From a virus, in IMG/VR virus record IMGVR_UViG_3300030329_004935, positions 1-54,928 of that record: a DNA stretch of 54,928 nt; one strand, given 5' to 3'. Below the pieces are notes generated by a model. It saw only the letters and a list, made by a program, of their open reading frames with translations, was not told where the DNA came from and searched no databases. The position numbers were made by a program, and so were the translations under genes. Shown here piece after piece: positions 1 through 54,928 of this stretch; within the stretch, counting starts at the first letter, position 1, and the number at the start of each line of letters is the position of its first letter.

Positions 1-98
1 ATAATTATCATAACAACTAGCTTGCTCGTCATCATCAGGATCAAAATCATCTGTTGCAGGACAATCTGACATATCCGCTGGTTGGCTTAAGACTGTTC
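1..98. repeat. Terminal overlap, left copy (matches 54830-54927)
   Basis: Bases 1-98 are identical to bases 54830-54927, and the final base 54928 (a) differs from base 99 (c). An open reading frame crosses the join without a shift. An overlap of about 98-99 bases is the size of an assembler k-mer, so this is best read as a circularly closed contig with a unit length near 54,829 bp, and not as a biological direct terminal repeat. Confidence 0.9.
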
Positions 99-879
99 CG
101 TCTGGGCAAACAACAGGGTTGGGGCCATCGAGCCCCCAACAACTAATTTCTTGACCTTGTTGATCACAGCATGGATAATAACAATCATTAAAATGACATT
201 CAGCAGGGTTCCCATTATCATCATAGCATCCTACACTTCCATCCTCTAAATCTTGTTGATCCTCCCAATCGCTTTCTGCTTCATTACAAGCTTCTTCACT
301 AGCTCGACATGATCCATCCCAACATGTTACCTGCCCTGATTCTTCACAAGTATGATAATAAGGTTCACTAACAGTATCTAAATCAGTAGTCTGCACAAAA
401 TAATCCCATTCATTCCACAGATCATCTACATACTTTCGCTGCTCATTCTTGATACGTTCCGTACCAGCTATAGCTTTTTTCTGTATCCCTGCTATTGCTG
501 ACTCAACCTCGCTGGAAAATGCATCTTCAATATCTTCCTGTTGAGATAAATATGTGCCTGAACCTTCAAACCCAGGAGACTGATAGTCCATACTTCTTTT
601 CGATTCTAAAGCTTCTAAATGAGTCAAAGATATATCTATAGCATCACTTCGCATTCCAAATTCCGTCTCTTCTTTCATCAAATTCTGCAAAATAGGATTA
701 TAAGGATCCATCATTTGTTTCCATTGCTGTATCTCGTCATATGAATCCGCTGTGAGATATTGAGAGGTTAATTCATCTAAATCAGGAGCATCAGATAAGA
801 TTCCAGAAGGACCCCATGTCGAAGAATCACCAACATCTGAGTCAAAGAGAAATAAATCTTCGAAATATTGATTAGCCAT
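1..879 (-). CDS. Cys-rich virion-associated protein, N-terminal 293 codons of a gene that crosses the window ends
   Basis: The ATG is at 879, with the first residues MANQYFEDL, and overlaps the stop of the upstream gene by 8 bases. The frame runs off base 1 and continues in phase at 54829, ending at 54638, giving 356 residues in the circle. The first ~165 residues are acidic and helical, with a YVDDLW motif near residue 160 that also occurs near the end of the preceding gene product (YVDSLW). The rest is a Cys/Asp-rich tail with about 20 cysteines over the whole gene, including the motif CWDGSC. Such tails suggest disulfide- or metal-stabilised modules outside the cytoplasm. It lies between fibre and internal-virion genes, so it is probably a virion component. 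The function is not recognised. Confidence 0.8.
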   Translation of the reverse strand, partial: MANQYFEDLFLFDSDVGDSSTWGPSGILSDAPDLDELTSQYLTADSYDEIQQWKQMMDPYNPILQNLMKEETEFGMRSDAIDISLTHLEALESKRSMDYQSPGFEGSGTYLSQQEDIEDAFSSEVESAIAGIQKKAIAGTERIKNEQRKYVDDLWNEWDYFVQTTDLDTVSEPYYHTCEESGQVTCWDGSCRASEEACNEAESDWEDQQDLEDGSVGCYDDNGNPAECHFNDCYYPCCDQQGQEISCWGLDGPNPVVCPDGTVLSQPADMSDCPATDDFDPDDDEQASCYDNY

Positions 880-1630
880 ATTGTTGCTCCCATGCATCCC
901 AATCAATATCTGGCTGAACGTGATCATCTCCTAATCCAGCAGTATATGTATTGTATGTATCCCACAAACTATCTACATATGACATCCTAGATCCTATAAT
1001 ATCTTGTGTGTACCCTGCAGCTTGCGCTCTCCAGTCAGCTGTTAATCCTTGAGAAGATAAATTCATTTGTTTTAATCTTCCCAGTATACCTTCAGAAGCT
1101 CTTCCACCACCAGCAAATCCTGCATGTCCAGTTATATTTCGAGCTTTACGTAGCTCTCCCCTAGTAGTTGTTCTTAAATTTTTTTGTTTTGCTTGATGTT
1201 CTTTATAGCCTAAATGATATAATTCCCTAGTTTCAGATTCACCAGATTCAGAAGGGTCATATAGTTCAGGAATATATTGAGGCAGCCAATCTGGGGCATC
1301 ACTACCAGACAGTCCACCACCAGATTCGTAATAATCAACGATTTGTTCCCAGTAGTTACCAAGAGCTGGATCTGGATCATATTCAAAACCTTGATAACTT
1401 ATTCCAGGATGTTGTTGGTGGAATAAATTTATTATACCTCCATGTAAATTCCATAAATCCTGAAGACCATATCCCTGGTAAGTTTCTTGACCATGCTGAA
1501 CACCCATAGAATCAGTCCAAGCTGGAGTATCAGCTTCAGTGCCAAATGCATGCTCTCCTGCATACCAATCCATTTGACCTGTCCCAGTCCCCCCGAGATC
1601 TTCCATATATTGATTAAAAGAATAACTCAA
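872..1630 (-). CDS. Hypothetical structural protein, 252 aa
   Basis: This 252-residue acidic, Gly/Tyr/Trp-rich protein starts at ATG 1630, one base past the stop of the preceding gene. The N-terminal half (1-130) is low in complexity and rich in aromatic residues. The C-terminal half has a basic segment, then a glycine-rich GFAGGG stretch near residue 173 and YVDSLW near residue 222. The same order of Gly-rich stretch and YVDxLW occurs in the next gene, so the two may be paralogous virion proteins. Its place in the fibre-to-internal-protein block implies a structural or ejection role. No named family was recognised. Confidence 0.75.
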   Translation of the reverse strand: MSYSFNQYMEDLGGTGTGQMDWYAGEHAFGTEADTPAWTDSMGVQHGQETYQGYGLQDLWNLHGGIINLFHQQHPGISYQGFEYDPDPALGNYWEQIVDYYESGGGLSGSDAPDWLPQYIPELYDPSESGESETRELYHLGYKEHQAKQKNLRTTTRGELRKARNITGHAGFAGGGRASEGILGRLKQMNLSSQGLTADWRAQAAGYTQDIIGSRMSYVDSLWDTYNTYTAGLGDDHVQPDIDWDAWEQQYG

Positions 1631-1631
1631 C

Positions 1632-2252
1632 TTATTTGTCTTCCTGCATCATTTTATACGAATCCCATGCAGAGCTACCAGCTGGTATCAACCCTAATGG
1701 ATTAAAATTATATGGAGTTAGCGCTACTGTATTCATGTAATCTAGGACTCCAGACGATTTTGCCCAAGCATCTCCTCCAGCAGCTCCCATTCCACCACCA
1801 GCTATAAATGCTGTTGCTGTATCTGTTGCAGCATCCGTCCATTGCTTAGTATCAAATCCTGTCCATTTATCTGCTACATCTTGTTCTAATTCCCTTCCTA
1901 AGGTAGCAGTTCCAAAACCTGTACCTAAATCCAAATCTTCTTCTACTCCACCAGTTTGAAACTTTAGACCTCCTTCGAGCAATTTTCCTTCAGTATGTTC
2001 GCCAATTTCAGAACCCGCTCTACTTCCAATTCCTGCTGCAAGAGCCATATATCCCAATGCTACTGGTCCTCCTGCTATCGCTGAAACTAATAGAGGTAAT
2101 CCTACTCCTCCAATTAACCTTCCCCACATAGAGCCTTCTCTTGCTGTCTCATTGGACTTCATTAATTCTTCATATTCATCTAGCATTTCTTTTCTAGATG
2201 TTGCTATAGCCTGATTTAGCATAGCTCTGGATCTTCCTTGATATCTACTCAT
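1632..2252 (-). CDS. Glycine-rich hydrophobic protein, probable internal virion or ejection protein, 206 aa
   Basis: The ATG at 2252 is preceded by AGGAG. Residues 1-40 are a charged helix. Residues ~43-80 form a long Gly/Ala/Leu hydrophobic stretch able to insert in a membrane, followed by Gly-rich segments around 105-165. Small proteins with a hydrophobic Gly/Ala centre next to giant internal proteins are typical of podovirus ejection machinery, where they help form the trans-envelope channel. That role is inferred from composition and position only. A promoter-like sequence lies just upstream (2287-2316), suggesting that this gene begins a separate transcript for the ejection block. Confidence 0.7.
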   Translation of the reverse strand: MSRYQGRSRAMLNQAIATSRKEMLDEYEELMKSNETAREGSMWGRLIGGVGLPLLVSAIAGGPVALGYMALAAGIGSRAGSEIGEHTEGKLLEGGLKFQTGGVEEDLDLGTGFGTATLGRELEQDVADKWTGFDTKQWTDAATDTATAFIAGGGMGAAGGDAWAKSSGVLDYMNTVALTPYNFNPLGLIPAGSSAWDSYKMMQEDK

Positions 2253-2286
2253 GATAACTCCTAAATTTTAAATATAATATTGTGGC

Positions 2287-2316
2287 AATATAACACTATT
2301 TTCTTGACATATGCAA
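2287..2316 (-). promoter_or_regulatory. Candidate extended -10 promoter, leftward
   Basis: Read on the minus strand, TTGCAT (2316-2311) is followed after 18 bases by TATATT (2292-2287), with TGT directly before the -10 box. It sits in the 71-base gap before the ejection-protein block, one of the few intergenic gaps in the late arm. The assignment rests on motif and position alone. Confidence 0.4.
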
Positions 2317-2323
2317 TAATTAT

Positions 2324-3469
2324 TTAAGTACCGTCATATATTGTTGCTGGTAATGCTGTTGCTTTAAATATAAATGGACCATATTCATCTGCTCCACCAC
2401 CCCATTTTAATACATGAAAACTATTATGGCTTGATTTAGCCCCTAAATAATATGTATATTGCGTTCCTGCAGTCAGCCCAGTTACTGTCCATGAATGACT
2501 AATCTGCTGCTCTTCTGTCCCATCTGGACTTAAAACATGATTTTCATAATTAGCACTTACTCTATTGTAAGTTGTATTATCAGACAATCCAAGATAAAGA
2601 GGCCTTGCTCCTGCAGGATCGTCAAATACAGTGCATGAAATCTCAACCTTACCGCTAGGAGGAGCAACAAATTCAATACGAAAATGAGTATTTACTACTG
2701 CCCACGCATTAGTAACTGCATAAGTTGCCGTCGTTACACCAACGCCAACAGATGTATATCCAAGTATCATGCCTGCATAAGCACTATCGGCAGGAGAAAA
2801 TTCCTTTACAGTACCACCTACTGTTTTGTATGAAATTTTATCTGCTTCTATTGTTACTCTTTGATTTGCTTCATCAAGAGTAAGCATTTGGTCTCCACCA
2901 ACTACTAATTCTAATTTATCAGCAGATACTTCATGTATATATGTTTCAGTACCTCCATCAAGATACAATTTTTTAGTAGCTTCAAGTATAGCATGAACAT
3001 CATCAATATACAGATTGTCATTTAAACTTTGAAATCTCAATCCCTTTCCTCGGTATCCAGTAGCATTAATTTCATTTGATAATGCTGTATCACTTTTTAG
3101 ATCGTAGCCTCCTTGTAATCTATTGCTCCCAGACCTGGATGAAGAGCCAGCCATATTAATTATACCACCCATCAATAAATCTCCAGTCCTCGAATTAATA
3201 GTTGTAGTTCCTTGACTTTCACTTCCAGATACATCTCCATCACTACCACTAGCTAACTTTAAAGACTGCTCCCCAATAACATACCAATGATTTCTAAACT
3301 TGCAGAATAACTTTAATCCCGATCTAGTAATACGCAAAGTTAACTCTCCATTATTTCCCTCAGTATTTAACGGGACTCCTTCCCCACTGGTTACTCTAAA
3401 CCCTTTTTTATGCTCTAAAATTCTTTGCTTATCAATTCTAGGTTGATTTAATAAACTATCTTTAGCCAT
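2324..3469 (-). CDS. Tail fibre or receptor-binding-like protein, 381 aa
   Basis: The ATG at 3469 overlaps the stop of the 1549-residue gene by one base. The N-terminal ~75 residues look like an attachment domain. Residues ~75-125 are Ser/Gly-rich linker, and the middle (130-230) carries short beta-strand repeats of the kind seen in trimeric fibre shafts. The last ~150 residues form a beta-sandwich-like domain with Gly-Tyr-Thr loops and no visible catalytic motif. Its position right after the large stabilisation/nozzle-like gene fits a tail-end fibre or host-recognition protein. The assignment is by architecture and context. Confidence 0.6.
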   Translation of the reverse strand: MAKDSLLNQPRIDKQRILEHKKGFRVTSGEGVPLNTEGNNGELTLRITRSGLKLFCKFRNHWYVIGEQSLKLASGSDGDVSGSESQGTTTINSRTGDLLMGGIINMAGSSSRSGSNRLQGGYDLKSDTALSNEINATGYRGKGLRFQSLNDNLYIDDVHAILEATKKLYLDGGTETYIHEVSADKLELVVGGDQMLTLDEANQRVTIEADKISYKTVGGTVKEFSPADSAYAGMILGYTSVGVGVTTATYAVTNAWAVVNTHFRIEFVAPPSGKVEISCTVFDDPAGARPLYLGLSDNTTYNRVSANYENHVLSPDGTEEQQISHSWTVTGLTAGTQYTYYLGAKSSHNSFHVLKWGGGADEYGPFIFKATALPATIYDGT

Positions 3470-6400
3470 TATAATTCCCTGTAAACTACAGATATATCAT
3501 TGAGTTCAAAGTTTGCAATATAATTCTCTGGAGTATCTGCTTTAGACCCTATTTTAATTTGGAAAGACCTGCCTTTTACAGGTAGCCGTTGCATGTCAGA
3601 GTGCGCGCCTCCAGCTAGATACAATTCAACAGTATTCCATTCAGAAGAAGCAGGCAAACAAGTTCTTCCAAAAGCATAATAATCTCCTAGCTCTACGGTA
3701 AATGCATGATTGCCATCCATAGAACCAGCAATTTTAATATCAGAAGTAGACTTATATGTTATAATTACTTTATAAAAAGCTTTTATAGTAGATGGATTGC
3801 CAAAATCAAAATCTCTAGTAATAATTTCTATCGGAGCAGAATCTGAATCTGTGTTACCATGATAAGCATTTTGAAATTGACTAACTCCTAAAGCTCGTAT
3901 AACCCATCCTGTTATGCTTAAAAAAGAACCCAGCCAAGGCTGCAAACCAACTACTCTAATTGAATTATAAAACCTCATAAACATGTTATCATGATCTCCT
4001 GATAATGCACCATCAGCATCAATCATTTGTGACGACAATCCATCATTACCAGCAGTGCCTCCACCAGGACCTGTCGCATCAGTAGCGATAGTAAGGGGAG
4101 TATGAGTACCATCATAAGCGCCTATAGTATGTATTCGATATTTACGCTGTGAAAAATCTCCAAGACTAGCAGAAGAAAGACGGAAAATTAAACCCTCATA
4201 TATATAGTTTCTTTGTTCTGCATCTGAAGAAGTAGCGGTCCAATCACCTGGTATTTTCACTACCGTACCACTACTTGAAAAATTAAAAGTTCGCAGCGGT
4301 TGAGTACTATCCTCCCATTGATACTTAGGCACTGTAGCCAAATGTGCATGACTAATCACGCTAGGATAATAATCTGATAACAAGTCATTGAAATGATCTG
4401 TTATAGCTATATCACCAGACCCACCATCAGTAATATATGTCTCTGAATAATCAGTGCCATTCTGAGCTGATATAAGCAATTGATATATAATATCTTCACT
4501 AATTGCGCCATTGCGAAGAGGGAAAATATTCCATTCAGGTTTTATTGGCGCTGTCCCTTCTATATGACTAGTGGACATTTGAGTGTCACCCATAGTAAAT
4601 GTAACTGTTGCAGTATCTCCATATGTTGCAAGATCCTCCCACTCAGAAAAAGTCGTACCAACCTGATCCGATTTGAATATAGTGATAATTGTTATGTAAC
4701 CATGATCGCCCCAATTTTCTATAGGAATTCCGACAGGGGTGTCACCAGCGGGTCCAAACCAACCAGCTGCAGGAATTTCTGACATTGGTTGCATATATTC
4801 CACTGAATGTACTAAAAATGATTTATTATTTGCATTTTGAGTGCATCCAGATAATGTTACAGTCTCTGATCCTGCAATTTCTGTCCTCTGACCTAAAACA
4901 CTAATAACAAGTTTGGTTGCGGTTGCTCTAAAAACTACAGACGGGACTGTCCATTGCAAGTCTGAATAATAATTATCAGATGGAAGATAGTCATTTCCTG
5001 GAGTATTATCTGATATATTGTACCAATGATTACTATTAGCCATGCCAATAGTACTTAAATCATCCATATTTAGCTCAACCCCTGTAGTACCATTTATACC
5101 ATCTGACCTTAAAGTCCATCCATATTCCTCTATTGGATACTTCATAACAATACCAGGGAGTATTGTATTTACAAATTGGTCTCCGCTCTGAAAAGCATAA
5201 GATAAGCCCATATTTGCTAAAGGGTAATATCTTTCTTTAAAAAGTTGGTCAACACCTGAATATCCATCAGATATATCTAAATTAATATAAGGCATTCCCG
5301 CATGTGCTTGCATATGCTCCCAAGGGCCTGTAAATGTATCAAATTGAAAATAATTCGCTCCAGATGGTCCTATAGTGCCACTATCTGCTCTCATAATTTT
5401 TATATAGCATCGACCTGGATTTTGAAAAGAGGTCGTGCCATCCTCGTTAAAATAAAGATATGGATCTCCAGTTCCATGAGCCATTCCATAAGTAGTCGCG
5501 CTAGGCTCTCCTGAATACACTACTGCTCCCGTGCCTATATATAACATATCAATCGAGCAATGATATGCTATTACTGGATATGGAGGTTGCTCATATCTAT
5601 CTTGAGGCCTATAATCAATTAACCCGACATTTAAGCATTGAGTTTCAAGAGGATTTTCTGGCCAATTGGAGGAAGGAAGTGCATCGATCCAAGTAGACCA
5701 ATCTCTATCGAAGAATGTTGTTATCCAACCCTTCTTATCATACTCGTCAGCAGTAATTTGAACAGCTACTGCTGTCGGGCCTCCTGTGATAGTCATATCA
5801 TTACCGTTGTATGGGTCTGTTGATAATATTTTCGATCTTGGTCTAATAATCACATATGCTGATGAACCAGGATCTGCGTCAGGAATCAATTCGTCCCCTC
5901 CTTCTACATCTTGATTAACATATTCATTAATCTGACGTGTCAAACAATCTCTGAAAGTTTCGCCTGCTTGTGCTTCTTCAGGATAACTAAATGTATTTGT
6001 AATATCAGTCGAGCCAATTGTTAACTTAAAGTTATCAACATCTGTATAATTATTATCAACCTGATAAATAAACCATCGGCCATCCTCTCCCAACCCTTGA
6101 GGTATAGCTAAAGTGGTATTAATGCTCTCGGATGTTCCCGTCTCAATTTGAGCAATATACATAAGTGAATCATCATAATTAGATACTAAATTAGACTTAG
6201 GGCCTATTTCTATTTTATTTTCACCTCTAGTCCATGATTGAGTCATTAAATCAAAAACCATACAAGCACCTGACCTAGTATTCACTTCATGCTCTGTTGC
6301 AGTAGCTGGATCTTCGAAAATAACTAACTGTTTTAATTCTGATATATAACCTATAACTCCATTCTCTCCAATAAACTGTTTCCATGCAGGACTAAGACTA

Positions 6401-8118
6401 CTAGATTCGTCAGTAGGGTTTAATTTGCCTAATATAAGATTTGTTATCTTCTCACCGTCATATAAATAGCAGCCATTACTATTTACCCATGCTACTCCTA
6501 ATTCAGTTAAGCATATTTGGTAAGGATAATTGACTCCCATATATTTATTTTCAGATTCTAAATATTCATAATCTTGCGATACATTTATAATATATAAATT
6601 ATTATTCTTGAACTGTAAAACTCGATCAGCAAAAGGAACTAATGCTGTTATCTCTTCCCCATCATTAATGGCGACGTCGATAAAATTACGAGCAGGAAAT
6701 GTATCAAAAGCATTAAGTGGAGATATAAGCATCTTATCCGCTTCAACTGATTTTAAAGAAAACTCACATTGCTTTAAGCAATTTGCAAGATTTCCAGTTG
6801 CAGATTCATCATGCAAAGAGAATGGTTTAAATAAAACCCTTTTAACGCCACCAATATAGGCTCTTCGATTAACAACACAAGCCGCTGCATATCTAGCTGC
6901 AGTTGTCTCTTCTCCATGAGAAACGCCAGTTCGTAATTCATATGTTATAGATGGAAGTTTTTTAATGGTTAAATAGTCAGACTTCGCGCTAGTGCCAGTA
7001 AATCCCGCGCAATCCACGGCAGTAAATGTTGTTACCTCTGTCCCATCATGCGATACAAATTTAGCATCATTATCGTTATCGCCAAAAAAACAATTTGCCA
7101 TATATAAAGGATCGTCATAATTCCCGAGAGAATCTCCTGTTATATATAAATTAACGCCTGAAATTCTAGGGTCAAAAGCTAAAGCTTGAGCCTCTGTATC
7201 AGTAGCCTCCTCATTAAATGACCCTCCTAGACCAACGGTAATTTTAAATTTCATTGCATGGTTATCACCATAGCCACTTGTATTGACACTTAAATGAGCC
7301 CCGCTATTATTTAGAAATGGTGTAATTGGGGACTCCTGACCATCCGCATACATAAAGGAGCATCCGAATTCTAAACCTCCACTCCCTTGAAACTCTCCTC
7401 CGTCCCCACCATCAGCAACTTCAATATGAATACTCCCTTCAGATAAAACTCCAAAAGTATTAGGATTATGCGATGAAGAAGGGCTTATTGCTCCATAACT
7501 AGTAGATCCAGATAATTGACCACTACCATCTGCTAAACAACTAGGAGGGAATATATACGAGGTTGTATCCCACCACTTACTTGGAATAACATAATTTAAT
7601 AGACCTTTAAACCATGTTTTAGAGATATATTGAAAGCTCCTAGTAGCATCAGTTACAGCTCCTTTTGGATCACTAACATTACCATCAGATATCCTTAAAC
7701 ATCCATCTACATAATAAAAAATACATGCAATCTTAGACATCCTAAGACTATCGAGACTAAGATTTATTTGATTTGGTATCATAGTACCAGTGCTAGAATC
7801 ATAAATAGTAATCGTCTTAGAGCTTTGTATAGCAAGGAATTTCGTCTCTACTTCATCTGGTACTGGATTATAATCTAGATTAAAATCTGCATTAAAAGCA
7901 AATAAACCAAATCCTGGTTTAAATGTACCCCCTGTAAATTCGTCCCCACTATTAATATCTACGTGTGTATTACTGCCTCCCATAGTTCTTACCTTGCCAG
8001 GAACATCACACATTACACCTACAGCTTCAGATAAACCATTTTCAGGAATATCGCGAGGATCATAATGATTAATTAATCCACCTTCAAATTGTTTTACTTG
8101 TAGTATTGACTTTGGCAC
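3469..8118 (-). CDS. Large tail stabilisation/nozzle-like protein, 1549 aa
   Basis: The start is a GTG at 8118, preceded by AAGGAAAG, giving VPKSILQVKQFEGGL. The opening, with FEGGL, DPRDIP and a short VPGKVRTMG block, is the pattern I know from podovirus P22 gp10-like packaged-DNA stabilisation or nozzle proteins. These sit under the portal, hold the packaged DNA and carry the fibres. The middle is a long beta-rich region with many Gly/Ser/Asp turns, consistent with beta-propeller blades and inserted domains. The C-terminal ~110 residues, with FDFGNPSTIKAFYKV, form a compact beta domain common in the family. At 1549 residues it is far longer than P22 gp10 (about 470), so it probably also supplies tail-needle or fibre-attachment functions. 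Confidence 0.65.
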   Translation of the reverse strand: MPKSILQVKQFEGGLINHYDPRDIPENGLSEAVGVMCDVPGKVRTMGGSNTHVDINSGDEFTGGTFKPGFGLFAFNADFNLDYNPVPDEVETKFLAIQSSKTITIYDSSTGTMIPNQINLSLDSLRMSKIACIFYYVDGCLRISDGNVSDPKGAVTDATRSFQYISKTWFKGLLNYVIPSKWWDTTSYIFPPSCLADGSGQLSGSTSYGAISPSSSHNPNTFGVLSEGSIHIEVADGGDGGEFQGSGGLEFGCSFMYADGQESPITPFLNNSGAHLSVNTSGYGDNHAMKFKITVGLGGSFNEEATDTEAQALAFDPRISGVNLYITGDSLGNYDDPLYMANCFFGDNDNDAKFVSHDGTEVTTFTAVDCAGFTGTSAKSDYLTIKKLPSITYELRTGVSHGEETTAARYAAACVVNRRAYIGGVKRVLFKPFSLHDESATGNLANCLKQCEFSLKSVEADKMLISPLNAFDTFPARNFIDVAINDGEEITALVPFADRVLQFKNNNLYIINVSQDYEYLESENKYMGVNYPYQICLTELGVAWVNSNGCYLYDGEKITNLILGKLNPTDESSSLSPAWKQFIGENGVIGYISELKQLVIFEDPATATEHEVNTRSGACMVFDLMTQSWTRGENKIEIGPKSNLVSNYDDSLMYIAQIETGTSESINTTLAIPQGLGEDGRWFIYQVDNNYTDVDNFKLTIGSTDITNTFSYPEEAQAGETFRDCLTRQINEYVNQDVEGGDELIPDADPGSSAYVIIRPRSKILSTDPYNGNDMTITGGPTAVAVQITADEYDKKGWITTFFDRDWSTWIDALPSSNWPENPLETQCLNVGLIDYRPQDRYEQPPYPVIAYHCSIDMLYIGTGAVVYSGEPSATTYGMAHGTGDPYLYFNEDGTTSFQNPGRCYIKIMRADSGTIGPSGANYFQFDTFTGPWEHMQAHAGMPYINLDISDGYSGVDQLFKERYYPLANMGLSYAFQSGDQFVNTILPGIVMKYPIEEYGWTLRSDGINGTTGVELNMDDLSTIGMANSNHWYNISDNTPGNDYLPSDNYYSDLQWTVPSVVFRATATKLVISVLGQRTEIAGSETVTLSGCTQNANNKSFLVHSVEYMQPMSEIPAAGWFGPAGDTPVGIPIENWGDHGYITIITIFKSDQVGTTFSEWEDLATYGDTATVTFTMGDTQMSTSHIEGTAPIKPEWNIFPLRNGAISEDIIYQLLISAQNGTDYSETYITDGGSGDIAITDHFNDLLSDYYPSVISHAHLATVPKYQWEDSTQPLRTFNFSSSGTVVKIPGDWTATSSDAEQRNYIYEGLIFRLSSASLGDFSQRKYRIHTIGAYDGTHTPLTIATDATGPGGGTAGNDGLSSQMIDADGALSGDHDNMFMRFYNSIRVVGLQPWLGSFLSITGWVIRALGVSQFQNAYHGNTDSDSAPIEIITRDFDFGNPSTIKAFYKVIITYKSTSDIKIAGSMDGNHAFTVELGDYYAFGRTCLPASSEWNTVELYLAGGAHSDMQRLPVKGRSFQIKIGSKADTPENYIANFELNDISVVYREL

Positions 8119-8212
8119 GTCTATGCTTTCCTTTTTTCTTTAAGTACGAAAATTTAACTTTACCCTCGCCATCTATATCTCGTTTATCTTTATAATTTCT
8201 TTTTAATCGCAT
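8084..8212 (-). CDS. Small basic protein overlapping both neighbours, 42 aa
   Basis: An ATG at 8212 opens a 42-residue frame (MRLKRNYKDKRDIDG...) rich in Lys and Arg. It overlaps the end of the 65-residue gene by 23 bases and the start of the 1549-residue gene by 35 bases. It fills what would otherwise be a 71-base gap in a tightly packed operon, and its reading looks protein-like. An AAGG lies about 10 bases upstream of the ATG. No function was recognised. Confidence 0.4.
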   Translation of the reverse strand: MRLKRNYKDKRDIDGEGKVKFSYLKKKGKHRRAKVNTTSKTI

Positions 8213-8387
8213 TTTTAATAACACCTTCTACTGTATCATATAAAGAATTTAATATTTTCTCTTCTGTCTTTTCAGAAAGAAAAGGTATATCTATATTCTC
8301 ATTTAATGCTTCTACTACTTCTTTTTGAAGTTCCTCATTAAAAACTTCATCTATTATGTTATCTTTTACTCCATCCAAAAAACCCAT
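8190..8387 (-). CDS. Small helical protein of the lysis region, 65 aa
   Basis: This predicted all-helical 65-residue protein has an acidic N-terminal half and a Lys-rich C-terminus (IKKKL). Its ATG overlaps the stop of the holin-like gene by one base, implying translational coupling. It has no membrane segment and no signal peptide. Position next to two holin candidates suggests a lysis accessory or minor structural role, but nothing specific is visible. Confidence 0.65.
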   Translation of the reverse strand: MGFLDGVKDNIIDEVFNEELQKEVVEALNENIDIPFLSEKTEEKILNSLYDTVEGVIKNAIKKKL

Positions 8388-8647
8388 TACTCCTCCTTTT
8401 TCATTAACTTAGTTACGATATTCACTAATGATTGATAAGATTTCAATATACCTCTTTGTTCAATCTGCATTTTCTTTTGCTGATCAATTAGCTTTATTAT
8501 TATCATTTCGATACGTTTGAACTTCTCTTCAAGCTCTTCTATTAACTCATCTTGTATCCAATGTTGTTGCTTCCAAAGTAAATAACCTAAAGATAATGCT
8601 ATTAACACTGGAAAACCAAACTCTTGTAATATCGCTATAGGATCCAT
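8387..8647 (-). CDS. BhlA/UviB-like candidate holin, 86 aa
   Basis: Residues ~3-24 form one hydrophobic membrane segment. They are followed by WKQQHWIQDEL and a long charged coiled coil with an IIKLIDQQKK stretch. A single N-terminal membrane helix plus cytoplasmic coiled coil is the BhlA/UviB holin architecture, whose members permeabilise the host membrane. Start and stop each overlap a neighbour by one base. A spanin-like or other membrane adaptor role is possible. The second candidate, at 9442-9588, lies just upstream of the phosphoesterase. Confidence 0.55.
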   Translation of the reverse strand: MDPIAILQEFGFPVLIALSLGYLLWKQQHWIQDELIEELEEKFKRIEMIIIKLIDQQKKMQIEQRGILKSYQSLVNIVTKLMKKEE

Positions 8648-9432
8648 TATTTATTCCCATCTATCATTTCCCCCCATACACAGCATTTACCGTTGATAAT
8701 TTGTACTACATCTACCGTAAATAGCCCCCTACCATAAAAGTCTATTATAGCAAATGCATGGGCCCAATTTATTCTTCTATTAGACAACCATTGATTAGCT
8801 TCTGCTTTCATATCTTTCAAGCACCCAATACTCCATGCTGCCTTTGGACCATCCATATGGGTTGCAGTCATATTCTGCAAATCATGCCAATGACCATACA
8901 TTATATTACATCCAAGCTTCCTTAAATGATTAGCTGTATGATATTGACCACCATATTGATGACCATGATAAAAGTATAGCTTGCCTATTTTTAAATGCTT
9001 GCCAAAAGGATGATATTTATATCCTCTATCAGCCAACTTGACAGCATTAGCAAATTTGTACTGTGGAATGTAAGGATATTTCTCCACAGCCATATTAAGC
9101 CAATCATCATGGTTACCCTCAGTGATGTGCTTTTCCTTACAACCTGCTTTATCCAATGCTTCATCAATGACATCCATACCTTTATTAACTGCTTTAACAT
9201 CTTTGTCAAAGTCTTTAATTAAATATTCCAATGGTGGAGCTTTCTTCCTTTTCCATTTCCAATGCGAGAATGCTGACCACTCTCCTACATCTCCCAGATC
9301 TATATATATATCTGGCTTAACTATTTCAATTGCTCCACATAGTGCTTTTATTGCTGGCATATCCGCTAATGGGAAATGCTTATCTGGGGTAGCAATCGCA
9401 CGTTTTACTACGCCAGTTTCTCTCTTCGACAT
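8647..9432 (-). CDS. Calcineurin-like metallophosphoesterase, 261 aa
   Basis: The metal-binding motifs of the family appear in order: DKH at 17-19, GD at 47-48, GNHD at 106-109, HGH at 156-158 and GHWH at 180-183. These ligate two metal ions and act on phosphomono- or phosphodiesters. The start at 9432 is preceded by GGAGAGAG. It is unusual to find a phosphoesterase between two holin candidates in the late arm. It could process nucleotides or nucleic acid late in infection, remove a host signalling nucleotide, or trim cell-envelope phosphates. The substrate cannot be read from sequence. Confidence 0.85.
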   Translation of the reverse strand: MSKRETGVVKRAIATPDKHFPLADMPAIKALCGAIEIVKPDIYIDLGDVGEWSAFSHWKWKRKKAPPLEYLIKDFDKDVKAVNKGMDVIDEALDKAGCKEKHITEGNHDDWLNMAVEKYPYIPQYKFANAVKLADRGYKYHPFGKHLKIGKLYFYHGHQYGGQYHTANHLRKLGCNIMYGHWHDLQNMTATHMDGPKAAWSIGCLKDMKAEANQWLSNRRINWAHAFAIIDFYGRGLFTVDVVQIINGKCCVWGEMIDGNK

Positions 9433-9441
9433 TACTCTCTC

Positions 9442-9588
9442 CTATTTTACTTTTTGAATTTTATAATACACATATAATATGTTCATTATAATTAATATTA
9501 CTCCTAATATATCTGGTACTAAGTTCCAAAAATTAACCATTAATGTTCCTGTACTAGTGCCAATTGTTTTTAAAGTATCCTCCATCAT
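9442..9588 (-). CDS. Small membrane protein, candidate holin, 48 aa
   Basis: This short frame starts at ATG 9588 (MMEDTLKTIG), overlapping the preceding stop as TGATG, and ends with TAG at 9442. Residues ~15-42 are hydrophobic (LGVILIIMNIL) and the tail is basic (KIQKVK), giving one membrane helix with a positive C-terminus. Similar tiny proteins next to lysis genes in marine phages are usually annotated as holins. GGAGAGAG just after it serves the phosphoesterase. Confidence 0.6.
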   Translation of the reverse strand: MMEDTLKTIGTSTGTLMVNFWNLVPDILGVILIIMNILYVYYKIQKVK

Positions 9589-10127
9589 CACGCTCTTTTA
9601 AAACTTGCATTATCAAAATCAGCAGTTTTTGTATTACCTTTTGATAAAAGCGTTAAGCAAACACTAGTTTCTGCTGGAGTAAATGTAACTGATTTTGAAG
9701 CTGGACTGCCAACATTTCCACTACTATAATATGTAGTATTGGCTGCTGACGTACCTATCATTACCACAGCAGCATTACTAGATCCGACGCCAACAATGTC
9801 AATACTAAAAGTATATGAAATATTTGGCAGAGTTTTAATCCAAACATAAGTATATCCATTAGTAGCACTAGCAGTAACCCTTAAAGCCTTAGAACCAGAC
9901 ACTTCTGGATTAGACTTAGATGCATTAACATCTACAAAATTAGTATACTGCAAAGAACTGTCAAATCCTCCAATATAATTATAGCCATTAAATCCTACAG
10001 GATTATTAACAGGACTATTATCATATGCTCCAGCTGTATTAGCTATTGGCAAATTAAATCTCTCTCGATTCTTTTCGCCAGTAGCATAACCTTTATTAGT
10101 TTGTACAGAAGTTGCTAAGCTCAACAT
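9588..10127 (-). CDS. Beta-rich virion protein with carbohydrate-binding-like fold, 179 aa
   Basis: The ATG at 10127 follows AGGTTAATTAT. Residues ~75-179 form a jelly-roll-like series of strands (VSGSKALRV, YTFSIDIVG, SVTFTPAETS) resembling carbohydrate-binding modules of lectin or CBM type. The first ~70 residues are a loop-rich anchor. No catalytic residues are visible. It stands between a small surface-like protein and the lysis genes, so it may decorate the head or tail and bind glycans. Confidence 0.55.
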   Translation of the reverse strand: MLSLATSVQTNKGYATGEKNRERFNLPIANTAGAYDNSPVNNPVGFNGYNYIGGFDSSLQYTNFVDVNASKSNPEVSGSKALRVTASATNGYTYVWIKTLPNISYTFSIDIVGVGSSNAAVVMIGTSAANTTYYSSGNVGSPASKSVTFTPAETSVCLTLLSKGNTKTADFDNASFKRA

Positions 10128-10131
10128 ATAA

Positions 10132-10476
10132 TTAACCTACATAACATATGCACATTTGACCGTTGGTATTAACTGATGCACTAGTCCATCTTCCATAAAT
10201 AGTAACTCCTGCAGGTATACTGTCTGAAGATGTATACGTATCCCCTGCGCTTTCATAACCTGCTCCAGCTGTATTGATGAAATTTCCAACGCCACCTTCT
10301 GCTGTCAATGTATCAAATTGACAATCAGTTAGCATTGTAATAGCTACTATAACTCCTGATGTTGGGGTGAATGTTGTGGCGTCAGTATCTAAAAATACTG
10401 AACCTGCTTGACCTAATCCTGCATTCTGTGCTTCCTGAACACTATATGCATGTAATCCTCTTCTATTTCCTGCCAT
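10132..10476 (-). CDS. Small beta-rich structural protein, 114 aa
   Basis: This Gly/Thr/Ala-rich beta protein has short strands such as IVAITMLTDC and an AGxxY turn. The ATG at 10476 is preceded by AGGAGG. The composition matches trimeric head-decoration or tail-surface proteins, which occur repeatedly in this arm (compare 13006, 19065 and 27280). It ends five bases before the next start, consistent with an operon. Confidence 0.55.
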   Translation of the reverse strand: MAGNRRGLHAYSVQEAQNAGLGQAGSVFLDTDATTFTPTSGVIVAITMLTDCQFDTLTAEGGVGNFINTAGAGYESAGDTYTSSDSIPAGVTIYGRWTSASVNTNGQMCICYVG

Positions 10477-10487
10477 ATCTACCTCCT

Positions 10488-10517
10488 GCCCTAAGCACTG
10501 GCTGTGCGTGAATGGGC
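10488..10517 (-). other. Nested hairpin before a ribosome binding site
   Basis: GCCC (10488-10491) pairs with GGGC (10514-10517) and encloses GCAC/GTGC (10495-10498 and 10504-10507). It lies between the adaptor gene and the AGGAGG of the 114-residue gene. There is no T-tract on the minus strand, so it is more likely an mRNA stabilising or translational element than a terminator. Confidence 0.35.
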
Positions 10518-10527
10518 TTGTTTATTG

Positions 10528-11565
10528 TTATCTTATTGCTCCTACTCCTGGCATAATCCTTCTTGGACCAGCTATTTTTGAATTCTCATGTTTCTCCACC
10601 ATCTTTCTAAATTCTTTCATTAAATATTCTTTAACATCTATTTGCATAGTATCCTCTGCCGCTTTAGCTTTAACATAATAGACTAATGCTCTACTTAAAT
10701 ATGGCGGCAAATCTATCGTATCATCCTCATCATTTAATACGTCTACATCTTTAAATACTGTCATACCAGGGTCTCTAAATGCTTCATAACAATAAATAGT
10801 TGTTGATGTGTCGCTGTCAATAGTCACACTTTCATCAACAGTCTCAGTTATATCGTAATTATTAGCCACTTTTATAATGCTAGCACCTTCAGTCATATCC
10901 CATACAGTAGCACCATCGGCAAATGTTGGAAGTATAAAGAGACCATTATTCCAAGTAAGTCCACTGCCAGCATCTGATCCAGATATCCAAACAACATCGC
11001 CTGAAGAAAACATCCCTGTATGTCCTGCTAATATACCACTAATCTGGTGATCAGCCCCACCGACAAAATTAACTGGTTCAGTAAAATACTTAACAGATTG
11101 ATTTACCCTAGTATATGTTTGCAATGCACCATGATTAATATTAGTGGTTGCAGGATAATGACCTTGTACTTCTTTAACCTTATGTATACCATTCCATCTA
11201 TCAGAGCCTGTCACTAATATATGACTATCTGTAGTAAAGCTATCCGTTTCATAATAAGATCTTAATAAGGTTAAATATCCATCTACAACTGTCCATCCAT
11301 TAAATAGCAGTTTACCTGTACCCCACTCACTATAAGGTTGAACACTCCATTCAGGGCTATACGAATATTCTATCTCAATACCATTAGTTATTGTATCTAA
11401 AGGACTCTTAAATAATTGAGAACCCGATGGGATATCATCTGTAATACCATCTCCAGCAGTCCCTGAATAAACATAGTTCAATCCGTCAGTAGTGCTAAAA
11501 TCCTTTTCTATTATAGATAGTTTATTACCTTTTATTTGATACGCATATTCTCTTTGCTTTGCCAT
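10528..11565 (-). CDS. Head-tail connector or tail structural protein, 345 aa
   Basis: This 345-residue protein starts at ATG 11565 with AGGAG upstream. Residues ~30-265 are beta-rich with repeated Gly-Asp-Ser turns. The C-terminal ~75 residues form a helical, charged segment (YLSRALVYYVKAKAAED, EYLMKEFRKMVEKH) of the kind that packs on portal or connector rings. It follows two other adaptor-like genes downstream of the capsid block, so a stopper or adaptor function is likely, but no named family was recognised. Confidence 0.55.
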   Translation of the reverse strand: MAKQREYAYQIKGNKLSIIEKDFSTTDGLNYVYSGTAGDGITDDIPSGSQLFKSPLDTITNGIEIEYSYSPEWSVQPYSEWGTGKLLFNGWTVVDGYLTLLRSYYETDSFTTDSHILVTGSDRWNGIHKVKEVQGHYPATTNINHGALQTYTRVNQSVKYFTEPVNFVGGADHQISGILAGHTGMFSSGDVVWISGSDAGSGLTWNNGLFILPTFADGATVWDMTEGASIIKVANNYDITETVDESVTIDSDTSTTIYCYEAFRDPGMTVFKDVDVLNDEDDTIDLPPYLSRALVYYVKAKAAEDTMQIDVKEYLMKEFRKMVEKHENSKIAGPRRIMPGVGAIR

Positions 11566-11590
11566 CTATACTCCTATAACTTTTAATAGA

Positions 11591-11875
11591 TTAAATCCCA
11601 TCAGCATCCTTATTAGTTATATTACCGATTCCTCTTGGGATACTACGATACTCATCTTGAGTGTTTAAATGATTTTTACATCTTACATCCTTTAATTGGA
11701 TAAGATTGCCTGGTAAATCGTAAAATCTTTGGTCTTTATTAATAGTAATTCTTTCAGTTTCAATATGTGTTTCAGTAATAGTATTCATCTCTATTAAACC
11801 ATCTTTAATATATGCCAGTAATCTACCAGTAGGTATATCCATTCCTACTCTTTCAGCTAATTCTTTTACTTTCAC
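11591..11875 (-). CDS. Small head-completion/adaptor-like protein, 94 aa
   Basis: A GTG start at 11875 overlaps the preceding stop as TAGTG, with GGAGAGG upstream. The N-terminus has a helix-turn-helix-like stretch (VKELAERVGMDI). The centre is beta-rich with DLPGNLIQLKDV, which resembles the loop-strand pattern of small gp6-like head-tail adaptors that sit under the portal. The last ~20 residues look disordered. Function is by position and weak resemblance. Confidence 0.5.
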   Translation of the reverse strand: MKVKELAERVGMDIPTGRLLAYIKDGLIEMNTITETHIETERITINKDQRFYDLPGNLIQLKDVRCKNHLNTQDEYRSIPRGIGNITNKDADGI

Positions 11876-12909
11876 TAACCTCTCCTTGCTCTTTGTTGTT
11901 GTGCAGGAGGCTCAGACCTAGGAGCCATTAATGAAAATGCTGTATCATACTCCTGCTTTAATGATGTATATCGAGCATTATACCATGTATACTCTTGTTG
12001 ATCAGCCCCTAATCTAGAAGTTATTTCAGCTAAATGCATTTGCGCTTCTTTAATTGGAATATCAGTTATCTGAGCCATTTCTGTTAAAGCCATCTCTGCT
12101 TGTTTTAGCTCAATAGAAATAGCAGTTAAAGTCTTCTCAATCATCTCTGGATCTTCTTGTGCAATAAATGATCTTACATCTGTATTCTTAGTAGGAAATC
12201 CCCCATCAAACATCTTAAGAGCATTATCCATTGCTTTTTTTACTTGCTTAAATCTTTTTACCCCCGCATCATAATTATCTACATTATTGTAAATATTATC
12301 TGCCAATCTATCTATAGCAGTATTTGCATTTGTAAATGCTGTCTTTATAGAACCTGACGCAAAACTAGCATGCATTGCTCCCATTGCATTTAACAGAGAT
12401 TTCATAGATGCATTTAAAACTACTAAATATTCATATTCTTTTGGAAAATTATCGATACTAGTGCTTTCATAAGTAGTATTAGTTGCATATGAAGTCTGTG
12501 TAACAAAAACACTATTATTACTAGTAGCTGCTGCAGGAACAGTCTGCAGTTTACCGTTCAGTACATAATATCCAGGTTTATGCTTAGATCTATAATGCAA
12601 ACTATCTATATTCGAAGCTTCATATCTAAGGTTAGGATCGATAGCATCGCATTTTCTTAGTATTGTTGCACTATCATGTTCTCTCACAACACTTAACACC
12701 TGTCCTGTAACTGTTATACCACTACCAGACTCATCCTCTGTAGTATCAGTAAATTTAACCAAATCATAAGGCTTAAATTGAGTAATTCTATTAATTACTT
12801 CAACAGTACCATCTACCAGAAATTGAGATACTTCGTCTTGAGTAGGACTAGAACTAGCACTAATCGCTATATCTGTCAAACCTGCTATTTGTGTTTTAAA
12901 ATCTGCCAT
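11875..12909 (-). CDS. Virion structural/adaptor protein, 344 aa
   Basis: The first ~150 residues are mixed alpha/beta, opening with a helix that contains FLVDGTVEVINRI. Residues ~160-340 are long helices (LVVLNASMKSLLNAM, LKQAEMALTEMAQI) ending in a basic RRARRG-like tail. I know this architecture from marine phage virion proteins lying between capsid and tail genes, where it is annotated as adaptor or structural. It is preceded by a gap with two hairpins (12933-12968). Confidence 0.55.
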   Translation of the reverse strand: MADFKTQIAGLTDIAISASSSPTQDEVSQFLVDGTVEVINRITQFKPYDLVKFTDTTEDESGSGITVTGQVLSVVREHDSATILRKCDAIDPNLRYEASNIDSLHYRSKHKPGYYVLNGKLQTVPAAATSNNSVFVTQTSYATNTTYESTSIDNFPKEYEYLVVLNASMKSLLNAMGAMHASFASGSIKTAFTNANTAIDRLADNIYNNVDNYDAGVKRFKQVKKAMDNALKMFDGGFPTKNTDVRSFIAQEDPEMIEKTLTAISIELKQAEMALTEMAQITDIPIKEAQMHLAEITSRLGADQQEYTWYNARYTSLKQEYDTAFSLMAPRSEPPAQQQRARRG

Positions 12910-12932
12910 CTATCTCCTATATGAAACCCACC

Positions 12933-12968
12933 CTCTCCTACGGGGAGAGAATATCCCTAAGGAAAGGG
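12933..12968 (-). other. Tandem hairpins downstream of the capsid block
   Basis: In the 96-base gap 12910-13005, CTCTCC (12933-12938) pairs with GGAGAG (12944-12949) around a 5-base loop, and CCCT (12955-12958) pairs with AGGG (12965-12968). No gene fits here. There is no long T-tract, so this may be a partial terminator or processing site. It would lower transcript levels after the abundant capsid genes. Confidence 0.4.
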
Positions 12969-13005
12969 CAGGTCCATTTTTTATTTACTGTTTAGCCATT
13001 ACTTA

Positions 13006-13506
13006 CTAAGCAAATGTAATTGCACCGCTGGTATGTATTTTACCATCAGGCGTTATCACATTTAAATAGTTAGTTGTTGACCCACCATCAGCGTCTGTAA
13101 TAACTACGTCTACATCGCCATCGGCTTCACTAGTCAACCATAACATGTTAATGGTGTTAGCATCAACTGATACTTGAGTTAACCCATCAGTACCAGAAGT
13201 TACAGTTAAACCAGAAGCACTTGATGCAGTTTGACCTGCAGAATCTGCCGATAAGTAAGCTCTCAAACATCTAGCTGAAGTCATATCTGCTCCAGCTGCA
13301 TCTTTGAACTGACAGCTAACTGTTATTGCTTCAGTAGATTCAGAACCAACACTAAATGATACAGATGCTACCATATCATCAAGTAGATTAAGTTCAGCTA
13401 CAGATATACTTGTAGCAGATAACTCTTCTACTTTTTGTGCCTCCGCATCAGTAACTTGACTATTTGGATTATTCGCTATCCAGTATTTTCCGTCAGCTTG
13501 TCCCAT
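13006..13506 (-). CDS. Ig-like/decoration-type virion protein, 166 aa
   Basis: Residues 1-45 include an ADGKYWIANNPNSQ stretch and a helix. Residues ~45-166 are a beta-sandwich-like run of alternating strands rich in Ser/Thr/Asp/Gly (VSFSVGSES, AITVSCQFKDA, DVVITDADGG) with no catalytic motif. Directly after the decoration-like gene and close to the capsid gene, this fits a head-decoration or surface-fibril protein. Confidence 0.55.
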   Translation of the reverse strand: MGQADGKYWIANNPNSQVTDAEAQKVEELSATSISVAELNLLDDMVASVSFSVGSESTEAITVSCQFKDAAGADMTSARCLRAYLSADSAGQTASSASGLTVTSGTDGLTQVSVDANTINMLWLTSEADGDVDVVITDADGGSTTNYLNVITPDGKIHTSGAITFA

Positions 13507-13517
13507 CAGCTACCTCC

Positions 13518-13943
13518 TTAACCTGTTACTGGTTTAACTGTCAATAAAGCTATTTTGACAGTAATAGCAGATGTTGATGCATTTGAAGTTAATGTTAAAA
13601 TAACATCTTCAGCATTAGCTAAATAATCTGCATCTACAGCATATAGCCCATTACGACCACCACCGATATCATCAATAAAGTTATTAGTAGCTCCAGTATA
13701 ACCTAAGTCAAACTCAAAGTCACCGTTAGCACCAGATACTTCACAGTAGCCACCCCAAACTTCTACAACATCGATTGTATCAGCAAAAGTAACATCATCG
13801 GTTCCCTGTGCAGGTACTACAGTTTCAAATACTTGAAATTGTAATTGATCTGGACTATCAGCTTTCTTTTGAGCATTTAAGGTTTTGATCCAGTGCTCTA
13901 AAGCACCATCTGATTTATTTTGTCCATACATTGGATTTCCCAT
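13518..13943 (-). CDS. Probable head decoration protein, 141 aa
   Basis: The start chosen is ATG 13943 (MGNPMYGQN), because AAGGAGG stands just upstream in the 11-base gap after the capsid stop; an upstream extension would lie inside that gap and lose this signal. After a helical first 35 residues the protein is all beta (VFETVVPAQGTDDV, DVVEVWGGYCEV, VILTLTSNAS). Small beta proteins directly following the major capsid gene are usually capsid-stabilising decoration proteins. The family is not named with confidence. Confidence 0.6.
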   Translation of the reverse strand: MGNPMYGQNKSDGALEHWIKTLNAQKKADSPDQLQFQVFETVVPAQGTDDVTFADTIDVVEVWGGYCEVSGANGDFEFDLGYTGATNNFIDDIGGGRNGLYAVDADYLANAEDVILTLTSNASTSAITVKIALLTVKPVTG

Positions 13944-13954
13944 AATTAACCTCC

Positions 13955-15505
13955 TTATGTCCAGATAGCATGGCATTCAGGCATACTGAATTCCATACCA
14001 GCTTCTGTTAAGATTAAGTCAACTCTTCGGTCAATACCACTGTTTTCAAGTGTTTGTACACCTACATAAACAGATGTATCTCTGTTAACACCGTTGCCTA
14101 CTAGAGGGCGATACGAAGCATACTTCATGTTAATACCTAGCATTTTAATATGAGTACCATCTAAGTGAATATTTCTTGCAACATTCATATCACCATAAGG
14201 TGTTGAGAATGTAGTAATATCTATACCTAGAACTTTTTTCTTTCCTGTCATAGCAAAGTCAGCTCTAAAGTTAGTTGATAATTCAAGATTATTTTTGAAG
14301 TATCCACCTAATTTATGCATCCAATTGTAAACAGCAGTGCTTACAAAAAATACATTAGCTGAACTATTGTTAAAACGAGGATCTAAATAGTTAGACATGT
14401 CATCTAAAAAGTCATCAGCTGTTTTAGTTGCTGTGTCTAAACTGAACTGGTTACCATAGTTTAATATATAATCTACTGCACCTTGTGTAGTATAATATGT
14501 ATCACTTTGAGAACCAAATAATAATGAGTTTTCAATATCCCATTTATGCTCAACCAACTTTTCTTTCCAAACTCTAGCCCACTCGTTTGAATCATATTTC
14601 AACACTGTAGCTCTGGCTGTATTAGTCATTGCCATAGATGTTTTCCATATTTGAGTTCTACCATAGTTTGTTGAGTAAGGTTGATCTTTCCATGTTTCAG
14701 GATAACCAGAACCTTCATCGTGAGCTGTACCAACAACATAACATCTTGAAGCTTCTAAACCAGCACCAGCAGATGCACCTGCAACAGATGTTGCTGTTGT
14801 AGCATCACCTACAGGAGTATTAACACCTAAAGGACCAGCGAAATAATCATCACCAGCATCTTTAGTTTTAACTACCTTAGCTTTTAGAATTACTGCTTCA
14901 CCATGCGTATGAGCTGTTGGAGGAGAAGTAGCCTCATCCTGCTCTGTAACTTCTAATACCTTAACAATAGAATAAGAACCCATTGCTCCAGCTGCACTAG
15001 CTGAAAATGGAATCTTAACTAATTGACCAGGTAAGAAGAATTTAGGCTGTGTACCGTCTTCTCCAATTGTCACGTCTGAGGCTGTATTGTTATAAACTGA
15101 CTGGATATTTCCAGAATTTTTATAATCTGTAGCCATTTTAATATATACATCATTTCCTGCAGTTTCATATTTATCATATTGAGTAGTTTGATTACTTGAT
15201 TGATTTTCTACCCAAGTTGAATTATCATTACTGAAAGCTGTAGGATACGCGTATCTTTTATGCCAAGAATCACGTTTCTCAGTCCATTTAAACTGAGGAT
15301 CGTCTGTAGGTTTCTTGGAGACCTTTGATACGAATCTAAAGAATGGATCTTGCGGTATGGCTAACTCTGACACTCTATCGCCAAAGTTATACTTTCTACG
15401 CAGATCACCAGTATTTAAACTGGAGCCCGCGCCAGGACCTTTACCATCAACATCCGTTGTTCCGAGATTCGATAACTGAGCTAAATCGCCATTAAATGAA
15501 GACAT
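13955..15505 (-). CDS. Major capsid protein, HK97-fold (SU10-like), 516 aa
   Basis: The opening GDLRRKYNFGDRVSEL, then PFFRFVSKVSKKPTDDP and FKWTEKRDSW, is the pattern of the SU10-type major capsid group of tailed phages. The body contains a long E-loop-like segment, a spine-helix region and many DNA/HK97-typical A-domain strands, ending in AGMEFSMPECHAIWT. Length fits the group. It lies in the canonical order portal, scaffold, major capsid, decoration, transcribed leftward. About 400 copies per particle would be expected, so it should be the most abundant virion protein. Confidence 0.85.
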   Translation of the reverse strand: MSSFNGDLAQLSNLGTTDVDGKGPGAGSSLNTGDLRRKYNFGDRVSELAIPQDPFFRFVSKVSKKPTDDPQFKWTEKRDSWHKRYAYPTAFSNDNSTWVENQSSNQTTQYDKYETAGNDVYIKMATDYKNSGNIQSVYNNTASDVTIGEDGTQPKFFLPGQLVKIPFSASAAGAMGSYSIVKVLEVTEQDEATSPPTAHTHGEAVILKAKVVKTKDAGDDYFAGPLGVNTPVGDATTATSVAGASAGAGLEASRCYVVGTAHDEGSGYPETWKDQPYSTNYGRTQIWKTSMAMTNTARATVLKYDSNEWARVWKEKLVEHKWDIENSLLFGSQSDTYYTTQGAVDYILNYGNQFSLDTATKTADDFLDDMSNYLDPRFNNSSANVFFVSTAVYNWMHKLGGYFKNNLELSTNFRADFAMTGKKKVLGIDITTFSTPYGDMNVARNIHLDGTHIKMLGINMKYASYRPLVGNGVNRDTSVYVGVQTLENSGIDRRVDLILTEAGMEFSMPECHAIWT

Positions 15506-15561
15506 TCAGTTACCTCCTTTTCGTTATTAATTAAATCCGAATAGGAAGTTTTAAATTTTAC

Positions 15562-16416
15562 CTATCCGAACAAGTCATCTATATTTCCATCAGTATCAAG
15601 CAGAGCATTAAATACATTATCTTCTAATGATTCAGGCTCTCCTTGGCTGTTGGCTCCACTTGCACTAGCAGGTATATCGCGAACTGTTTTCATTTGGTGT
15701 AACATATCTTGTTTAGTTGAATTAGCAACATTTTGATTAGCCTGATCTCTATTAATTAAATAATGAATATCATCTAATGTCAAAATATGTGTTTTAGCCT
15801 TATTAACTAATCTTCCAAAATCTTCATCTGACATATTGTGTTTTTTCTTAAAATCAATTTCTTGTTGCTTTAAGGCAACCTTCCTTTGACTTTGAGCATT
15901 TTTTTGCTTCTCTCGGTTAAGAACTTGATTAACTCGTCCTTGAACCATAGAATCAATATGTGCATTAAACACTTTAGCAGAGTCCGATTTTGGATCTTCT
16001 ACAGCTTCTTGTTGATCATACACGAAATCCTCGGGTAAACCAAGTTTTTCCTGTACGCTCTTTGCTGGAGTTCCACCACCTTCAAAATAATCACGCACAT
16101 GCTGCACAAGTCCACTATCTTGTTTCATTGCATTAAGCACTGGTAAGAAAGGCTTCAAAGATTTGAGCTCACTATTCATTTGTTGAGCTCCTCTCTGTGA
16201 GTCTTTATACCTTTTTTCCCAATCCACATTGCTATTGGAGCCTTCCGATGTTTCTACGTGGGTTGCCTGTTCGGGGCCACTATTGCTCGGAGGGGTTACC
16301 TCAGTGGGTTCGTATGGGTCTTGTATTCCGCCATTAACGGAATTTTCCATAGCTTCAAAAAAATCATCACCAGATCCAGATTCTGGGTTACTAGTCATGC
16401 TTTGTTCATCAGTCAT
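15562..16416 (-). CDS. Capsid scaffolding protein, 284 aa
   Basis: The N-terminus is acidic, Ser/Pro-rich and likely disordered (1-65). It is followed by a predicted coiled-coil and helical region (residues ~67-245) with LNREKQKNAQSQRKV and a short acidic C-terminus (NALLDTDGNIDDLFG). This composition and the position between portal and major capsid genes are typical of internal scaffolds that guide procapsid assembly. The ATG at 16416 is preceded by AGGAG. No protease domain is visible. Confidence 0.75.
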   Translation of the reverse strand: MTDEQSMTSNPESGSGDDFFEAMENSVNGGIQDPYEPTEVTPPSNSGPEQATHVETSEGSNSNVDWEKRYKDSQRGAQQMNSELKSLKPFLPVLNAMKQDSGLVQHVRDYFEGGGTPAKSVQEKLGLPEDFVYDQQEAVEDPKSDSAKVFNAHIDSMVQGRVNQVLNREKQKNAQSQRKVALKQQEIDFKKKHNMSDEDFGRLVNKAKTHILTLDDIHYLINRDQANQNVANSTKQDMLHQMKTVRDIPASASGANSQGEPESLEDNVFNALLDTDGNIDDLFG

Positions 16417-16462
16417 ATGTTTCTCTCCTTTTATCTTAGTTATTAATATAATACAATTTTAT

Positions 16463-18775
16463 TTACTCTGTCAAGGATTCTTTTTCAGCATGTTTCATAC
16501 GCATATCCATATCCTCTATGGTACGATTAGCGGCAGCTTGCTGATTAGCAACGTTTTGATGTAATTCATTGGTTACTTTTTCAACCTTATTTTCTTCTTG
16601 TAAAAGTTTGCCCTTTAAATCACCCTTGACCTCTTCTTTCTTTTTATTAATTTCAACTGCAGCCTGCATTACTTTATTTTTAATACCTGCTTGAACTAAT
16701 TGACGCTCTAACGTCTCTATAGTACCATTCAGATCTTTAATTTGCTCTTGAGCACCAGCGATTTGTCCCTGCAATTGAGCATATAAAGATTTTCTTTTTG
16801 CTATTTTTTCTTTATTTCTAATATCAGTTTGCTCTAAAAGTGCAATATCATCAATAACCCCAAGTTGCATTAATTGTTTTAATTCATCTAAATATGCCCA
16901 TCTATTTACAGGCAGCGTAGATCCAGCAATAATACGTACATCAAATTTTGCCGTATTATAATCATGGAATTTACCTATAACTTCTCCAAAATCATTATAC
17001 ATAGGTATATTCATTTCAACTTGACGCTCTCCTTGTAATGCATTAGGTTGAACAATTCTAAATACTTTATGTGCAGTATATACAGCTTGAGAAAATTGTT
17101 TCACCACTGTACCTACCTGCATTAAAGCAGTTTCAATTGAATTTTTCATCCACTGCTTAATTCTTCTAGTTCCATACTCATCCATAGCCAACATACCTCT
17201 ATAGGTATCATGCTGAGCTCCGACATCTCCTTGCATAGCACCATATATACCTGCAAGATATTCCATATCACCCTTGCCTTGTTGAACTATACCAAAAAAT
17301 GCATTAGATAATGGTGCAGGTTGTACTGGAGTTGGAGGAGTTGCCCCTGGTCTAATTGGCAGTAATGCTCCAGGAGAACTAGCATAGCTTTCCCAATGAT
17401 CTGTATCAATCGATCCCTCTTCATGCATCCATCTCAATGAAGAACCTAACGAAGCATTATGTACCATTATTTGGTGAGCTTTATTTAATTCCATTTGTTT
17501 TCCAACTAAAGGCGATACTGCTGAAATAGGATATGGCGTTCCAGTCCATTTAAAATGAAATGGTACGATAGGATAATCTTTTACATGATCTGGCAATATA
17601 AACTCATATAAAGTCTTATCACCAAGAACGCATGAGAGCTTAATACGGGTACCATAAAACTTAACACTATCTACAACTGTTTTAGCAAAGTCATCGTTTT
17701 TCATCATTACTTTATATTCTTTTTCTGACACTATAACATTTTCAATCTTAGACATTTGCGCTTGTAATTCACTCATATATTGCTGTTGTGCTGATTGTAA
17801 TTGCTGTTGTTGCATCTCTTGTGCTTTTTTCATTTCTAATTGAAATCTCTCTGGAAGCATATCCCCTTTTTGTACAGCCTCCTGCATTGATTTTTCTTGT
17901 TCTAATAATTCAACTGCCATCTCAGCTTGCATTTCTTGCATTCTAACTTGTACTTGCTGTTGTATTTGAGCTAACTGTTTTTTATCAGGAGGTATTCTAT
18001 AAAATACATTCATATAGGCAATTTTAACTTTTTCATACATTTCAAAAAATTCTACAATTTCATCATGATCGCCAGTTTCAGTATTTACCGACTCATTACC
18101 ACTAATATCTTTATAATGAAAATCCTTCCTTAAAACGCCACCAGATTTTTCAGAATAATAATCTTCATTATGCTGTTGACCACTCGCTTTTTTAATTTTT
18201 GCTTCAAATTGTGGATACAACTTAATAAGATGCTGTTTTGGCAATAATTTTCTTATCAAAATATAAGATGCATCTCTAAACATTATATCTCTAGACTTAG
18301 GATCTACAAATACGTCAAAAGGATCAGGTTGTTCAATTTTCACTTCACCCATTCCTTGATCAGCATCTTGGTCGACAGTTATTAATAAATACCCTATAGA
18401 TTTAGTAATAGCATCATTGACAGCATTAGCATATTTACATGAGCCATCTGATTGAGCCCATATATAATCCGCTAAATCAGAAAAGACTGCCGCTGCATCT
18501 ACATCAGATCCCTCAACTCCAACTGCTTGCCATCTAGGATTTTGAGCCGTTGCATAAAAATTTAACATTTCTACAACAGGTAAAATTCTATTAATAGTAA
18601 ATGTAGGCATTCCTTGCTCTTCTAAACGAATTCTTTCCTTTTCAGATAATTGATTATCATTAGAAAAATCATAACCTTTTTGATTTATATATTCCCATTG
18701 AGCTCGTGATTCAGTACGAGCTTTATTGTAAATTTGTTTTATTCTTTCAGCTTTTTTATCTTTTCTCTTAGCCAT
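16463..18775 (-). CDS. Portal protein, P22-like, 770 aa
   Basis: The start chosen is ATG 18775 (MAKRKDKKAERI), preceded by GAGGA. Residues ~30-160 hold the wing/stem pattern of podovirus portals (WEYINQKGYDF, PTFTINRILPVVEML, FVDPKSRD). A Gln/Met-rich coiled coil at ~265-340 is an unusual insertion. The clip/crown part follows (YPISAVSPLVGKQMELN), and a helical barrel-like C-terminus of ~150 residues rich in Lys/Glu/Gln ends the protein, much as in P22 gp1. The dodecameric ring is the DNA entry and exit gate. Its length is near that of P22 gp1 (725). Confidence 0.85.
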   Translation of the reverse strand: MAKRKDKKAERIKQIYNKARTESRAQWEYINQKGYDFSNDNQLSEKERIRLEEQGMPTFTINRILPVVEMLNFYATAQNPRWQAVGVEGSDVDAAAVFSDLADYIWAQSDGSCKYANAVNDAITKSIGYLLITVDQDADQGMGEVKIEQPDPFDVFVDPKSRDIMFRDASYILIRKLLPKQHLIKLYPQFEAKIKKASGQQHNEDYYSEKSGGVLRKDFHYKDISGNESVNTETGDHDEIVEFFEMYEKVKIAYMNVFYRIPPDKKQLAQIQQQVQVRMQEMQAEMAVELLEQEKSMQEAVQKGDMLPERFQLEMKKAQEMQQQQLQSAQQQYMSELQAQMSKIENVIVSEKEYKVMMKNDDFAKTVVDSVKFYGTRIKLSCVLGDKTLYEFILPDHVKDYPIVPFHFKWTGTPYPISAVSPLVGKQMELNKAHQIMVHNASLGSSLRWMHEEGSIDTDHWESYASSPGALLPIRPGATPPTPVQPAPLSNAFFGIVQQGKGDMEYLAGIYGAMQGDVGAQHDTYRGMLAMDEYGTRRIKQWMKNSIETALMQVGTVVKQFSQAVYTAHKVFRIVQPNALQGERQVEMNIPMYNDFGEVIGKFHDYNTAKFDVRIIAGSTLPVNRWAYLDELKQLMQLGVIDDIALLEQTDIRNKEKIAKRKSLYAQLQGQIAGAQEQIKDLNGTIETLERQLVQAGIKNKVMQAAVEINKKKEEVKGDLKGKLLQEENKVEKVTNELHQNVANQQAAANRTIEDMDMRMKHAEKESLTE

Positions 18776-18872
18776 TATCCTCTTCCTCTTCGTTGTTGTT
18801 ATTTGTTGGATCATTCTCTCTCTGAGAAGGAATCTCTACTGTCAAATCATCTAATGTAAATATATCAGGCAT
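18768..18872 (-). CDS. Small acidic protein upstream of portal, 34 aa
   Basis: A short frame starts at ATG 18872 (MPDIFTLDDLTVEIP), overlaps the preceding stop as TAATG, and ends 8 bases inside the portal start. The C-terminus is Asn/Glu-rich (NNNNEEEEDNG). Tight coupling at both ends argues that it is translated. It might be a portal-assembly helper, but there is no direct evidence for function. Confidence 0.55.
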   Translation of the reverse strand: MPDIFTLDDLTVEIPSQRENDPTNNNNEEEEDNG

Positions 18873-19063
18873 TATGTTGACTCGTAAAATTTTTTCATCA
18901 TAAAAAATATAACTATAACGAATCCTATACTCAATACATCTATGAGATGGTTTCCGCTATCACTTTCTAGTTTTCCTAAAGGAGTTTCAATACTCATTTT
19001 CTTAGGCTCTTTTTGCCTTTCCATTAAATGCCGTGGTTGATTTAGTGTATCTTTAACTACCAT
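18872..19063 (-). CDS. Small C-tail membrane protein, 63 aa
   Basis: Residues 1-40 are basic and polar. Residues ~42-58 (VLSIGFVIVIFFMM) form one membrane helix followed by KKFYEST. The ATG lies two bases after the previous stop, and its stop overlaps the next ATG. It could be a tail-anchored membrane factor. Lysis or superinfection roles are possible but unsupported. Confidence 0.6.
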   Translation of the reverse strand: MVVKDTLNQPRHLMERQKEPKKMSIETPLGKLESDSGNHLIDVLSIGFVIVIFFMMKKFYEST

Positions 19064-19064
19064 A

Positions 19065-19451
19065 TTATTGTTCTATAATAACATATTCTATATTAGTATC
19101 AGCACTGCTAGCCTTTGCATAAATACCTAAATCGGCACTACCTGTATCTTGGTCGGATGCTCTAAATACACAACTTTGTCCAGCTAGTAATTCAATAGGA
19201 TACTCATCTGCATCTGCTCCCTCTCTGCCTATCTCCACACTTGCGCTACCATCTAAATTTTTAATAAAAACCCATCCTGCATTAGTTATTGCAGCGGATT
19301 CTACCAATAAAGTTTCAGAAGTACCTATAGCTTGCACTGAATGAGTCATTGCATCACCATCCATATCTGCTTTAAAATTTTCAGATCTAGCGACACTCAT
19401 TCCTCCCTTGGAAGCACTTATACTTATACTTACTTCAATCTCATTAGCCAT
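19065..19451 (-). CDS. Beta-rich minor virion protein, 128 aa
   Basis: This beta protein opens with IEVSISISASKGGM and has a conserved-looking LLAGQSCVF block at ~95. The same hydrophobic-AGQS pattern occurs in the 165-residue product of 27280-27777 (LLAAGQSLIM), so the two may share a fold. No catalytic residues are visible. It lies between cell-wall and portal genes, so it is probably a minor structural or capsid-surface protein. Confidence 0.55.
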   Translation of the reverse strand: MANEIEVSISISASKGGMSVARSENFKADMDGDAMTHSVQAIGTSETLLVESAAITNAGWVFIKNLDGSASVEIGREGADADEYPIELLAGQSCVFRASDQDTGSADLGIYAKASSADTNIEYVIIEQ

Positions 19452-19764
19452 ATTTCTCCTCCTCTAATCCTAACTCTTCCATCATGTCACCTATATCTTT
19501 CGCATTCTGCTTAACTAATTCAAAGCTAAAGTCAGCATCTTGCATTATATCCTTTACAAACCTCCATCTTGCTCCATCTGTACTAGGATTATACTCCCCA
19601 TCTATCTCTCCATCATAATGACCTGTTGCTGTCAGTACTTTCTGTACAATCGCCACTTCACCCTTATCATCCCGATCAACGCTATGTGCACCCGTACTAA
19701 TTAATGGCCAATATTCTAATAATTTTGATATTGTTTTTTTTCTTAATCTAGTTTGTTTTTCCAT
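19444..19764 (-). CDS. Peptidoglycan-binding-domain-like protein, 106 aa
   Basis: Residues ~36-70 (VAIVQKVLTATGHYDGEIDG) match the PG_binding_1 pattern of a helix followed by G-x-Y-D-G-x-x-D-G. This three-helix domain anchors hydrolases to peptidoglycan. The rest is helical and acidic. It directly follows the muramidase-like gene two bases away, so the pair probably works together on the cell wall. The stop overlaps the next start by 8 bases. Confidence 0.6.
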   Translation of the reverse strand: MEKQTRLRKKTISKLLEYWPLISTGAHSVDRDDKGEVAIVQKVLTATGHYDGEIDGEYNPSTDGARWRFVKDIMQDADFSFELVKQNAKDIGDMMEELGLEEEKYG

Positions 19765-19766
19765 AT

Positions 19767-20465
19767 CTACTCCTGTTGTTTATATGTAGTCATTGACTCA
19801 TCAAAAGCTGCTGTACTATCTCCAGATTTCTTATGATGATCTAGCCACCACTGAGCTGTATCAGTACCGATATCTGAGAAATCAATCCCTTCTTCTAGTT
19901 TATCAGCTAAAAATAAAACTTTTTGTTCTATTTCCGATAATTGACTAAAATCTATATCTACTTCTGCACCAGGTATATCCATATCATGATGTCCCCATTT
20001 ATTTTCGGGAAAATAGTTCTGCATAAATTCAAGCATCTGATCAGGTCGTTCACCTTTTACAAGATCTCCACCTAATCTATTGTATAATCTTCGTAAAGCA
20101 GTTCTTGCAGCCCCACTACCTCCCTTATCTTGCAATTCATATTGATATAAACCTCTTCCAGGTCCATCTATAAAAATATAATTACCCTGAGCATCTCTCA
20201 TCTTATTGCCTTGACTATCAAATTTATGACTTTTTTGAACTGCTCTAGAGCGACCCCTACTTTCATGCCATGCTATTTGATCCATAGCTAGCTCAATAGT
20301 TTTAGCATCCACAACCGATAATGCTGAAGCTTGAGATAATAATAATTTATAAAGCTTTTCTGCAGCTCCTTGATTATATATAGCACCCTCTGGATCATTA
20401 TACAAATTTAATGTACTTACATTAGCTAAAATATCAAATATATCATCATTCTTTGGTCCCTTCAT
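19767..20465 (-). CDS. Lytic transglycosylase/muramidase-like protein, 232 aa
   Basis: The start chosen is ATG 20465, immediately after the TerL stop (a longer frame would overlap terL by about 200 bases). Residues 63-71 (QIAWHESRG) contain the putative catalytic Glu68 in the H-E-S pattern. The block GPGRGLYQYE (101-110) and the TALRRLY helix follow, as in phage lysozyme-like transglycosylases that cut glycan strands. The C-terminal half is helical. It could be a virion entry hydrolase or the endolysin, since no other endolysin is visible in the genome. The adjacent gene supplies a peptidoglycan-binding domain. Confidence 0.7.
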   Translation of the reverse strand: MKGPKNDDIFDILANVSTLNLYNDPEGAIYNQGAAEKLYKLLLSQASALSVVDAKTIELAMDQIAWHESRGRSRAVQKSHKFDSQGNKMRDAQGNYIFIDGPGRGLYQYELQDKGGSGAARTALRRLYNRLGGDLVKGERPDQMLEFMQNYFPENKWGHHDMDIPGAEVDIDFSQLSEIEQKVLFLADKLEEGIDFSDIGTDTAQWWLDHHKKSGDSTAAFDESMTTYKQQE

Positions 20466-20466
20466 A

Positions 20467-22023
20467 TTATGCAACCACCCAACTTTTAGGGCTTGGCTTC
20501 TTTTTATACCAATCCCCTTCTTTATTTTGTTTAAAGGACTTAATAGGATGAGCATACTTGCAAGCATAAGCCAAAGCATCAATCGTATCATCATGACCCA
20601 TCCTTGGTCCAAATGTAAAAATTTCATGTTGAAGATCATACATATCTTTCTTAATATGCACACCTCCTATTGAGAATCTTTGTGCCAAAATCTCTTGAAT
20701 CCTATCACGTTTCGACATGCGATTCCCAGGTTTTTCAGCTGCATATTTAATGGAGAAATTATTCCTCCTACGCATCTCCGCATTAATTGCCTGAAATACT
20801 GGCTTTGACATCGTAGTATCCTCAATGCAAAATAAATCTGGTTTGTAAATTTTATTGTAATCAAAGATATAATCCACAATACCTTTTCTATTATCGCCAG
20901 GAATCCCAAGTACAGGTAATGACCTCCTGCGTAAATACTCAAGAACGTAAACATTATTATCGACATCAACCCCAACAAAAATAAGAACACTGAAATCGCT
21001 ATCCCTACGAGCAGAATCAGTAGCGGGGTCAACACCTGCAAATACACTGATTGGCTTAACATCGCCTTCTTTAGTGTGAATAAAAGAAAGTTCAGCTTCT
21101 TCATCATAAATATAATCTCCCTCCCAATATTTAACATGATTCCTCGTAAATATAGAATCTTCTTCATTTTGAACTTCCATCATATATTCTTGATAGAATT
21201 TCTGTGGCTGACCTGAATCAGCATAAAACTTTTTCTTCCTCTCCATCTCTTTTGCTCCAAACCAACTAGGCCAAAGTGGTGTTCCATCTGGCTGGAGAGC
21301 TTTATAAGTTATAACATCCCAACTATATTTGTCACCCATTTTTTTACTTTTTTCGTAACCGTTAAGGATGTTAGTAATAAAAGCATCAAAGTGAACGGGA
21401 GTACCATTAATACGTAAACGACCAGTATGAGGTTCGAGAGCAGGGAATACAACAGCCGTAACAAGGTTAGAGATTTTACTTCTAGACTCAGGCGTAACGG
21501 TATTATTCTCGTCCTCAAAATCGTCCAGCACGATAAGATCGTACCTTTTATGCAATTTAGCTCCTCCTCTAATACCTGATAAATTACTTTTACTGATAAG
21601 CTTACATCCGTTAGATAATTCGATATCATCTTCTGTCCATTTCCTTCCTTTTAAATCTCCAAAATAATATAAAAATTTATCATTATATTCTAAATGATAT
21701 TTAATATAATCCAAATTAGGCACTGATATTTTAGAACTTGCAGCTACCCATCCGTAAAATAAAGGTTCTGTGGTAAATACAAAATCATGTAATATAGAAC
21801 ATTTAGTTAAAACTGTTTTGCCATGACCCCTAGGCAATATAACTGCTAGTTGTCTTTTACTTAAATCATTTAATGCATCGGCTACTTCATAATGAAAAAA
21901 AGGAGTCTCACTTCTTCTATAATCATCTGGTAAAAATAATTTACCAAAAGCTATCAAATCTTTACTAGCAAGTTTTAATTGCTCCTCCATCTCAGACACA
22001 TTATGCAAATTGATATTAGCCAT
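20467..22023 (-). CDS. terL: Terminase large subunit, 518 aa
   Basis: The ATPase motor part has Walker A at 64-70 (PRGHGKT) and Walker B at 163-168 (LIVLDD) followed by FEDEN. The RNase H-like nuclease has acidic residues at D332 (GVDPATD), E401 (CIED) and D478/D479 (GHDDTIDA). It cuts concatemers and drives DNA into the procapsid. Length and motif spacing are normal. The ATG overlaps the stop of the upstream ART-like gene by one base. The frame is intact, and rightward frames within it are shadows. Confidence 0.95.
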   Translation of the reverse strand: MANINLHNVSEMEEQLKLASKDLIAFGKLFLPDDYRRSETPFFHYEVADALNDLSKRQLAVILPRGHGKTVLTKCSILHDFVFTTEPLFYGWVAASSKISVPNLDYIKYHLEYNDKFLYYFGDLKGRKWTEDDIELSNGCKLISKSNLSGIRGGAKLHKRYDLIVLDDFEDENNTVTPESRSKISNLVTAVVFPALEPHTGRLRINGTPVHFDAFITNILNGYEKSKKMGDKYSWDVITYKALQPDGTPLWPSWFGAKEMERKKKFYADSGQPQKFYQEYMMEVQNEEDSIFTRNHVKYWEGDYIYDEEAELSFIHTKEGDVKPISVFAGVDPATDSARRDSDFSVLIFVGVDVDNNVYVLEYLRRRSLPVLGIPGDNRKGIVDYIFDYNKIYKPDLFCIEDTTMSKPVFQAINAEMRRRNNFSIKYAAEKPGNRMSKRDRIQEILAQRFSIGGVHIKKDMYDLQHEIFTFGPRMGHDDTIDALAYACKYAHPIKSFKQNKEGDWYKKKPSPKSWVVA

Positions 22024-22949
22024 TATTCTATTCCAAAGTGTATCGTCGGACCAGCGCTAGGAGGTTCTATTTTACCAATTTCACTTAACCACTTTTTATC
22101 CAATCCTCCTTTGAATCCAATATTTTTTCCTTTATCTGTAACAATATCAAGTTTATTTAATTCCTTTCTTGGAATCTCAAACCTAAGCATATAACTTCCT
22201 TTCCCTCCCTTAGCTCCATACTTTACATTCATACTCCAAATCAAAGCCTCCTTCAAATCAGTACTTGTCCATAAAGTTCCTGTAGGAAGATCATAATCAT
22301 TAGTTATAGGATTAAATGTACCATATTCACCCCCAACAAACTTTCCATTTCTAACCATTGATTGACCTGATTCTGTGATATATTCATGGGCTTTCGGAAT
22401 ATATTCTTGATGTTTTTGAAACTCCCTTGCATATCTCAATCTTTCTTCTTTACCAAGATCACGTAAAAACGGTCTTTCTTTTGTAGGGGTTGTACCATAT
22501 TCTCCAGCAAATTCTAATCTTAATTCTTGATTATGTTTAAATTGAGTTAAATCACCTTTAAATGAATTTTTATCGAAAACTTTTTTAGGATGCCATGCAG
22601 TTGACCTGTATAAAGTAACTACTTCTTCTCCTGCTTCCCTAGCAGCTTTTATCGCCTTTTTTGCAGACACTGTTTGACCTATCGCAGGTATCATAGCTGC
22701 TGCAGAAAATGCTGCATCTCCAAATTCACCTTCAAACGCATATAATAATGCATCGGCTGCATCTGCGATATTACCTAACCCAGGAGTAAATCCAGCAGCC
22801 ATCAAACTATTATGTATAGTCTCCTTGCTTATACGAGGTACTTTTTCTCCAAATAAATTCTTTACACCAGTCTTATCCGCTGCTGCATAATTCATTTGAT
22901 CAAATACTCTATTATTGAGATCAGGTGTTTTATTTAATTTGTTACTCAT
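22023..22949 (-). CDS. Pretoxin-type domain fused to ADP-ribosyltransferase-like domain, copy 2, 308 aa
   Basis: Residues ~53-108 (PGLGNIADAADALLYAFEG, then IPAIGQTVSAKKA) match the linker region that precedes C-terminal toxins in polymorphic toxin proteins. The downstream part has LYR (R115), a WTST block (227-230) and LRFEIP (E258), in the order Arg, Ser/Thr-Ser/Thr, x-x-Glu of R-S-E type ADP-ribosyltransferases. The Arg in place of the first Glu of ExE is a deviation. An insert of ~90 residues relative to copy 1 separates the first two motifs. It lies head-to-tail with copy 1, between the small and large terminase genes. Late expression could allow packaging and injection, as with T4 Alt. 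Activity is inferred. Confidence 0.6.
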   Translation of the reverse strand: MSNKLNKTPDLNNRVFDQMNYAAADKTGVKNLFGEKVPRISKETIHNSLMAAGFTPGLGNIADAADALLYAFEGEFGDAAFSAAAMIPAIGQTVSAKKAIKAAREAGEEVVTLYRSTAWHPKKVFDKNSFKGDLTQFKHNQELRLEFAGEYGTTPTKERPFLRDLGKEERLRYAREFQKHQEYIPKAHEYITESGQSMVRNGKFVGGEYGTFNPITNDYDLPTGTLWTSTDLKEALIWSMNVKYGAKGGKGSYMLRFEIPRKELNKLDIVTDKGKNIGFKGGLDKKWLSEIGKIEPPSAGPTIHFGIE

Positions 22950-23642
22950 TTACTTTCCTGCCTTATGTACTTTTATTAAAAATCCCACAGGCAATCCTTC
23001 TTCAAAAATAGCCATTCCTCCAAATCCTTTTTCTGTGCCAATTAAATCATCTATTACATCCAGATTCTTTTTACCATATACATTTAAAGCATTATCCTTT
23101 AACCAAGTTTCTGGAACTTCAAATTCTAAAACCACTCCATCTCGACTATATGATTCCGCTATCTTCTTGTCTGTAGTTGTATATAAAACTTTTTTTCTCT
23201 CTCCTTTAACCGTTCTCGTACTTTTTTTACCACTCGAAACAAACATTCCATTCTCTACCATTTGACCAGGATACCATTTCTCATATCCCCTATAAAGCTT
23301 AGTAGTTTTTTCTCCAGCTTTTTTAGCTGCATTTAAAGCCTTATGAGCACTAACATACTGTCCTACAACTGGAATTGCTGCACCCGCTGATAAAGCAGCA
23401 TTTCCAAACTCCCCTTCTAATGCGTACAATATAGCATCAGTAGCATCGGCAATATTTCCAACTCCAGGATACATTCCTGCTACCATTAGCATATTGTGAA
23501 TGCTTTCGCTACTTAGAGTATTTTCTTCTCCAAATAAATTAGACACTCCTGTGTTATCAGATTCTGCAGAAGCAATCATTTGATCAAATGCCATATTGTT
23601 AATTAAAAGATCTAATTTATTTATTTTGCTATTATTCTTCAA
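22950..23642 (-). CDS. Pretoxin-type domain fused to ADP-ribosyltransferase-like domain, copy 1, 230 aa
   Basis: A TTG start at 23642 is favoured, because the residues it adds (KINKLDLL) align with the N-terminus of copy 2 and GGAA lies upstream; ATG 23594 is the alternative. Residues 59-112 repeat the PGVGNIADATDA, EGEFGNAALSA and IPVVGQYVSA pattern of copy 2. The catalytic-like part has KLYRG (R118), a Ser/Thr block (VSS at 135-137 or TTT at 155-157) and LEFEVPE with E173-x-E175, the biglutamate of arginine-specific ADP-ribosyltransferases. NAD-dependent modification of host proteins is the likely activity if the fold is right. No signal peptide or immunity gene is visible. Confidence 0.65.
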   Translation of the reverse strand: MKNNSKINKLDLLINNMAFDQMIASAESDNTGVSNLFGEENTLSSESIHNMLMVAGMYPGVGNIADATDAILYALEGEFGNAALSAGAAIPVVGQYVSAHKALNAAKKAGEKTTKLYRGYEKWYPGQMVENGMFVSSGKKSTRTVKGERKKVLYTTTDKKIAESYSRDGVVLEFEVPETWLKDNALNVYGKKNLDVIDDLIGTEKGFGGMAIFEEGLPVGFLIKVHKAGK

Positions 23643-23838
23643 CTTTATTCCATATTCCTATAGGACACTTAGCTCCTTTAAATTTAACTTTTGCTTTCAT
23701 AAAACATCCACATTTTTTACATCTATCATATTTAATCAAAAAGGTGCAATTCTTACAACTATCCCACCTTTTTTTTTCAATCTCTTTAGATACTCTTCCA
23801 CTTACTATAGAAGATAATCCTAATAAATCTACAGCCAT
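23632..23838 (-). CDS. Zinc-ribbon protein, 68 aa
   Basis: Cysteines are arranged as CKNC, then CKKCGCF and CPIG, with lysines between. This is the CxxC...CxxCGCF...CPxG pattern common in small phage zinc-ribbon proteins of unknown role. It begins 19 bases after the preceding stop and overlaps the TTG start of the first ART-like gene by 11 bases. Nucleic-acid or protein binding is likely. Confidence 0.7.
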   Translation of the reverse strand: MAVDLLGLSSIVSGRVSKEIEKKRWDSCKNCTFLIKYDRCKKCGCFMKAKVKFKGAKCPIGIWNKVEE

Positions 23839-23857
23839 TATTCTCTCCTTTTACTTC

Positions 23858-24730
23858 TTACTTACAAAACGGATCCCCTGGCGGACACCGTAAATCTTTT
23901 CTAAACGACAAATCAAATGCTTTTAAGGAATCATGCAATGATGTTGCACCAGGACGCGGAGCAGGAGGTTCTACTCCTGTAAATGCAGGTATTTGTTGAG
24001 CTACTGCCCAATAATCATGACCTGGAGTTCCTAATTCAGCAGTTTTTGGAGGATCATATTCTGTTGGCCACATCCCTGGATATTCACTAGGTGGCAACGA
24101 ATGGCTTCCTGGCGGTCTTGGTACTCCTGAGACAGGGCCATAATCAAGAGGATTTTCTTGATAATTTCCTCCAGGCTCACCAGGTTCATCATATTCCTCT
24201 AGTGTACCAAATGGATCCTCTGTTCCCTCTAAATCATCACTTGCAAAATCTCCTGGAAGATCAGGCATAACATCTGGACGATCAGGCAAACTGCCATAAG
24301 GAGGCAATAGGTCTGCTTTGAGATGTCCGTATTGATTTGGCTTTTGCCATAATACAAATTCATCCCCTGGATCAAGTCCTCCCCCTTCATATCCTGGAGT
24401 TTGCGCAATGTCTGGCCCAAAACCAGGGTGAGGTGGTGCTGCCTGTGGATTAAAATATTGTGGAGGCGAATAAGGCTTTGAACCAGGTCGAGGTTTTTTC
24501 TTTTGAGGTGGTCTAATACTTGGTTTCGGCCTATAAGGAGGACTAGATATTGGAGGTCTAAGGAAAGAACTATCTCCATCCCTTGTACCACTCATAAGAA
24601 GATTACCTCCTAAGCTATCCATCAATGACCTATTATTTCTTGCGGGACGTGCAGAAGTGCCTCGACCAGAATACCGAGCAGATCCAGATGGACCACCTAA
24701 TCCTCGTAATTGTTTAATATTAATCGCCAT
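23858..24730 (-). CDS. Proline/glycine-rich protein, 290 aa
   Basis: The start chosen is ATG 24730, overlapping the small-terminase stop. More than a quarter of the residues are Pro or Gly, with tracts such as RPPISSPPYRPKP and GEPGGNYQENP, so it is largely disordered. The N-terminal 50 residues are basic, and the C-terminus ends in CPPGDPFCK with a possible disulfide. It has no recognisable domain. Its place between the terminase genes suggests a packaging or virion accessory, perhaps a flexible tether. Confidence 0.6.
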   Translation of the reverse strand: MAINIKQLRGLGGPSGSARYSGRGTSARPARNNRSLMDSLGGNLLMSGTRDGDSSFLRPPISSPPYRPKPSIRPPQKKKPRPGSKPYSPPQYFNPQAAPPHPGFGPDIAQTPGYEGGGLDPGDEFVLWQKPNQYGHLKADLLPPYGSLPDRPDVMPDLPGDFASDDLEGTEDPFGTLEEYDEPGEPGGNYQENPLDYGPVSGVPRPPGSHSLPPSEYPGMWPTEYDPPKTAELGTPGHDYWAVAQQIPAFTGVEPPAPRPGATSLHDSLKAFDLSFRKDLRCPPGDPFCK

Positions 24731-25454
24731 TATTAATTTCTTTCGGCCTAGAGGCACTTTCTATTTCGTTATCTGTAAATCCTTGAAATAATGCTCCTGT
24801 TACTTGAGTAACTTTAGTACTATTTTTATCTTCAAGATCCATAATATCAGCCAGTTTAAAAAGAGCCTTTAATCTGGTTTCGTCTTTATCAGTAGTGCCA
24901 ATCACATCCTTGATGGTCTTCAAAACGTACTCTTCACTAATACCTAACTCTTCCAAAACTGGCTTTAATTCTTCCTTCATAGCTGTCCTTATCCTCTCAG
25001 TTTTTACTAATGTTCCAGACTTCTCAAAAGCATATTTCCTATTTTCTGTAGGAAAAGCTTGTAAATAAGCATCTTCTGGATTTATACCTGCTGCCATTAA
25101 TGCTACGAATTTCTCTTCATAGCTACTTAAATTCTTTTTATCTCTCATCCTTTCTTGAGCCTTTTTGCCTCCAAAAGAATATATATCTTCTCTCCTGCTA
25201 GTATCCATCTTAGCTGTCTTAGATATAGGGAAAGTACCTGTACAAGTACCAACATACTCTCTTAATTTATTCTTACCCATCCTTCTTAGCATCTTACCTC
25301 TACGAAGAATTTGAATGACAGATTCATCATCCGCCATTACCCATTCACCTACTTGGCCTAATCGCCAATCAGACAATACTAATAAGTCTAAAGGTATCTC
25401 ATCATCAGAGTCATATACCTTATGTTCTATACCATTAACTTTATATAGACGCAT
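24720..25454 (-). CDS. Terminase small subunit-like protein, 244 aa
   Basis: Residues ~110-225 are helical with the small-terminase pattern: EEKFVALMAAGINPEDAYLQAF resembles the DNA-binding helix-turn-helix, followed by LVKTERIRTAMKEELKPVL and LGISEEYVLKTIKDVI. The N-terminal ~100 residues (DWRLGQVGEWV, SVIQILRRG, REYVGTCTGTFP, then IYSFGG) form an added domain that I know from marine phage homologues. It recognises phage DNA and loads the large subunit. Four other genes separate it from terL, an unusual spacing. Confidence 0.7.
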   Translation of the reverse strand: MRLYKVNGIEHKVYDSDDEIPLDLLVLSDWRLGQVGEWVMADDESVIQILRRGKMLRRMGKNKLREYVGTCTGTFPISKTAKMDTSRREDIYSFGGKKAQERMRDKKNLSSYEEKFVALMAAGINPEDAYLQAFPTENRKYAFEKSGTLVKTERIRTAMKEELKPVLEELGISEEYVLKTIKDVIGTTDKDETRLKALFKLADIMDLEDKNSTKVTQVTGALFQGFTDNEIESASRPKEINNGD

Positions 25455-25461
25455 AAATTAT

Positions 25462-25611
25462 TTAATACTGCCTACCTCTATTGCTACGCTTCATTGCACC
25501 AGGTACATTAGGAGTACCTTTGTCAATTATTTTATTCTTCTTTGCTCTTTTCATACATGCTGCTCTTGCAGCAGGATCTTTTATATTCGCACATCCTTTT
25601 CCTCGCGCCAT
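25462..25611 (-). CDS. Small basic protein, 49 aa
   Basis: The start chosen is ATG 25611 (MARGKGCANIKD), with AAGGAAGG upstream. It is rich in Lys/Arg/Ala with two Cys (GCAN, AACM) and a basic tail (KRSNRGRQY). DNA or RNA binding is plausible. It ends seven bases before the small-terminase start. Confidence 0.55.
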   Translation of the reverse strand: MARGKGCANIKDPAARAACMKRAKKNKIIDKGTPNVPGAMKRSNRGRQY

Positions 25612-25736
25612 ATTATTGCCCTTCCTTATATTTAGATCTACCATCTCTATATTGCCCTTTACTCATATCAGATTTATCGTGCTTTTCCCCAACTGGGTGC
25701 CTCTCACCTGAATATGGTCATATATGATATTCTTCT

Positions 25737-25901
25737 TTATTTTTTGTCATCATCCATCCTTTTAAATTGAGTCATAGGCTGTGTTCCTTTTGATCTAATA
25801 CGCCACGCCTTTAACTCTGCTGCTACGTCTAACTCAACATCATCCTTAAACTTTCTCATTGTAGGCATTATTTCTCTTACAGTGGGTTGCTTAAGTCTCA
25901 T
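25737..25901 (-). CDS. Small charged protein, 54 aa
   Basis: The start chosen is ATG 25901 (MRLKQPTVREIMP), four bases after the preceding stop; the longer frame would need a TTG and run through a poly-Lys tract. Mixed charge, with no membrane segment and no known motif. The 125 bases after it (25612-25736) hold no clear gene. Confidence 0.45.
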   Translation of the reverse strand: MRLKQPTVREIMPTMRKFKDDVELDVAAELKAWRIRSKGTQPMTQFKRMDDDKK

Positions 25902-25905
25902 TTTA

Positions 25906-26115
25906 CTATTTTTCTTTTTTTTCAATTTTTTTCCTTTGCTTCTTTTCAGGATTATCAATCTGATTATTGATTACCTTAGTTAGTGAATTAAATTGATTTT
26001 TAAAATCACCCATTTCAGTATCAAGCCTAAATTTTAAAACTTTAATCTCTTCATTAAGCTCTTCAAACTTTTTATCTATCTTTTCATTTAAACTGTAACC
26101 ATCTAAACTTGGCAT
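25906..26115 (-). CDS. Short coiled-coil protein, 69 aa
   Basis: Residues ~10-45 follow a heptad pattern (IDKKFEELNEEIKVLKFRL), ending in a Lys/Glu-rich tail. The start at 26115 has GGAGA upstream. It is probably an oligomerising small structural or assembly protein. Confidence 0.55.
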   Translation of the reverse strand: MPSLDGYSLNEKIDKKFEELNEEIKVLKFRLDTEMGDFKNQFNSLTKVINNQIDNPEKKQRKKIEKKEK

Positions 26116-26130
26116 ATTCTCTCCTTTTTT

Positions 26131-26568
26131 TTACTGAATGTATGGCGAATCATCATGACTAGCCGCGTTTATTAAAGTATTTAAATTTTCTTGTTTCCCA
26201 ATCCATTCCTGCCAGACGTCATGAGGTATATCTTTTGGAGTATTCATTATATAATAACTACGATACGCTGCATTCTTTACTGTATTAGGCATATCTTCAG
26301 ATGTTTCAATCATATCATGAAAAGCATTAGGTGATAATTCCCAAGGATTAGCAGTTTGACCCACCCATCTATATTGTGTATTATCCATTCCATATCCTTG
26401 AGATGGATCTAAAATATTATACAATGCCTCAGCAGCAATAGCATGTGCATCAGTTGGAAACACTGTTTTTGCTTTATCTGCTATAGTGAATAGGTTTTGT
26501 GCATCAGCAATATCAGCTTCCGATACGCTTATCATACTTTGAAATGCTTCTTTATCAACTTTGTCCAT
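26131..26568 (-). CDS. Hypothetical helical protein, 145 aa
   Basis: This acidic, mostly helical protein has a Trp/Tyr-rich centre (YRWVGQTANPWELSP) and HDVWQEWIGKQ near the C-terminus. There is no metal-binding or nucleotide-binding motif. The ATG follows AGGAGA. The order in the operon (before the small terminase) is compatible with a minor virion or DNA-packaging protein. Confidence 0.6.
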   Translation of the reverse strand: MDKVDKEAFQSMISVSEADIADAQNLFTIADKAKTVFPTDAHAIAAEALYNILDPSQGYGMDNTQYRWVGQTANPWELSPNAFHDMIETSEDMPNTVKNAAYRSYYIMNTPKDIPHDVWQEWIGKQENLNTLINAASHDDSPYIQ

Positions 26569-26577
26569 AAATTCTCC

Positions 26578-27144
26578 TTACTTCTTTTTATGAGTGCCCC
26601 ATTCATTAGGATCAAAATAACCTGTGGGTGCGATATACTCAAAACTGGTACCCATTAAATCCTTTCTAGTCCGTGTAACTTTTCCTTTTACATCTTTACG
26701 ATTATCATGCCTTCCAAAACCAAGTTGGTTTAATGCATCACTTAGCTTGCCTTTCTGCACACGTTCGAGAAAGTTCTTATTCCAGGTTGTCAGGTCTTCT
26801 GGGAGAGGCATTAATAGATTCTCAAAGTCTTTTGGGTAAAGTCTCCCATGCTTCTCCCACGATTCTAGATTTCCTCGTAACTCTGCGCTATATTTATTAG
26901 CACTCTGCACCCATTCTAATACCTCTGGCTGTTGAATAAAAAGATTGGCAATCTCCTCTTGGCTGTAATTGTTTCTTAAATATGTCACTATTTCTTTCTG
27001 ATCTGTTCGTATCGGTGCATCTTTCCAATCCTGTCTCGTCATAGTCTTAAGAGTATCCATTACATTTTCATTATGTATAATGATTTTTTCATCTACATCC
27101 TTAACCTTATCAAAAACACCTCCCCATAAATCAAATTTACCCAT
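26578..27144 (-). CDS. Hypothetical protein, 188 aa
   Basis: The start chosen is ATG 27144 (MGKFDLWGG), with GGAGG nine bases upstream. It overlaps the preceding coiled-coil gene by 8 bases. Mixed helical, with a basic segment near residues 145-165 (RHDNRKDVKGKVTRTRKDL) and an aromatic C-terminus. No domain was recognised. Confidence 0.6.
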   Translation of the reverse strand: MGKFDLWGGVFDKVKDVDEKIIIHNENVMDTLKTMTRQDWKDAPIRTDQKEIVTYLRNNYSQEEIANLFIQQPEVLEWVQSANKYSAELRGNLESWEKHGRLYPKDFENLLMPLPEDLTTWNKNFLERVQKGKLSDALNQLGFGRHDNRKDVKGKVTRTRKDLMGTSFEYIAPTGYFDPNEWGTHKKK

Positions 27145-27280
27145 CGTTAACATCCTCCGAATTATCTTTTATATCATTTATATGCGCATTTAACTTAGCT
27201 ATCTCTTCTTCTAAGAAGCTAAGTTTATATGCTAAATCAGCAATATCATTACCTAATCGTGTTACTGTTTCTTCTAACAT
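27137..27280 (-). CDS. Short coiled-coil protein, 47 aa
   Basis: The frame MLEETVTRLGNDIADLAYKL continues in heptads for ~38 residues, then ends in an Asp/Asn-rich tail. Its ATG overlaps the preceding stop as TAATG, and its end contains the GGAGG used by the next gene. Both couplings support translation. Confidence 0.6.
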   Translation of the reverse strand: MLEETVTRLGNDIADLAYKLSFLEEEIAKLNAHINDIKDNSEDVNDG

Positions 27281-27777
27281 TATACACTAGCTATAAATAC
27301 TTCTACATCCACATTATTTGAACCTGGATCTATAAGTATACTTTCTAAATCATGCAATGTTGTTTGAACGCTACCATCTGCATCATATACTGCAATGGAA
27401 TCATGACCTGTTCCCATTATCAAACTTTGTCCAGCAGCTAATAATATAGTAGCAGTCTCATTTACAGCACTAGCACCACTACCACTTTCAGTAGTGTCTA
27501 TCTGTAAATTAACATTAACTGATTCAGTATCATCTAAATTAGTTACTCTAATATACTTTGTATCAGCAATATCTAAACTTGAGTCAGTTATGTCTACCTG
27601 TGCTCCAAATCTTGCAACTGTAGTGTCTACCCCTGCTATGCATGTTACTATTCTTTTATAAACTTCATTTATAGAGGCAATAGTAAATGTATTGCTACTT
27701 CCTTGATTTTGACCATTAAGGCTAATGGTCTCTGTTAATTTAACCGTCATTGTTGCGGCCGTTATTGTACTTGCCAT
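27280..27777 (-). CDS. Beta-rich virion-like protein, 165 aa
   Basis: This is a Thr/Ser/Val-rich all-beta protein with regular strands (TMTVKLTETISLNG, YIRVTNLDDTESVNV, LLAAGQSLIMG). The AGQS block and overall pattern recall the 128-residue product at 19065-19451. It stands among the first genes of the leftward arm, well before the capsid block. It may be a surface or decoration protein. Confidence 0.55.
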   Translation of the reverse strand: MASTITAATMTVKLTETISLNGQNQGSSNTFTIASINEVYKRIVTCIAGVDTTVARFGAQVDITDSSLDIADTKYIRVTNLDDTESVNVNLQIDTTESGSGASAVNETATILLAAGQSLIMGTGHDSIAVYDADGSVQTTLHDLESILIDPGSNNVDVEVFIASV

Positions 27778-27814
27778 AGAACTTCTCCTATACTATTTAT
27801 ATCACTCTGGTAAC

Positions 27815-27831
27815 AAATCACGAAGTGATTT
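27815..27831 (-). terminator. Short hairpin after the 67-residue gene, weak terminator
   Basis: AAATCAC (27815-27821) pairs perfectly with GTGATTT (27825-27831) around a 3-base loop, right after the stop at 27833 in the leftward direction. The following T-tract is short, so termination would be partial. Confidence 0.35.
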
Positions 27832-27832
27832 A

Positions 27833-28036
27833 TTAAGATTCTCCAATCTCTCCATCATATAATTCTTTCAAAATCTGTACACTCTCTTTATCCCAATAGT
27901 CATTATCATTAACTTCTTTTACAATCTGAGTAGCTTTCTCAAGGTCATCCTTATCTAGAATTTCCTCTTGTATGTATTCAACTTCTTCAGTATCCTCATT
28001 ATACTCTATAGATAATACATATACTTTCCTACTCAT
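27833..28036 (-). CDS. Small acidic protein, 67 aa
   Basis: Strand-forming N-terminus (KVYVLSIEYNED), then an acidic helix (DDLEKATQIVKEV) and DYWDKESVQILKELY. The net charge is strongly negative, as in small regulators or DNA-mimic-like proteins, though no family is recognised. GGAGG is present upstream of ATG 28036. A hairpin follows its stop. Confidence 0.6.
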   Translation of the reverse strand: MSRKVYVLSIEYNEDTEEVEYIQEEILDKDDLEKATQIVKEVNDNDYWDKESVQILKELYDGEIGES

Positions 28037-28176
28037 ATCATCACCTCCTTATTCATTAAAGATAACCCTCACTATATTACTAACTTTATATTAAATAATC
28101 AATAGTTTTTTTGTAGAGCTAAGTTACTGATTTTATTGAACTTACTATTTTAATATTTTAAAGAACTAAAACTCAA

Positions 28177-28311
28177 TTACTTATCCAAAGGCTCTTCATG
28201 TCTTTTTTGCTGTTTATGTGAGTGACCTATATTCTCACTAATATCAAATCTATTAATCGCTTTACCTGCTTTTAATAACATCAATATAACTATAAGCAGG
28301 ACGTAACGCAT
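28177..28311 (-). CDS. Small membrane protein, 44 aa
   Basis: An ATG at 28311 overlaps the stop of the 30-residue gene as TAATG. Residues 2-13 (RYVLLIVILMLL) form a hydrophobic helix, then KAGKAINRF and a basic, His-rich tail (GHSHKQQKRHEEP). The stop-start overlap supports expression. It could be a membrane-associated takeover peptide. Confidence 0.5.
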   Translation of the reverse strand: MRYVLLIVILMLLKAGKAINRFDISENIGHSHKQQKRHEEPLDK

Positions 28312-28403
28312 TACTCATCAATACTCATATATGCTCCCCATATAAGTAAAGCAATAATAAAAATTAATAAACCATACAATTCTTCTACTAACATAACCTC
28401 CAT
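28311..28403 (-). CDS. Small membrane protein at the head of the leftward arm, 30 aa
   Basis: ATG 28403 is preceded by AGGGGG. Residues ~11-26 (GLLIFIIALLIWGAY) are a membrane helix. It lies about 18 bases downstream of the start expected from the promoter at 28428-28456, so it is the first gene of the leftward transcript. Confidence 0.5.
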   Translation of the reverse strand: MEVMLVEELYGLLIFIIALLIWGAYMSIDE

Positions 28404-28427
28404 AATAAGGCCCCCTTTTTATATCAT

Positions 28428-28456
28428 AATATACAACAAAAAAGGTTAACTTTCAA
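28428..28456 (-). promoter_or_regulatory. Leftward sigma70-like promoter
   Basis: On the minus strand TTGAAA (28456-28451) and TATATT (28433-28428) are separated by 17 bases, close to consensus. The predicted start is near 28421, just before the first leftward gene. It probably serves the small genes and possibly the long late transcript. Confidence 0.5.
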
Positions 28457-28478
28457 AAATTATAGCATTTTAGTGTGT

Positions 28479-28500
28479 GGTGTTTCATTAATGATACACC
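28479..28500. promoter_or_regulatory. Near-perfect palindrome, candidate operator
   Basis: A 22-base inverted repeat has GGTGT at 28479 and ACACC ending at 28500, with TCA/TGA inner arms. It sits between the two divergent arms. This is typical of a dimeric repressor or activator site, but no matching regulator gene was recognised. Confidence 0.4.
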
Positions 28501-28518
28501 CGCTATGCTGGGTTTTTT
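28499..28518 (+). terminator. Terminator-like hairpin in the divergent region
   Basis: CCCGC (28499-28503) pairs with GC-GGG (28507-28512, bulged T) and is followed by six T. On the plus strand this is a compact intrinsic-terminator shape, 70 bases before the first rightward gene. It could act as an attenuator or insulate the arms. Confidence 0.45.
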
Positions 28519-28539
28519 GTAATACAATTTAGGTTATTT

Positions 28540-28567
28540 TTGATTTAGATTCTTTTTGAGTTATTAA
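28540..28567 (+). promoter_or_regulatory. Candidate rightward early promoter
   Basis: TTGATT (28540-28545), 16 bases, then TATTAA (28562-28567) upstream of the first rightward gene at 28588. The match to consensus is only fair, and the implied start lies close to the ribosome binding site. Confidence 0.3.
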
Positions 28568-28587
28568 TTAATAAAGTAAAGGATATT

Positions 28588-28848
28588 ATGAATAGATATG
28601 ATAAGTCGCAACTAATGCGCAACCTTAATAGGTCTAATGACATTGAAGTTTCTAAAGGAACTAAGGAAGCTTTGGAGTCTACTGCTATTATGCATTTAAG
28701 AGCTGGTAATCTGACTGAGTTTGCAATGTGTATGACAACGATTGCTAAGATTGACACTGTGAATACATTGAATGATAAAATAGATTCTACAGATGCTAAG
28801 CTTAATAAATTAATTGCTGGACTTGGTGGTGATACTACTGCAGATTAA
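28588..28848 (+). CDS. First rightward early protein, 86 aa
   Basis: This helical, charged protein (MNRYDKSQLMRNLNRSNDI) ends in a Gly/Ala/Asp tail. An AAAGGA lies upstream of the ATG. There is no membrane segment or recognisable domain. A GGGGAG hairpin follows at 28856, so this gene may have its own short transcript, as expected for an immediate-early host-takeover protein. Confidence 0.6.
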   Translation: MNRYDKSQLMRNLNRSNDIEVSKGTKEALESTAIMHLRAGNLTEFAMCMTTIAKIDTVNTLNDKIDSTDAKLNKLIAGLGGDTTAD

Positions 28849-28855
28849 TAGTAAT

Positions 28856-28880
28856 GGGGAGTTAATTCTCCCCTTTATTA
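28856..28880 (+). terminator. Hairpin after the first early gene
   Basis: GGGGAG (28856-28861) pairs with CTCCCC (28868-28873) around a 6-base loop and is followed by TTTATTAT. The shape is intrinsic-terminator-like with a modest T-tract. Confidence 0.55.
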
Positions 28881-28917
28881 TATATATTATACTTATTATT
28901 TACTATTTGGTTGTGAT

Positions 28918-28946
28918 TTGCATTGTGATAAGCACTAAGCTATACA
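28918..28946 (+). promoter_or_regulatory. Candidate rightward promoter
   Basis: TTGCAT (28918-28923) and TATACA (28941-28946) are spaced by 17 bases, after the hairpin at 28856 and 56 bases before the next gene. The same TTGCAT -35 occurs in the candidate promoter at 2287-2316. Confidence 0.35.
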
Positions 28947-29001
28947 CACACATGATGCACATGATATTTATAATACACTTATATTACACACAAGGAGTGA
29001 T

Positions 29002-29199
29002 ATGATTAGTGAAATGATTGATAGAATACTACCTTATTGGCACAATATATTCAATGCTGATAGGTGGTGTCCAAAAGAAGATAGAGCCTTTTATAAGCTA
29101 TATTTATGGTTTGTCTTTTTAATTACTTGGGTGCTAATTGGTACATATTTGTATGATGAAGAGTTATTGCAAATATTCTTTTGGCCTCTACATTTATAA
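29002..29199 (+). CDS. Small membrane protein, 65 aa
   Basis: The N-terminal 30 residues are polar with WHNIFNADRW. Residues ~33-50 (LYLWFVFLITWVLIG) are one membrane helix, and the tail LLQIFFWPLHL is hydrophobic. AAGGAG is upstream of the ATG. Early membrane proteins of this size often mediate superinfection exclusion, but that is only a suggestion. Confidence 0.6.
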   Translation: MISEMIDRILPYWHNIFNADRWCPKEDRAFYKLYLWFVFLITWVLIGTYLYDEELLQIFFWPLHL

Positions 29200-29217
29200 T
29201 AACAACTGGGAGATAAT

Positions 29218-29769
29218 ATGACTAAGAAGTCAACTAAAAAGGTAAAGGCAGCCTTAAAGAATATGCCTATGATGAAAACACCTGAAGGATTTACTGATAG
29301 GCTCAACAAAAAGATAGCTGAGCTTGATAGACCTGAATGGGATCAAGTAGATTTTGATTGTGAAGGCGGTGTTTATATTGGTAATGGCGTTCATGCTACA
29401 TCTTTAGGATGGTCTGTATGGATGAGTATATTATGGATTATATTATCAATGCCTTTATGGTTAGGTGTATGGAATAGTTTTAATAGTGATACTGATATGA
29501 TAGATGATACATCTTTAGTTCCAGCTCCAATAGAAGATATACAGGTAGCCCCTGTCATATTGTCACCTGTTGACAGTACATCGACAGGTGTATTGGAGGT
29601 AATTGAAGAGCCTATTGGTGATAGCTCATTTATATGGGAGGAAACCAATACATTTGATGAGGCTTTTAGATTAGCTAGGATGTATTTAGGGCCAAATGAG
29701 ATATTTACATGGAATGGTAATGACTATCATACATTGTATGTTGAAGAGGTAAGTTTATATAATAATTAG
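29218..29769 (+). CDS. Membrane protein with C-terminal Bacteroidota-type module, 183 aa
   Basis: Residues 1-50 are basic and then acidic. Residues ~61-85 (WSVWMSILWIILSM) form one membrane helix. A Pro/Val/Asp-rich linker (95-140) follows, with VPAPIEDIQVAPV. The last ~35 residues (FDEAFRLARMYLGPNEIFTWNGNDY, split here as FDEAFRLAR and FTWNGNDYHT) match a short module I associate with Bacteroidota proteins. An inverted repeat, CACCTGT/ACAGGTG, lies inside the linker codons. Its stop lies within RNA element A. Confidence 0.65.
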   Translation: MTKKSTKKVKAALKNMPMMKTPEGFTDRLNKKIAELDRPEWDQVDFDCEGGVYIGNGVHATSLGWSVWMSILWIILSMPLWLGVWNSFNSDTDMIDDTSLVPAPIEDIQVAPVILSPVDSTSTGVLEVIEEPIGDSSFIWEETNTFDEAFRLARMYLGPNEIFTWNGNDYHTLYVEEVSLYNN

Positions 29770-29930
29770 TGAGCGATTGCAATGTGGTCAACAATGTTGA
29801 AGGTCGTAGGAGTATGTATGCAAAGACATATGTAGGCCTATTGGCTTGAATTGGGGGCCACATCACTAACAACATGTGACGTAAAGGTCTTGAAGAGATA
29901 TAAGATGAAGTCACACATCTTTCTCTTCAT
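29766..29930 (+). ncRNA. Structured RNA element A, multi-stem with possible pseudoknot
   Basis: The 182-base gap before the 60-residue gene folds on paper. TTAGTG (29766-29771) pairs with CACTAA (29864-29869), stacked on ATGTGGTC (29782-29789) with GGCCACAT (29856-29863), enclosing smaller hairpins. A second hairpin pairs GAAGAGA (29892-29898) with TCTCTTC (29922-29928) and AAGATG (29902-29907) with CATCTT (29916-29921). Its loop GTCACA (29910-29915) is complementary to TGTGAC (29875-29880), giving a pseudoknot or a switch. GGGAG follows. It resembles no known family that I recognise. Confidence 0.5.
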
Positions 29931-29951
29931 AATTTAAAAGGGAGATATAAT

Positions 29952-30134
29952 ATGATACCAGTAGGTAGGCAGGGAATGACACCTGCAGAAATACGTAAGT
30001 TTTATAGAGATCAATTGAAGACATTTGCTAAGATAGGTCTTGGTAATAAAACATTTCATGGTGTAGTAGTGACTAAAACTCTAATCAATGCTACTAAGAG
30101 AAGATTAAAACAATTGAGTGGAGGATTATCATGA
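29952..30134 (+). CDS. Small basic protein, 60 aa
   Basis: Basic helical protein (TPAEIRKFYRDQLKTFAK, ending KRRLKQLSGG), with GGGAG upstream and the stop overlapping the next ATG. It follows RNA element A, so its synthesis may be controlled by that element. No family was recognised. Confidence 0.6.
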   Translation: MIPVGRQGMTPAEIRKFYRDQLKTFAKIGLGNKTFHGVVVTKTLINATKRRLKQLSGGLS

Positions 30135-30268
30135 AAACAGATGTGTTACGATGTAAGGAATGTAAGAATAGTTTTACAGTATTTATTAAAAAGGAATTGT
30201 CTTTTATGACTAAAATGGATGGATTGCCTAATTGTAGACATCATGGGGAGGTTTCAAATGCCAAATAA
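30131..30268 (+). CDS. Small zinc-ribbon-like protein, 45 aa
   Basis: MKTDVLRCKECKNSF has a CxxC pair at 8-11, and NCRHH near residue 35 offers a second Cys/His pair, as in single zinc knuckles. The ATG overlaps the preceding stop by 4 bases (ATGA). Confidence 0.5.
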   Translation: MKTDVLRCKECKNSFTVFIKKELSFMTKMDGLPNCRHHGEVSNAK

Positions 30269-30383
30269 AGCAGCTAAACAGCGTAAAATGGATAGACGTA
30301 AGGCTAATGAAGCTATTAAGAAGCGTAAAAGAGCTATAAAGCTGGCTAAGAAAGCAGCTAGGAAGGAGAATGATGAGTCATAA
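30258..30383 (+). CDS. Very basic small protein, 41 aa
   Basis: About half of the residues are Lys or Arg (KQRKMDRRK, IKKRKRAIKLAKKAARK). GGGGAGG is upstream, and both ends overlap neighbours. It is probably a nucleic-acid-binding peptide. Confidence 0.5.
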   Translation: MPNKAAKQRKMDRRKANEAIKKRKRAIKLAKKAARKENDES

Positions 30384-30549
30384 GATTAATCTTGATGATT
30401 TAAAGCGAGATCTAGGTGATTTAGCTGAAGATATACTGACTCCTCCTGAAAAGCTAGATGTGGTAGATTTATTACAAGATAGACTAGAGATTCATAAGAA
30501 GTTAAGATCTATTATAAATACTTATTTGAATTTTAAGTTTATGAATTAA
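30373..30549 (+). CDS. Small helical protein, 58 aa
   Basis: MSHKINLDDLKRDLGDLAED opens an acidic, amphipathic helix-rich protein. GGAGAATG precedes the start, which overlaps the preceding stop by 11 bases. Function is unknown. Confidence 0.55.
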   Translation: MSHKINLDDLKRDLGDLAEDILTPPEKLDVVDLLQDRLEIHKKLRSIINTYLNFKFMN

Positions 30550-31080
30550 TATAGATTTATGTTGGATATAATAATAGGACAGCCTCGAGCGTAGGACCCG
30601 TGGAGGTTGAGGTAGCTCCTCTCACTATTGTTAGTCCTTAAGTTTGTAAGCCTGTGGACAGAGTTGATGAAGACCTGTGCAGGTAATGACTCAGAGGTTG
30701 TACTCGCATTGTTGGCGAATGTTGGCAATGAACTAATAATCAATGGGGTTAGGTAGATTCTCGTTAGTATATTAATACTAATAAACATAGAAAAGGGTAG
30801 TCTTTTCACTACTATTACACATACTATAATGTATCTCAGCTAGTATGTACTTACAATTATTGTGATGATTTGCACGATGTTGATCCGTCTTAGGTGATAT
30901 GAGTGTAGGATGACAGTCTAACGTAAGGATAGTCGAGCCTCCCAGGCGTATATGAGAGCGGTAATCTTGCAAGCATACCCAAATCTTGCACAAACACATA
31001 ATATATTTAGGGGTGGTGATCAAATTCGGTAGACTTCGTATCTACTTATGCGCATACTGCCCCTATTAAATTAACAAGGG
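30550..31080 (+). ncRNA. Long non-coding gap with many hairpins (element B)
   Basis: No intact gene fits these 531 bases. Stems include AGGAC/GTCCT (30577 and 30634), TTAGTAT/ATACTAA (30764-30781), GAAAAG/CTTTTC around 30790-30807, ACATACTA/TAGTATGT (30819-30826 and 30841-30848) and GCCT/AGGC near 30936, plus a direct repeat AATCTTGCA (about 30963 and 30982). The size is similar to the ornate phage RNAs ROOL and GOLLD, but no membership is claimed. The first ~200 bases also hold protein-like fragments with stops, so decayed coding sequence is an alternative. Confidence 0.4.
31008..31065 (+). ncRNA. Cloverleaf-like element at the end of gap B
   Basis: TAGGGG (31008-31013) pairs with CCCCTA (31060-31065). 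Inside, GTAGA (31029-31033) and TCTAC (31041-31045) form a 5-pair stem with a 7-base loop CTTCGTA, the size of a tRNA anticodon arm with T at loop position 2. Normal D and T arms are absent, and the total is only ~58 bases, so this is not a canonical tRNA. GGGAG of the next gene follows. Confidence 0.4.
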
Positions 31081-31086
31081 AGATTT

Positions 31087-31284
31087 ATGAAATTATATGA
31101 ATTAACTGATAAGGGAAGAGCCTTATTAGCTAAACCAAGGCATCCAGAGCCTACAAACTGGGAACATTGTTGTAGTTGTTGTCCTGTACTTGAAAAAGAT
31201 AAGAACTATTATAAAGATTTGTATCATAATTTAATAGATGATATTTCAAAATCTAAAGTAACAATGGAGGATATCTATGGATAG
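31087..31284 (+). CDS. Cys-cluster small protein, 65 aa
   Basis: Mixed-charge protein with EHCCSCCP at residues 26-33, a possible metal site, between a basic N-terminus (ELTDKGRALLAKPRH) and a helical tail. GGGAG is upstream of the ATG. The stop overlaps the next start. Confidence 0.6.
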   Translation: MKLYELTDKGRALLAKPRHPEPTNWEHCCSCCPVLEKDKNYYKDLYHNLIDDISKSKVTMEDIYG

Positions 31285-31426
31285 TGAATGGTATAGTGTC
31301 TGTTGTGGAGCACCACCAGATGATAGATTTCAATTTGATACATTTATGACTGATGAACCAATTGGAATATGCAGTGAATGTCAGGAACACACACACTTTA
31401 AACATGAGGATGATGAAGATGAGTAA
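31277..31426 (+). CDS. Small zinc-finger protein, 49 aa
   Basis: SVCCGAPP near residue 8 and CSECQEHTHF near residue 32 give the two halves of a Cys/His zinc site seen in small phage proteins. The tail is acidic (HEDDEDE). The ATG has GGAGG upstream. Confidence 0.6.
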   Translation: MDSEWYSVCCGAPPDDRFQFDTFMTDEPIGICSECQEHTHFKHEDDEDE

Positions 31427-31583
31427 AAATATAGAATATATTAATGACGATATTGAAGATGCTTATGATGCATATCAATATATACAAAGAATTGACAATC
31501 GTAATAGAATGTTGGTTAAATGGACTAAATTTGGAGAAGTAATTAAAAAGGGAGATGAGATATGCAAGAAATCATCACAATAA
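31419..31583 (+). CDS. Small helical protein, 54 aa
   Basis: The start chosen is ATG 31419 (MSKNIEYINDD), because GAGG lies nine bases upstream; other in-frame ATGs at 31404-31413 are possible. The protein is helical and rich in Asp/Tyr/Lys. Overlaps on both sides support an operon. Confidence 0.5.
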   Translation: MSKNIEYINDDIEDAYDAYQYIQRIDNRNRMLVKWTKFGEVIKKGDEICKKSSQ

Positions 31584-31672
31584 TACTAACTATCTGTATT
31601 GTGCCTTTAATGATAGGAGTCAATATATTGATGTTCTATATCATTAGAGATATAAGATCAGGTAAAAGATAA
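31562..31672 (+). CDS. Single-helix membrane protein, 36 aa
   Basis: MQEIITIILTICIVPLMIGV continues as a membrane helix up to FYIIRD, then a basic tail (IRSGKR). GGGAG precedes the ATG, which overlaps the previous gene. Confidence 0.5.
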   Translation: MQEIITIILTICIVPLMIGVNILMFYIIRDIRSGKR

Positions 31673-31681
31673 GGGAGAAGT

Positions 31682-31894
31682 ATGGAACTAGATGAAAATA
31701 TTATGCAGACTAGAACTGTAGGTACTATATGTGAGATCATTAAAGAAGCTATGGATGATATGCATCCGTATTCTTATGGATTTAAAAAGTTTAATGATAT
31801 CATAAAGAAAAGAGATCGTGCTATGAAATTGTTAGGATCATATGCAGTTAATAAAGGATCTGTTTTAAATAGGGAAACGGGGAAATATGAATAA
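31682..31894 (+). CDS. Small hypothetical protein, 70 aa
   Basis: Helical protein with VGTICEIIKEAMDDMHPYS and a Lys-rich middle (KKFNDIIKKRDRAMKLL). GGGAGAAGT precedes the ATG. No domain was recognised. Confidence 0.6.
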   Translation: MELDENIMQTRTVGTICEIIKEAMDDMHPYSYGFKKFNDIIKKRDRAMKLLGSYAVNKGSVLNRETGKYE

Positions 31895-31908
31895 AACTGG
31901 AGATAAAA

Positions 31909-32151
31909 ATGAGTGAAGCGGCTTATGTCGTGTTCATCTCCCTGAAGGAGGAGGGGAAGGTCAACGATCATCCCCTAGCTCCACTTGATACGGAGATAGA
32001 AGCACGTGCTTATAGAGATGGATATGTAGACGCGATTGTTAATCATACTGATAAAGCAGATCGTGCAGAGGTTTTCGGACTATTTGGAATAAAAAGAGTT
32101 GGAGAAGAATTAATAAATAATAATAAACAAAAAGGAGATGAAGATGCCTGA
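31909..32151 (+). CDS. Small hypothetical protein upstream of the ubiquitin-like gene, 80 aa
   Basis: MSEAAYVVFISLKEEGKV suggests a strand-rich start, followed by DTEIEARAYRDGYVDAIV and a helical tail. It overlaps the ubiquitin-like gene by 8 bases, so it may belong to that cassette. GGAGAT is upstream. Confidence 0.6.
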   Translation: MSEAAYVVFISLKEEGKVNDHPLAPLDTEIEARAYRDGYVDAIVNHTDKADRAEVFGLFGIKRVGEELINNNKQKGDEDA

Positions 32152-32368
32152 TATAAAAATACTAGAAGGTGGTGGATTTGTAGATCATACAGTACAATCT
32201 ACTACAGTAGGCGGACTTAAAACAGAAAAAAGCATACCAAGTGGTGCAGCTATTTCTGTCGGAGGAAGGACAGTCGGAGATGATCATCAGTTAAATGATG
32301 GTGATTTGGTGGCTGCGGTACATAATGATAAGACTGGTGGAATAATACATTTAGCGCCATTGCTATAA
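32144..32368 (+). CDS. Ubiquitin-like beta-grasp protein with maturable C-terminus, 74 aa
   Basis: The start chosen is ATG 32144 (AGGAG six bases upstream). The sequence has the beta-grasp order: a first hairpin (DIKILEGGGFVDHTV), then TVGGLKTEKSIP as the helix region, AISVGGRTVGD and a DGDLVAAV strand. It ends NDKTGG (G65-G66) followed by eight residues, IIHLAPLL. A diglycine followed by a short tail is the pattern of ubiquitin-like precursors, which a peptidase trims before E1 activation. The following genes encode E2, JAB and E1 homologues, which is the strongest support. ThiS/MoaD-like sulfur carriage is less likely, because an E2 gene is present. Confidence 0.7.
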   Translation: MPDIKILEGGGFVDHTVQSTTVGGLKTEKSIPSGAAISVGGRTVGDDHQLNDGDLVAAVHNDKTGGIIHLAPLL

Positions 32369-32385
32369 ACTGGTCTTGATCACGC

Positions 32386-32450
32386 TTAATATTTGTTGGG
32401 AATCAACAGAGATGCGGGTAATGCTACACGGGTGTCGTGTCAAATATTAA
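32386..32450 (+). ncRNA. Structured RNA element C, three-branch leader
   Basis: TTAATATTTG (32386-32395) pairs perfectly with CAAATATTAA (32441-32450). Inside are TTG/CAA (32396-32398 and 32404-32406), a GC/GC pair around a GGGTAAT loop (32414-32424) and ACACG/CGTGT (32426-32430 and 32436-32440). AGGAG follows six bases later. It lies within the conjugation cassette, between the ubiquitin-like and zinc-ribbon genes. No known riboswitch consensus was recognised. Confidence 0.5.
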
Positions 32451-32466
32451 TTAAAAGGAGATGAAT

Positions 32467-32649
32467 ATGATATTAAATGAAGAGGAATTACATGATTGTC
32501 CTAATTGTGGAAGAGAGGAGTCTATGATGGAAGTATTATTTTCTGATGGATATCCTGATCCACATGGAGAACCAGGATTATTATGTTATCAATGTGGTAA
32601 TAAAATAGGAATAGAAGATATGGATGGAGGTTATGATGATAGAATATAA
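32467..32649 (+). CDS. Zinc-ribbon protein of the conjugation cassette, 60 aa
   Basis: The start chosen is ATG 32467, with AGGAG six bases upstream. DCPNCGRE and LLCYQCGNK give two CxxC pairs about 26 residues apart, a classic zinc ribbon. Between them lies a Gly/Pro/Asp-rich loop. It sits between the ubiquitin-like and E2 genes and overlaps the E2 start by 14 bases. It could act as an E3-like adaptor or transcription factor, but it is too small for a RING and lacks the eight-ligand pattern. Confidence 0.6.
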   Translation: MILNEEELHDCPNCGREESMMEVLFSDGYPDPHGEPGLLCYQCGNKIGIEDMDGGYDDRI

Positions 32650-34048
32650 TACAGAAGATTCCTTTGAACATTGGAATCCAAATATTCAAGGCCTTGCAGA
32701 TCGGCTATTAATAGGTCCGCAAAGAGAATTGTTAAGAAAAGTGCAAGATTTTAATCGTAGATATGATACAAACCTAAATGTTACAAGAACATATCGCTGG
32801 TCACCAGGATATATGGATCAAATTAAAGAATTTATGGTTCATAGATACCTAGAAACTCATATGAAACGTAAAATATCTACATTTTTCAATCAAATTGACA
32901 ATAAATCTTGGATGTTGGGTGGATTTTCGAGAACATTAAGAGAAATTGAAACTATCTTAGCTGAAAAACGAAGAACTAGAGCCGTATTTCAAGATAATTC
33001 TGATATAATAGAGGATAGATGGCAAATATTGCACAATATTATCGTAAGAGAAACAAATAAAGTAAGAAATACTATGGAACATATTAGTTTTGACTGTGAT
33101 ATCATAGCAACTCAGTATGGACAACATACAATATCATTTACATGGGCATTTCCAGAGATGGATATGAATATATTTGTAGGTAATCAATATTATTTTCCTG
33201 TAGAGATGGGTAAAGTTGAAGTTAATATAACATTTGATATAGATCAGATTGTTACTCAATTATGTAATGACTTTTCTGTCGAGTTTGTAACTCTAGGAGA
33301 TGATGAGAATTGTGGAATCAGATTTAACAATTTATCTAATAGCAATGGATATGGAAGAATAGCTGCATGGTATGACCCTAAATATACTGGGGGTAATAGC
33401 ACATTGCAACATCCATTTATTAGCTCATATCAAAATGATTTAAGAACAATCGACGGTAACGGGTTCACTAGTACCTGTTTAGGTGATTTAACAGGCAGAT
33501 TATGGTCTGAATTATCAAAAATGGACTTACTTGCAGTAACATTAACATTACAACAATGGTTAACGACATTTAATGCAAGAGATACTAGGCCATTAAATAA
33601 TATCAGACAAGCTTTCTGGGGTTTACCAGAGCGCCTTAATGATCCTACATTTCTTAATGTATATCCAATGAATGCAGATCAATGCAATTATCCTTCACGA
33701 GAGATAGAACATTTTGAAGATAGAGAAGATGCTATAAGTTCTGGATTTGACAATGATTATTGCAATACAATAAATTGTGGATTAAAAGGTGAATGTTGGT
33801 ACTATAAATTCATTGAAGGTATATCTGATGAAACGGAAGAAAGATTTCCTGAAACAACAGAAGCTTTACGTGATATAGCGGCTGAAAGTGAGCAAGCATT
33901 CACTGAAGAAGATTTACCTTTTGAAGTTAATAGAGATGAAGTAGATCCAATGAGCGTTCCATTACCTGAAGATCCATTAACTGAAGAGCAAATGGTAGAA
34001 CAATTAATTAGACAACAATATCGAGTAGTCGATATAGGAAGGGAGTAA
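32636..34048 (+). CDS. E2-like ubiquitin-conjugating protein with extra domains, 470 aa
   Basis: The start chosen is ATG 32636, with GGAGG five bases upstream. Residues ~150-310 follow the E2/UBC plan: beta strands, then HPFIS (H259-P260), a G-x-G turn, TSTCLGDL with candidate catalytic Cys281, a Trp-rich LWSEL stretch, and the helix DLLAVTLTLQQWL ending NARDTRPL. This aligns with HPNI...CL...W...LL...PL of E2 enzymes, which carry the ubiquitin-like protein as a thioester. Residues 1-150 are a helical domain. A Cys cluster (DYCNTINCGLKGEC) near residue 385 and an acidic tail follow. The architecture resembles prokaryotic E2/RWD proteins. Confidence in the E2 module is good, in the rest low. 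Confidence 0.7.
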   Translation: MIEYNTEDSFEHWNPNIQGLADRLLIGPQRELLRKVQDFNRRYDTNLNVTRTYRWSPGYMDQIKEFMVHRYLETHMKRKISTFFNQIDNKSWMLGGFSRTLREIETILAEKRRTRAVFQDNSDIIEDRWQILHNIIVRETNKVRNTMEHISFDCDIIATQYGQHTISFTWAFPEMDMNIFVGNQYYFPVEMGKVEVNITFDIDQIVTQLCNDFSVEFVTLGDDENCGIRFNNLSNSNGYGRIAAWYDPKYTGGNSTLQHPFISSYQNDLRTIDGNGFTSTCLGDLTGRLWSELSKMDLLAVTLTLQQWLTTFNARDTRPLNNIRQAFWGLPERLNDPTFLNVYPMNADQCNYPSREIEHFEDREDAISSGFDNDYCNTINCGLKGECWYYKFIEGISDETEERFPETTEALRDIAAESEQAFTEEDLPFEVNRDEVDPMSVPLPEDPLTEEQMVEQLIRQQYRVVDIGRE

Positions 34049-34049
34049 T

Positions 34050-34925
34050 ATGGCAGAGTTTTATATAGAAAAAGAAGACTGGGATAAGGTTATATCATAT
34101 GCACAAGCTGCATGGGATGAACATAACTCAGAGATAGGTGGTATGATGGTAGTAGTAAAAGATGAAGATGATGACTGGCAGATACAAGATCCAGTGATAA
34201 TGAAACAACGGATTAGTGCAGGTAATACTCATTTAGACAAAGAAGAGCTAGCTAAATATTATACTAAAGCAGCTATAAAATATAAAGACAATGAGTTTAG
34301 ATTCTGCTGGTGGCATAGTCATCATACAATGGGAGCCTTTTGGTCTGGGACAGACACAGATACAATAGATGAATATAGTGATGGAGACTTTAGCTTTGCT
34401 TTAGTTGTTAATCTTAAAGAAGAATATAAGTTTAGAGTATCTGTATGGAAACCAATAGAAACTCATGAAGATGTGGAGCTGGTAATACTAAATGATGAAA
34501 GAAAAGTAAGTAAATCAATTATTAATGAGGTAAATAAGCTATGTGAGAAAGAGTCATATGCTATCTCTAAAGGTATAGTTAAACCTAGTAATTACAATAA
34601 CTTACATCAAACAACATTATGGAATCAAAATAAGATAATTCGTCCTGATGAAGATAAAGATTACAATAAAGTATTAAGTGCAATCGAAACTTTAAATACT
34701 AGATTAATTAAAGGAGAAATAGAATATATTGATTACTTTAATCGAATTACAGATATTAACCATCAACTTACAATCGAAGGCTCTGATTATCAAATAAGAG
34801 TAATAACAGAAGCAGATCAAGAATGCTTAATGTATCTCAGTGCATGTGATTTCATAGAAGCACATGAGGATATAATAGATGTAGATTCTTGGAATGCTTC
34901 TTTCGGATTAAGAGGAGGGGCTTAA
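34050..34925 (+). CDS. JAB/JAMM isopeptidase-like protein, 291 aa
   Basis: The metal site of JAMM peptidases is complete: E28 (SEIGG), H89-S-H91, S99 and D102, spaced exactly as H-x-H-x7-S-x2-D. These enzymes cut isopeptide or C-terminal peptide bonds of ubiquitin-like proteins. Residues 1-140 form the domain, and 150-291 is a helical extension (HLDKEE... is inside the domain, WDKVISYAQ at the start). GGGAG precedes ATG 34050. The stop overlaps the E1 ATG. It is expected to trim the IIHLAPLL tail of the ubiquitin-like precursor and to reverse conjugation. Confidence 0.85.
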   Translation: MAEFYIEKEDWDKVISYAQAAWDEHNSEIGGMMVVVKDEDDDWQIQDPVIMKQRISAGNTHLDKEELAKYYTKAAIKYKDNEFRFCWWHSHHTMGAFWSGTDTDTIDEYSDGDFSFALVVNLKEEYKFRVSVWKPIETHEDVELVILNDERKVSKSIINEVNKLCEKESYAISKGIVKPSNYNNLHQTTLWNQNKIIRPDEDKDYNKVLSAIETLNTRLIKGEIEYIDYFNRITDINHQLTIEGSDYQIRVITEADQECLMYLSACDFIEAHEDIIDVDSWNASFGLRGGA

Positions 34926-35584
34926 TGTTAAATACAAGATATTCTGATATTGTAAATAATACTGATCAGTTTGTCTTTCATATCTTAGGTTGCGGGGCTA
35001 TTGGTAGTTCTGCAGCCACACAGATATGTAGGATGGGTGGAACAAATTTTATCTTATACGATTATGATAAAGTAGATATAGTTAATATAGGTGTATCTCA
35101 ATACAATAATAGTGATATAGATAAATACAAAGTAGATGCATTAGAAGAGCATCTAAAAGCTATTAATCCTATAATAGATGTGGATAAATTCAATGAACGA
35201 TTTGAACATTATTCACCTAGAAGCAACGATATAGCTATATTGGGATTTGATAGTATGGAAGCAAGATTAGAAGCAGTAATAATTATGTGTAAGATCAACA
35301 GTGTCAAGCCTAAGTTCATTATAGATGGACGAATGGGAGCTGAACATTATCAACAGTATATATTTGATAATCCAACAGTCAATAAATATAAGAAGGAATG
35401 GTACTCTGATGAAACAGGTAGTGTAGATCCTTGCAATGCAAAAGCTACATCTTACTGCTCTAATATGAGTGGATCATTTATTGCAAATGCTGTTCGGAAA
35501 CTAATAACAAACCAACCATATAATAGGAAATTTTCTTTTAATTTTCCAATAATGGGTTTGGAAAAGTCCCGAATGTCGTTGTAA
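34925..35584 (+). CDS. E1/ThiF-like adenylyltransferase, 219 aa
   Basis: The start chosen is ATG 34925, with AGGAGG upstream and overlap with the preceding stop (TAATG). The Rossmann ATP-binding signature is GCGAIGS (22-28), followed by acidic D46 and D48, an N54, DKYKVDAL (K69) and D109, in the order of E1/ThiF/MoeB proteins. C170 (DPC) and C178 are candidates for the thioester cysteine. At 219 residues it is a minimal single-domain E1 without a UFD or zinc CxxC pairs. It would adenylate the trimmed ubiquitin-like protein and hand it to the E2. Confidence 0.85.
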   Translation: MLNTRYSDIVNNTDQFVFHILGCGAIGSSAATQICRMGGTNFILYDYDKVDIVNIGVSQYNNSDIDKYKVDALEEHLKAINPIIDVDKFNERFEHYSPRSNDIAILGFDSMEARLEAVIIMCKINSVKPKFIIDGRMGAEHYQQYIFDNPTVNKYKKEWYSDETGSVDPCNAKATSYCSNMSGSFIANAVRKLITNQPYNRKFSFNFPIMGLEKSRMSL

Positions 35585-35637
35585 ATTATGATTCGAAATT
35601 AAAACAATATTAATAAGGAATGGGCAAGCAAACGAAA

Positions 35638-35744
35638 GACGCCAACTGACTCTTGGCATAATCTAACTGTCTTACCGTGACGCCTCCAACGCATGTTCTG
35701 TGTAACTAAAGCTCACAGGCGAGTGTTCTCTTCTCGCTGGCGTC
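35638..35744 (+). ncRNA. Structured RNA element D, three-way junction with alternative pairing
   Basis: GGCGTC (35739-35744) can pair with GACGCC at 35679-35684, enclosing two abutting hairpins, CTGTG/CACAG (35698-35702 and 35714-35718) and GCGAG/CTCGC (35719-35723 and 35733-35737). It can also pair with a second GACGCC at 35638-35643, which overlaps the hairpin GCCAA/TTGGC (35641-35645 and 35653-35657). The two options exclude each other, as in switches. It occupies the 200-base gap before the ERF gene, with AGGAG after it. Confidence 0.5.
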
Positions 35745-35784
35745 CCCCTTGAGAAACTTATTAATTAATCAAAGGAGAAAATAA

Positions 35785-36261
35785 ATGTCCGAAGAAGTTC
35801 AACAACCTGTTGAAGAAGATATTCTGACCCCTGAATATATATCTATTGATGACTGGAAGTCCAATAAAATAGATAAGTTAGCTGGTGCATTAGCTAAAGC
35901 ACAAAGCGAAATGGGTGGAGTATCTAAAGGTAAAGTTAATCCATTTTACAAAAGTAATTATGCAGATATTAATTCATGTATAGAAGCATGTATGCCTGCA
36001 TTAAATAAACATGGATTATCTATAAGTCAAGGTAATAGATTCTGTAATACTAGTGGTTACTATATAACTACTATGTTAATGCATGAATCAGGTCAATGGC
36101 TACGAAGTGAAATAAGAATTCCTCTTACTAATAAGAAGGATGCACAAGAGATCGGCAGTGCATGCACTTATGGTAGGAGGTATGGATTAACATCTATGGT
36201 GGGCTTAGCTCAAGTAGATGATGATGGAAACGCAACTGTAAATAATAGGAGTGTAAAATGA
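35785..36261 (+). CDS. ERF-family single-strand annealing protein, 158 aa
   Basis: The pattern matches ERF recombinases: LAGALAKAQSEM, NPFYKSNYADI, HGLSISQG, LMHESGQWL, GSACTYGRRYGL and DDDGNA in order. These proteins anneal complementary single strands during replication-linked recombination. Length is slightly short for the family (~170-200). AGGAG is upstream. The stop overlaps the SSB-like start by 4 bases. It follows RNA element D. Confidence 0.9.
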   Translation: MSEEVQQPVEEDILTPEYISIDDWKSNKIDKLAGALAKAQSEMGGVSKGKVNPFYKSNYADINSCIEACMPALNKHGLSISQGNRFCNTSGYYITTMLMHESGQWLRSEIRIPLTNKKDAQEIGSACTYGRRYGLTSMVGLAQVDDDGNATVNNRSVK

Positions 36262-36827
36262 CAAGAACACTAACGGTAAGAAAAAGTACAGGTGGTGGTA
36301 GTAAATTCAGCCCAGGTTGGCATACTGCTACTGTAAGCACAGCAAAATATGGAGATTGGAATGATACAAAATTCCTTGATGTATGTTTTGAAGGATACTC
36401 TGATAAGATGAATATGAGAGTATATGCTAAAGAAGGTAAAAACGGTGAAGAGTTTGCAATTGGAAATGTATTTAGATTTGCAAATGCTGGTATATCTGAT
36501 GGATTAGAAGGAGCTGATGGTAATGTTACTATTAAATTAGATGATAGTGCTGAAGCTTTAATAGGTAAAGAGATGAATATATTTCTATATAAAGATGGAG
36601 ACTATTCAAGAGTATTACCGCAGATTGCACCTGTTCCATTTAAGAATATCATAGAAGAATTCAGTGATGATGATGTTAATTATTGGAAAAGTAGAGCGGA
36701 AAACTTCTTTGTTAAGTTTGTTAAACCTAAATTAAATACGACAACAGAAAGCACTACCGAAGCATCTATGGATGAATTGATTAGTGCAGCAGGTAGCACA
36801 GAAGCAACAGAAGGAATGCCATTCTAA
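36258..36827 (+). CDS. Single-stranded-DNA-binding-like protein, 189 aa
   Basis: Residues ~10-150 are mostly strands (WHTATVSTAKYG, KFLDVCFEGY) like a phage-specific SSB or DUF669-type protein. A disordered Thr/Ser/Glu tail ends in EGMPF, resembling the acidic DDIPF tip by which bacterial SSB recruits partners. The neighbours (ERF, primase-helicase) support a replication role. The fold assignment is inference. Confidence 0.65.
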   Translation: MTRTLTVRKSTGGGSKFSPGWHTATVSTAKYGDWNDTKFLDVCFEGYSDKMNMRVYAKEGKNGEEFAIGNVFRFANAGISDGLEGADGNVTIKLDDSAEALIGKEMNIFLYKDGDYSRVLPQIAPVPFKNIIEEFSDDDVNYWKSRAENFFVKFVKPKLNTTTESTTEASMDELISAAGSTEATEGMPF

Positions 36828-36839
36828 TATAATAATATG

Positions 36840-36907
36840 AGAGTGGGTACGCTTCGCATCGCTTTGATGCATTACCTTGGTTATAGCACCTCTTTGCTAC
36901 CCACTCT
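36840..36907 (+). ncRNA. Structured RNA element E before the primase-helicase gene
   Basis: AGAGTGGGTA (36840-36849) pairs perfectly with TACCCACTCT (36898-36907). It encloses GCATC/GATGC (36856-36860 and 36866-36870) and possibly GGT/ACC (36879-36881 and 36888-36890). GGGAG begins nine bases after the stem. There is no T-tract, so it is a leader element and not a terminator. Confidence 0.5.
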
Positions 36908-36924
36908 TTCAACTGGGAGTCAAT

Positions 36925-38688
36925 ATGATTAAAGAGTTCGCCTTCAGTCTTAGTAAAAGACATTACTTTCAAGAAGCATCTGAAGAAAGTAATTGGCATA
37001 ATCTAGATAACGATACATTTATGTCATTATATGAATACGATGATCATGTTAAAGAGTTCTTTGCAAACAAGAAAACTTTAGCAGGGTATGACGGATTAAT
37101 ATATATGCCAAATGAATTCATTCTAGATGTAGATGGTAAAGACTTTAAGCAAGCAACAGATCTATCAATTGGCTTAAAGATATTATTGAGTGATTTAGAT
37201 ATACCATACAAGTTATTCTTCAGTGGTACAGGATTTCATTTCAATATACCAGCAGACGCATTTAGATGGAAACCAGATCAGAATCTACATTTAAAAGTAA
37301 AAGATGCACTAACTGCTGCAGGAGTATTTAAATATGCCGATCCAGCAGTGACTGATAAAATAAGGCTCATAAGGGTACCTAACACGAAGAATAGTAAGTC
37401 AGGGCTATATAAGGTCCAAATAGACACAAAGTGGCTAGAACTACCTGATTTAGAGCTTAAAATAAAAGAACATGCAAAACACCCTAAGGATATAAATGAT
37501 ATAGAAATGGAATGTAATCCAGTATTTGATGCGCTCACACGTGAGAAAAATAAGATAGCAAATACACCAGAGTTTATATCTCAAGGACGTACTCCTGATC
37601 CTGTTAATTATCCATGTATAAGCAGTATGTTAAACTCTATTCCTATGGGTAGAAGACATAGTGTCGCATTAAGATTAGCAGCATGGTTTAGATGGTTGTA
37701 TCCAGAAGATGTAGTAAGATTGATAATGGAGAAATGGAGAAGACAGGTAGATAATAGCCAGTCATCATTCAGCTCTAAAGAAATGGAAAGTATTATTAAT
37801 AATTGCTATGATGGTCACGGAGGACAAGGATATAGATATGGATGCACTGATCCTATAATGGATGAGTATTGTAAAAATACTTGTAGATTATATAAATCTA
37901 AGAAAGGTCAGAGCGTTATGGATTCAGCTGCTATGGAAGTTCATCTAATAGACTTCTTAAGATCTGATGCAAAACCTATTAACTTAGGAGATGTATATCC
38001 AGGGCAAGACTTTCCTATATATCCAGGTGAAGTTGTTATGATACAAGCTCCACCTAAGAGTATGAAGACTATGATTCTTCAAAATTGGATGAATGCATTT
38101 AAGAAACCTACTTATTTTATTGAGATGGAAATGTCTCCAAGACAAATATGGTCTAGGTTTGTTATGATAGAGATGGGATGGAATGAAGAGCAATTGAGAG
38201 ATCACTATCAACAAATGCAAAATGGTATGGATAAAAGATTTAAATGGTTAACAGTAGATTACTCTTCTCCTTATGCACAAGAGTTGGAGAAAAGAATATC
38301 TATGCTGCCAATTAAACCAGAGATAGTAGTAGTAGATCATATGGGATTATTTAAATCAAGCCAAAGAGATTCTAATATGAAGATAGAAGAAGCATCTCAA
38401 GCTATGATGGAGCTTGCAGTAAAACACAATGTGATAGTCTTTGCAGTAAGCGAGATAACAAAGCAAGCGTTCCATGAAGGCATGAATATAGCATCTTCTA
38501 AAGGTTCATTTAGAACAGCATATAATACTAATAAGTTATTATCAGTTAATCCTCAAAAGAGTTTATCAACTGGATTAATAGAACGTATTAATATTAAATG
38601 TGAAGCTAATAGAGAGAAAGAGAATATTAATGTTAACTTAAAAGTAAATAATACAAGGATATATTACGATGAAAACAGTACATTTTAA
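36925..38688 (+). CDS. Archaeo-eukaryotic-type primase fused to a RecA/DnaB-type helicase, 587 aa
   Basis: The start chosen is ATG 36925 (GGGAG upstream); the longer frame runs through RNA element E. Residues ~55-165 hold AEP primase motifs: LDVD (D68, D70), SGTGFH (100-105) and DKIRLIRVP (144-152). Four cysteines (C231, C307, C316, C320) in a PriCT/PriL-like arrangement follow and may bind a metal or iron-sulfur cluster. The C-terminal ~220 residues form a P-loop ATPase with APPKSMKT (K381-T382) as a degenerate Walker A and VVVDHMG (D471) as Walker B. It would both unwind and prime phage DNA. No DNA polymerase is encoded, so this enzyme may also extend strands or the host enzyme is used. Confidence 0.8.
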   Translation: MIKEFAFSLSKRHYFQEASEESNWHNLDNDTFMSLYEYDDHVKEFFANKKTLAGYDGLIYMPNEFILDVDGKDFKQATDLSIGLKILLSDLDIPYKLFFSGTGFHFNIPADAFRWKPDQNLHLKVKDALTAAGVFKYADPAVTDKIRLIRVPNTKNSKSGLYKVQIDTKWLELPDLELKIKEHAKHPKDINDIEMECNPVFDALTREKNKIANTPEFISQGRTPDPVNYPCISSMLNSIPMGRRHSVALRLAAWFRWLYPEDVVRLIMEKWRRQVDNSQSSFSSKEMESIINNCYDGHGGQGYRYGCTDPIMDEYCKNTCRLYKSKKGQSVMDSAAMEVHLIDFLRSDAKPINLGDVYPGQDFPIYPGEVVMIQAPPKSMKTMILQNWMNAFKKPTYFIEMEMSPRQIWSRFVMIEMGWNEEQLRDHYQQMQNGMDKRFKWLTVDYSSPYAQELEKRISMLPIKPEIVVVDHMGLFKSSQRDSNMKIEEASQAMMELAVKHNVIVFAVSEITKQAFHEGMNIASSKGSFRTAYNTNKLLSVNPQKSLSTGLIERINIKCEANREKENINVNLKVNNTRIYYDENSTF

Positions 38689-39052
38689 CGCATACTTTGA
38701 TTACATGCTCAAGGAAGTTAGATCAACTAGAGATGCTGGTCAAAAAGAATATGCTCATACTAAAGAAAATGTGTTTGCTAACTTTGACAGAATAGGAGAA
38801 TCGTTAGATACAACTTCTGAAAAAGTATTAATGACATATTTATTGAAGCATATAGATGGTATTAATGCATGGATGAAAGGTCATGACTCACAAAGAGAAG
38901 ATATATCAGGTAGAATAAAAGATTCTATTGTATATTTATTCTTATTATGGGCTATGATTAAAGGAGAGCAGGAACTAGATGCTATAAAAGAACCTATGAT
39001 TAAATCTTATTATGAAACTTATCCAAATGGAAAGGCGGAAAGCTTATTATAA
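38669..39052 (+). CDS. Nmad1/DUF1599-like protein, 127 aa
   Basis: KEYAHTKENVFANFDRIGE, KHIDGINAWMKGH, RED and GRIKDSIVYLFLLWAM match the helical DUF1599 (nucleotide modification associated domain 1) family. It is common in phages and thought to act in nucleotide metabolism or base modification. Length is typical. It overlaps the primase end by 20 bases. A role in DNA modification is possible, but no partner enzyme is visible. Confidence 0.65.
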   Translation: MKTVHFNAYFDYMLKEVRSTRDAGQKEYAHTKENVFANFDRIGESLDTTSEKVLMTYLLKHIDGINAWMKGHDSQREDISGRIKDSIVYLFLLWAMIKGEQELDAIKEPMIKSYYETYPNGKAESLL

Positions 39053-39276
39053 TGGGAATCAAAGATGCAATACTACAAAAAGTCTTAAGAGTTGTCGATG
39101 ATACTATAGGCAAAAAATTTAAAGTAATAGACCATATAACGGATCTATTTCAAGGTGCTGAAGCTAGAATCGACAAACTAGAAGATAGAGTAGATAAATT
39201 GGAGAGAGATTATGAGAATCAACATGAAAAAGAAAGTCGCAGAAATCTTGACGCTAAAACCAAAGGCAAGGGATAA
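39052..39276 (+). CDS. Coiled-coil protein, 74 aa
   Basis: Residues ~35-60 are strongly heptad-patterned (ARIDKLEDRVDKLERD). The N-terminus is a hydrophobic helix (ILQKVLRVVDDTIGK). It starts as TAATG on the previous stop. It is likely an oligomeric adaptor in the replication cluster. Confidence 0.6.
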   Translation: MGIKDAILQKVLRVVDDTIGKKFKVIDHITDLFQGAEARIDKLEDRVDKLERDYENQHEKESRRNLDAKTKGKG

Positions 39277-39547
39277 CGATTTTTATTTGATGTATTGGAT
39301 GTGGAAAGATGAATTTCATGCATTAAACAAAAAGAATGGTATCTCCTTAGATTTTGATAGAGCAAATATAGTTAACATATTAAGCTTATTGAAAGATAGA
39401 AAGCTATCACATCCAAGTGGAATCATGAGAGCTAGACGAAAGTTGCAAGAAGAGCATCCTGGATTACGAGGAGATATATGGAAGATAAGACATAAAGAAC
39501 AAGAAGTTGTAAAGAAAGATCTAGGATATAAGGGATTTGCACAATGA
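39212..39547 (+). CDS. Phage hypothetical with DNA-binding-like helices, 111 aa
   Basis: The pattern VAEILTLKPKARDNDFYLMYWMW followed by LSHPSGIMRARRKLQEEHP is a conserved phage protein of unknown function. A helix-rich, basic middle suggests DNA binding. GGAGAGAG precedes ATG 39212, which overlaps the previous gene by 65 bases. The stop overlaps the next ATG (ATGA). Confidence 0.65.
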   Translation: MRINMKKKVAEILTLKPKARDNDFYLMYWMWKDEFHALNKKNGISLDFDRANIVNILSLLKDRKLSHPSGIMRARRKLQEEHPGLRGDIWKIRHKEQEVVKKDLGYKGFAQ

Positions 39548-39723
39548 GAGATATAGAAGTTCATGAGGCCATGATCAATTTAAATCCCTGTTCAAGTAAA
39601 ATGGGCAGGGATGAAGATTTCAAAGATGCTATGAATGCATTTGTGAAATGGACAGACGATAAAATAAAAAATCTAGAAAAGAAAATAAAGGAGTTAGAAT
39701 GTCAGTTAAAGAATATTCAATAA
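39544..39723 (+). CDS. Small helical protein, 59 aa
   Basis: MRDIEVHEAMINLNPCSSKM begins a protein ending in a coiled-coil-like tail (IKNLEKKIKELECQL). ATGA overlaps the preceding stop. It overlaps the next gene by 25 bases and carries that gene's AGGAG. Confidence 0.55.
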   Translation: MRDIEVHEAMINLNPCSSKMGRDEDFKDAMNAFVKWTDDKIKNLEKKIKELECQLKNIQ

Positions 39724-39884
39724 AAGATGAGAAAAAACTTTATGATGAAGTTATGATGAAGTATAAGTCAATGAGTGACAAAAAGCTTAAACGTATTATA
39801 CAGATTCTAGACTCGGGAGTTGAGGGATTATGCATGCCTGAATTTATAGATTTCTGCAGGCATCTACAGTCATTAGAAAAATGA
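39699..39884 (+). CDS. Small hypothetical protein, 61 aa
   Basis: MSVKEYSIKDEKKLYDEV opens a charged helical protein with VEGLCMPEFIDFC near the end. AGGAG is upstream. No domain was recognised. Confidence 0.6.
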   Translation: MSVKEYSIKDEKKLYDEVMMKYKSMSDKKLKRIIQILDSGVEGLCMPEFIDFCRHLQSLEK

Positions 39885-40174
39885 TGGATTGGGAAAAAGC
39901 ATATCATATTTTAGAAGAGTATATATCGTGGGATACTGAAACAAAAAAAGAAGATATAAAGTTCTTAAAAGAGCGGCTTAATATGTGTGACCCTATATAT
40001 AGGATACTAAAGGGAGCAACAGATGAAACAATAAAGAAAGCTCTAGAACGTCTTAGAAAAGAAACGGGATACGGAGTACCAAATGACAAAACCAAGAAGT
40101 GCGAAAGCAAAAGGAAGAAGGCTACAGAACCTAGTAAGAGACACATTGAGAGAAGTATTTCCCAAGTTGCATAA
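39881..40174 (+). CDS. Hypothetical protein overlapping the nuclease gene, 97 aa
   Basis: Helical protein (DWEKAYHILEEYIS) with a central basic stretch. The last 30 residues are Lys/Arg/Ser-rich and share 92 bases, in another frame, with the next gene. The start overlaps the preceding stop (ATGA). The nuclease signal GGAG lies within this gene. Confidence 0.55.
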   Translation: MMDWEKAYHILEEYISWDTETKKEDIKFLKERLNMCDPIYRILKGATDETIKKALERLRKETGYGVPNDKTKKCESKRKKATEPSKRHIERSISQVA

Positions 40175-40442
40175 AGATGATATTAAGTCACAAACTATGG
40201 GAATGCCAGGCGAAGATATCGTGCTATCTCCTGCTGCTAGAAAAGTAATACCTTATAGTTTTGAATGTAAAAATAAAGAACGATTAGATCTATGGAAATC
40301 TTTAGAACAAGCATTAGAAAACTGTGGAGGTAGAAAACCAGTGTTAATAATAAAAAGAAACAGAAGTCGAGTATATGCTGTCATAGAATATGATGCATTT
40401 CTTGACATAATAGGAGGATTAAATGAAAGAAAAAGTAACTGA
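40083..40442 (+). CDS. PD-(D/E)XK-like nuclease or resolvase, 119 aa
   Basis: The N-terminus is basic (KPRSAKAKGRRLQNL). PGEDIVLS gives the Asp, and FECKNKE gives the E-x-K of a PD-(D/E)XK core, about 17 residues apart, followed by a helix (LWKSLEQALENC) and strands. Small proteins of this type act as phage Holliday-junction or flap endonucleases. GGAG lies six bases before ATG 40083, inside the upstream gene. Confidence 0.7.
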   Translation: MTKPRSAKAKGRRLQNLVRDTLREVFPKLHKDDIKSQTMGMPGEDIVLSPAARKVIPYSFECKNKERLDLWKSLEQALENCGGRKPVLIIKRNRSRVYAVIEYDAFLDIIGGLNERKSN

Positions 40443-40515
40443 ATGGCTTGAGAATAATTGGCTTTATATAGCTATAGGAGCAAGCGTTATAATAGCTGCT
40501 TCCTATATACTATAG
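40423..40515 (+). CDS. Single-helix membrane peptide, 30 aa
   Basis: AGGAGG is placed ideally upstream of ATG 40423. The product MKEKVTEWLENNWLYIAIG continues as a membrane helix to the end (VIIAASYIL). It overlaps the nuclease by 20 bases. Confidence 0.55.
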   Translation: MKEKVTEWLENNWLYIAIGASVIIAASYIL

Positions 40516-40523
40516 GAGAATCA

Positions 40524-40691
40524 ATGGCTAAAAATGCATTCAAAAAAAGAATCCTTAGAGAATACTTGGATCTAACTAATAAAGTGCTGAATACAACCTC
40601 AATAATAGATGAACATAATTATTATGAGCTATCTATGAATATTGAAAAATCAGTGCAAAGAATGATAGGTAGATTAAAGTATCGGGATTAA
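40524..40691 (+). CDS. Last rightward gene, small basic protein, 55 aa
   Basis: The start chosen is ATG 40524 (MAKNAFKKRILRE), with AGGAG upstream. It is helical, and its basic tail ends LKYRD. The convergent hairpin at 40708 lies 17 bases after the stop. Confidence 0.6.
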   Translation: MAKNAFKKRILREYLDLTNKVLNTTSIIDEHNYYELSMNIEKSVQRMIGRLKYRD

Positions 40692-40707
40692 TAACTCAAA
40701 AAGCTAT

Positions 40708-40726
40708 GGGGGGCACCTTGCTCCCC
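40708..40726. terminator. Convergent bidirectional terminator
   Basis: GGGGGGC (40708-40714) pairs with GCTCCCC (40720-40726) around ACCTT. It stands between the last rightward and last leftward stops. On the minus strand a TTTTT tract follows after about eight bases; on the plus strand the T-run is weak. Confidence 0.65.
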
Positions 40727-40730
40727 TATG

Positions 40731-43700
40731 CTAAAATTGATTTAATGATTGTAATACTTTTCGTTTTTGCTCATCCTCATTAACCTTCGCTTTATTCTTT
40801 GCCTTCCTAGCTTCATATTTCTTCTGTTTAACAAAAGGATCTCTACCAGTCCATCCTTTCTTTGAATAACCTATTTTCTCAGCTATATCCCTCTTGCTTT
40901 CAGCTGCCCATTTTGATATCCATCTAGGCTTATATAGTCCAGTTTCAATACGAATAGCTTGCGGTATATCCCCTCGCGCTAAGGCTGGGATTGTATGCCA
41001 TATCGTTCTTGCAGCAGCAACATTAAATATTCTAGCTACTTGATATCTCCATTGCCAGTTAGAAGGTTCATAATTTAAATGTTTTCTTTTTGCATATTGA
41101 TCTGAAGTAAGATTAAGAAAATCAAATAATTCAGCTACAGTAAATAGATCACTGACAAATGGACCCATATTAGATATGATAGGACCCTTTCCAAAATAAC
41201 TACCATATAATTTTTCTTCTTCTGCTGGAGTTCCTGATTCACGATCTGCTCCCATAAAATCAATTAACTTATTAGCCTCTTCTATGATAGGATTATCAAT
41301 CAGTCCTCCTTTAGATCCACTTATAAACCTTCCTTCGTCTTCTCTAGTGCCTGGCTGATAGCCTATAGTTGAGAATAGTCCTCCTACCTCTATATCAAAC
41401 AGATACGCTGCAAGACCACCAAGCATACTGTATACCATACTCATTCGAGATAGTTGTTGAAAATTTGAATTAATTCGCTTCTTCCCAGTATATGGATTAA
41501 TTTCAACTATATTGAAATCCTTAACGTCTCTAGCAACATTTCTAACAAGTTGATAATTTAAATCAAAAAATGCAAATTTAAAATGTTGAAATTGACCAAT
41601 AGTTTTACCACCTCTACCTTGAAGTATTTTAGCTTTAGCCCAATTATCATAATCAAAATGTAATTTTTTAACCATTTCTAATGCTATATTTCCAGCAGCA
41701 TTTTCCATGGCATCATAAACTTCAGTATCAGTAGGCTGTTTCTTTTTTGCTTTAGTTAGCTTATCTACCCAATAACTATGTCTTTTCTGTTCTAATGTAA
41801 ATGCATGAGCAAAAGCCATTTTAAATGTTTTAAGCCTATTTTGATTTTCAGCCCATTGTTGAGAGTATCTTTGTCCAAGCATCCCAAATGTGAGCACTGT
41901 ACCAGTAGTATATTTAGAAGATAAATCAGCTAACCAGCTCATATTATCTGCAGCTCGTGCTAAATTTGATTTTTTACTAGCATGAACTAATGCTCCTTCT
42001 GCATTTACTGTGAAACCTTTAGGCACCATTATTACATCTAATGAGCCAGCTGTTGCACTAGATATACTAGCAGCATCCCCAACAGTTGAGCCTTTTTCTC
42101 CCATCATCATACCCATGCGACGAAGTTGTCGCTCAACCATCATTGAATTAGTAACTTCTTTTTCTCCCCTTGTAGGATCATATGGTCTATCTGTCCCTTC
42201 ATAAAACTTTCTAGACCTATAATATCCCATTGAGCCAAACTCTATCCAATTCCAAAATCCTTGCGTTCTATTTTTAAGGCCTGACTTTAAACTAAAACCT
42301 AATTTAGACATATATTCAAATCCGTTAATCAATCTTATTGCATGATCCACTTCGGTAAGCGAACCTTTATAATTATTAATAGCAGAATCACGAATTTGAG
42401 CCATAGTATTAATCATTTCATTAGCATAACTTCCAATTTCTTTAGATTCTTCAGACCCTTTCCAACCACCTGTATTGATTTTTCTAGTAGCTTCTACTAA
42501 TGATTTAATACCATCTATATATGCATACTGCACTCTTGCTTTAAAGTTACTACTAGCTACATCATGCACATATTTAGTTAAATAATGTACTGGATCTAAA
42601 CTCCAATATTTACTATCATCAGCTGCCTGTTTTAATCTCTTAGCTACATTGCCTGGTTGTAAATCAGCTATTATAGTTTGCTCTAATTGCTCAGGAGTAA
42701 GATTATCATACTGAACTCTATCTTTATCATTGGCAAATTTTGTAATATTATTCATAATATCTGTCATTTCTAACACCAACTTTGGAAAATACTTTTTAAT
42801 ACCAGTAGCTAAAACCATCTCTCCAGTATGAGGGTCTTCAACTTTATACTTTTCAATTACACCAGTCCTAGGATCAACAACCTCTAAACCATTCTCCCAA
42901 CTCTGCTCCCAGCCTGCCTTTTCTGGATCATTCTTAATCTGCTTCATATCAATATTACCCTGTATCAAAAGAGCATCTATTTCTTTTTGTATTCTCTCTA
43001 TAGAGCGTACAATAAAGTCTCTCTCTACGGGATTATTTAATTCTTGAGCTATACGCTTTTGAGTTATACCAGTATTAATTAATGCTTTCATCATATCAGC
43101 TCTAAGCACATTCCATTTATTAAGAATAATCTTTTCAGTTGGAGTTAAGCCTGTTACTATAGTAAAATCTAATATGCCCTGATACCTTTTTAACACTTCG
43201 CCAGCATAACTAACTCCTGTAGTTCCTTCAGACATGTTCCATCCCGCCATTTGACTTAGCCTAGTCATAAGAGCATCATGCTTAACAGGGTCTACAGATT
43301 TAGGATTAAGCCATAGCTCACGCTCTAACTCTTGAAATTCTTTCAATTCTTTTTTGGTTAAATCCCTGCCCCATTTTTGATATAAAGGAGATTGCTTGTC
43401 TATAAACATTTCATATAGACCTCCTATCATATCATCAGTTAGTTTCTTGCCTTCCTTCATTAATCTCTGGTGATACGATGCGGCCTCCCCTACTCCTTGT
43501 ATAAATTTCTCTCCAAAAAATGTTGTACCTGTCAATCTTTTAGGTAGATAAAAGTTTCTTTGAATCCAATTTTGCTTCTTGCCAATACCATTTAAAAATA
43601 TACTTAAGCCTCTATTAAATCTCTTGATATCAGTTTTATGTATTTCTCGAGTACCCCAAGGAGATCCAGTGTATTTATTCCACAACCATTCAAACGTCAT

Positions 43701-43817
43701 TCTATCTGTAGCACCTATCATTTGAGCTTTAGGATCATTGATAAGTCTGTCCAGTCCATTCTCAATTATCTCTTTAACAAAAGCTTGTTGCTTTGGATCG
43801 TTTCCATTACAAATCAT
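40731..43817 (-). CDS. Large internal virion protein, 1028 aa
   Basis: The last gene of the leftward arm starts at ATG 43817 with GGAG upstream. The sequence is almost wholly helical and charged, with few cysteines and a Gly/Ala-rich hydrophobic patch near residue 790 (YSMLGGLAAYLFDIEV). Its very basic C-terminus (KYEARKAKNKAKVN) may contact DNA. Size and context, after two other internal proteins, match podovirus ejectosome components that are injected to form a channel. No catalytic motif was recognised. Confidence 0.65.
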   Translation of the reverse strand: MICNGNDPKQQAFVKEIIENGLDRLINDPKAQMIGATDRMTFEWLWNKYTGSPWGTREIHKTDIKRFNRGLSIFLNGIGKKQNWIQRNFYLPKRLTGTTFFGEKFIQGVGEAASYHQRLMKEGKKLTDDMIGGLYEMFIDKQSPLYQKWGRDLTKKELKEFQELERELWLNPKSVDPVKHDALMTRLSQMAGWNMSEGTTGVSYAGEVLKRYQGILDFTIVTGLTPTEKIILNKWNVLRADMMKALINTGITQKRIAQELNNPVERDFIVRSIERIQKEIDALLIQGNIDMKQIKNDPEKAGWEQSWENGLEVVDPRTGVIEKYKVEDPHTGEMVLATGIKKYFPKLVLEMTDIMNNITKFANDKDRVQYDNLTPEQLEQTIIADLQPGNVAKRLKQAADDSKYWSLDPVHYLTKYVHDVASSNFKARVQYAYIDGIKSLVEATRKINTGGWKGSEESKEIGSYANEMINTMAQIRDSAINNYKGSLTEVDHAIRLINGFEYMSKLGFSLKSGLKNRTQGFWNWIEFGSMGYYRSRKFYEGTDRPYDPTRGEKEVTNSMMVERQLRRMGMMMGEKGSTVGDAASISSATAGSLDVIMVPKGFTVNAEGALVHASKKSNLARAADNMSWLADLSSKYTTGTVLTFGMLGQRYSQQWAENQNRLKTFKMAFAHAFTLEQKRHSYWVDKLTKAKKKQPTDTEVYDAMENAAGNIALEMVKKLHFDYDNWAKAKILQGRGGKTIGQFQHFKFAFFDLNYQLVRNVARDVKDFNIVEINPYTGKKRINSNFQQLSRMSMVYSMLGGLAAYLFDIEVGGLFSTIGYQPGTREDEGRFISGSKGGLIDNPIIEEANKLIDFMGADRESGTPAEEEKLYGSYFGKGPIISNMGPFVSDLFTVAELFDFLNLTSDQYAKRKHLNYEPSNWQWRYQVARIFNVAAARTIWHTIPALARGDIPQAIRIETGLYKPRWISKWAAESKRDIAEKIGYSKKGWTGRDPFVKQKKYEARKAKNKAKVNEDEQKRKVLQSLNQF

Positions 43818-43829
43818 AATTTATCTCCA

Positions 43830-46800
43830 TTAACATCCGTATTGTTCCAATTCTTTCTTTAAAGACTCTTTTGCATTAGTATCTTTTAATTTATCTGAAT
43901 GTTCAAATATAGACTTCCTATAAGGCTTTCTAGGTAAAAACCAATGACCCTGAGGATCTATCTTGTAACCATCTACTCCCTGCCATAAAGACCTAACTCT
44001 ATCTCCTATTGTATGAGCATCAGGCATTTTACCCATAGAACTATTGCCTAACCCTGCACTTAGTCTATAAAGCTCAATAGGATCTAAAAAATAACTCCCG
44101 TTTAAATATGATAACATAATATTCTTTGCTTTCTCATTTAAATTAGTTGTTTCAACCCATCTTGGTAATGCATCTGGTTGAGACATAATACTAAAATCAT
44201 TATCTTTCCTTTTAGTATGCTGTAAATTGAAAAAGACATCGCCTTGCAATGTAGGGTCCCATTCACGTACAAATGCCGTTTTATGACGGTCAATTATATT
44301 TCTGTACCACTCCTCTGCAACAATATGATCTATTACCTGACTGCCCTTATCAGTCCTTAAACGATCAAGTACAGTAAATACTAATCTTTCATTAAGTTTA
44401 TTTGAATTAAAATGAGGCAATTTGCGAGATGTCCTAGTAATTGGATCATACTCAAGCACATCATAAACGCCTTGAGCTGCCTTAGGACTCAACATATTAT
44501 ATAAAAACTGCAAAGCAGCATCATTTCCTCTTAATGGAGATGTATTCATAGCTTCAAGTAAATGGTCTATGACAACTTGTACTTGAGCTTCAGATACCAA
44601 TCCAAATCTTTCTGATGTTTTAGGAGCATTCTGATCTATAATACTTGATGATGTTCTTAATTTAACATCAAACCTTCTTGAAACACCTTGTATAACAGCT
44701 ATATCAGATGGTGACAACGAAGGTATTTCGACTGCAAAAGCTCTCGACATAGCTCTTCTTTGCATGCTTGTATTAGGGTTACCCATTCTTAATACTTTAT
44801 AGTTAATAACAAACTGATCGCCTTTCTGAACAAAATCAGGTCGCTGTCCTTTTGTAGCATCCAAAACATTTATCAACTGTAACTGCCCATCTATCTCTCT
44901 ATAATGACCTACCTTGCCCCAAGACTGCGGTATAAATCTATTCCTTCCAGGTTGTAGCATTTTAACATCAGAAGGGTCAAGATTTGCAGGATTATTAACT
45001 TGTTTATTAAATTCATTTAAAACCTTTACTTTAAACTCATATTGTGCTTGTAAAGAATTGTATTGCGAGTGATTTGATTTTCCCGTAGATCGCATAAAAG
45101 ACATAGTATCTTCGATTTGAGATACTTCCCAGGATAAATAATTTAATTCAGCCCATTTCTTTTGATCTTTAATAATTAAAGAAATTGCTCTAGATATATT
45201 TGCATCACTTCTACTAGTAAACCCAGATAATAAAGAGCCTAATGACGTATCATAGCTAGGTCTATCGGAAAAATGCTTGCTAAGACCTCTCTCCATTGTA
45301 AGTAAACCTTTAATTAAAGGATGTTCAGATACTCCAGCTCCTTTAGGATTGGTGCCCAGGAATGACAATAATATATCTGACAAAATAAATAAATCATTCT
45401 TTTTAGCATTGATATATTGCCCCTTATTATCATAACCTTGCCAATCTAAACCTGCCCATCTAATAGAATTTTTAACATTTTGAAACCTACTAACCATATC
45501 ATAAAGTGACATCTTTCTACTAGTACCATCCATATAATTTTCTGTCATGCTAGCCATATCAAATATTGAACCTAAAGGATTTAAGACTTGTTTAATTAGC
45601 TTTTCTCGCATAGTGAATATCTCTACAGGTATTTCAGTAGTAGCCTTCCAATCTACTGATGTCCATTCGCCTTTAATTTTTTGTTGAACCTTTAACATTC
45701 CTGTCTTAGCATCATTCCATACAATATCTTGTAAATTCACATCATCTATATTGCCATGACGTTTATATATATCAATAGTTTCTTTAATTAAACTCTTCAT
45801 ATGACCTAAGCTATTCTTTAATGTTTTCTCGCCATTAAAAATTATTCTCCATTCTCTATTATTAATAACGCTACTAGCTAAAGAAAAATCATGTTGCTCA
45901 GATGAATACATTGTCCTATGTTTCCAAAGTTTATGCCCAGGTCTTTGAGCAACCATTGCTTGTAGTAAGAACGACTGAATAGCATGCTGCCTTACTAATA
46001 ATGGTCTTTTAGACTCTTTGTTTTTAATGCTAATAAAATAATCTTCTTTTAAATCAGGATTTTCTAATCTTACCTCATCTAATACGCGCTCGAAAATTCT
46101 AGTCGCAGGATCTATCATTCCTGTAACATAAAACATTTCTTCGACAACCGTCCCTGGCATTGCATGTATACTACTAGATTTATCTAAATCAAAATCAGCA
46201 TCTTGAGGGTCTATAACATCAAGCTTATTCATCTCGCTTACTGGGCCTCTTCGTTGGTCTATTAGTTTTTCTACCTTAGTAATAACCCAATCATTCAATC
46301 CTGCCTTAGGAGTTCGTAAATCAGTTGTTGATAGATGCACTCCTTTAAAAGCATTTGCATTACCTATTTTAATTGTTTTGGCCATAGAACTAGAAGAAGA
46401 ATTATTAAGAGTAATGTCTGTCAAATGCCCTACTTTAGAGTCTAAAATCTGTCCATCAATAAAGAGTGCTAAATCTCCCAATGTGCTAACTTTATTTTCT
46501 GAAGCTGATTTTAAAACAAATTGATACTGTTCTTTTATGTAGCTTTCAAACTTGTCCATCTGTTTAAAATGCTGTGGCTGACTTAAACTTCTTAGATGTG
46601 GTCCTAATATTCTTCCATCATGAGTGACAATAATATCGTGTCCTGGAGCAAACAACTCTTCTAATCCAAATTTCTTAATAACACCTTTATCCAAAGTAAA
46701 GATTAAGTTTAAACCTTGAGAAGCATCGCCTATAACACCATCTTTGCTAGCTATCAAATGCTTTTCTATATTTTTATTATATTGATTATAAGGAATTCCA

Positions 46801-49800
46801 GACCCTCCATAAGAAAGCTGAACTCCATCTGCTTGCCCTATTAAACCATATTTATCTGCATACCTGGTTCCATTTTGAACTCTAACAGGTAAAGAAAGGC
46901 CAAATCCAGGAGTCATAACATTATAAGCCCCATCTGTTAGAGTACTCGAGGCAAAGTCTCTTTTCCCTAAATATTCAGCATTTAGCATCTTCTCTATTTG
47001 AGGTCCCATATATTCAAATACTGGCAGACCTCCTGCTTGCAATATTCCTTCTACTCCAAGCAAGCGAGCTGTTAAATTACCATCTTCAGCATGTATAGCT
47101 CTTAATTGCTCAGCTACTTTTAAATATGTAAATGGATTTTCCCACATATGAGCATAACGATTCATCATATCAGCAACATTACCCTTGGCACTTGTAACTG
47201 ACTGTATAGCTCTTAATGCATCATTAGATAAAAAATTAGTATATCCAGAAGACATAGTGGCATCATGGGCTCCACTAATAGACTTAATAAAAATAGCCTC
47301 TCGTGGTAGTTCTATAATGTCTAATCTGTATGGACTTTCTTTAACTCCCTCTACTAAAACATCAATGTCTTCAGCCTTACTATCTTTAACATATTTGGAT
47401 TTTAAATCATGATTCCTAGATTCAAATTCAGTACTACCTGATTTTTTTCTAACATTCTTCTTAGCAGTACTACCAAATGCAATAGAGTCTACTAGATATT
47501 TGCCGTCAGCACCTTTCATAGCCGCATCCATGCTAGGATGATATGTATATGCAGTCTTTCCTTGGAATATTGTAATCTCTCCAGTGTCATAATTCGATTG
47601 TAAATGATTCTCTATAGGCTTAATAACAACATTAACGCCAATAATTTCCCCAGCAGCATCTCTAACAAACCACTCTGGATTACCACCCTTCGCCATTAAT
47701 TGTGCAACCATTTCTGGTAACGATAAATATGTTGATCCATTGACCTTTGATGCAGCAACAGGGCTGTAAAACTCTAAAATATCATCGGCTCTAGCTTCGG
47801 CATCTGCCTTCTTCATATTGAATTTGTCTACAAATTGTGCAACAAGCTCTTTTTTAGCAGATGTTTGAGTGTTGAAAAAATCAACTCCAGGACCTGTCTC
47901 ATCATTTATTATAATTTTTCTATGCTTAGTAATATTACCTTGCTGATCAAACATGTGATTATTAAAAATTTCAACAGCATTCCCTAGTCTATCAGATTTT
48001 GGTAACATTGTATTTAAGAATTCTTTGGCAAATAATAAATTTCTGTCATTTAATGAAACTCCAGATCTAGGACTATCCATTGTTTCATATTTCAATTCAC
48101 TTAAAGCATCTATTGGAGACATTTGTTTCAGTATCATATCTTGTACTGCATCTTGAGCTACATTCATCATTCTAGTGAATAAAACTAATTTCTTAATATT
48201 CGTAGCATTATTTTTAATAGTTGCATGCCCAGCAGAATTAATAACAGCATCAAATTGTTTAACCATATATTCGTTAACAATCGATTGAGCATTAGGATTG
48301 CCTTCAAAGATATTCAATAAATCTCTTCTAATTTCACTTTTAGGATCAGCCCAATGTCTCATAATTTGCACACCAGCACCTTTATGAACAAATATCATAG
48401 TCTTTCCATCGATCAATATAGGAAGGTATTTAACTGAACCATCATAACCAGTCCCAGCTAGCCTATGTTCAAACTCTTCAAGTAATAATTTATCTTCTCT
48501 TGACATCAATTCTTTTGCAGATATATCTATAAAGCTACCTTTAGCCATCTTGGCTTCCAATTGATCTAAGACGCTACGAGATAGCCTGGTAGTAAAGCCT
48601 CTATCAGTACCTATTCGACCTCCTGCTAATAATATAGATCCATCCATATGCCCTATACCTAATTTACGTTGAAGTTTATTGATACCAGTATCCCAATTAG
48701 ATATCTTTCCTTCACTTATATGCAATGTACCATTTTCAAAGATACCTATTGCAACTCTTTTCGAAGCCATACCTGAAACAAGAACAGCATAAGTATCTAA
48801 AACAAAATTCTCCCACCTTTCAGCTCCATCCTTTCCTAAATTAACCTCAGTCATCTTTTCAATACGAGATTTTTGTGATTCTAAAATTGGCTTAATAACT
48901 GTATCTACATAGCTCTTGACTCCAATAAATGTATCACTATTTGGATCAAGCACAGACGGATCTTTATAATATTCCGTTATTAAAGTTTTAGCATTAGCAT
49001 CCAAAGCAGCAATATCATTCAATAATTGTATAGGCTGCTTTTTAATTATTTCTAAAAAGTTCATATCGCCATTATGCCATCTACTTACATATTGATTATC
49101 TGATATACTGTGACTATGAGTCTTTAGCTGACCATTTCTATCTGAAAGTGCAATATCGTCAATTTGTTCTGCAATATAATCATTAAGAGATTTAATATCA
49201 GCTATATCAAGTTTTGCATTTCTCTCTCTTAAAGCTGTTTCAACAAACCCATCAAGTTTTTCTTGATATCTTATAAGACTTTCAGATGTAGTTAATGGAT
49301 CTACAGACAATTCATGAATAGTTTTTAAAAATTCAGATCTATTATTGATTAAAACTCGAAGTCCAACCATGTCTCTGTTGCTAATATACATTTGAATTAA
49401 AGTTTCTAATTGGCCTTGTGATTTTGATAAATCTGCAATAGCTATCTTAATATCATCCATTGCCTTTGCATCACCAGCTTGAAGTGCCTGAACTTCCATG
49501 TCTCCAGCTTTATTCAATATATTTTCAAGAGTTCCTCCCATGCGTCCAACGTCAGAAAGAAGAGAAGTAAATTCATGTTCATTAATCTTATTTACTTGAT
49601 TTAACATATCTCTCAAAACTTGTTTAATTTCACTTTTATTAATAAAGTCGAGTGAAGGCTTTAATTGTTCGCTAAAAGATATAACCGCACTTTGCTCGCT
49701 TAATTCATTTCGCAAAGGAGTTTCTATAAGCTTTTCATATGCATCGATTAATTCTATAGTATATCTATCTGCTTCGCTTAATCCTTCAGTTAAGCTATTT

Positions 49801-52800
49801 TTACCTTCTAATAATAATTCTCTTAAAGTCCTAGAAGTAACTAGTTCCACCCCTCCTCTTCTACGAACAGATAATGGATTATCTAACTCTAACGATTTAG
49901 CTATAACTCTTTTTAATCCAGAGCCTAAATTAGGATTCCCAGATATATCATCAATATATTTCTGATATACAAATTCTTTAAAATGGAAAAACTCATTTGC
50001 ATCAACAAATAAATTACCTACACCTCTAGAAGGATCGCTTACTTGCTCCATTATATTTTTTAGTTCTTTAATGCTAAGTTGGCGACTTCCTTCTGATGCA
50101 TGAGGATTTATCAATGCATGAATATGATTAAGATTATCCATGAATACTTGTAGTTCTGGTGGAATATCTGTAATATCAGTATCAGGTTTAAATTCAATTT
50201 TCTTAGTACCACCAAACCAATCTCTTAATTTAAGAAATACATCAGCTATTTGAGGATTTGTTTGCCGACCTGTTAAAATTTGATATGCAAAATCATGCCG
50301 CTGTATTCTATTTTGAGTTTGTATAGCACTCCATACAGCAGTTGAAGACATTATAGAAGGGTCAAAATACCCTTTATCTTTATCCCAGCCTGGTACAATC
50401 TGCCTCCAATTTGAACTAGTACTACCATCATTGAATACCATATCATGCATTCTTTCTGTATATGTATGATATATTCTATTAAACTTTTCCAATACATCTA
50501 TAGCATTTAATTCCTGACTTCTATATCTAGGTCCATATTCACCGATTCTTACAACGCCTGCATCTGCAGCATTTCTAATCATTTCAACTAATTGATAAAA
50601 TGCAGGCTCATAACTTGTTTCTCCTGCTATTTTCTGATTCCGACCTTTATCGAGAGCAGTTAATACACTAGTATGTATCTGTATTCTTCCGTCAGCACCT
50701 AGCAAATCTCCCGACCAAAGCCCCAAAGCATCAAGGCTTTCTCTTAAATACTCTTGAGTGAGATCTCTAACAACCCTTGTTACTTCATTAGCAGAATGAG
50801 ATCTTAAATGATTTAATGTATGTTCTACATTTTCGGCTGTTAAAGGTTTAGTCCCATCATCAACTTTAAAATCCTTTAATCTTCTAGCGAAATCCATAGC
50901 ATCCATTTCACTCATGGGTCTTAATATTTTACCTGAATTTCCAACTAGCATATGCGCAACAATAGTTTCAGCAACTACTTTCATTTCAATTAAATCATTA
51001 TATTCTGCCTCTAATTTTTTCCGTTCATCTCCAGTAGCTTTCTCCATTTTCTTGCGAACAACATCCACTCTATCTGCTATCCAATCTGTCCAATGCTTGG
51101 CATTTGGATCCGATTTAAGAACATCCATCATATCATTTGCATCAATAAAATCTTTAGTAACTTCTTTATGTAATGCAGCTAAATCTACATTGCCATTAAC
51201 CTTTTCTCGCTCAATACGATCTATCAAAGAATCGTCTGTATTATGTCTAAAGGTCTGTATCAATTGAAGGTCAGAATCTTTTCTTCCTATTTCAACCATA
51301 AATTTTTCCATTAAAGCAATCTCATTACCTTTAGCTTGCACTCCAGTTTGCTCAAAATATCTAGGGAACTTAGCAGGCTCTTGTCCCCTCATTCCTCTGA
51401 CTGGAGTACCTCTCTTCATATATGTCCAACCAACTAATTGATCAAATATCATTCTAGTTGCAGGATAATCTTCTGTAAACAATTGACGTTCTTCATGTGC
51501 TTGTTTCCACATAGGGAAGTTCATAATAGCAGACCCTAGCATAGCTCTTCTAGAAGATTCCCATCCATCTCTTAATATTTCTTTACTAAGATTCTTTATA
51601 GTCGTTGGTAATTCCTTTTGAAAATGTCTCATTGCATTAGTTAAAATTGCATCATCAGCCTCATTTAAGACGACTTTCTTCAATAACGTCTCACCCATAC
51701 CTTCAACTGATTTAAATATAGATGAATTCTTCCCAGATGTATCGAATATAGTAGTTAAAACAGATTGCTTTGCTTTTGGAGACATCTTGCTAATATCTTT
51801 AAAGTTATAGTATAATGCTTTAGTCATCTGCTTCATGTCATTTATCATACCTGAATGACCCCATACAACAGCTTTACCACCAGTTACAAATCTAGCTTGT
51901 GAAAGAGCACCTCCCAGTAATGCAGAATGCCATCCTCTGGACCATATAGACTCAAACTTCCACTCACTATCAGTTAATCGTTGCTGTTTAGCTACAAAAT
52001 CCGCTGCTTCACCCAATACAACACTATGAACGCTTAATAATGACGCTTCATACAATGCATTTCCAATTCTAGTTGCAACATTTTCTCCCCAAACATGCTT
52101 ATTCCAAGGGTTGTTGCCCCAAAACCCTCTATTCATCAATCTTTGCGTTAAATGGTGTCCAAAATTATGACTACGAGAACGTGACGCTGTATCCATTACT
52201 AATCGTACTGCATCATCTAATTTATCGCCTGTTAAGCCAAATATATCCTTTAGTTCAGTTTTTAATCGACTACTAGTATTTACAAGGATTGCAGTATCGT
52301 TTAATGGAGCATCGCGTAAAGCTTTTCTTTGAAAGAAATTGAGTACTGGCCAACTCTTCTTAAGTTCGCTTGAAATACCATCATCAATCGCATCTCTAGC
52401 AACATCTAAAAGTTGTTTGGAATTTCTTTTTGCAGATTCCTTAGTGATTAAATCAGGAGATGATTTAACTAATGCTGTAGCTACATCATCAGCATAATAT
52501 TTTATAGAACCTCTACCTAGTTGAGATGCCCATGAAAGCCCTTTACCTACTAAGCCAACACCAGAAATAAATCCAACTGCACTACCTAATGCATATCCTA
52601 AATTACCAGCTAATGATTCATCTTTCCAGTCCTGAGATCCAAAGAATTGACTAATTTCACCACCTGTACCAATGTCCATCACTGTAGGTATAATTGCAGT
52701 TTCAGCAGCACCCCAAACAGCATTGCCAAGAAAGTCCATAGCTGTACCTATTACAGGAACTTCCTCCCACGCATTAGGCTTCTGACTTTCCCTCATCTGA

Positions 52801-53021
52801 TTTTCTAATGCTCTTTGCTCATCATCAGCTTGTTTCTTTAATTTTAAATCATAATTTAACGAACCAAACGAATCATCATTTCCCTGTAAAGATGCATCAT
52901 CTTCTACTTCCAATAAAGATTGACCTGGAAGTTGGAAGTCATTAAAATTTGCCTTTAATCTTCTTTGCTTTATATTGGCATACGGACCATGTAAGGCATA
53001 GTTTATTATCTTTCTCCCCAT
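43830..53021 (-). CDS. Giant internal virion protein with RNA-polymerase-like DxDxD loop, 3063 aa
   Basis: The start is ATG 53021, directly after the previous stop. Residues ~75-160 contain a Gly-rich hydrophobic segment (LGYALGSAVGFISGVG). Residues 2236-2243 read R-x-P-x-x-G-x-N, and residues 2274-2281 read DADFDLDK, with D2276, D2278 and D2280. This matches the NADFDGD loop that binds Mg2+ in cellular RNA polymerases, and the DFDxDK of crAss-like virion polymerases. IFIK followed by GAHDAT near residue 1935 might belong to the second barrel. Large virion-packaged proteins with this motif would transcribe early genes on entry. The rest is helical with no known domain. The motif is clear; the activity is inference. 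Confidence 0.6.
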   Translation of the reverse strand: MGRKIINYALHGPYANIKQRRLKANFNDFQLPGQSLLEVEDDASLQGNDDSFGSLNYDLKLKKQADDEQRALENQMRESQKPNAWEEVPVIGTAMDFLGNAVWGAAETAIIPTVMDIGTGGEISQFFGSQDWKDESLAGNLGYALGSAVGFISGVGLVGKGLSWASQLGRGSIKYYADDVATALVKSSPDLITKESAKRNSKQLLDVARDAIDDGISSELKKSWPVLNFFQRKALRDAPLNDTAILVNTSSRLKTELKDIFGLTGDKLDDAVRLVMDTASRSRSHNFGHHLTQRLMNRGFWGNNPWNKHVWGENVATRIGNALYEASLLSVHSVVLGEAADFVAKQQRLTDSEWKFESIWSRGWHSALLGGALSQARFVTGGKAVVWGHSGMINDMKQMTKALYYNFKDISKMSPKAKQSVLTTIFDTSGKNSSIFKSVEGMGETLLKKVVLNEADDAILTNAMRHFQKELPTTIKNLSKEILRDGWESSRRAMLGSAIMNFPMWKQAHEERQLFTEDYPATRMIFDQLVGWTYMKRGTPVRGMRGQEPAKFPRYFEQTGVQAKGNEIALMEKFMVEIGRKDSDLQLIQTFRHNTDDSLIDRIEREKVNGNVDLAALHKEVTKDFIDANDMMDVLKSDPNAKHWTDWIADRVDVVRKKMEKATGDERKKLEAEYNDLIEMKVVAETIVAHMLVGNSGKILRPMSEMDAMDFARRLKDFKVDDGTKPLTAENVEHTLNHLRSHSANEVTRVVRDLTQEYLRESLDALGLWSGDLLGADGRIQIHTSVLTALDKGRNQKIAGETSYEPAFYQLVEMIRNAADAGVVRIGEYGPRYRSQELNAIDVLEKFNRIYHTYTERMHDMVFNDGSTSSNWRQIVPGWDKDKGYFDPSIMSSTAVWSAIQTQNRIQRHDFAYQILTGRQTNPQIADVFLKLRDWFGGTKKIEFKPDTDITDIPPELQVFMDNLNHIHALINPHASEGSRQLSIKELKNIMEQVSDPSRGVGNLFVDANEFFHFKEFVYQKYIDDISGNPNLGSGLKRVIAKSLELDNPLSVRRRGGVELVTSRTLRELLLEGKNSLTEGLSEADRYTIELIDAYEKLIETPLRNELSEQSAVISFSEQLKPSLDFINKSEIKQVLRDMLNQVNKINEHEFTSLLSDVGRMGGTLENILNKAGDMEVQALQAGDAKAMDDIKIAIADLSKSQGQLETLIQMYISNRDMVGLRVLINNRSEFLKTIHELSVDPLTTSESLIRYQEKLDGFVETALRERNAKLDIADIKSLNDYIAEQIDDIALSDRNGQLKTHSHSISDNQYVSRWHNGDMNFLEIIKKQPIQLLNDIAALDANAKTLITEYYKDPSVLDPNSDTFIGVKSYVDTVIKPILESQKSRIEKMTEVNLGKDGAERWENFVLDTYAVLVSGMASKRVAIGIFENGTLHISEGKISNWDTGINKLQRKLGIGHMDGSILLAGGRIGTDRGFTTRLSRSVLDQLEAKMAKGSFIDISAKELMSREDKLLLEEFEHRLAGTGYDGSVKYLPILIDGKTMIFVHKGAGVQIMRHWADPKSEIRRDLLNIFEGNPNAQSIVNEYMVKQFDAVINSAGHATIKNNATNIKKLVLFTRMMNVAQDAVQDMILKQMSPIDALSELKYETMDSPRSGVSLNDRNLLFAKEFLNTMLPKSDRLGNAVEIFNNHMFDQQGNITKHRKIIINDETGPGVDFFNTQTSAKKELVAQFVDKFNMKKADAEARADDILEFYSPVAASKVNGSTYLSLPEMVAQLMAKGGNPEWFVRDAAGEIIGVNVVIKPIENHLQSNYDTGEITIFQGKTAYTYHPSMDAAMKGADGKYLVDSIAFGSTAKKNVRKKSGSTEFESRNHDLKSKYVKDSKAEDIDVLVEGVKESPYRLDIIELPREAIFIKSISGAHDATMSSGYTNFLSNDALRAIQSVTSAKGNVADMMNRYAHMWENPFTYLKVAEQLRAIHAEDGNLTARLLGVEGILQAGGLPVFEYMGPQIEKMLNAEYLGKRDFASSTLTDGAYNVMTPGFGLSLPVRVQNGTRYADKYGLIGQADGVQLSYGGSGIPYNQYNKNIEKHLIASKDGVIGDASQGLNLIFTLDKGVIKKFGLEELFAPGHDIIVTHDGRILGPHLRSLSQPQHFKQMDKFESYIKEQYQFVLKSASENKVSTLGDLALFIDGQILDSKVGHLTDITLNNSSSSSMAKTIKIGNANAFKGVHLSTTDLRTPKAGLNDWVITKVEKLIDQRRGPVSEMNKLDVIDPQDADFDLDKSSSIHAMPGTVVEEMFYVTGMIDPATRIFERVLDEVRLENPDLKEDYFISIKNKESKRPLLVRQHAIQSFLLQAMVAQRPGHKLWKHRTMYSSEQHDFSLASSVINNREWRIIFNGEKTLKNSLGHMKSLIKETIDIYKRHGNIDDVNLQDIVWNDAKTGMLKVQQKIKGEWTSVDWKATTEIPVEIFTMREKLIKQVLNPLGSIFDMASMTENYMDGTSRKMSLYDMVSRFQNVKNSIRWAGLDWQGYDNKGQYINAKKNDLFILSDILLSFLGTNPKGAGVSEHPLIKGLLTMERGLSKHFSDRPSYDTSLGSLLSGFTSRSDANISRAISLIIKDQKKWAELNYLSWEVSQIEDTMSFMRSTGKSNHSQYNSLQAQYEFKVKVLNEFNKQVNNPANLDPSDVKMLQPGRNRFIPQSWGKVGHYREIDGQLQLINVLDATKGQRPDFVQKGDQFVINYKVLRMGNPNTSMQRRAMSRAFAVEIPSLSPSDIAVIQGVSRRFDVKLRTSSSIIDQNAPKTSERFGLVSEAQVQVVIDHLLEAMNTSPLRGNDAALQFLYNMLSPKAAQGVYDVLEYDPITRTSRKLPHFNSNKLNERLVFTVLDRLRTDKGSQVIDHIVAEEWYRNIIDRHKTAFVREWDPTLQGDVFFNLQHTKRKDNDFSIMSQPDALPRWVETTNLNEKAKNIMLSYLNGSYFLDPIELYRLSAGLGNSSMGKMPDAHTIGDRVRSLWQGVDGYKIDPQGHWFLPRKPYRKSIFEHSDKLKDTNAKESLKKELEQYGC

Positions 53022-53022
53022 A

Positions 53023-54624
53023 CTAAATTATCCAATCATTTTCTGTCTCTTCTAGCATATTCATTACTGCATTATCTACTTCTTGATTCAAAGAAGCTGA
53101 ACGTGGGCTCTGATAAGTCCCTCCTTTAAATTCAGGCTCAGCTGGAGGAGTATAATATCCTTCTGGTAACTCAGGAACTATAAACCCTGCATCTCCCACT
53201 CCTGGCTTATCTGATTCAAATGATTTTAAAATAGATTCTGCTTGCTTGCTCATGCCCCAATTATATAATTCTATCACTCCACCTAAAACACCTTGGTCAA
53301 AATCATATTCCTGCAGACCCATCCAGCTTAAAATTTCTTTTTTAAGTGATGGATCAATTTTTCTAGGAACTGCAACTCTCTTACCATTCTGCTCCATATA
53401 TTTAGTCTCCAGACCGCCTTCTGCATTTAGCACTTGTTGAACTTTTAATCCTCTATCTAACCATGATAATGCCTGGATTATCTTTGCTTTTTGAGGATTA
53501 GTTGTATCTGTGGCAGCTATTACAGCCTCCATAAAATATTCTGCAACCCATTTATAAGTCGTATTCCTATCTTGTGCTTCACCTCCAATATCTCCCAATA
53601 TCATTTGACCTACCTTAACAGCTTGAGAATTATATGCATCATTAAGCATTATGGTTTCCTCATCCCAATAGCGTTCTAAAGCTCCAGCTGCGGCTTCTGG
53701 ATCCTCCTCTATTTGTGTAAGCAGTGCAACCTTAGAATCAATAAGAGAGCCTACTTGACTAGTTTCTAGATTACCTATTATAGGATCAAGAACTCTATCA
53801 ACTTTCTTAAATTGTATATCTAAAATAGTCTCCCTAGAAGTAAGATCAAGTTCATTCCAATGGTCTTCAATATCAATTAGATTTTTTTCTGCTATCATCT
53901 CCTTAACTTTATTAGATTTAAAAGCTATAATCTTTTCTCTTTGCTCCATCCTAGATGTTTCTGGAGCAAGCATTCCTAGCCATACATTCTTAAATCTTTC
54001 AGCTTTTTTAAATCCTGCCTCACCTTCTGGAATAAATCCTTTTTCAATTAATTGAGGTTGTAAAGTCTGTTCCCAATAAGGTATAAAATCCTCAGCGTCA
54101 ATCATATTAAGATCTCCACCTGACGCGGCTATTGTCATTGTATTTTGCAACATATTGGCTTTTAGAAAGTCTAATGCTTTTGCGTCCTGTTCTTTCATCT
54201 GTCTAATTGCATCATATTTAGCAGCTTCATCAAGATAACCACCAACCAACTCGCTTCTTTTTACAATAGCATCTTTATATGGCCCTACTATACGTTCATT
54301 AGTCTCATTAAGTAGTCTTTCAGCATTTCCACCCGTAAATTCAACATCTCCGTATTCAGGTAAATTAGATGTAGTATTTCGAAAATCTTCATCAATAGCT
54401 TCTATAATAGCTTTATCATCTGCAATGTCGGACTTAGCGCTCTCTAACTGCATGCTTAAATTTCCTAATAATAATTCAGCATATGCAGCATCTTCCTGCA
54501 TTTGTAATTTTTCTCTATTAATAGCATTTGCTTCATTATTTGCTTGAGCTTTAAGTAGCAATCCTGGCAAATCATTCATTAAATTTTGCAAACTATCTAC
54601 GTATGCTTTTCTTTTTATCGCCAT
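53023..54624 (-). CDS. Internal virion protein, coiled-coil, 533 aa
   Basis: The ATG at 54624 has AAGGATAAATA upstream. Residues ~15-290 are long acidic coiled-coil helices (QMQEDAAYAELLLGN, RLLNETNERIVGPYKD), and the last ~60 residues are disordered and Pro/Glu-rich. It comes before the two giant internal proteins in the same operon, as in podovirus ejection-protein blocks. No enzymatic motif is visible. Confidence 0.6.
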   Translation of the reverse strand: MAIKRKAYVDSLQNLMNDLPGLLLKAQANNEANAINREKLQMQEDAAYAELLLGNLSMQLESAKSDIADDKAIIEAIDEDFRNTTSNLPEYGDVEFTGGNAERLLNETNERIVGPYKDAIVKRSELVGGYLDEAAKYDAIRQMKEQDAKALDFLKANMLQNTMTIAASGGDLNMIDAEDFIPYWEQTLQPQLIEKGFIPEGEAGFKKAERFKNVWLGMLAPETSRMEQREKIIAFKSNKVKEMIAEKNLIDIEDHWNELDLTSRETILDIQFKKVDRVLDPIIGNLETSQVGSLIDSKVALLTQIEEDPEAAAGALERYWDEETIMLNDAYNSQAVKVGQMILGDIGGEAQDRNTTYKWVAEYFMEAVIAATDTTNPQKAKIIQALSWLDRGLKVQQVLNAEGGLETKYMEQNGKRVAVPRKIDPSLKKEILSWMGLQEYDFDQGVLGGVIELYNWGMSKQAESILKSFESDKPGVGDAGFIVPELPEGYYTPPAEPEFKGGTYQSPRSASLNQEVDNAVMNMLEETENDWII

Positions 54625-54637
54625 TATTTATCCTTTA

Positions 54638-54928
54638 CTAACAACCGCATTGACCAGTTGGAATGCACGCACCTGAAAAATTAAAAAAGTCATATACCCA
54701 GCTATCATCTCCATCCATATCTATATAGTCCCCCACAGTACAACCTGGACAATCCTCATCCCAAATTGCACCTTCAGCACTACAACAAGGATTTAATCCT
54801 CCTTGTATATCTCCTACTTGTGTATTGCCATAATTATCATAACAACTAGCTTGCTCGTCATCATCAGGATCAAAATCATCTGTTGCAGGACAATCTGACA
54901 TATCCGCTGGTTGGCTTAAGACTGTTCA
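54638..54928 (-). CDS. Cys-rich virion-associated protein, C-terminal part of the gene crossing the window ends
   Basis: This continues the gene whose ATG is at 879: the last 63 codons and the stop lie at 54638-54829, and 54830-54927 duplicate bases 1-98. The part contains CPGC, NPCC and the terminal GQCGC, with many Asp residues. The stop codon seen at 54926-54928 comes from the final base, which differs from base 99, and is an end artefact. Confidence 0.8.
54830..54927. repeat. Terminal overlap, right copy (matches 1-98)
   Basis: Identical to 1-98. It should be removed when the circle is closed. Confidence 0.9.

Follow-up and report, generated by a model that had tools for sequence, protein, structure and literature searches.

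Bacterial ubiquitin-like (Ubl) conjugation is so far known mainly from defence operons. Comparable gene sets also occur in the PRTRC operons of plasmids and mobile elements, which we take to be row 6d of Iyer 2006. Like the phage cassette described here, PRTRC operons have separate genes for a single-domain ubiquitin-like protein, an E2-like protein, a JAB protein and an E1, and are carried by mobile elements (PMC1779556). The Bil anti-phage operons (BilABCD) likewise encode a Ubl, an E2, a JAMM protease and an E1 as four separate proteins, with the JAMM trimming the Ubl precursor; BilA contains a pair of Ubl domains, the E1 of the system, BilD, is large and made of two parts, and BilB carries a CEHH motif (PMC11354881). 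CBASS Cap2/Cap3 and Bub share the E1, E2 and JAB chemistry, with Cap2 being an E1-E2 fusion which conjugates cGAS itself and uses no beta-grasp protein (PMC10097602). On phages, the lambda-type tail genes TAPI/TAPK combine a Ub-like domain with a JAB (PMC1779556), but these function in tail assembly, come without an E1 or E2 and occupy a position unrelated to that of the cassette. The Caldiarchaeum ubiquitin/Rpn11 operon, which provides the nearest solved structures to the cassette's Ubl and JAMM, is cellular and archaeal, and reportedly includes a RING E3 and a canonical E2 (in part from PMC5654768). In the open-licence papers searched, a phage-encoded E1-E2-Ubl-JAMM set was nowhere described, and an earlier report elsewhere is possible.

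Here, we have analysed a viral sequence of 54,928 nucleotides (IMG/VR record IMGVR_UViG_3300030329_004935; the window), for which an earlier note had claimed a Ubl, E2-like, JAMM and E1 gene set on a phage beside replication genes. This is well supported: the gene order is conserved, the catalytic residues are invariant, the modifier is modelled with a ubiquitin fold, and a second phage lineage carries the same four-gene block. The ORFs of all the cassette genes are open, on the plus strand, between 32144 and 35584 of the window. The beta-grasp modifier (32144..32368; 74 aa) carries K-T-G-G and then an 8-residue tail, its C-terminal end being ...NDKTGGIIHLAPLL, and a small, Cys-rich zinc-ribbon ORF (32461..32649) also lies within the cassette. 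The E2-like protein (32636..34048; 470 aa) has Cys281 within TSTCLGDL, whilst the JAMM/MPN+ metalloprotease (34050..34925; 291 aa), with EIGG and HSHHTMGAFWSGTD, is predicted to act both in Ubl maturation and as an isopeptidase. The minimal E1/ThiF adenylating enzyme (34925..35584; 219 aa) contains GCGAIGSS and a candidate catalytic Cys170.

On our best reading, the cassette is a variant among the bacterial Ubl operons (Bil, Bub, PRTRC, CBASS), yet the membership tests that were run place it in none of them. Its scores lie far under the NCBIfam cut-offs for PRTRC (14.7 vs 101.8 bits for PRTRC_A and 22.1 vs 144.75 bits for PRTRC_ThiF), the PRTRC models for the Ubl and E2 gave no match, other PRTRC genes were not seen, and it sits on phages beside replication genes. 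In contrast to Bil, it has a single Ubl domain and an E1 of 219 aa, and the E2-like protein is without Glu or His at the CEHH spacings past Cys281. It differs from CBASS in that the E1 and E2-like protein are encoded by separate genes and in having a true Ubl and no cGAS within the cassette.

The same gene order had been proposed as something to seek in other phages. Ubl-E2-JAMM-E1 was found in a group of uncultured phages, in 40/40 of those related loci in which the complete set was visible, as well as in a crAss-like lineage considered below. Median gaps in the related loci are 2 bp between E2 and JAMM and -10 bp between JAMM and E1. Comparison of distance matrices with that of the E1 (Mantel) gave r values of 0.88 for the E2, 0.86 for the JAMM and 0.76 for the Ubl (0/500 permutations), and each of the four genes has a dN well below its dS. 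The cassette genes are therefore co-evolving and inherited together, and are under purifying selection. Relatives of the E1 number 385 among IMG/VR contigs. Of the 27 primase-sharing loci whose upstream sequence extends for 4.5 kb or more, 12 have the cassette, and it is missing from nine long sister contigs; as sister phages that share the primase are often without it, the cassette is lineage-specific. A single scan of cellular genomes using the E1 alignment returned just two weak Bradyrhizobium matches, and a search of plasmids returned no JAMM relative; both see close relatives only.

The beta-grasp protein ending in GG plus a tail that had been claimed at the start of the cassette is well supported. 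All 45 Ubl relatives carry K-x-G-G or R-x-G-G, with GG forming the exact C-terminus in 14 and being followed by tails of 1-126 aa on the others. These tails past the Gly-Gly (SG-A in crAss-like phages) suggest the need for a processing protease. A ubiquitin fold for 32144-32368 had been set beforehand as a refuting test, and the fold is present in the AlphaFold model, which has a bb-a-bbb topology and a pLDDT >90 across most of the core. The best PDB match to this model is Caldiarchaeum ubiquitin (E 4.5e-4), followed mostly by NEDD8/SUMO/ubiquitin/ThiS/MoaD-type folds, and the gene has a dN of 0.11 vs a dS of 0.51.

The JAMM protein matches Pfam Prok-JAB above the gathering score (2e-6), and its best PDB profile match is the Caldiarchaeum Rpn11 homologue (6.6e-5). 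E28, H89, S90, H91, S99 and D102, comprising the Glu and H-S-H-x7-S-x2-D, are invariant in 62/62 relatives, so that the full ligand set ascribed to this predicted isopeptidase is confirmed. Description of the neighbouring gene as a minimal E1 also holds: this 219-aa protein matches Pfam ThiF at 1.9e-18, above the gathering score, its top NCBIfam scores are to ThiF families, and GCGAIGS (GxGxxG), D46, D48, N54, K69, D109, R114, C170 and C178 are invariant in 35/35 members. Most but not all of its ATP-binding residues are present: those from the GxGxxG to R114 are kept, but the canonical E1 motif N-x-x-R-Q is without its Arg in every member, with Ser in its place in 34/35 (Ser58 here) and Gly in crAss-like members. 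Profile matches to the E1 include the structures of Cap2 and BubCD.

The E2-like protein appears to consist of an N-terminal helical region, a predicted UBC-like core (with P260 in HPFI, Cys281 and W308) and a C-terminal four-Cys site (C350, C376, C381 and C387). The note had described it as E2-like with a CLGDL active-site block. Cys281, the putative catalytic residue of this block, is invariant in 47/47 relatives and preceded by P-x-[ILV], which takes the form HPx[ILV] in 32/47 and has the His replaced by Phe/Tyr in 15/47. Cys281, W308 and C350 are kept in 41/41, and C376, C381 and C387 in 34/41, 37/41 and 40/41, respectively. No match to a known E2 sequence family was found using single sequences, members or profiles; the Prok-E2_B sequences recovered were too few for a direct profile comparison. 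It is for this reason that we infer, rather than read from homology, the label 'E2'. In Foldseek searches with the AlphaFold model (pLDDT 80), UEV domains ranked top in the PDB as a weak match (E about 1, prob 0.15-0.2), and in BFVD a crAss-like phage protein from the same operon slot was matched at prob 0.85. This is the 435-aa cr128_1 protein, equal in length to that phage's E2-slot gene (L090:2258-3565). A UBC fold around Cys281, as originally envisaged, is thus weakly supported by the predicted model and not proven.

A distantly homologous four-gene block, in the same order, was found in 83/83 crAss-like/Bacteroidota-phage loci, with crAss001, DAC15 and Flavobacterium Fpv phages among its cultured carriers. 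Existing annotation of the block in these phages extends only to "thiamine biosynthesis ThiF" and "metalloprotease". Profile comparison between the two lineages gave 1.3e-35 for the E1, 2.5e-11 for the JAMM and 9.5e-4 for the Ubl. For the E2-like protein, the first comparisons, with small alignments, were not significant (0.18 and 0.06), and a value of 5.9e-4 between the marine and crAss-like profiles was reached only with an enlarged full-length alignment (74 crAss-type sequences), the trimmed core giving 0.04. An apparent HPF motif in the crAss-type E2 of L277 falls outside the active-site position and was discarded. The full HSHx7Sx2D pattern is missing in 12/94 crAss-type JAMM-profile matches, some of which may be fragments or split genes.

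Taken together, we consider it probable, at roughly 70%, that the cassette is a phage-encoded system for Ubl conjugation and deconjugation. In such a system, the genes would be expressed jointly and the JAMM would trim the tail of the Ubl precursor to expose the Gly-Gly, which the minimal E1 would adenylate before accepting the Ubl on Cys170. The Ubl would then move to Cys281 of the E2-like protein, to be joined to lysines of target proteins, and could later be cut off again by the JAMM. No E3 was found, and substrates may instead be chosen by the large N-terminal and four-Cys C-terminal regions of the E2-like protein. Given that the block adjoins replication genes in both phage lineages, early action seems to us most likely, with targets among the host or phage proteins that take part in replicating phage DNA or in defending the host against this. 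The earlier note had named the tagging of host proteins, the blocking of a host ubiquitin-like defence and the protection of phage proteins as candidate roles. With somewhat less assurance, we favour the broader view that prokaryotic viruses, including human-gut crAss-like phages, encode a complete Ubl cascade with an unrecognised E2 branch, tagging host or phage proteins during infection. If true, phages turn Ubl chemistry to their own ends, and functions could be given to crAss-like genes annotated 'thiamine biosynthesis' or 'hypothetical'. The cultured crAss-like and Flavobacterium carriers make viral protein tagging in bacteria open to laboratory test.

The main rival to conjugation, which we regard as unlikely, is that the Ubl is a sulfur carrier, thiocarboxylated by the ThiF-like E1 and passing its sulfur on to tRNA, DNA or a small molecule; the JAMM would free the product in the way that Mec+ acts on CysO, and the 470-aa protein would be an acceptor enzyme and no E2. 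ThiS/ThiF/JAMM sulfur operons are known (PMC1779556), 15/33 Ubl family members match Pfam ThiS (best 1.9e-5), and both the NCBIfam ThiF scores of the E1 and the missing E2 family match of the 470-aa protein fit such a role. However, the cassette genes include nothing recognisable as a rhodanese, a sulfurtransferase or a sulfur-metabolism gene, the 470-aa protein has its P-x-[ILV], mostly HPx[ILV], before a Cys that is invariant, UEV domains head its fold matches, and the PDB structures nearest to the Ubl and JAMM are an archaeal ubiquitin and its Rpn11 homologue.

Conjugation is likewise to be weighed against the idea that the parts mainly disturb host Ubl defences (Bil, Bub, CBASS Cap2), one route being a JAMM that strips host tags, with no conjugation of their own. 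The patchy presence of the cassette fits an accessory trait of this kind, but a decoy needs no E1, E2 and modifier jointly, and here the four genes travel together with active sites intact and under constraint, which makes this less probable still. That the cassette is a degenerate, inactive remnant could be argued from the lost E1 Arg, but we consider it very improbable when catalytic residues are invariant in deep alignments and dN is so far below dS in all four genes.

Around the core of the putative conjugation system, two further proposals of the earlier note did not hold. The zinc ribbon had been suggested as an adaptor, but it has homologues in only 3 loci and shows the weakest constraint (dN 0.37 / dS 0.56), and this ORF is probably outside the conserved system. 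RNA elements (C and D) had also been claimed around the cassette, but in the window the folding of these flanking elements does not exceed that of shuffled sequence (z 0.35 and -0.01), and no Rfam match to them passed the threshold. The intergenic sequences of the window differ from those of its nearest relative (L003), one of which folds better than its shuffles (z -2.0).

In this 54,928-base virus record the cassette sits among early-type genes, which occupy approximately 29 to 39 kb of the + strand; a structural block with matches to terminase, portal and major head protein faces them from the - strand. Within 32144-35584 (+), genes for a 74-aa Ubl (32144-32368), a small zinc ribbon (32461-32649), a 470-aa E2-like protein (32636-34048), a 291-aa JAMM (34050-34925) and a 219-aa E1 (34925-35584) follow one another. 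Next, 3' of the E1 gene, come the genes of an ERF-type annealing protein at 35785-36261, of a 189-aa protein and of a primase-helicase at 36925-38688. In the gap between Ubl and zinc ribbon (32369-32460), the flank TTGATCACGCTTA is common to L002, a related phage locus, but the enclosed inverted repeat is not the same sequence; such spacers may be a recurring feature of this phage group. On the - strand is a single uninterrupted ORF of 3063 aa (43830-53021), adjoined by a 1028-aa ORF (40731-43817) without a PHROGs match.

The cassette belongs to three superfamilies: Ubl, JAMM and ThiF/E1. The ubiquitin fold proposed in the earlier note for 32144-32368 is borne out by an AlphaFold model (bb-a-bbb, pLDDT >90 over most of the core) whose top PDB match is Caldiarchaeum ubiquitin (4.5e-4), and 15 of 33 Ubl relatives match ThiS. 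The GG, said to be followed by a tail, is kept as K-x-G-G or R-x-G-G in 45/45 sequences; 14 end exactly at GG and the others carry tails of 1-126 aa, which is what maturation of a precursor by the JAMM would predict. The 291-aa protein is, judged by sequence, a JAMM/MPN+ protease (Prok-JAB, 2e-6; Caldiarchaeum Rpn11 homologue by profile against PDB, 6.6e-5), with the full ligand set claimed for it, Glu28 and HSHx7Sx2D, unchanged in 62/62. Likewise, the 219-aa protein is predicted to be a minimal E1/ThiF enzyme (ThiF, 1.9e-18), with profile matches in PDB to MccB, UBA5, UBA6, ThiF, Cap2 and BubCD. GxGxxG, D46, D48, N54, K69, D109, R114, C170 and C178 are unchanged in 35/35 E1 sequences, and crAss-like E1s keep C170 but not C178. 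The ATP-binding residues are thus largely in place, but the Arg of N-x-x-R-Q, which contacts ATP in MoeB-type enzymes, is Ser in the window group and Gly in the crAss-like group, a real departure from the E1 pattern.

The 470-aa protein had no family match in family-profile searches. Its Cys281, W308 and C350 are invariant, and the P-x-[ILV] upstream of Cys281 reads HPx[ILV] in 32/47, resembling the HPN...C block of UBC enzymes; HPx[ILV] occurs nowhere else in these proteins, and in background ORFs at approximately 1.4% per 40 residues. The AlphaFold model (pLDDT 80) has a helix, antiparallel strands, an insert, the HP loop, Cys281 and two helices. Against PDB, the best-ranked matches are UEV domains (TSG101, Vps23), to which many of the top 30 belong. 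These matches are weak, however (E ~1, probability 0.15-0.2), so that the UBC fold suggested around Cys281 is favoured by the model rather than proven. Taking fold matches and operon context together, we estimate the probability of E2 function as about 0.8. A C-x25-C-x4-C-x5-C array conserved in the C-terminal region (residues 350-387, window 33683-33800) is a candidate zinc or Fe-S site; we know of no such site in an E2 enzyme.

IMG/VR yielded 218 E1 relatives with a single E1 query and 385 with an E1 alignment, counts of loci rather than independent events, since metagenomes often contributed several loci each and some loci are nearly identical; 'marine', as applied to this first group, is a label of convenience. 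Among 43 loci with at least 4.4 kb upstream of E1, all four genes are visible in 40, in the order Ubl-E2-JAMM-E1 in every one; in the other three, apparently copies of a single phage, an insertion moves the Ubl position outside the analysed stretch (E2 at 3-1748, JAMM at 5063). Median gaps are 2 bp (E2-JAMM) and -10 bp (JAMM-E1). Distances correlate with those of E1 (E2, r 0.88; JAMM, 0.86; Ubl, 0.76; reached in 0/500 permutations). Relative to the nearest relative the four genes show dN of 0.05-0.21 and dS of 0.38-0.89, with the zinc ribbon least constrained (dN 0.37, dS 0.56). Absence of the cassette from cellular genomes, judged from one pattern-based scan, is weakly supported.

In an annotated phage collection, tblastn matches to E1, approximately 30% identical, were confined to crAss-like Bacteroides phages, Flavobacterium psychrophilum phages and a small number of others. 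There, a block adjoining the DNA primase encodes a Ubl-like protein, a protein of approximately 285-457 aa with C-x-G, a 'metalloprotease' and 'thiamine biosynthesis ThiF'; all four genes keep this order in 83/83 loci with enough upstream sequence, and the block is present in crAss001 (gp79-gp76) and DAC15. Single hhalign comparisons between the lineages, whose E-values are not database-wide, gave 1.3e-35 for E1, 2.5e-11 for JAMM, 9.5e-4 for Ubl and, for the E2-like protein, 0.18 when 12 sequences were used and 5.9e-4 when 74 were. Independently of these profiles, a Foldseek search of viral models with the E2-like model listed six close relatives and a weak partial match, followed by Podoviridae ctQyH19 (probability 0.99), A0A1B0WLX5 (0.90) and a 435-aa protein of cr128_1 (0.85), equal in length to the gene in that phage's E2 operon slot. 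The crAss-type Ubl fold ends K-x-x-K-S-G-A/G and continues into a long extension, which calls for trimming.

Since the cassette lacks the tested defining features of PRTRC, of Bil (as described in PMC11354881) and of CBASS (Cap2 as described in PMC10097602), we do not file it under any of these, and we infer that it works like them. The portion of Iyer and others (2006; PMC1779556) consulted describes bacterial operons and phage TAPI/TAPK, and not the window-type four-gene set; three crAss papers (PMC7886860, PMC6235969, PMC10136315) make no mention of ubiquitin or ThiF.

In both lineages the cassette lies next to replication genes, which suggests that it is expressed early. Sister phages with primases 56-60% identical are often without it: of 27 loci that extend 4.5 kb or more upstream of the primase, 12 have E1; E1 and JAMM are both absent from nine sister contigs of 27-54 kb, and in four loci of cassette-free sisters another gene pair fills the slot before the ERF gene. 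The cassette is therefore lineage-specific, with other, uncharacterised genes in its stead elsewhere, and this pattern suits an accessory function (host takeover or counter-defence, for example) better than an essential replication step. The slot pair (L138:6036-7554, L168:4568-6098, L160:5548-7165, L157:6045-7473), possibly an alternative module, encodes proteins of approximately 140 aa (QGDVV...LAFGEVTGHTH) and 370 aa, lacking Pfam matches above the cut-off. In Flavobacterium phage Fpv1 (L087:3653-5945), the JAMM gene is apparently split into two parts through insertion of an antisense endonuclease ORF (4169-4918).
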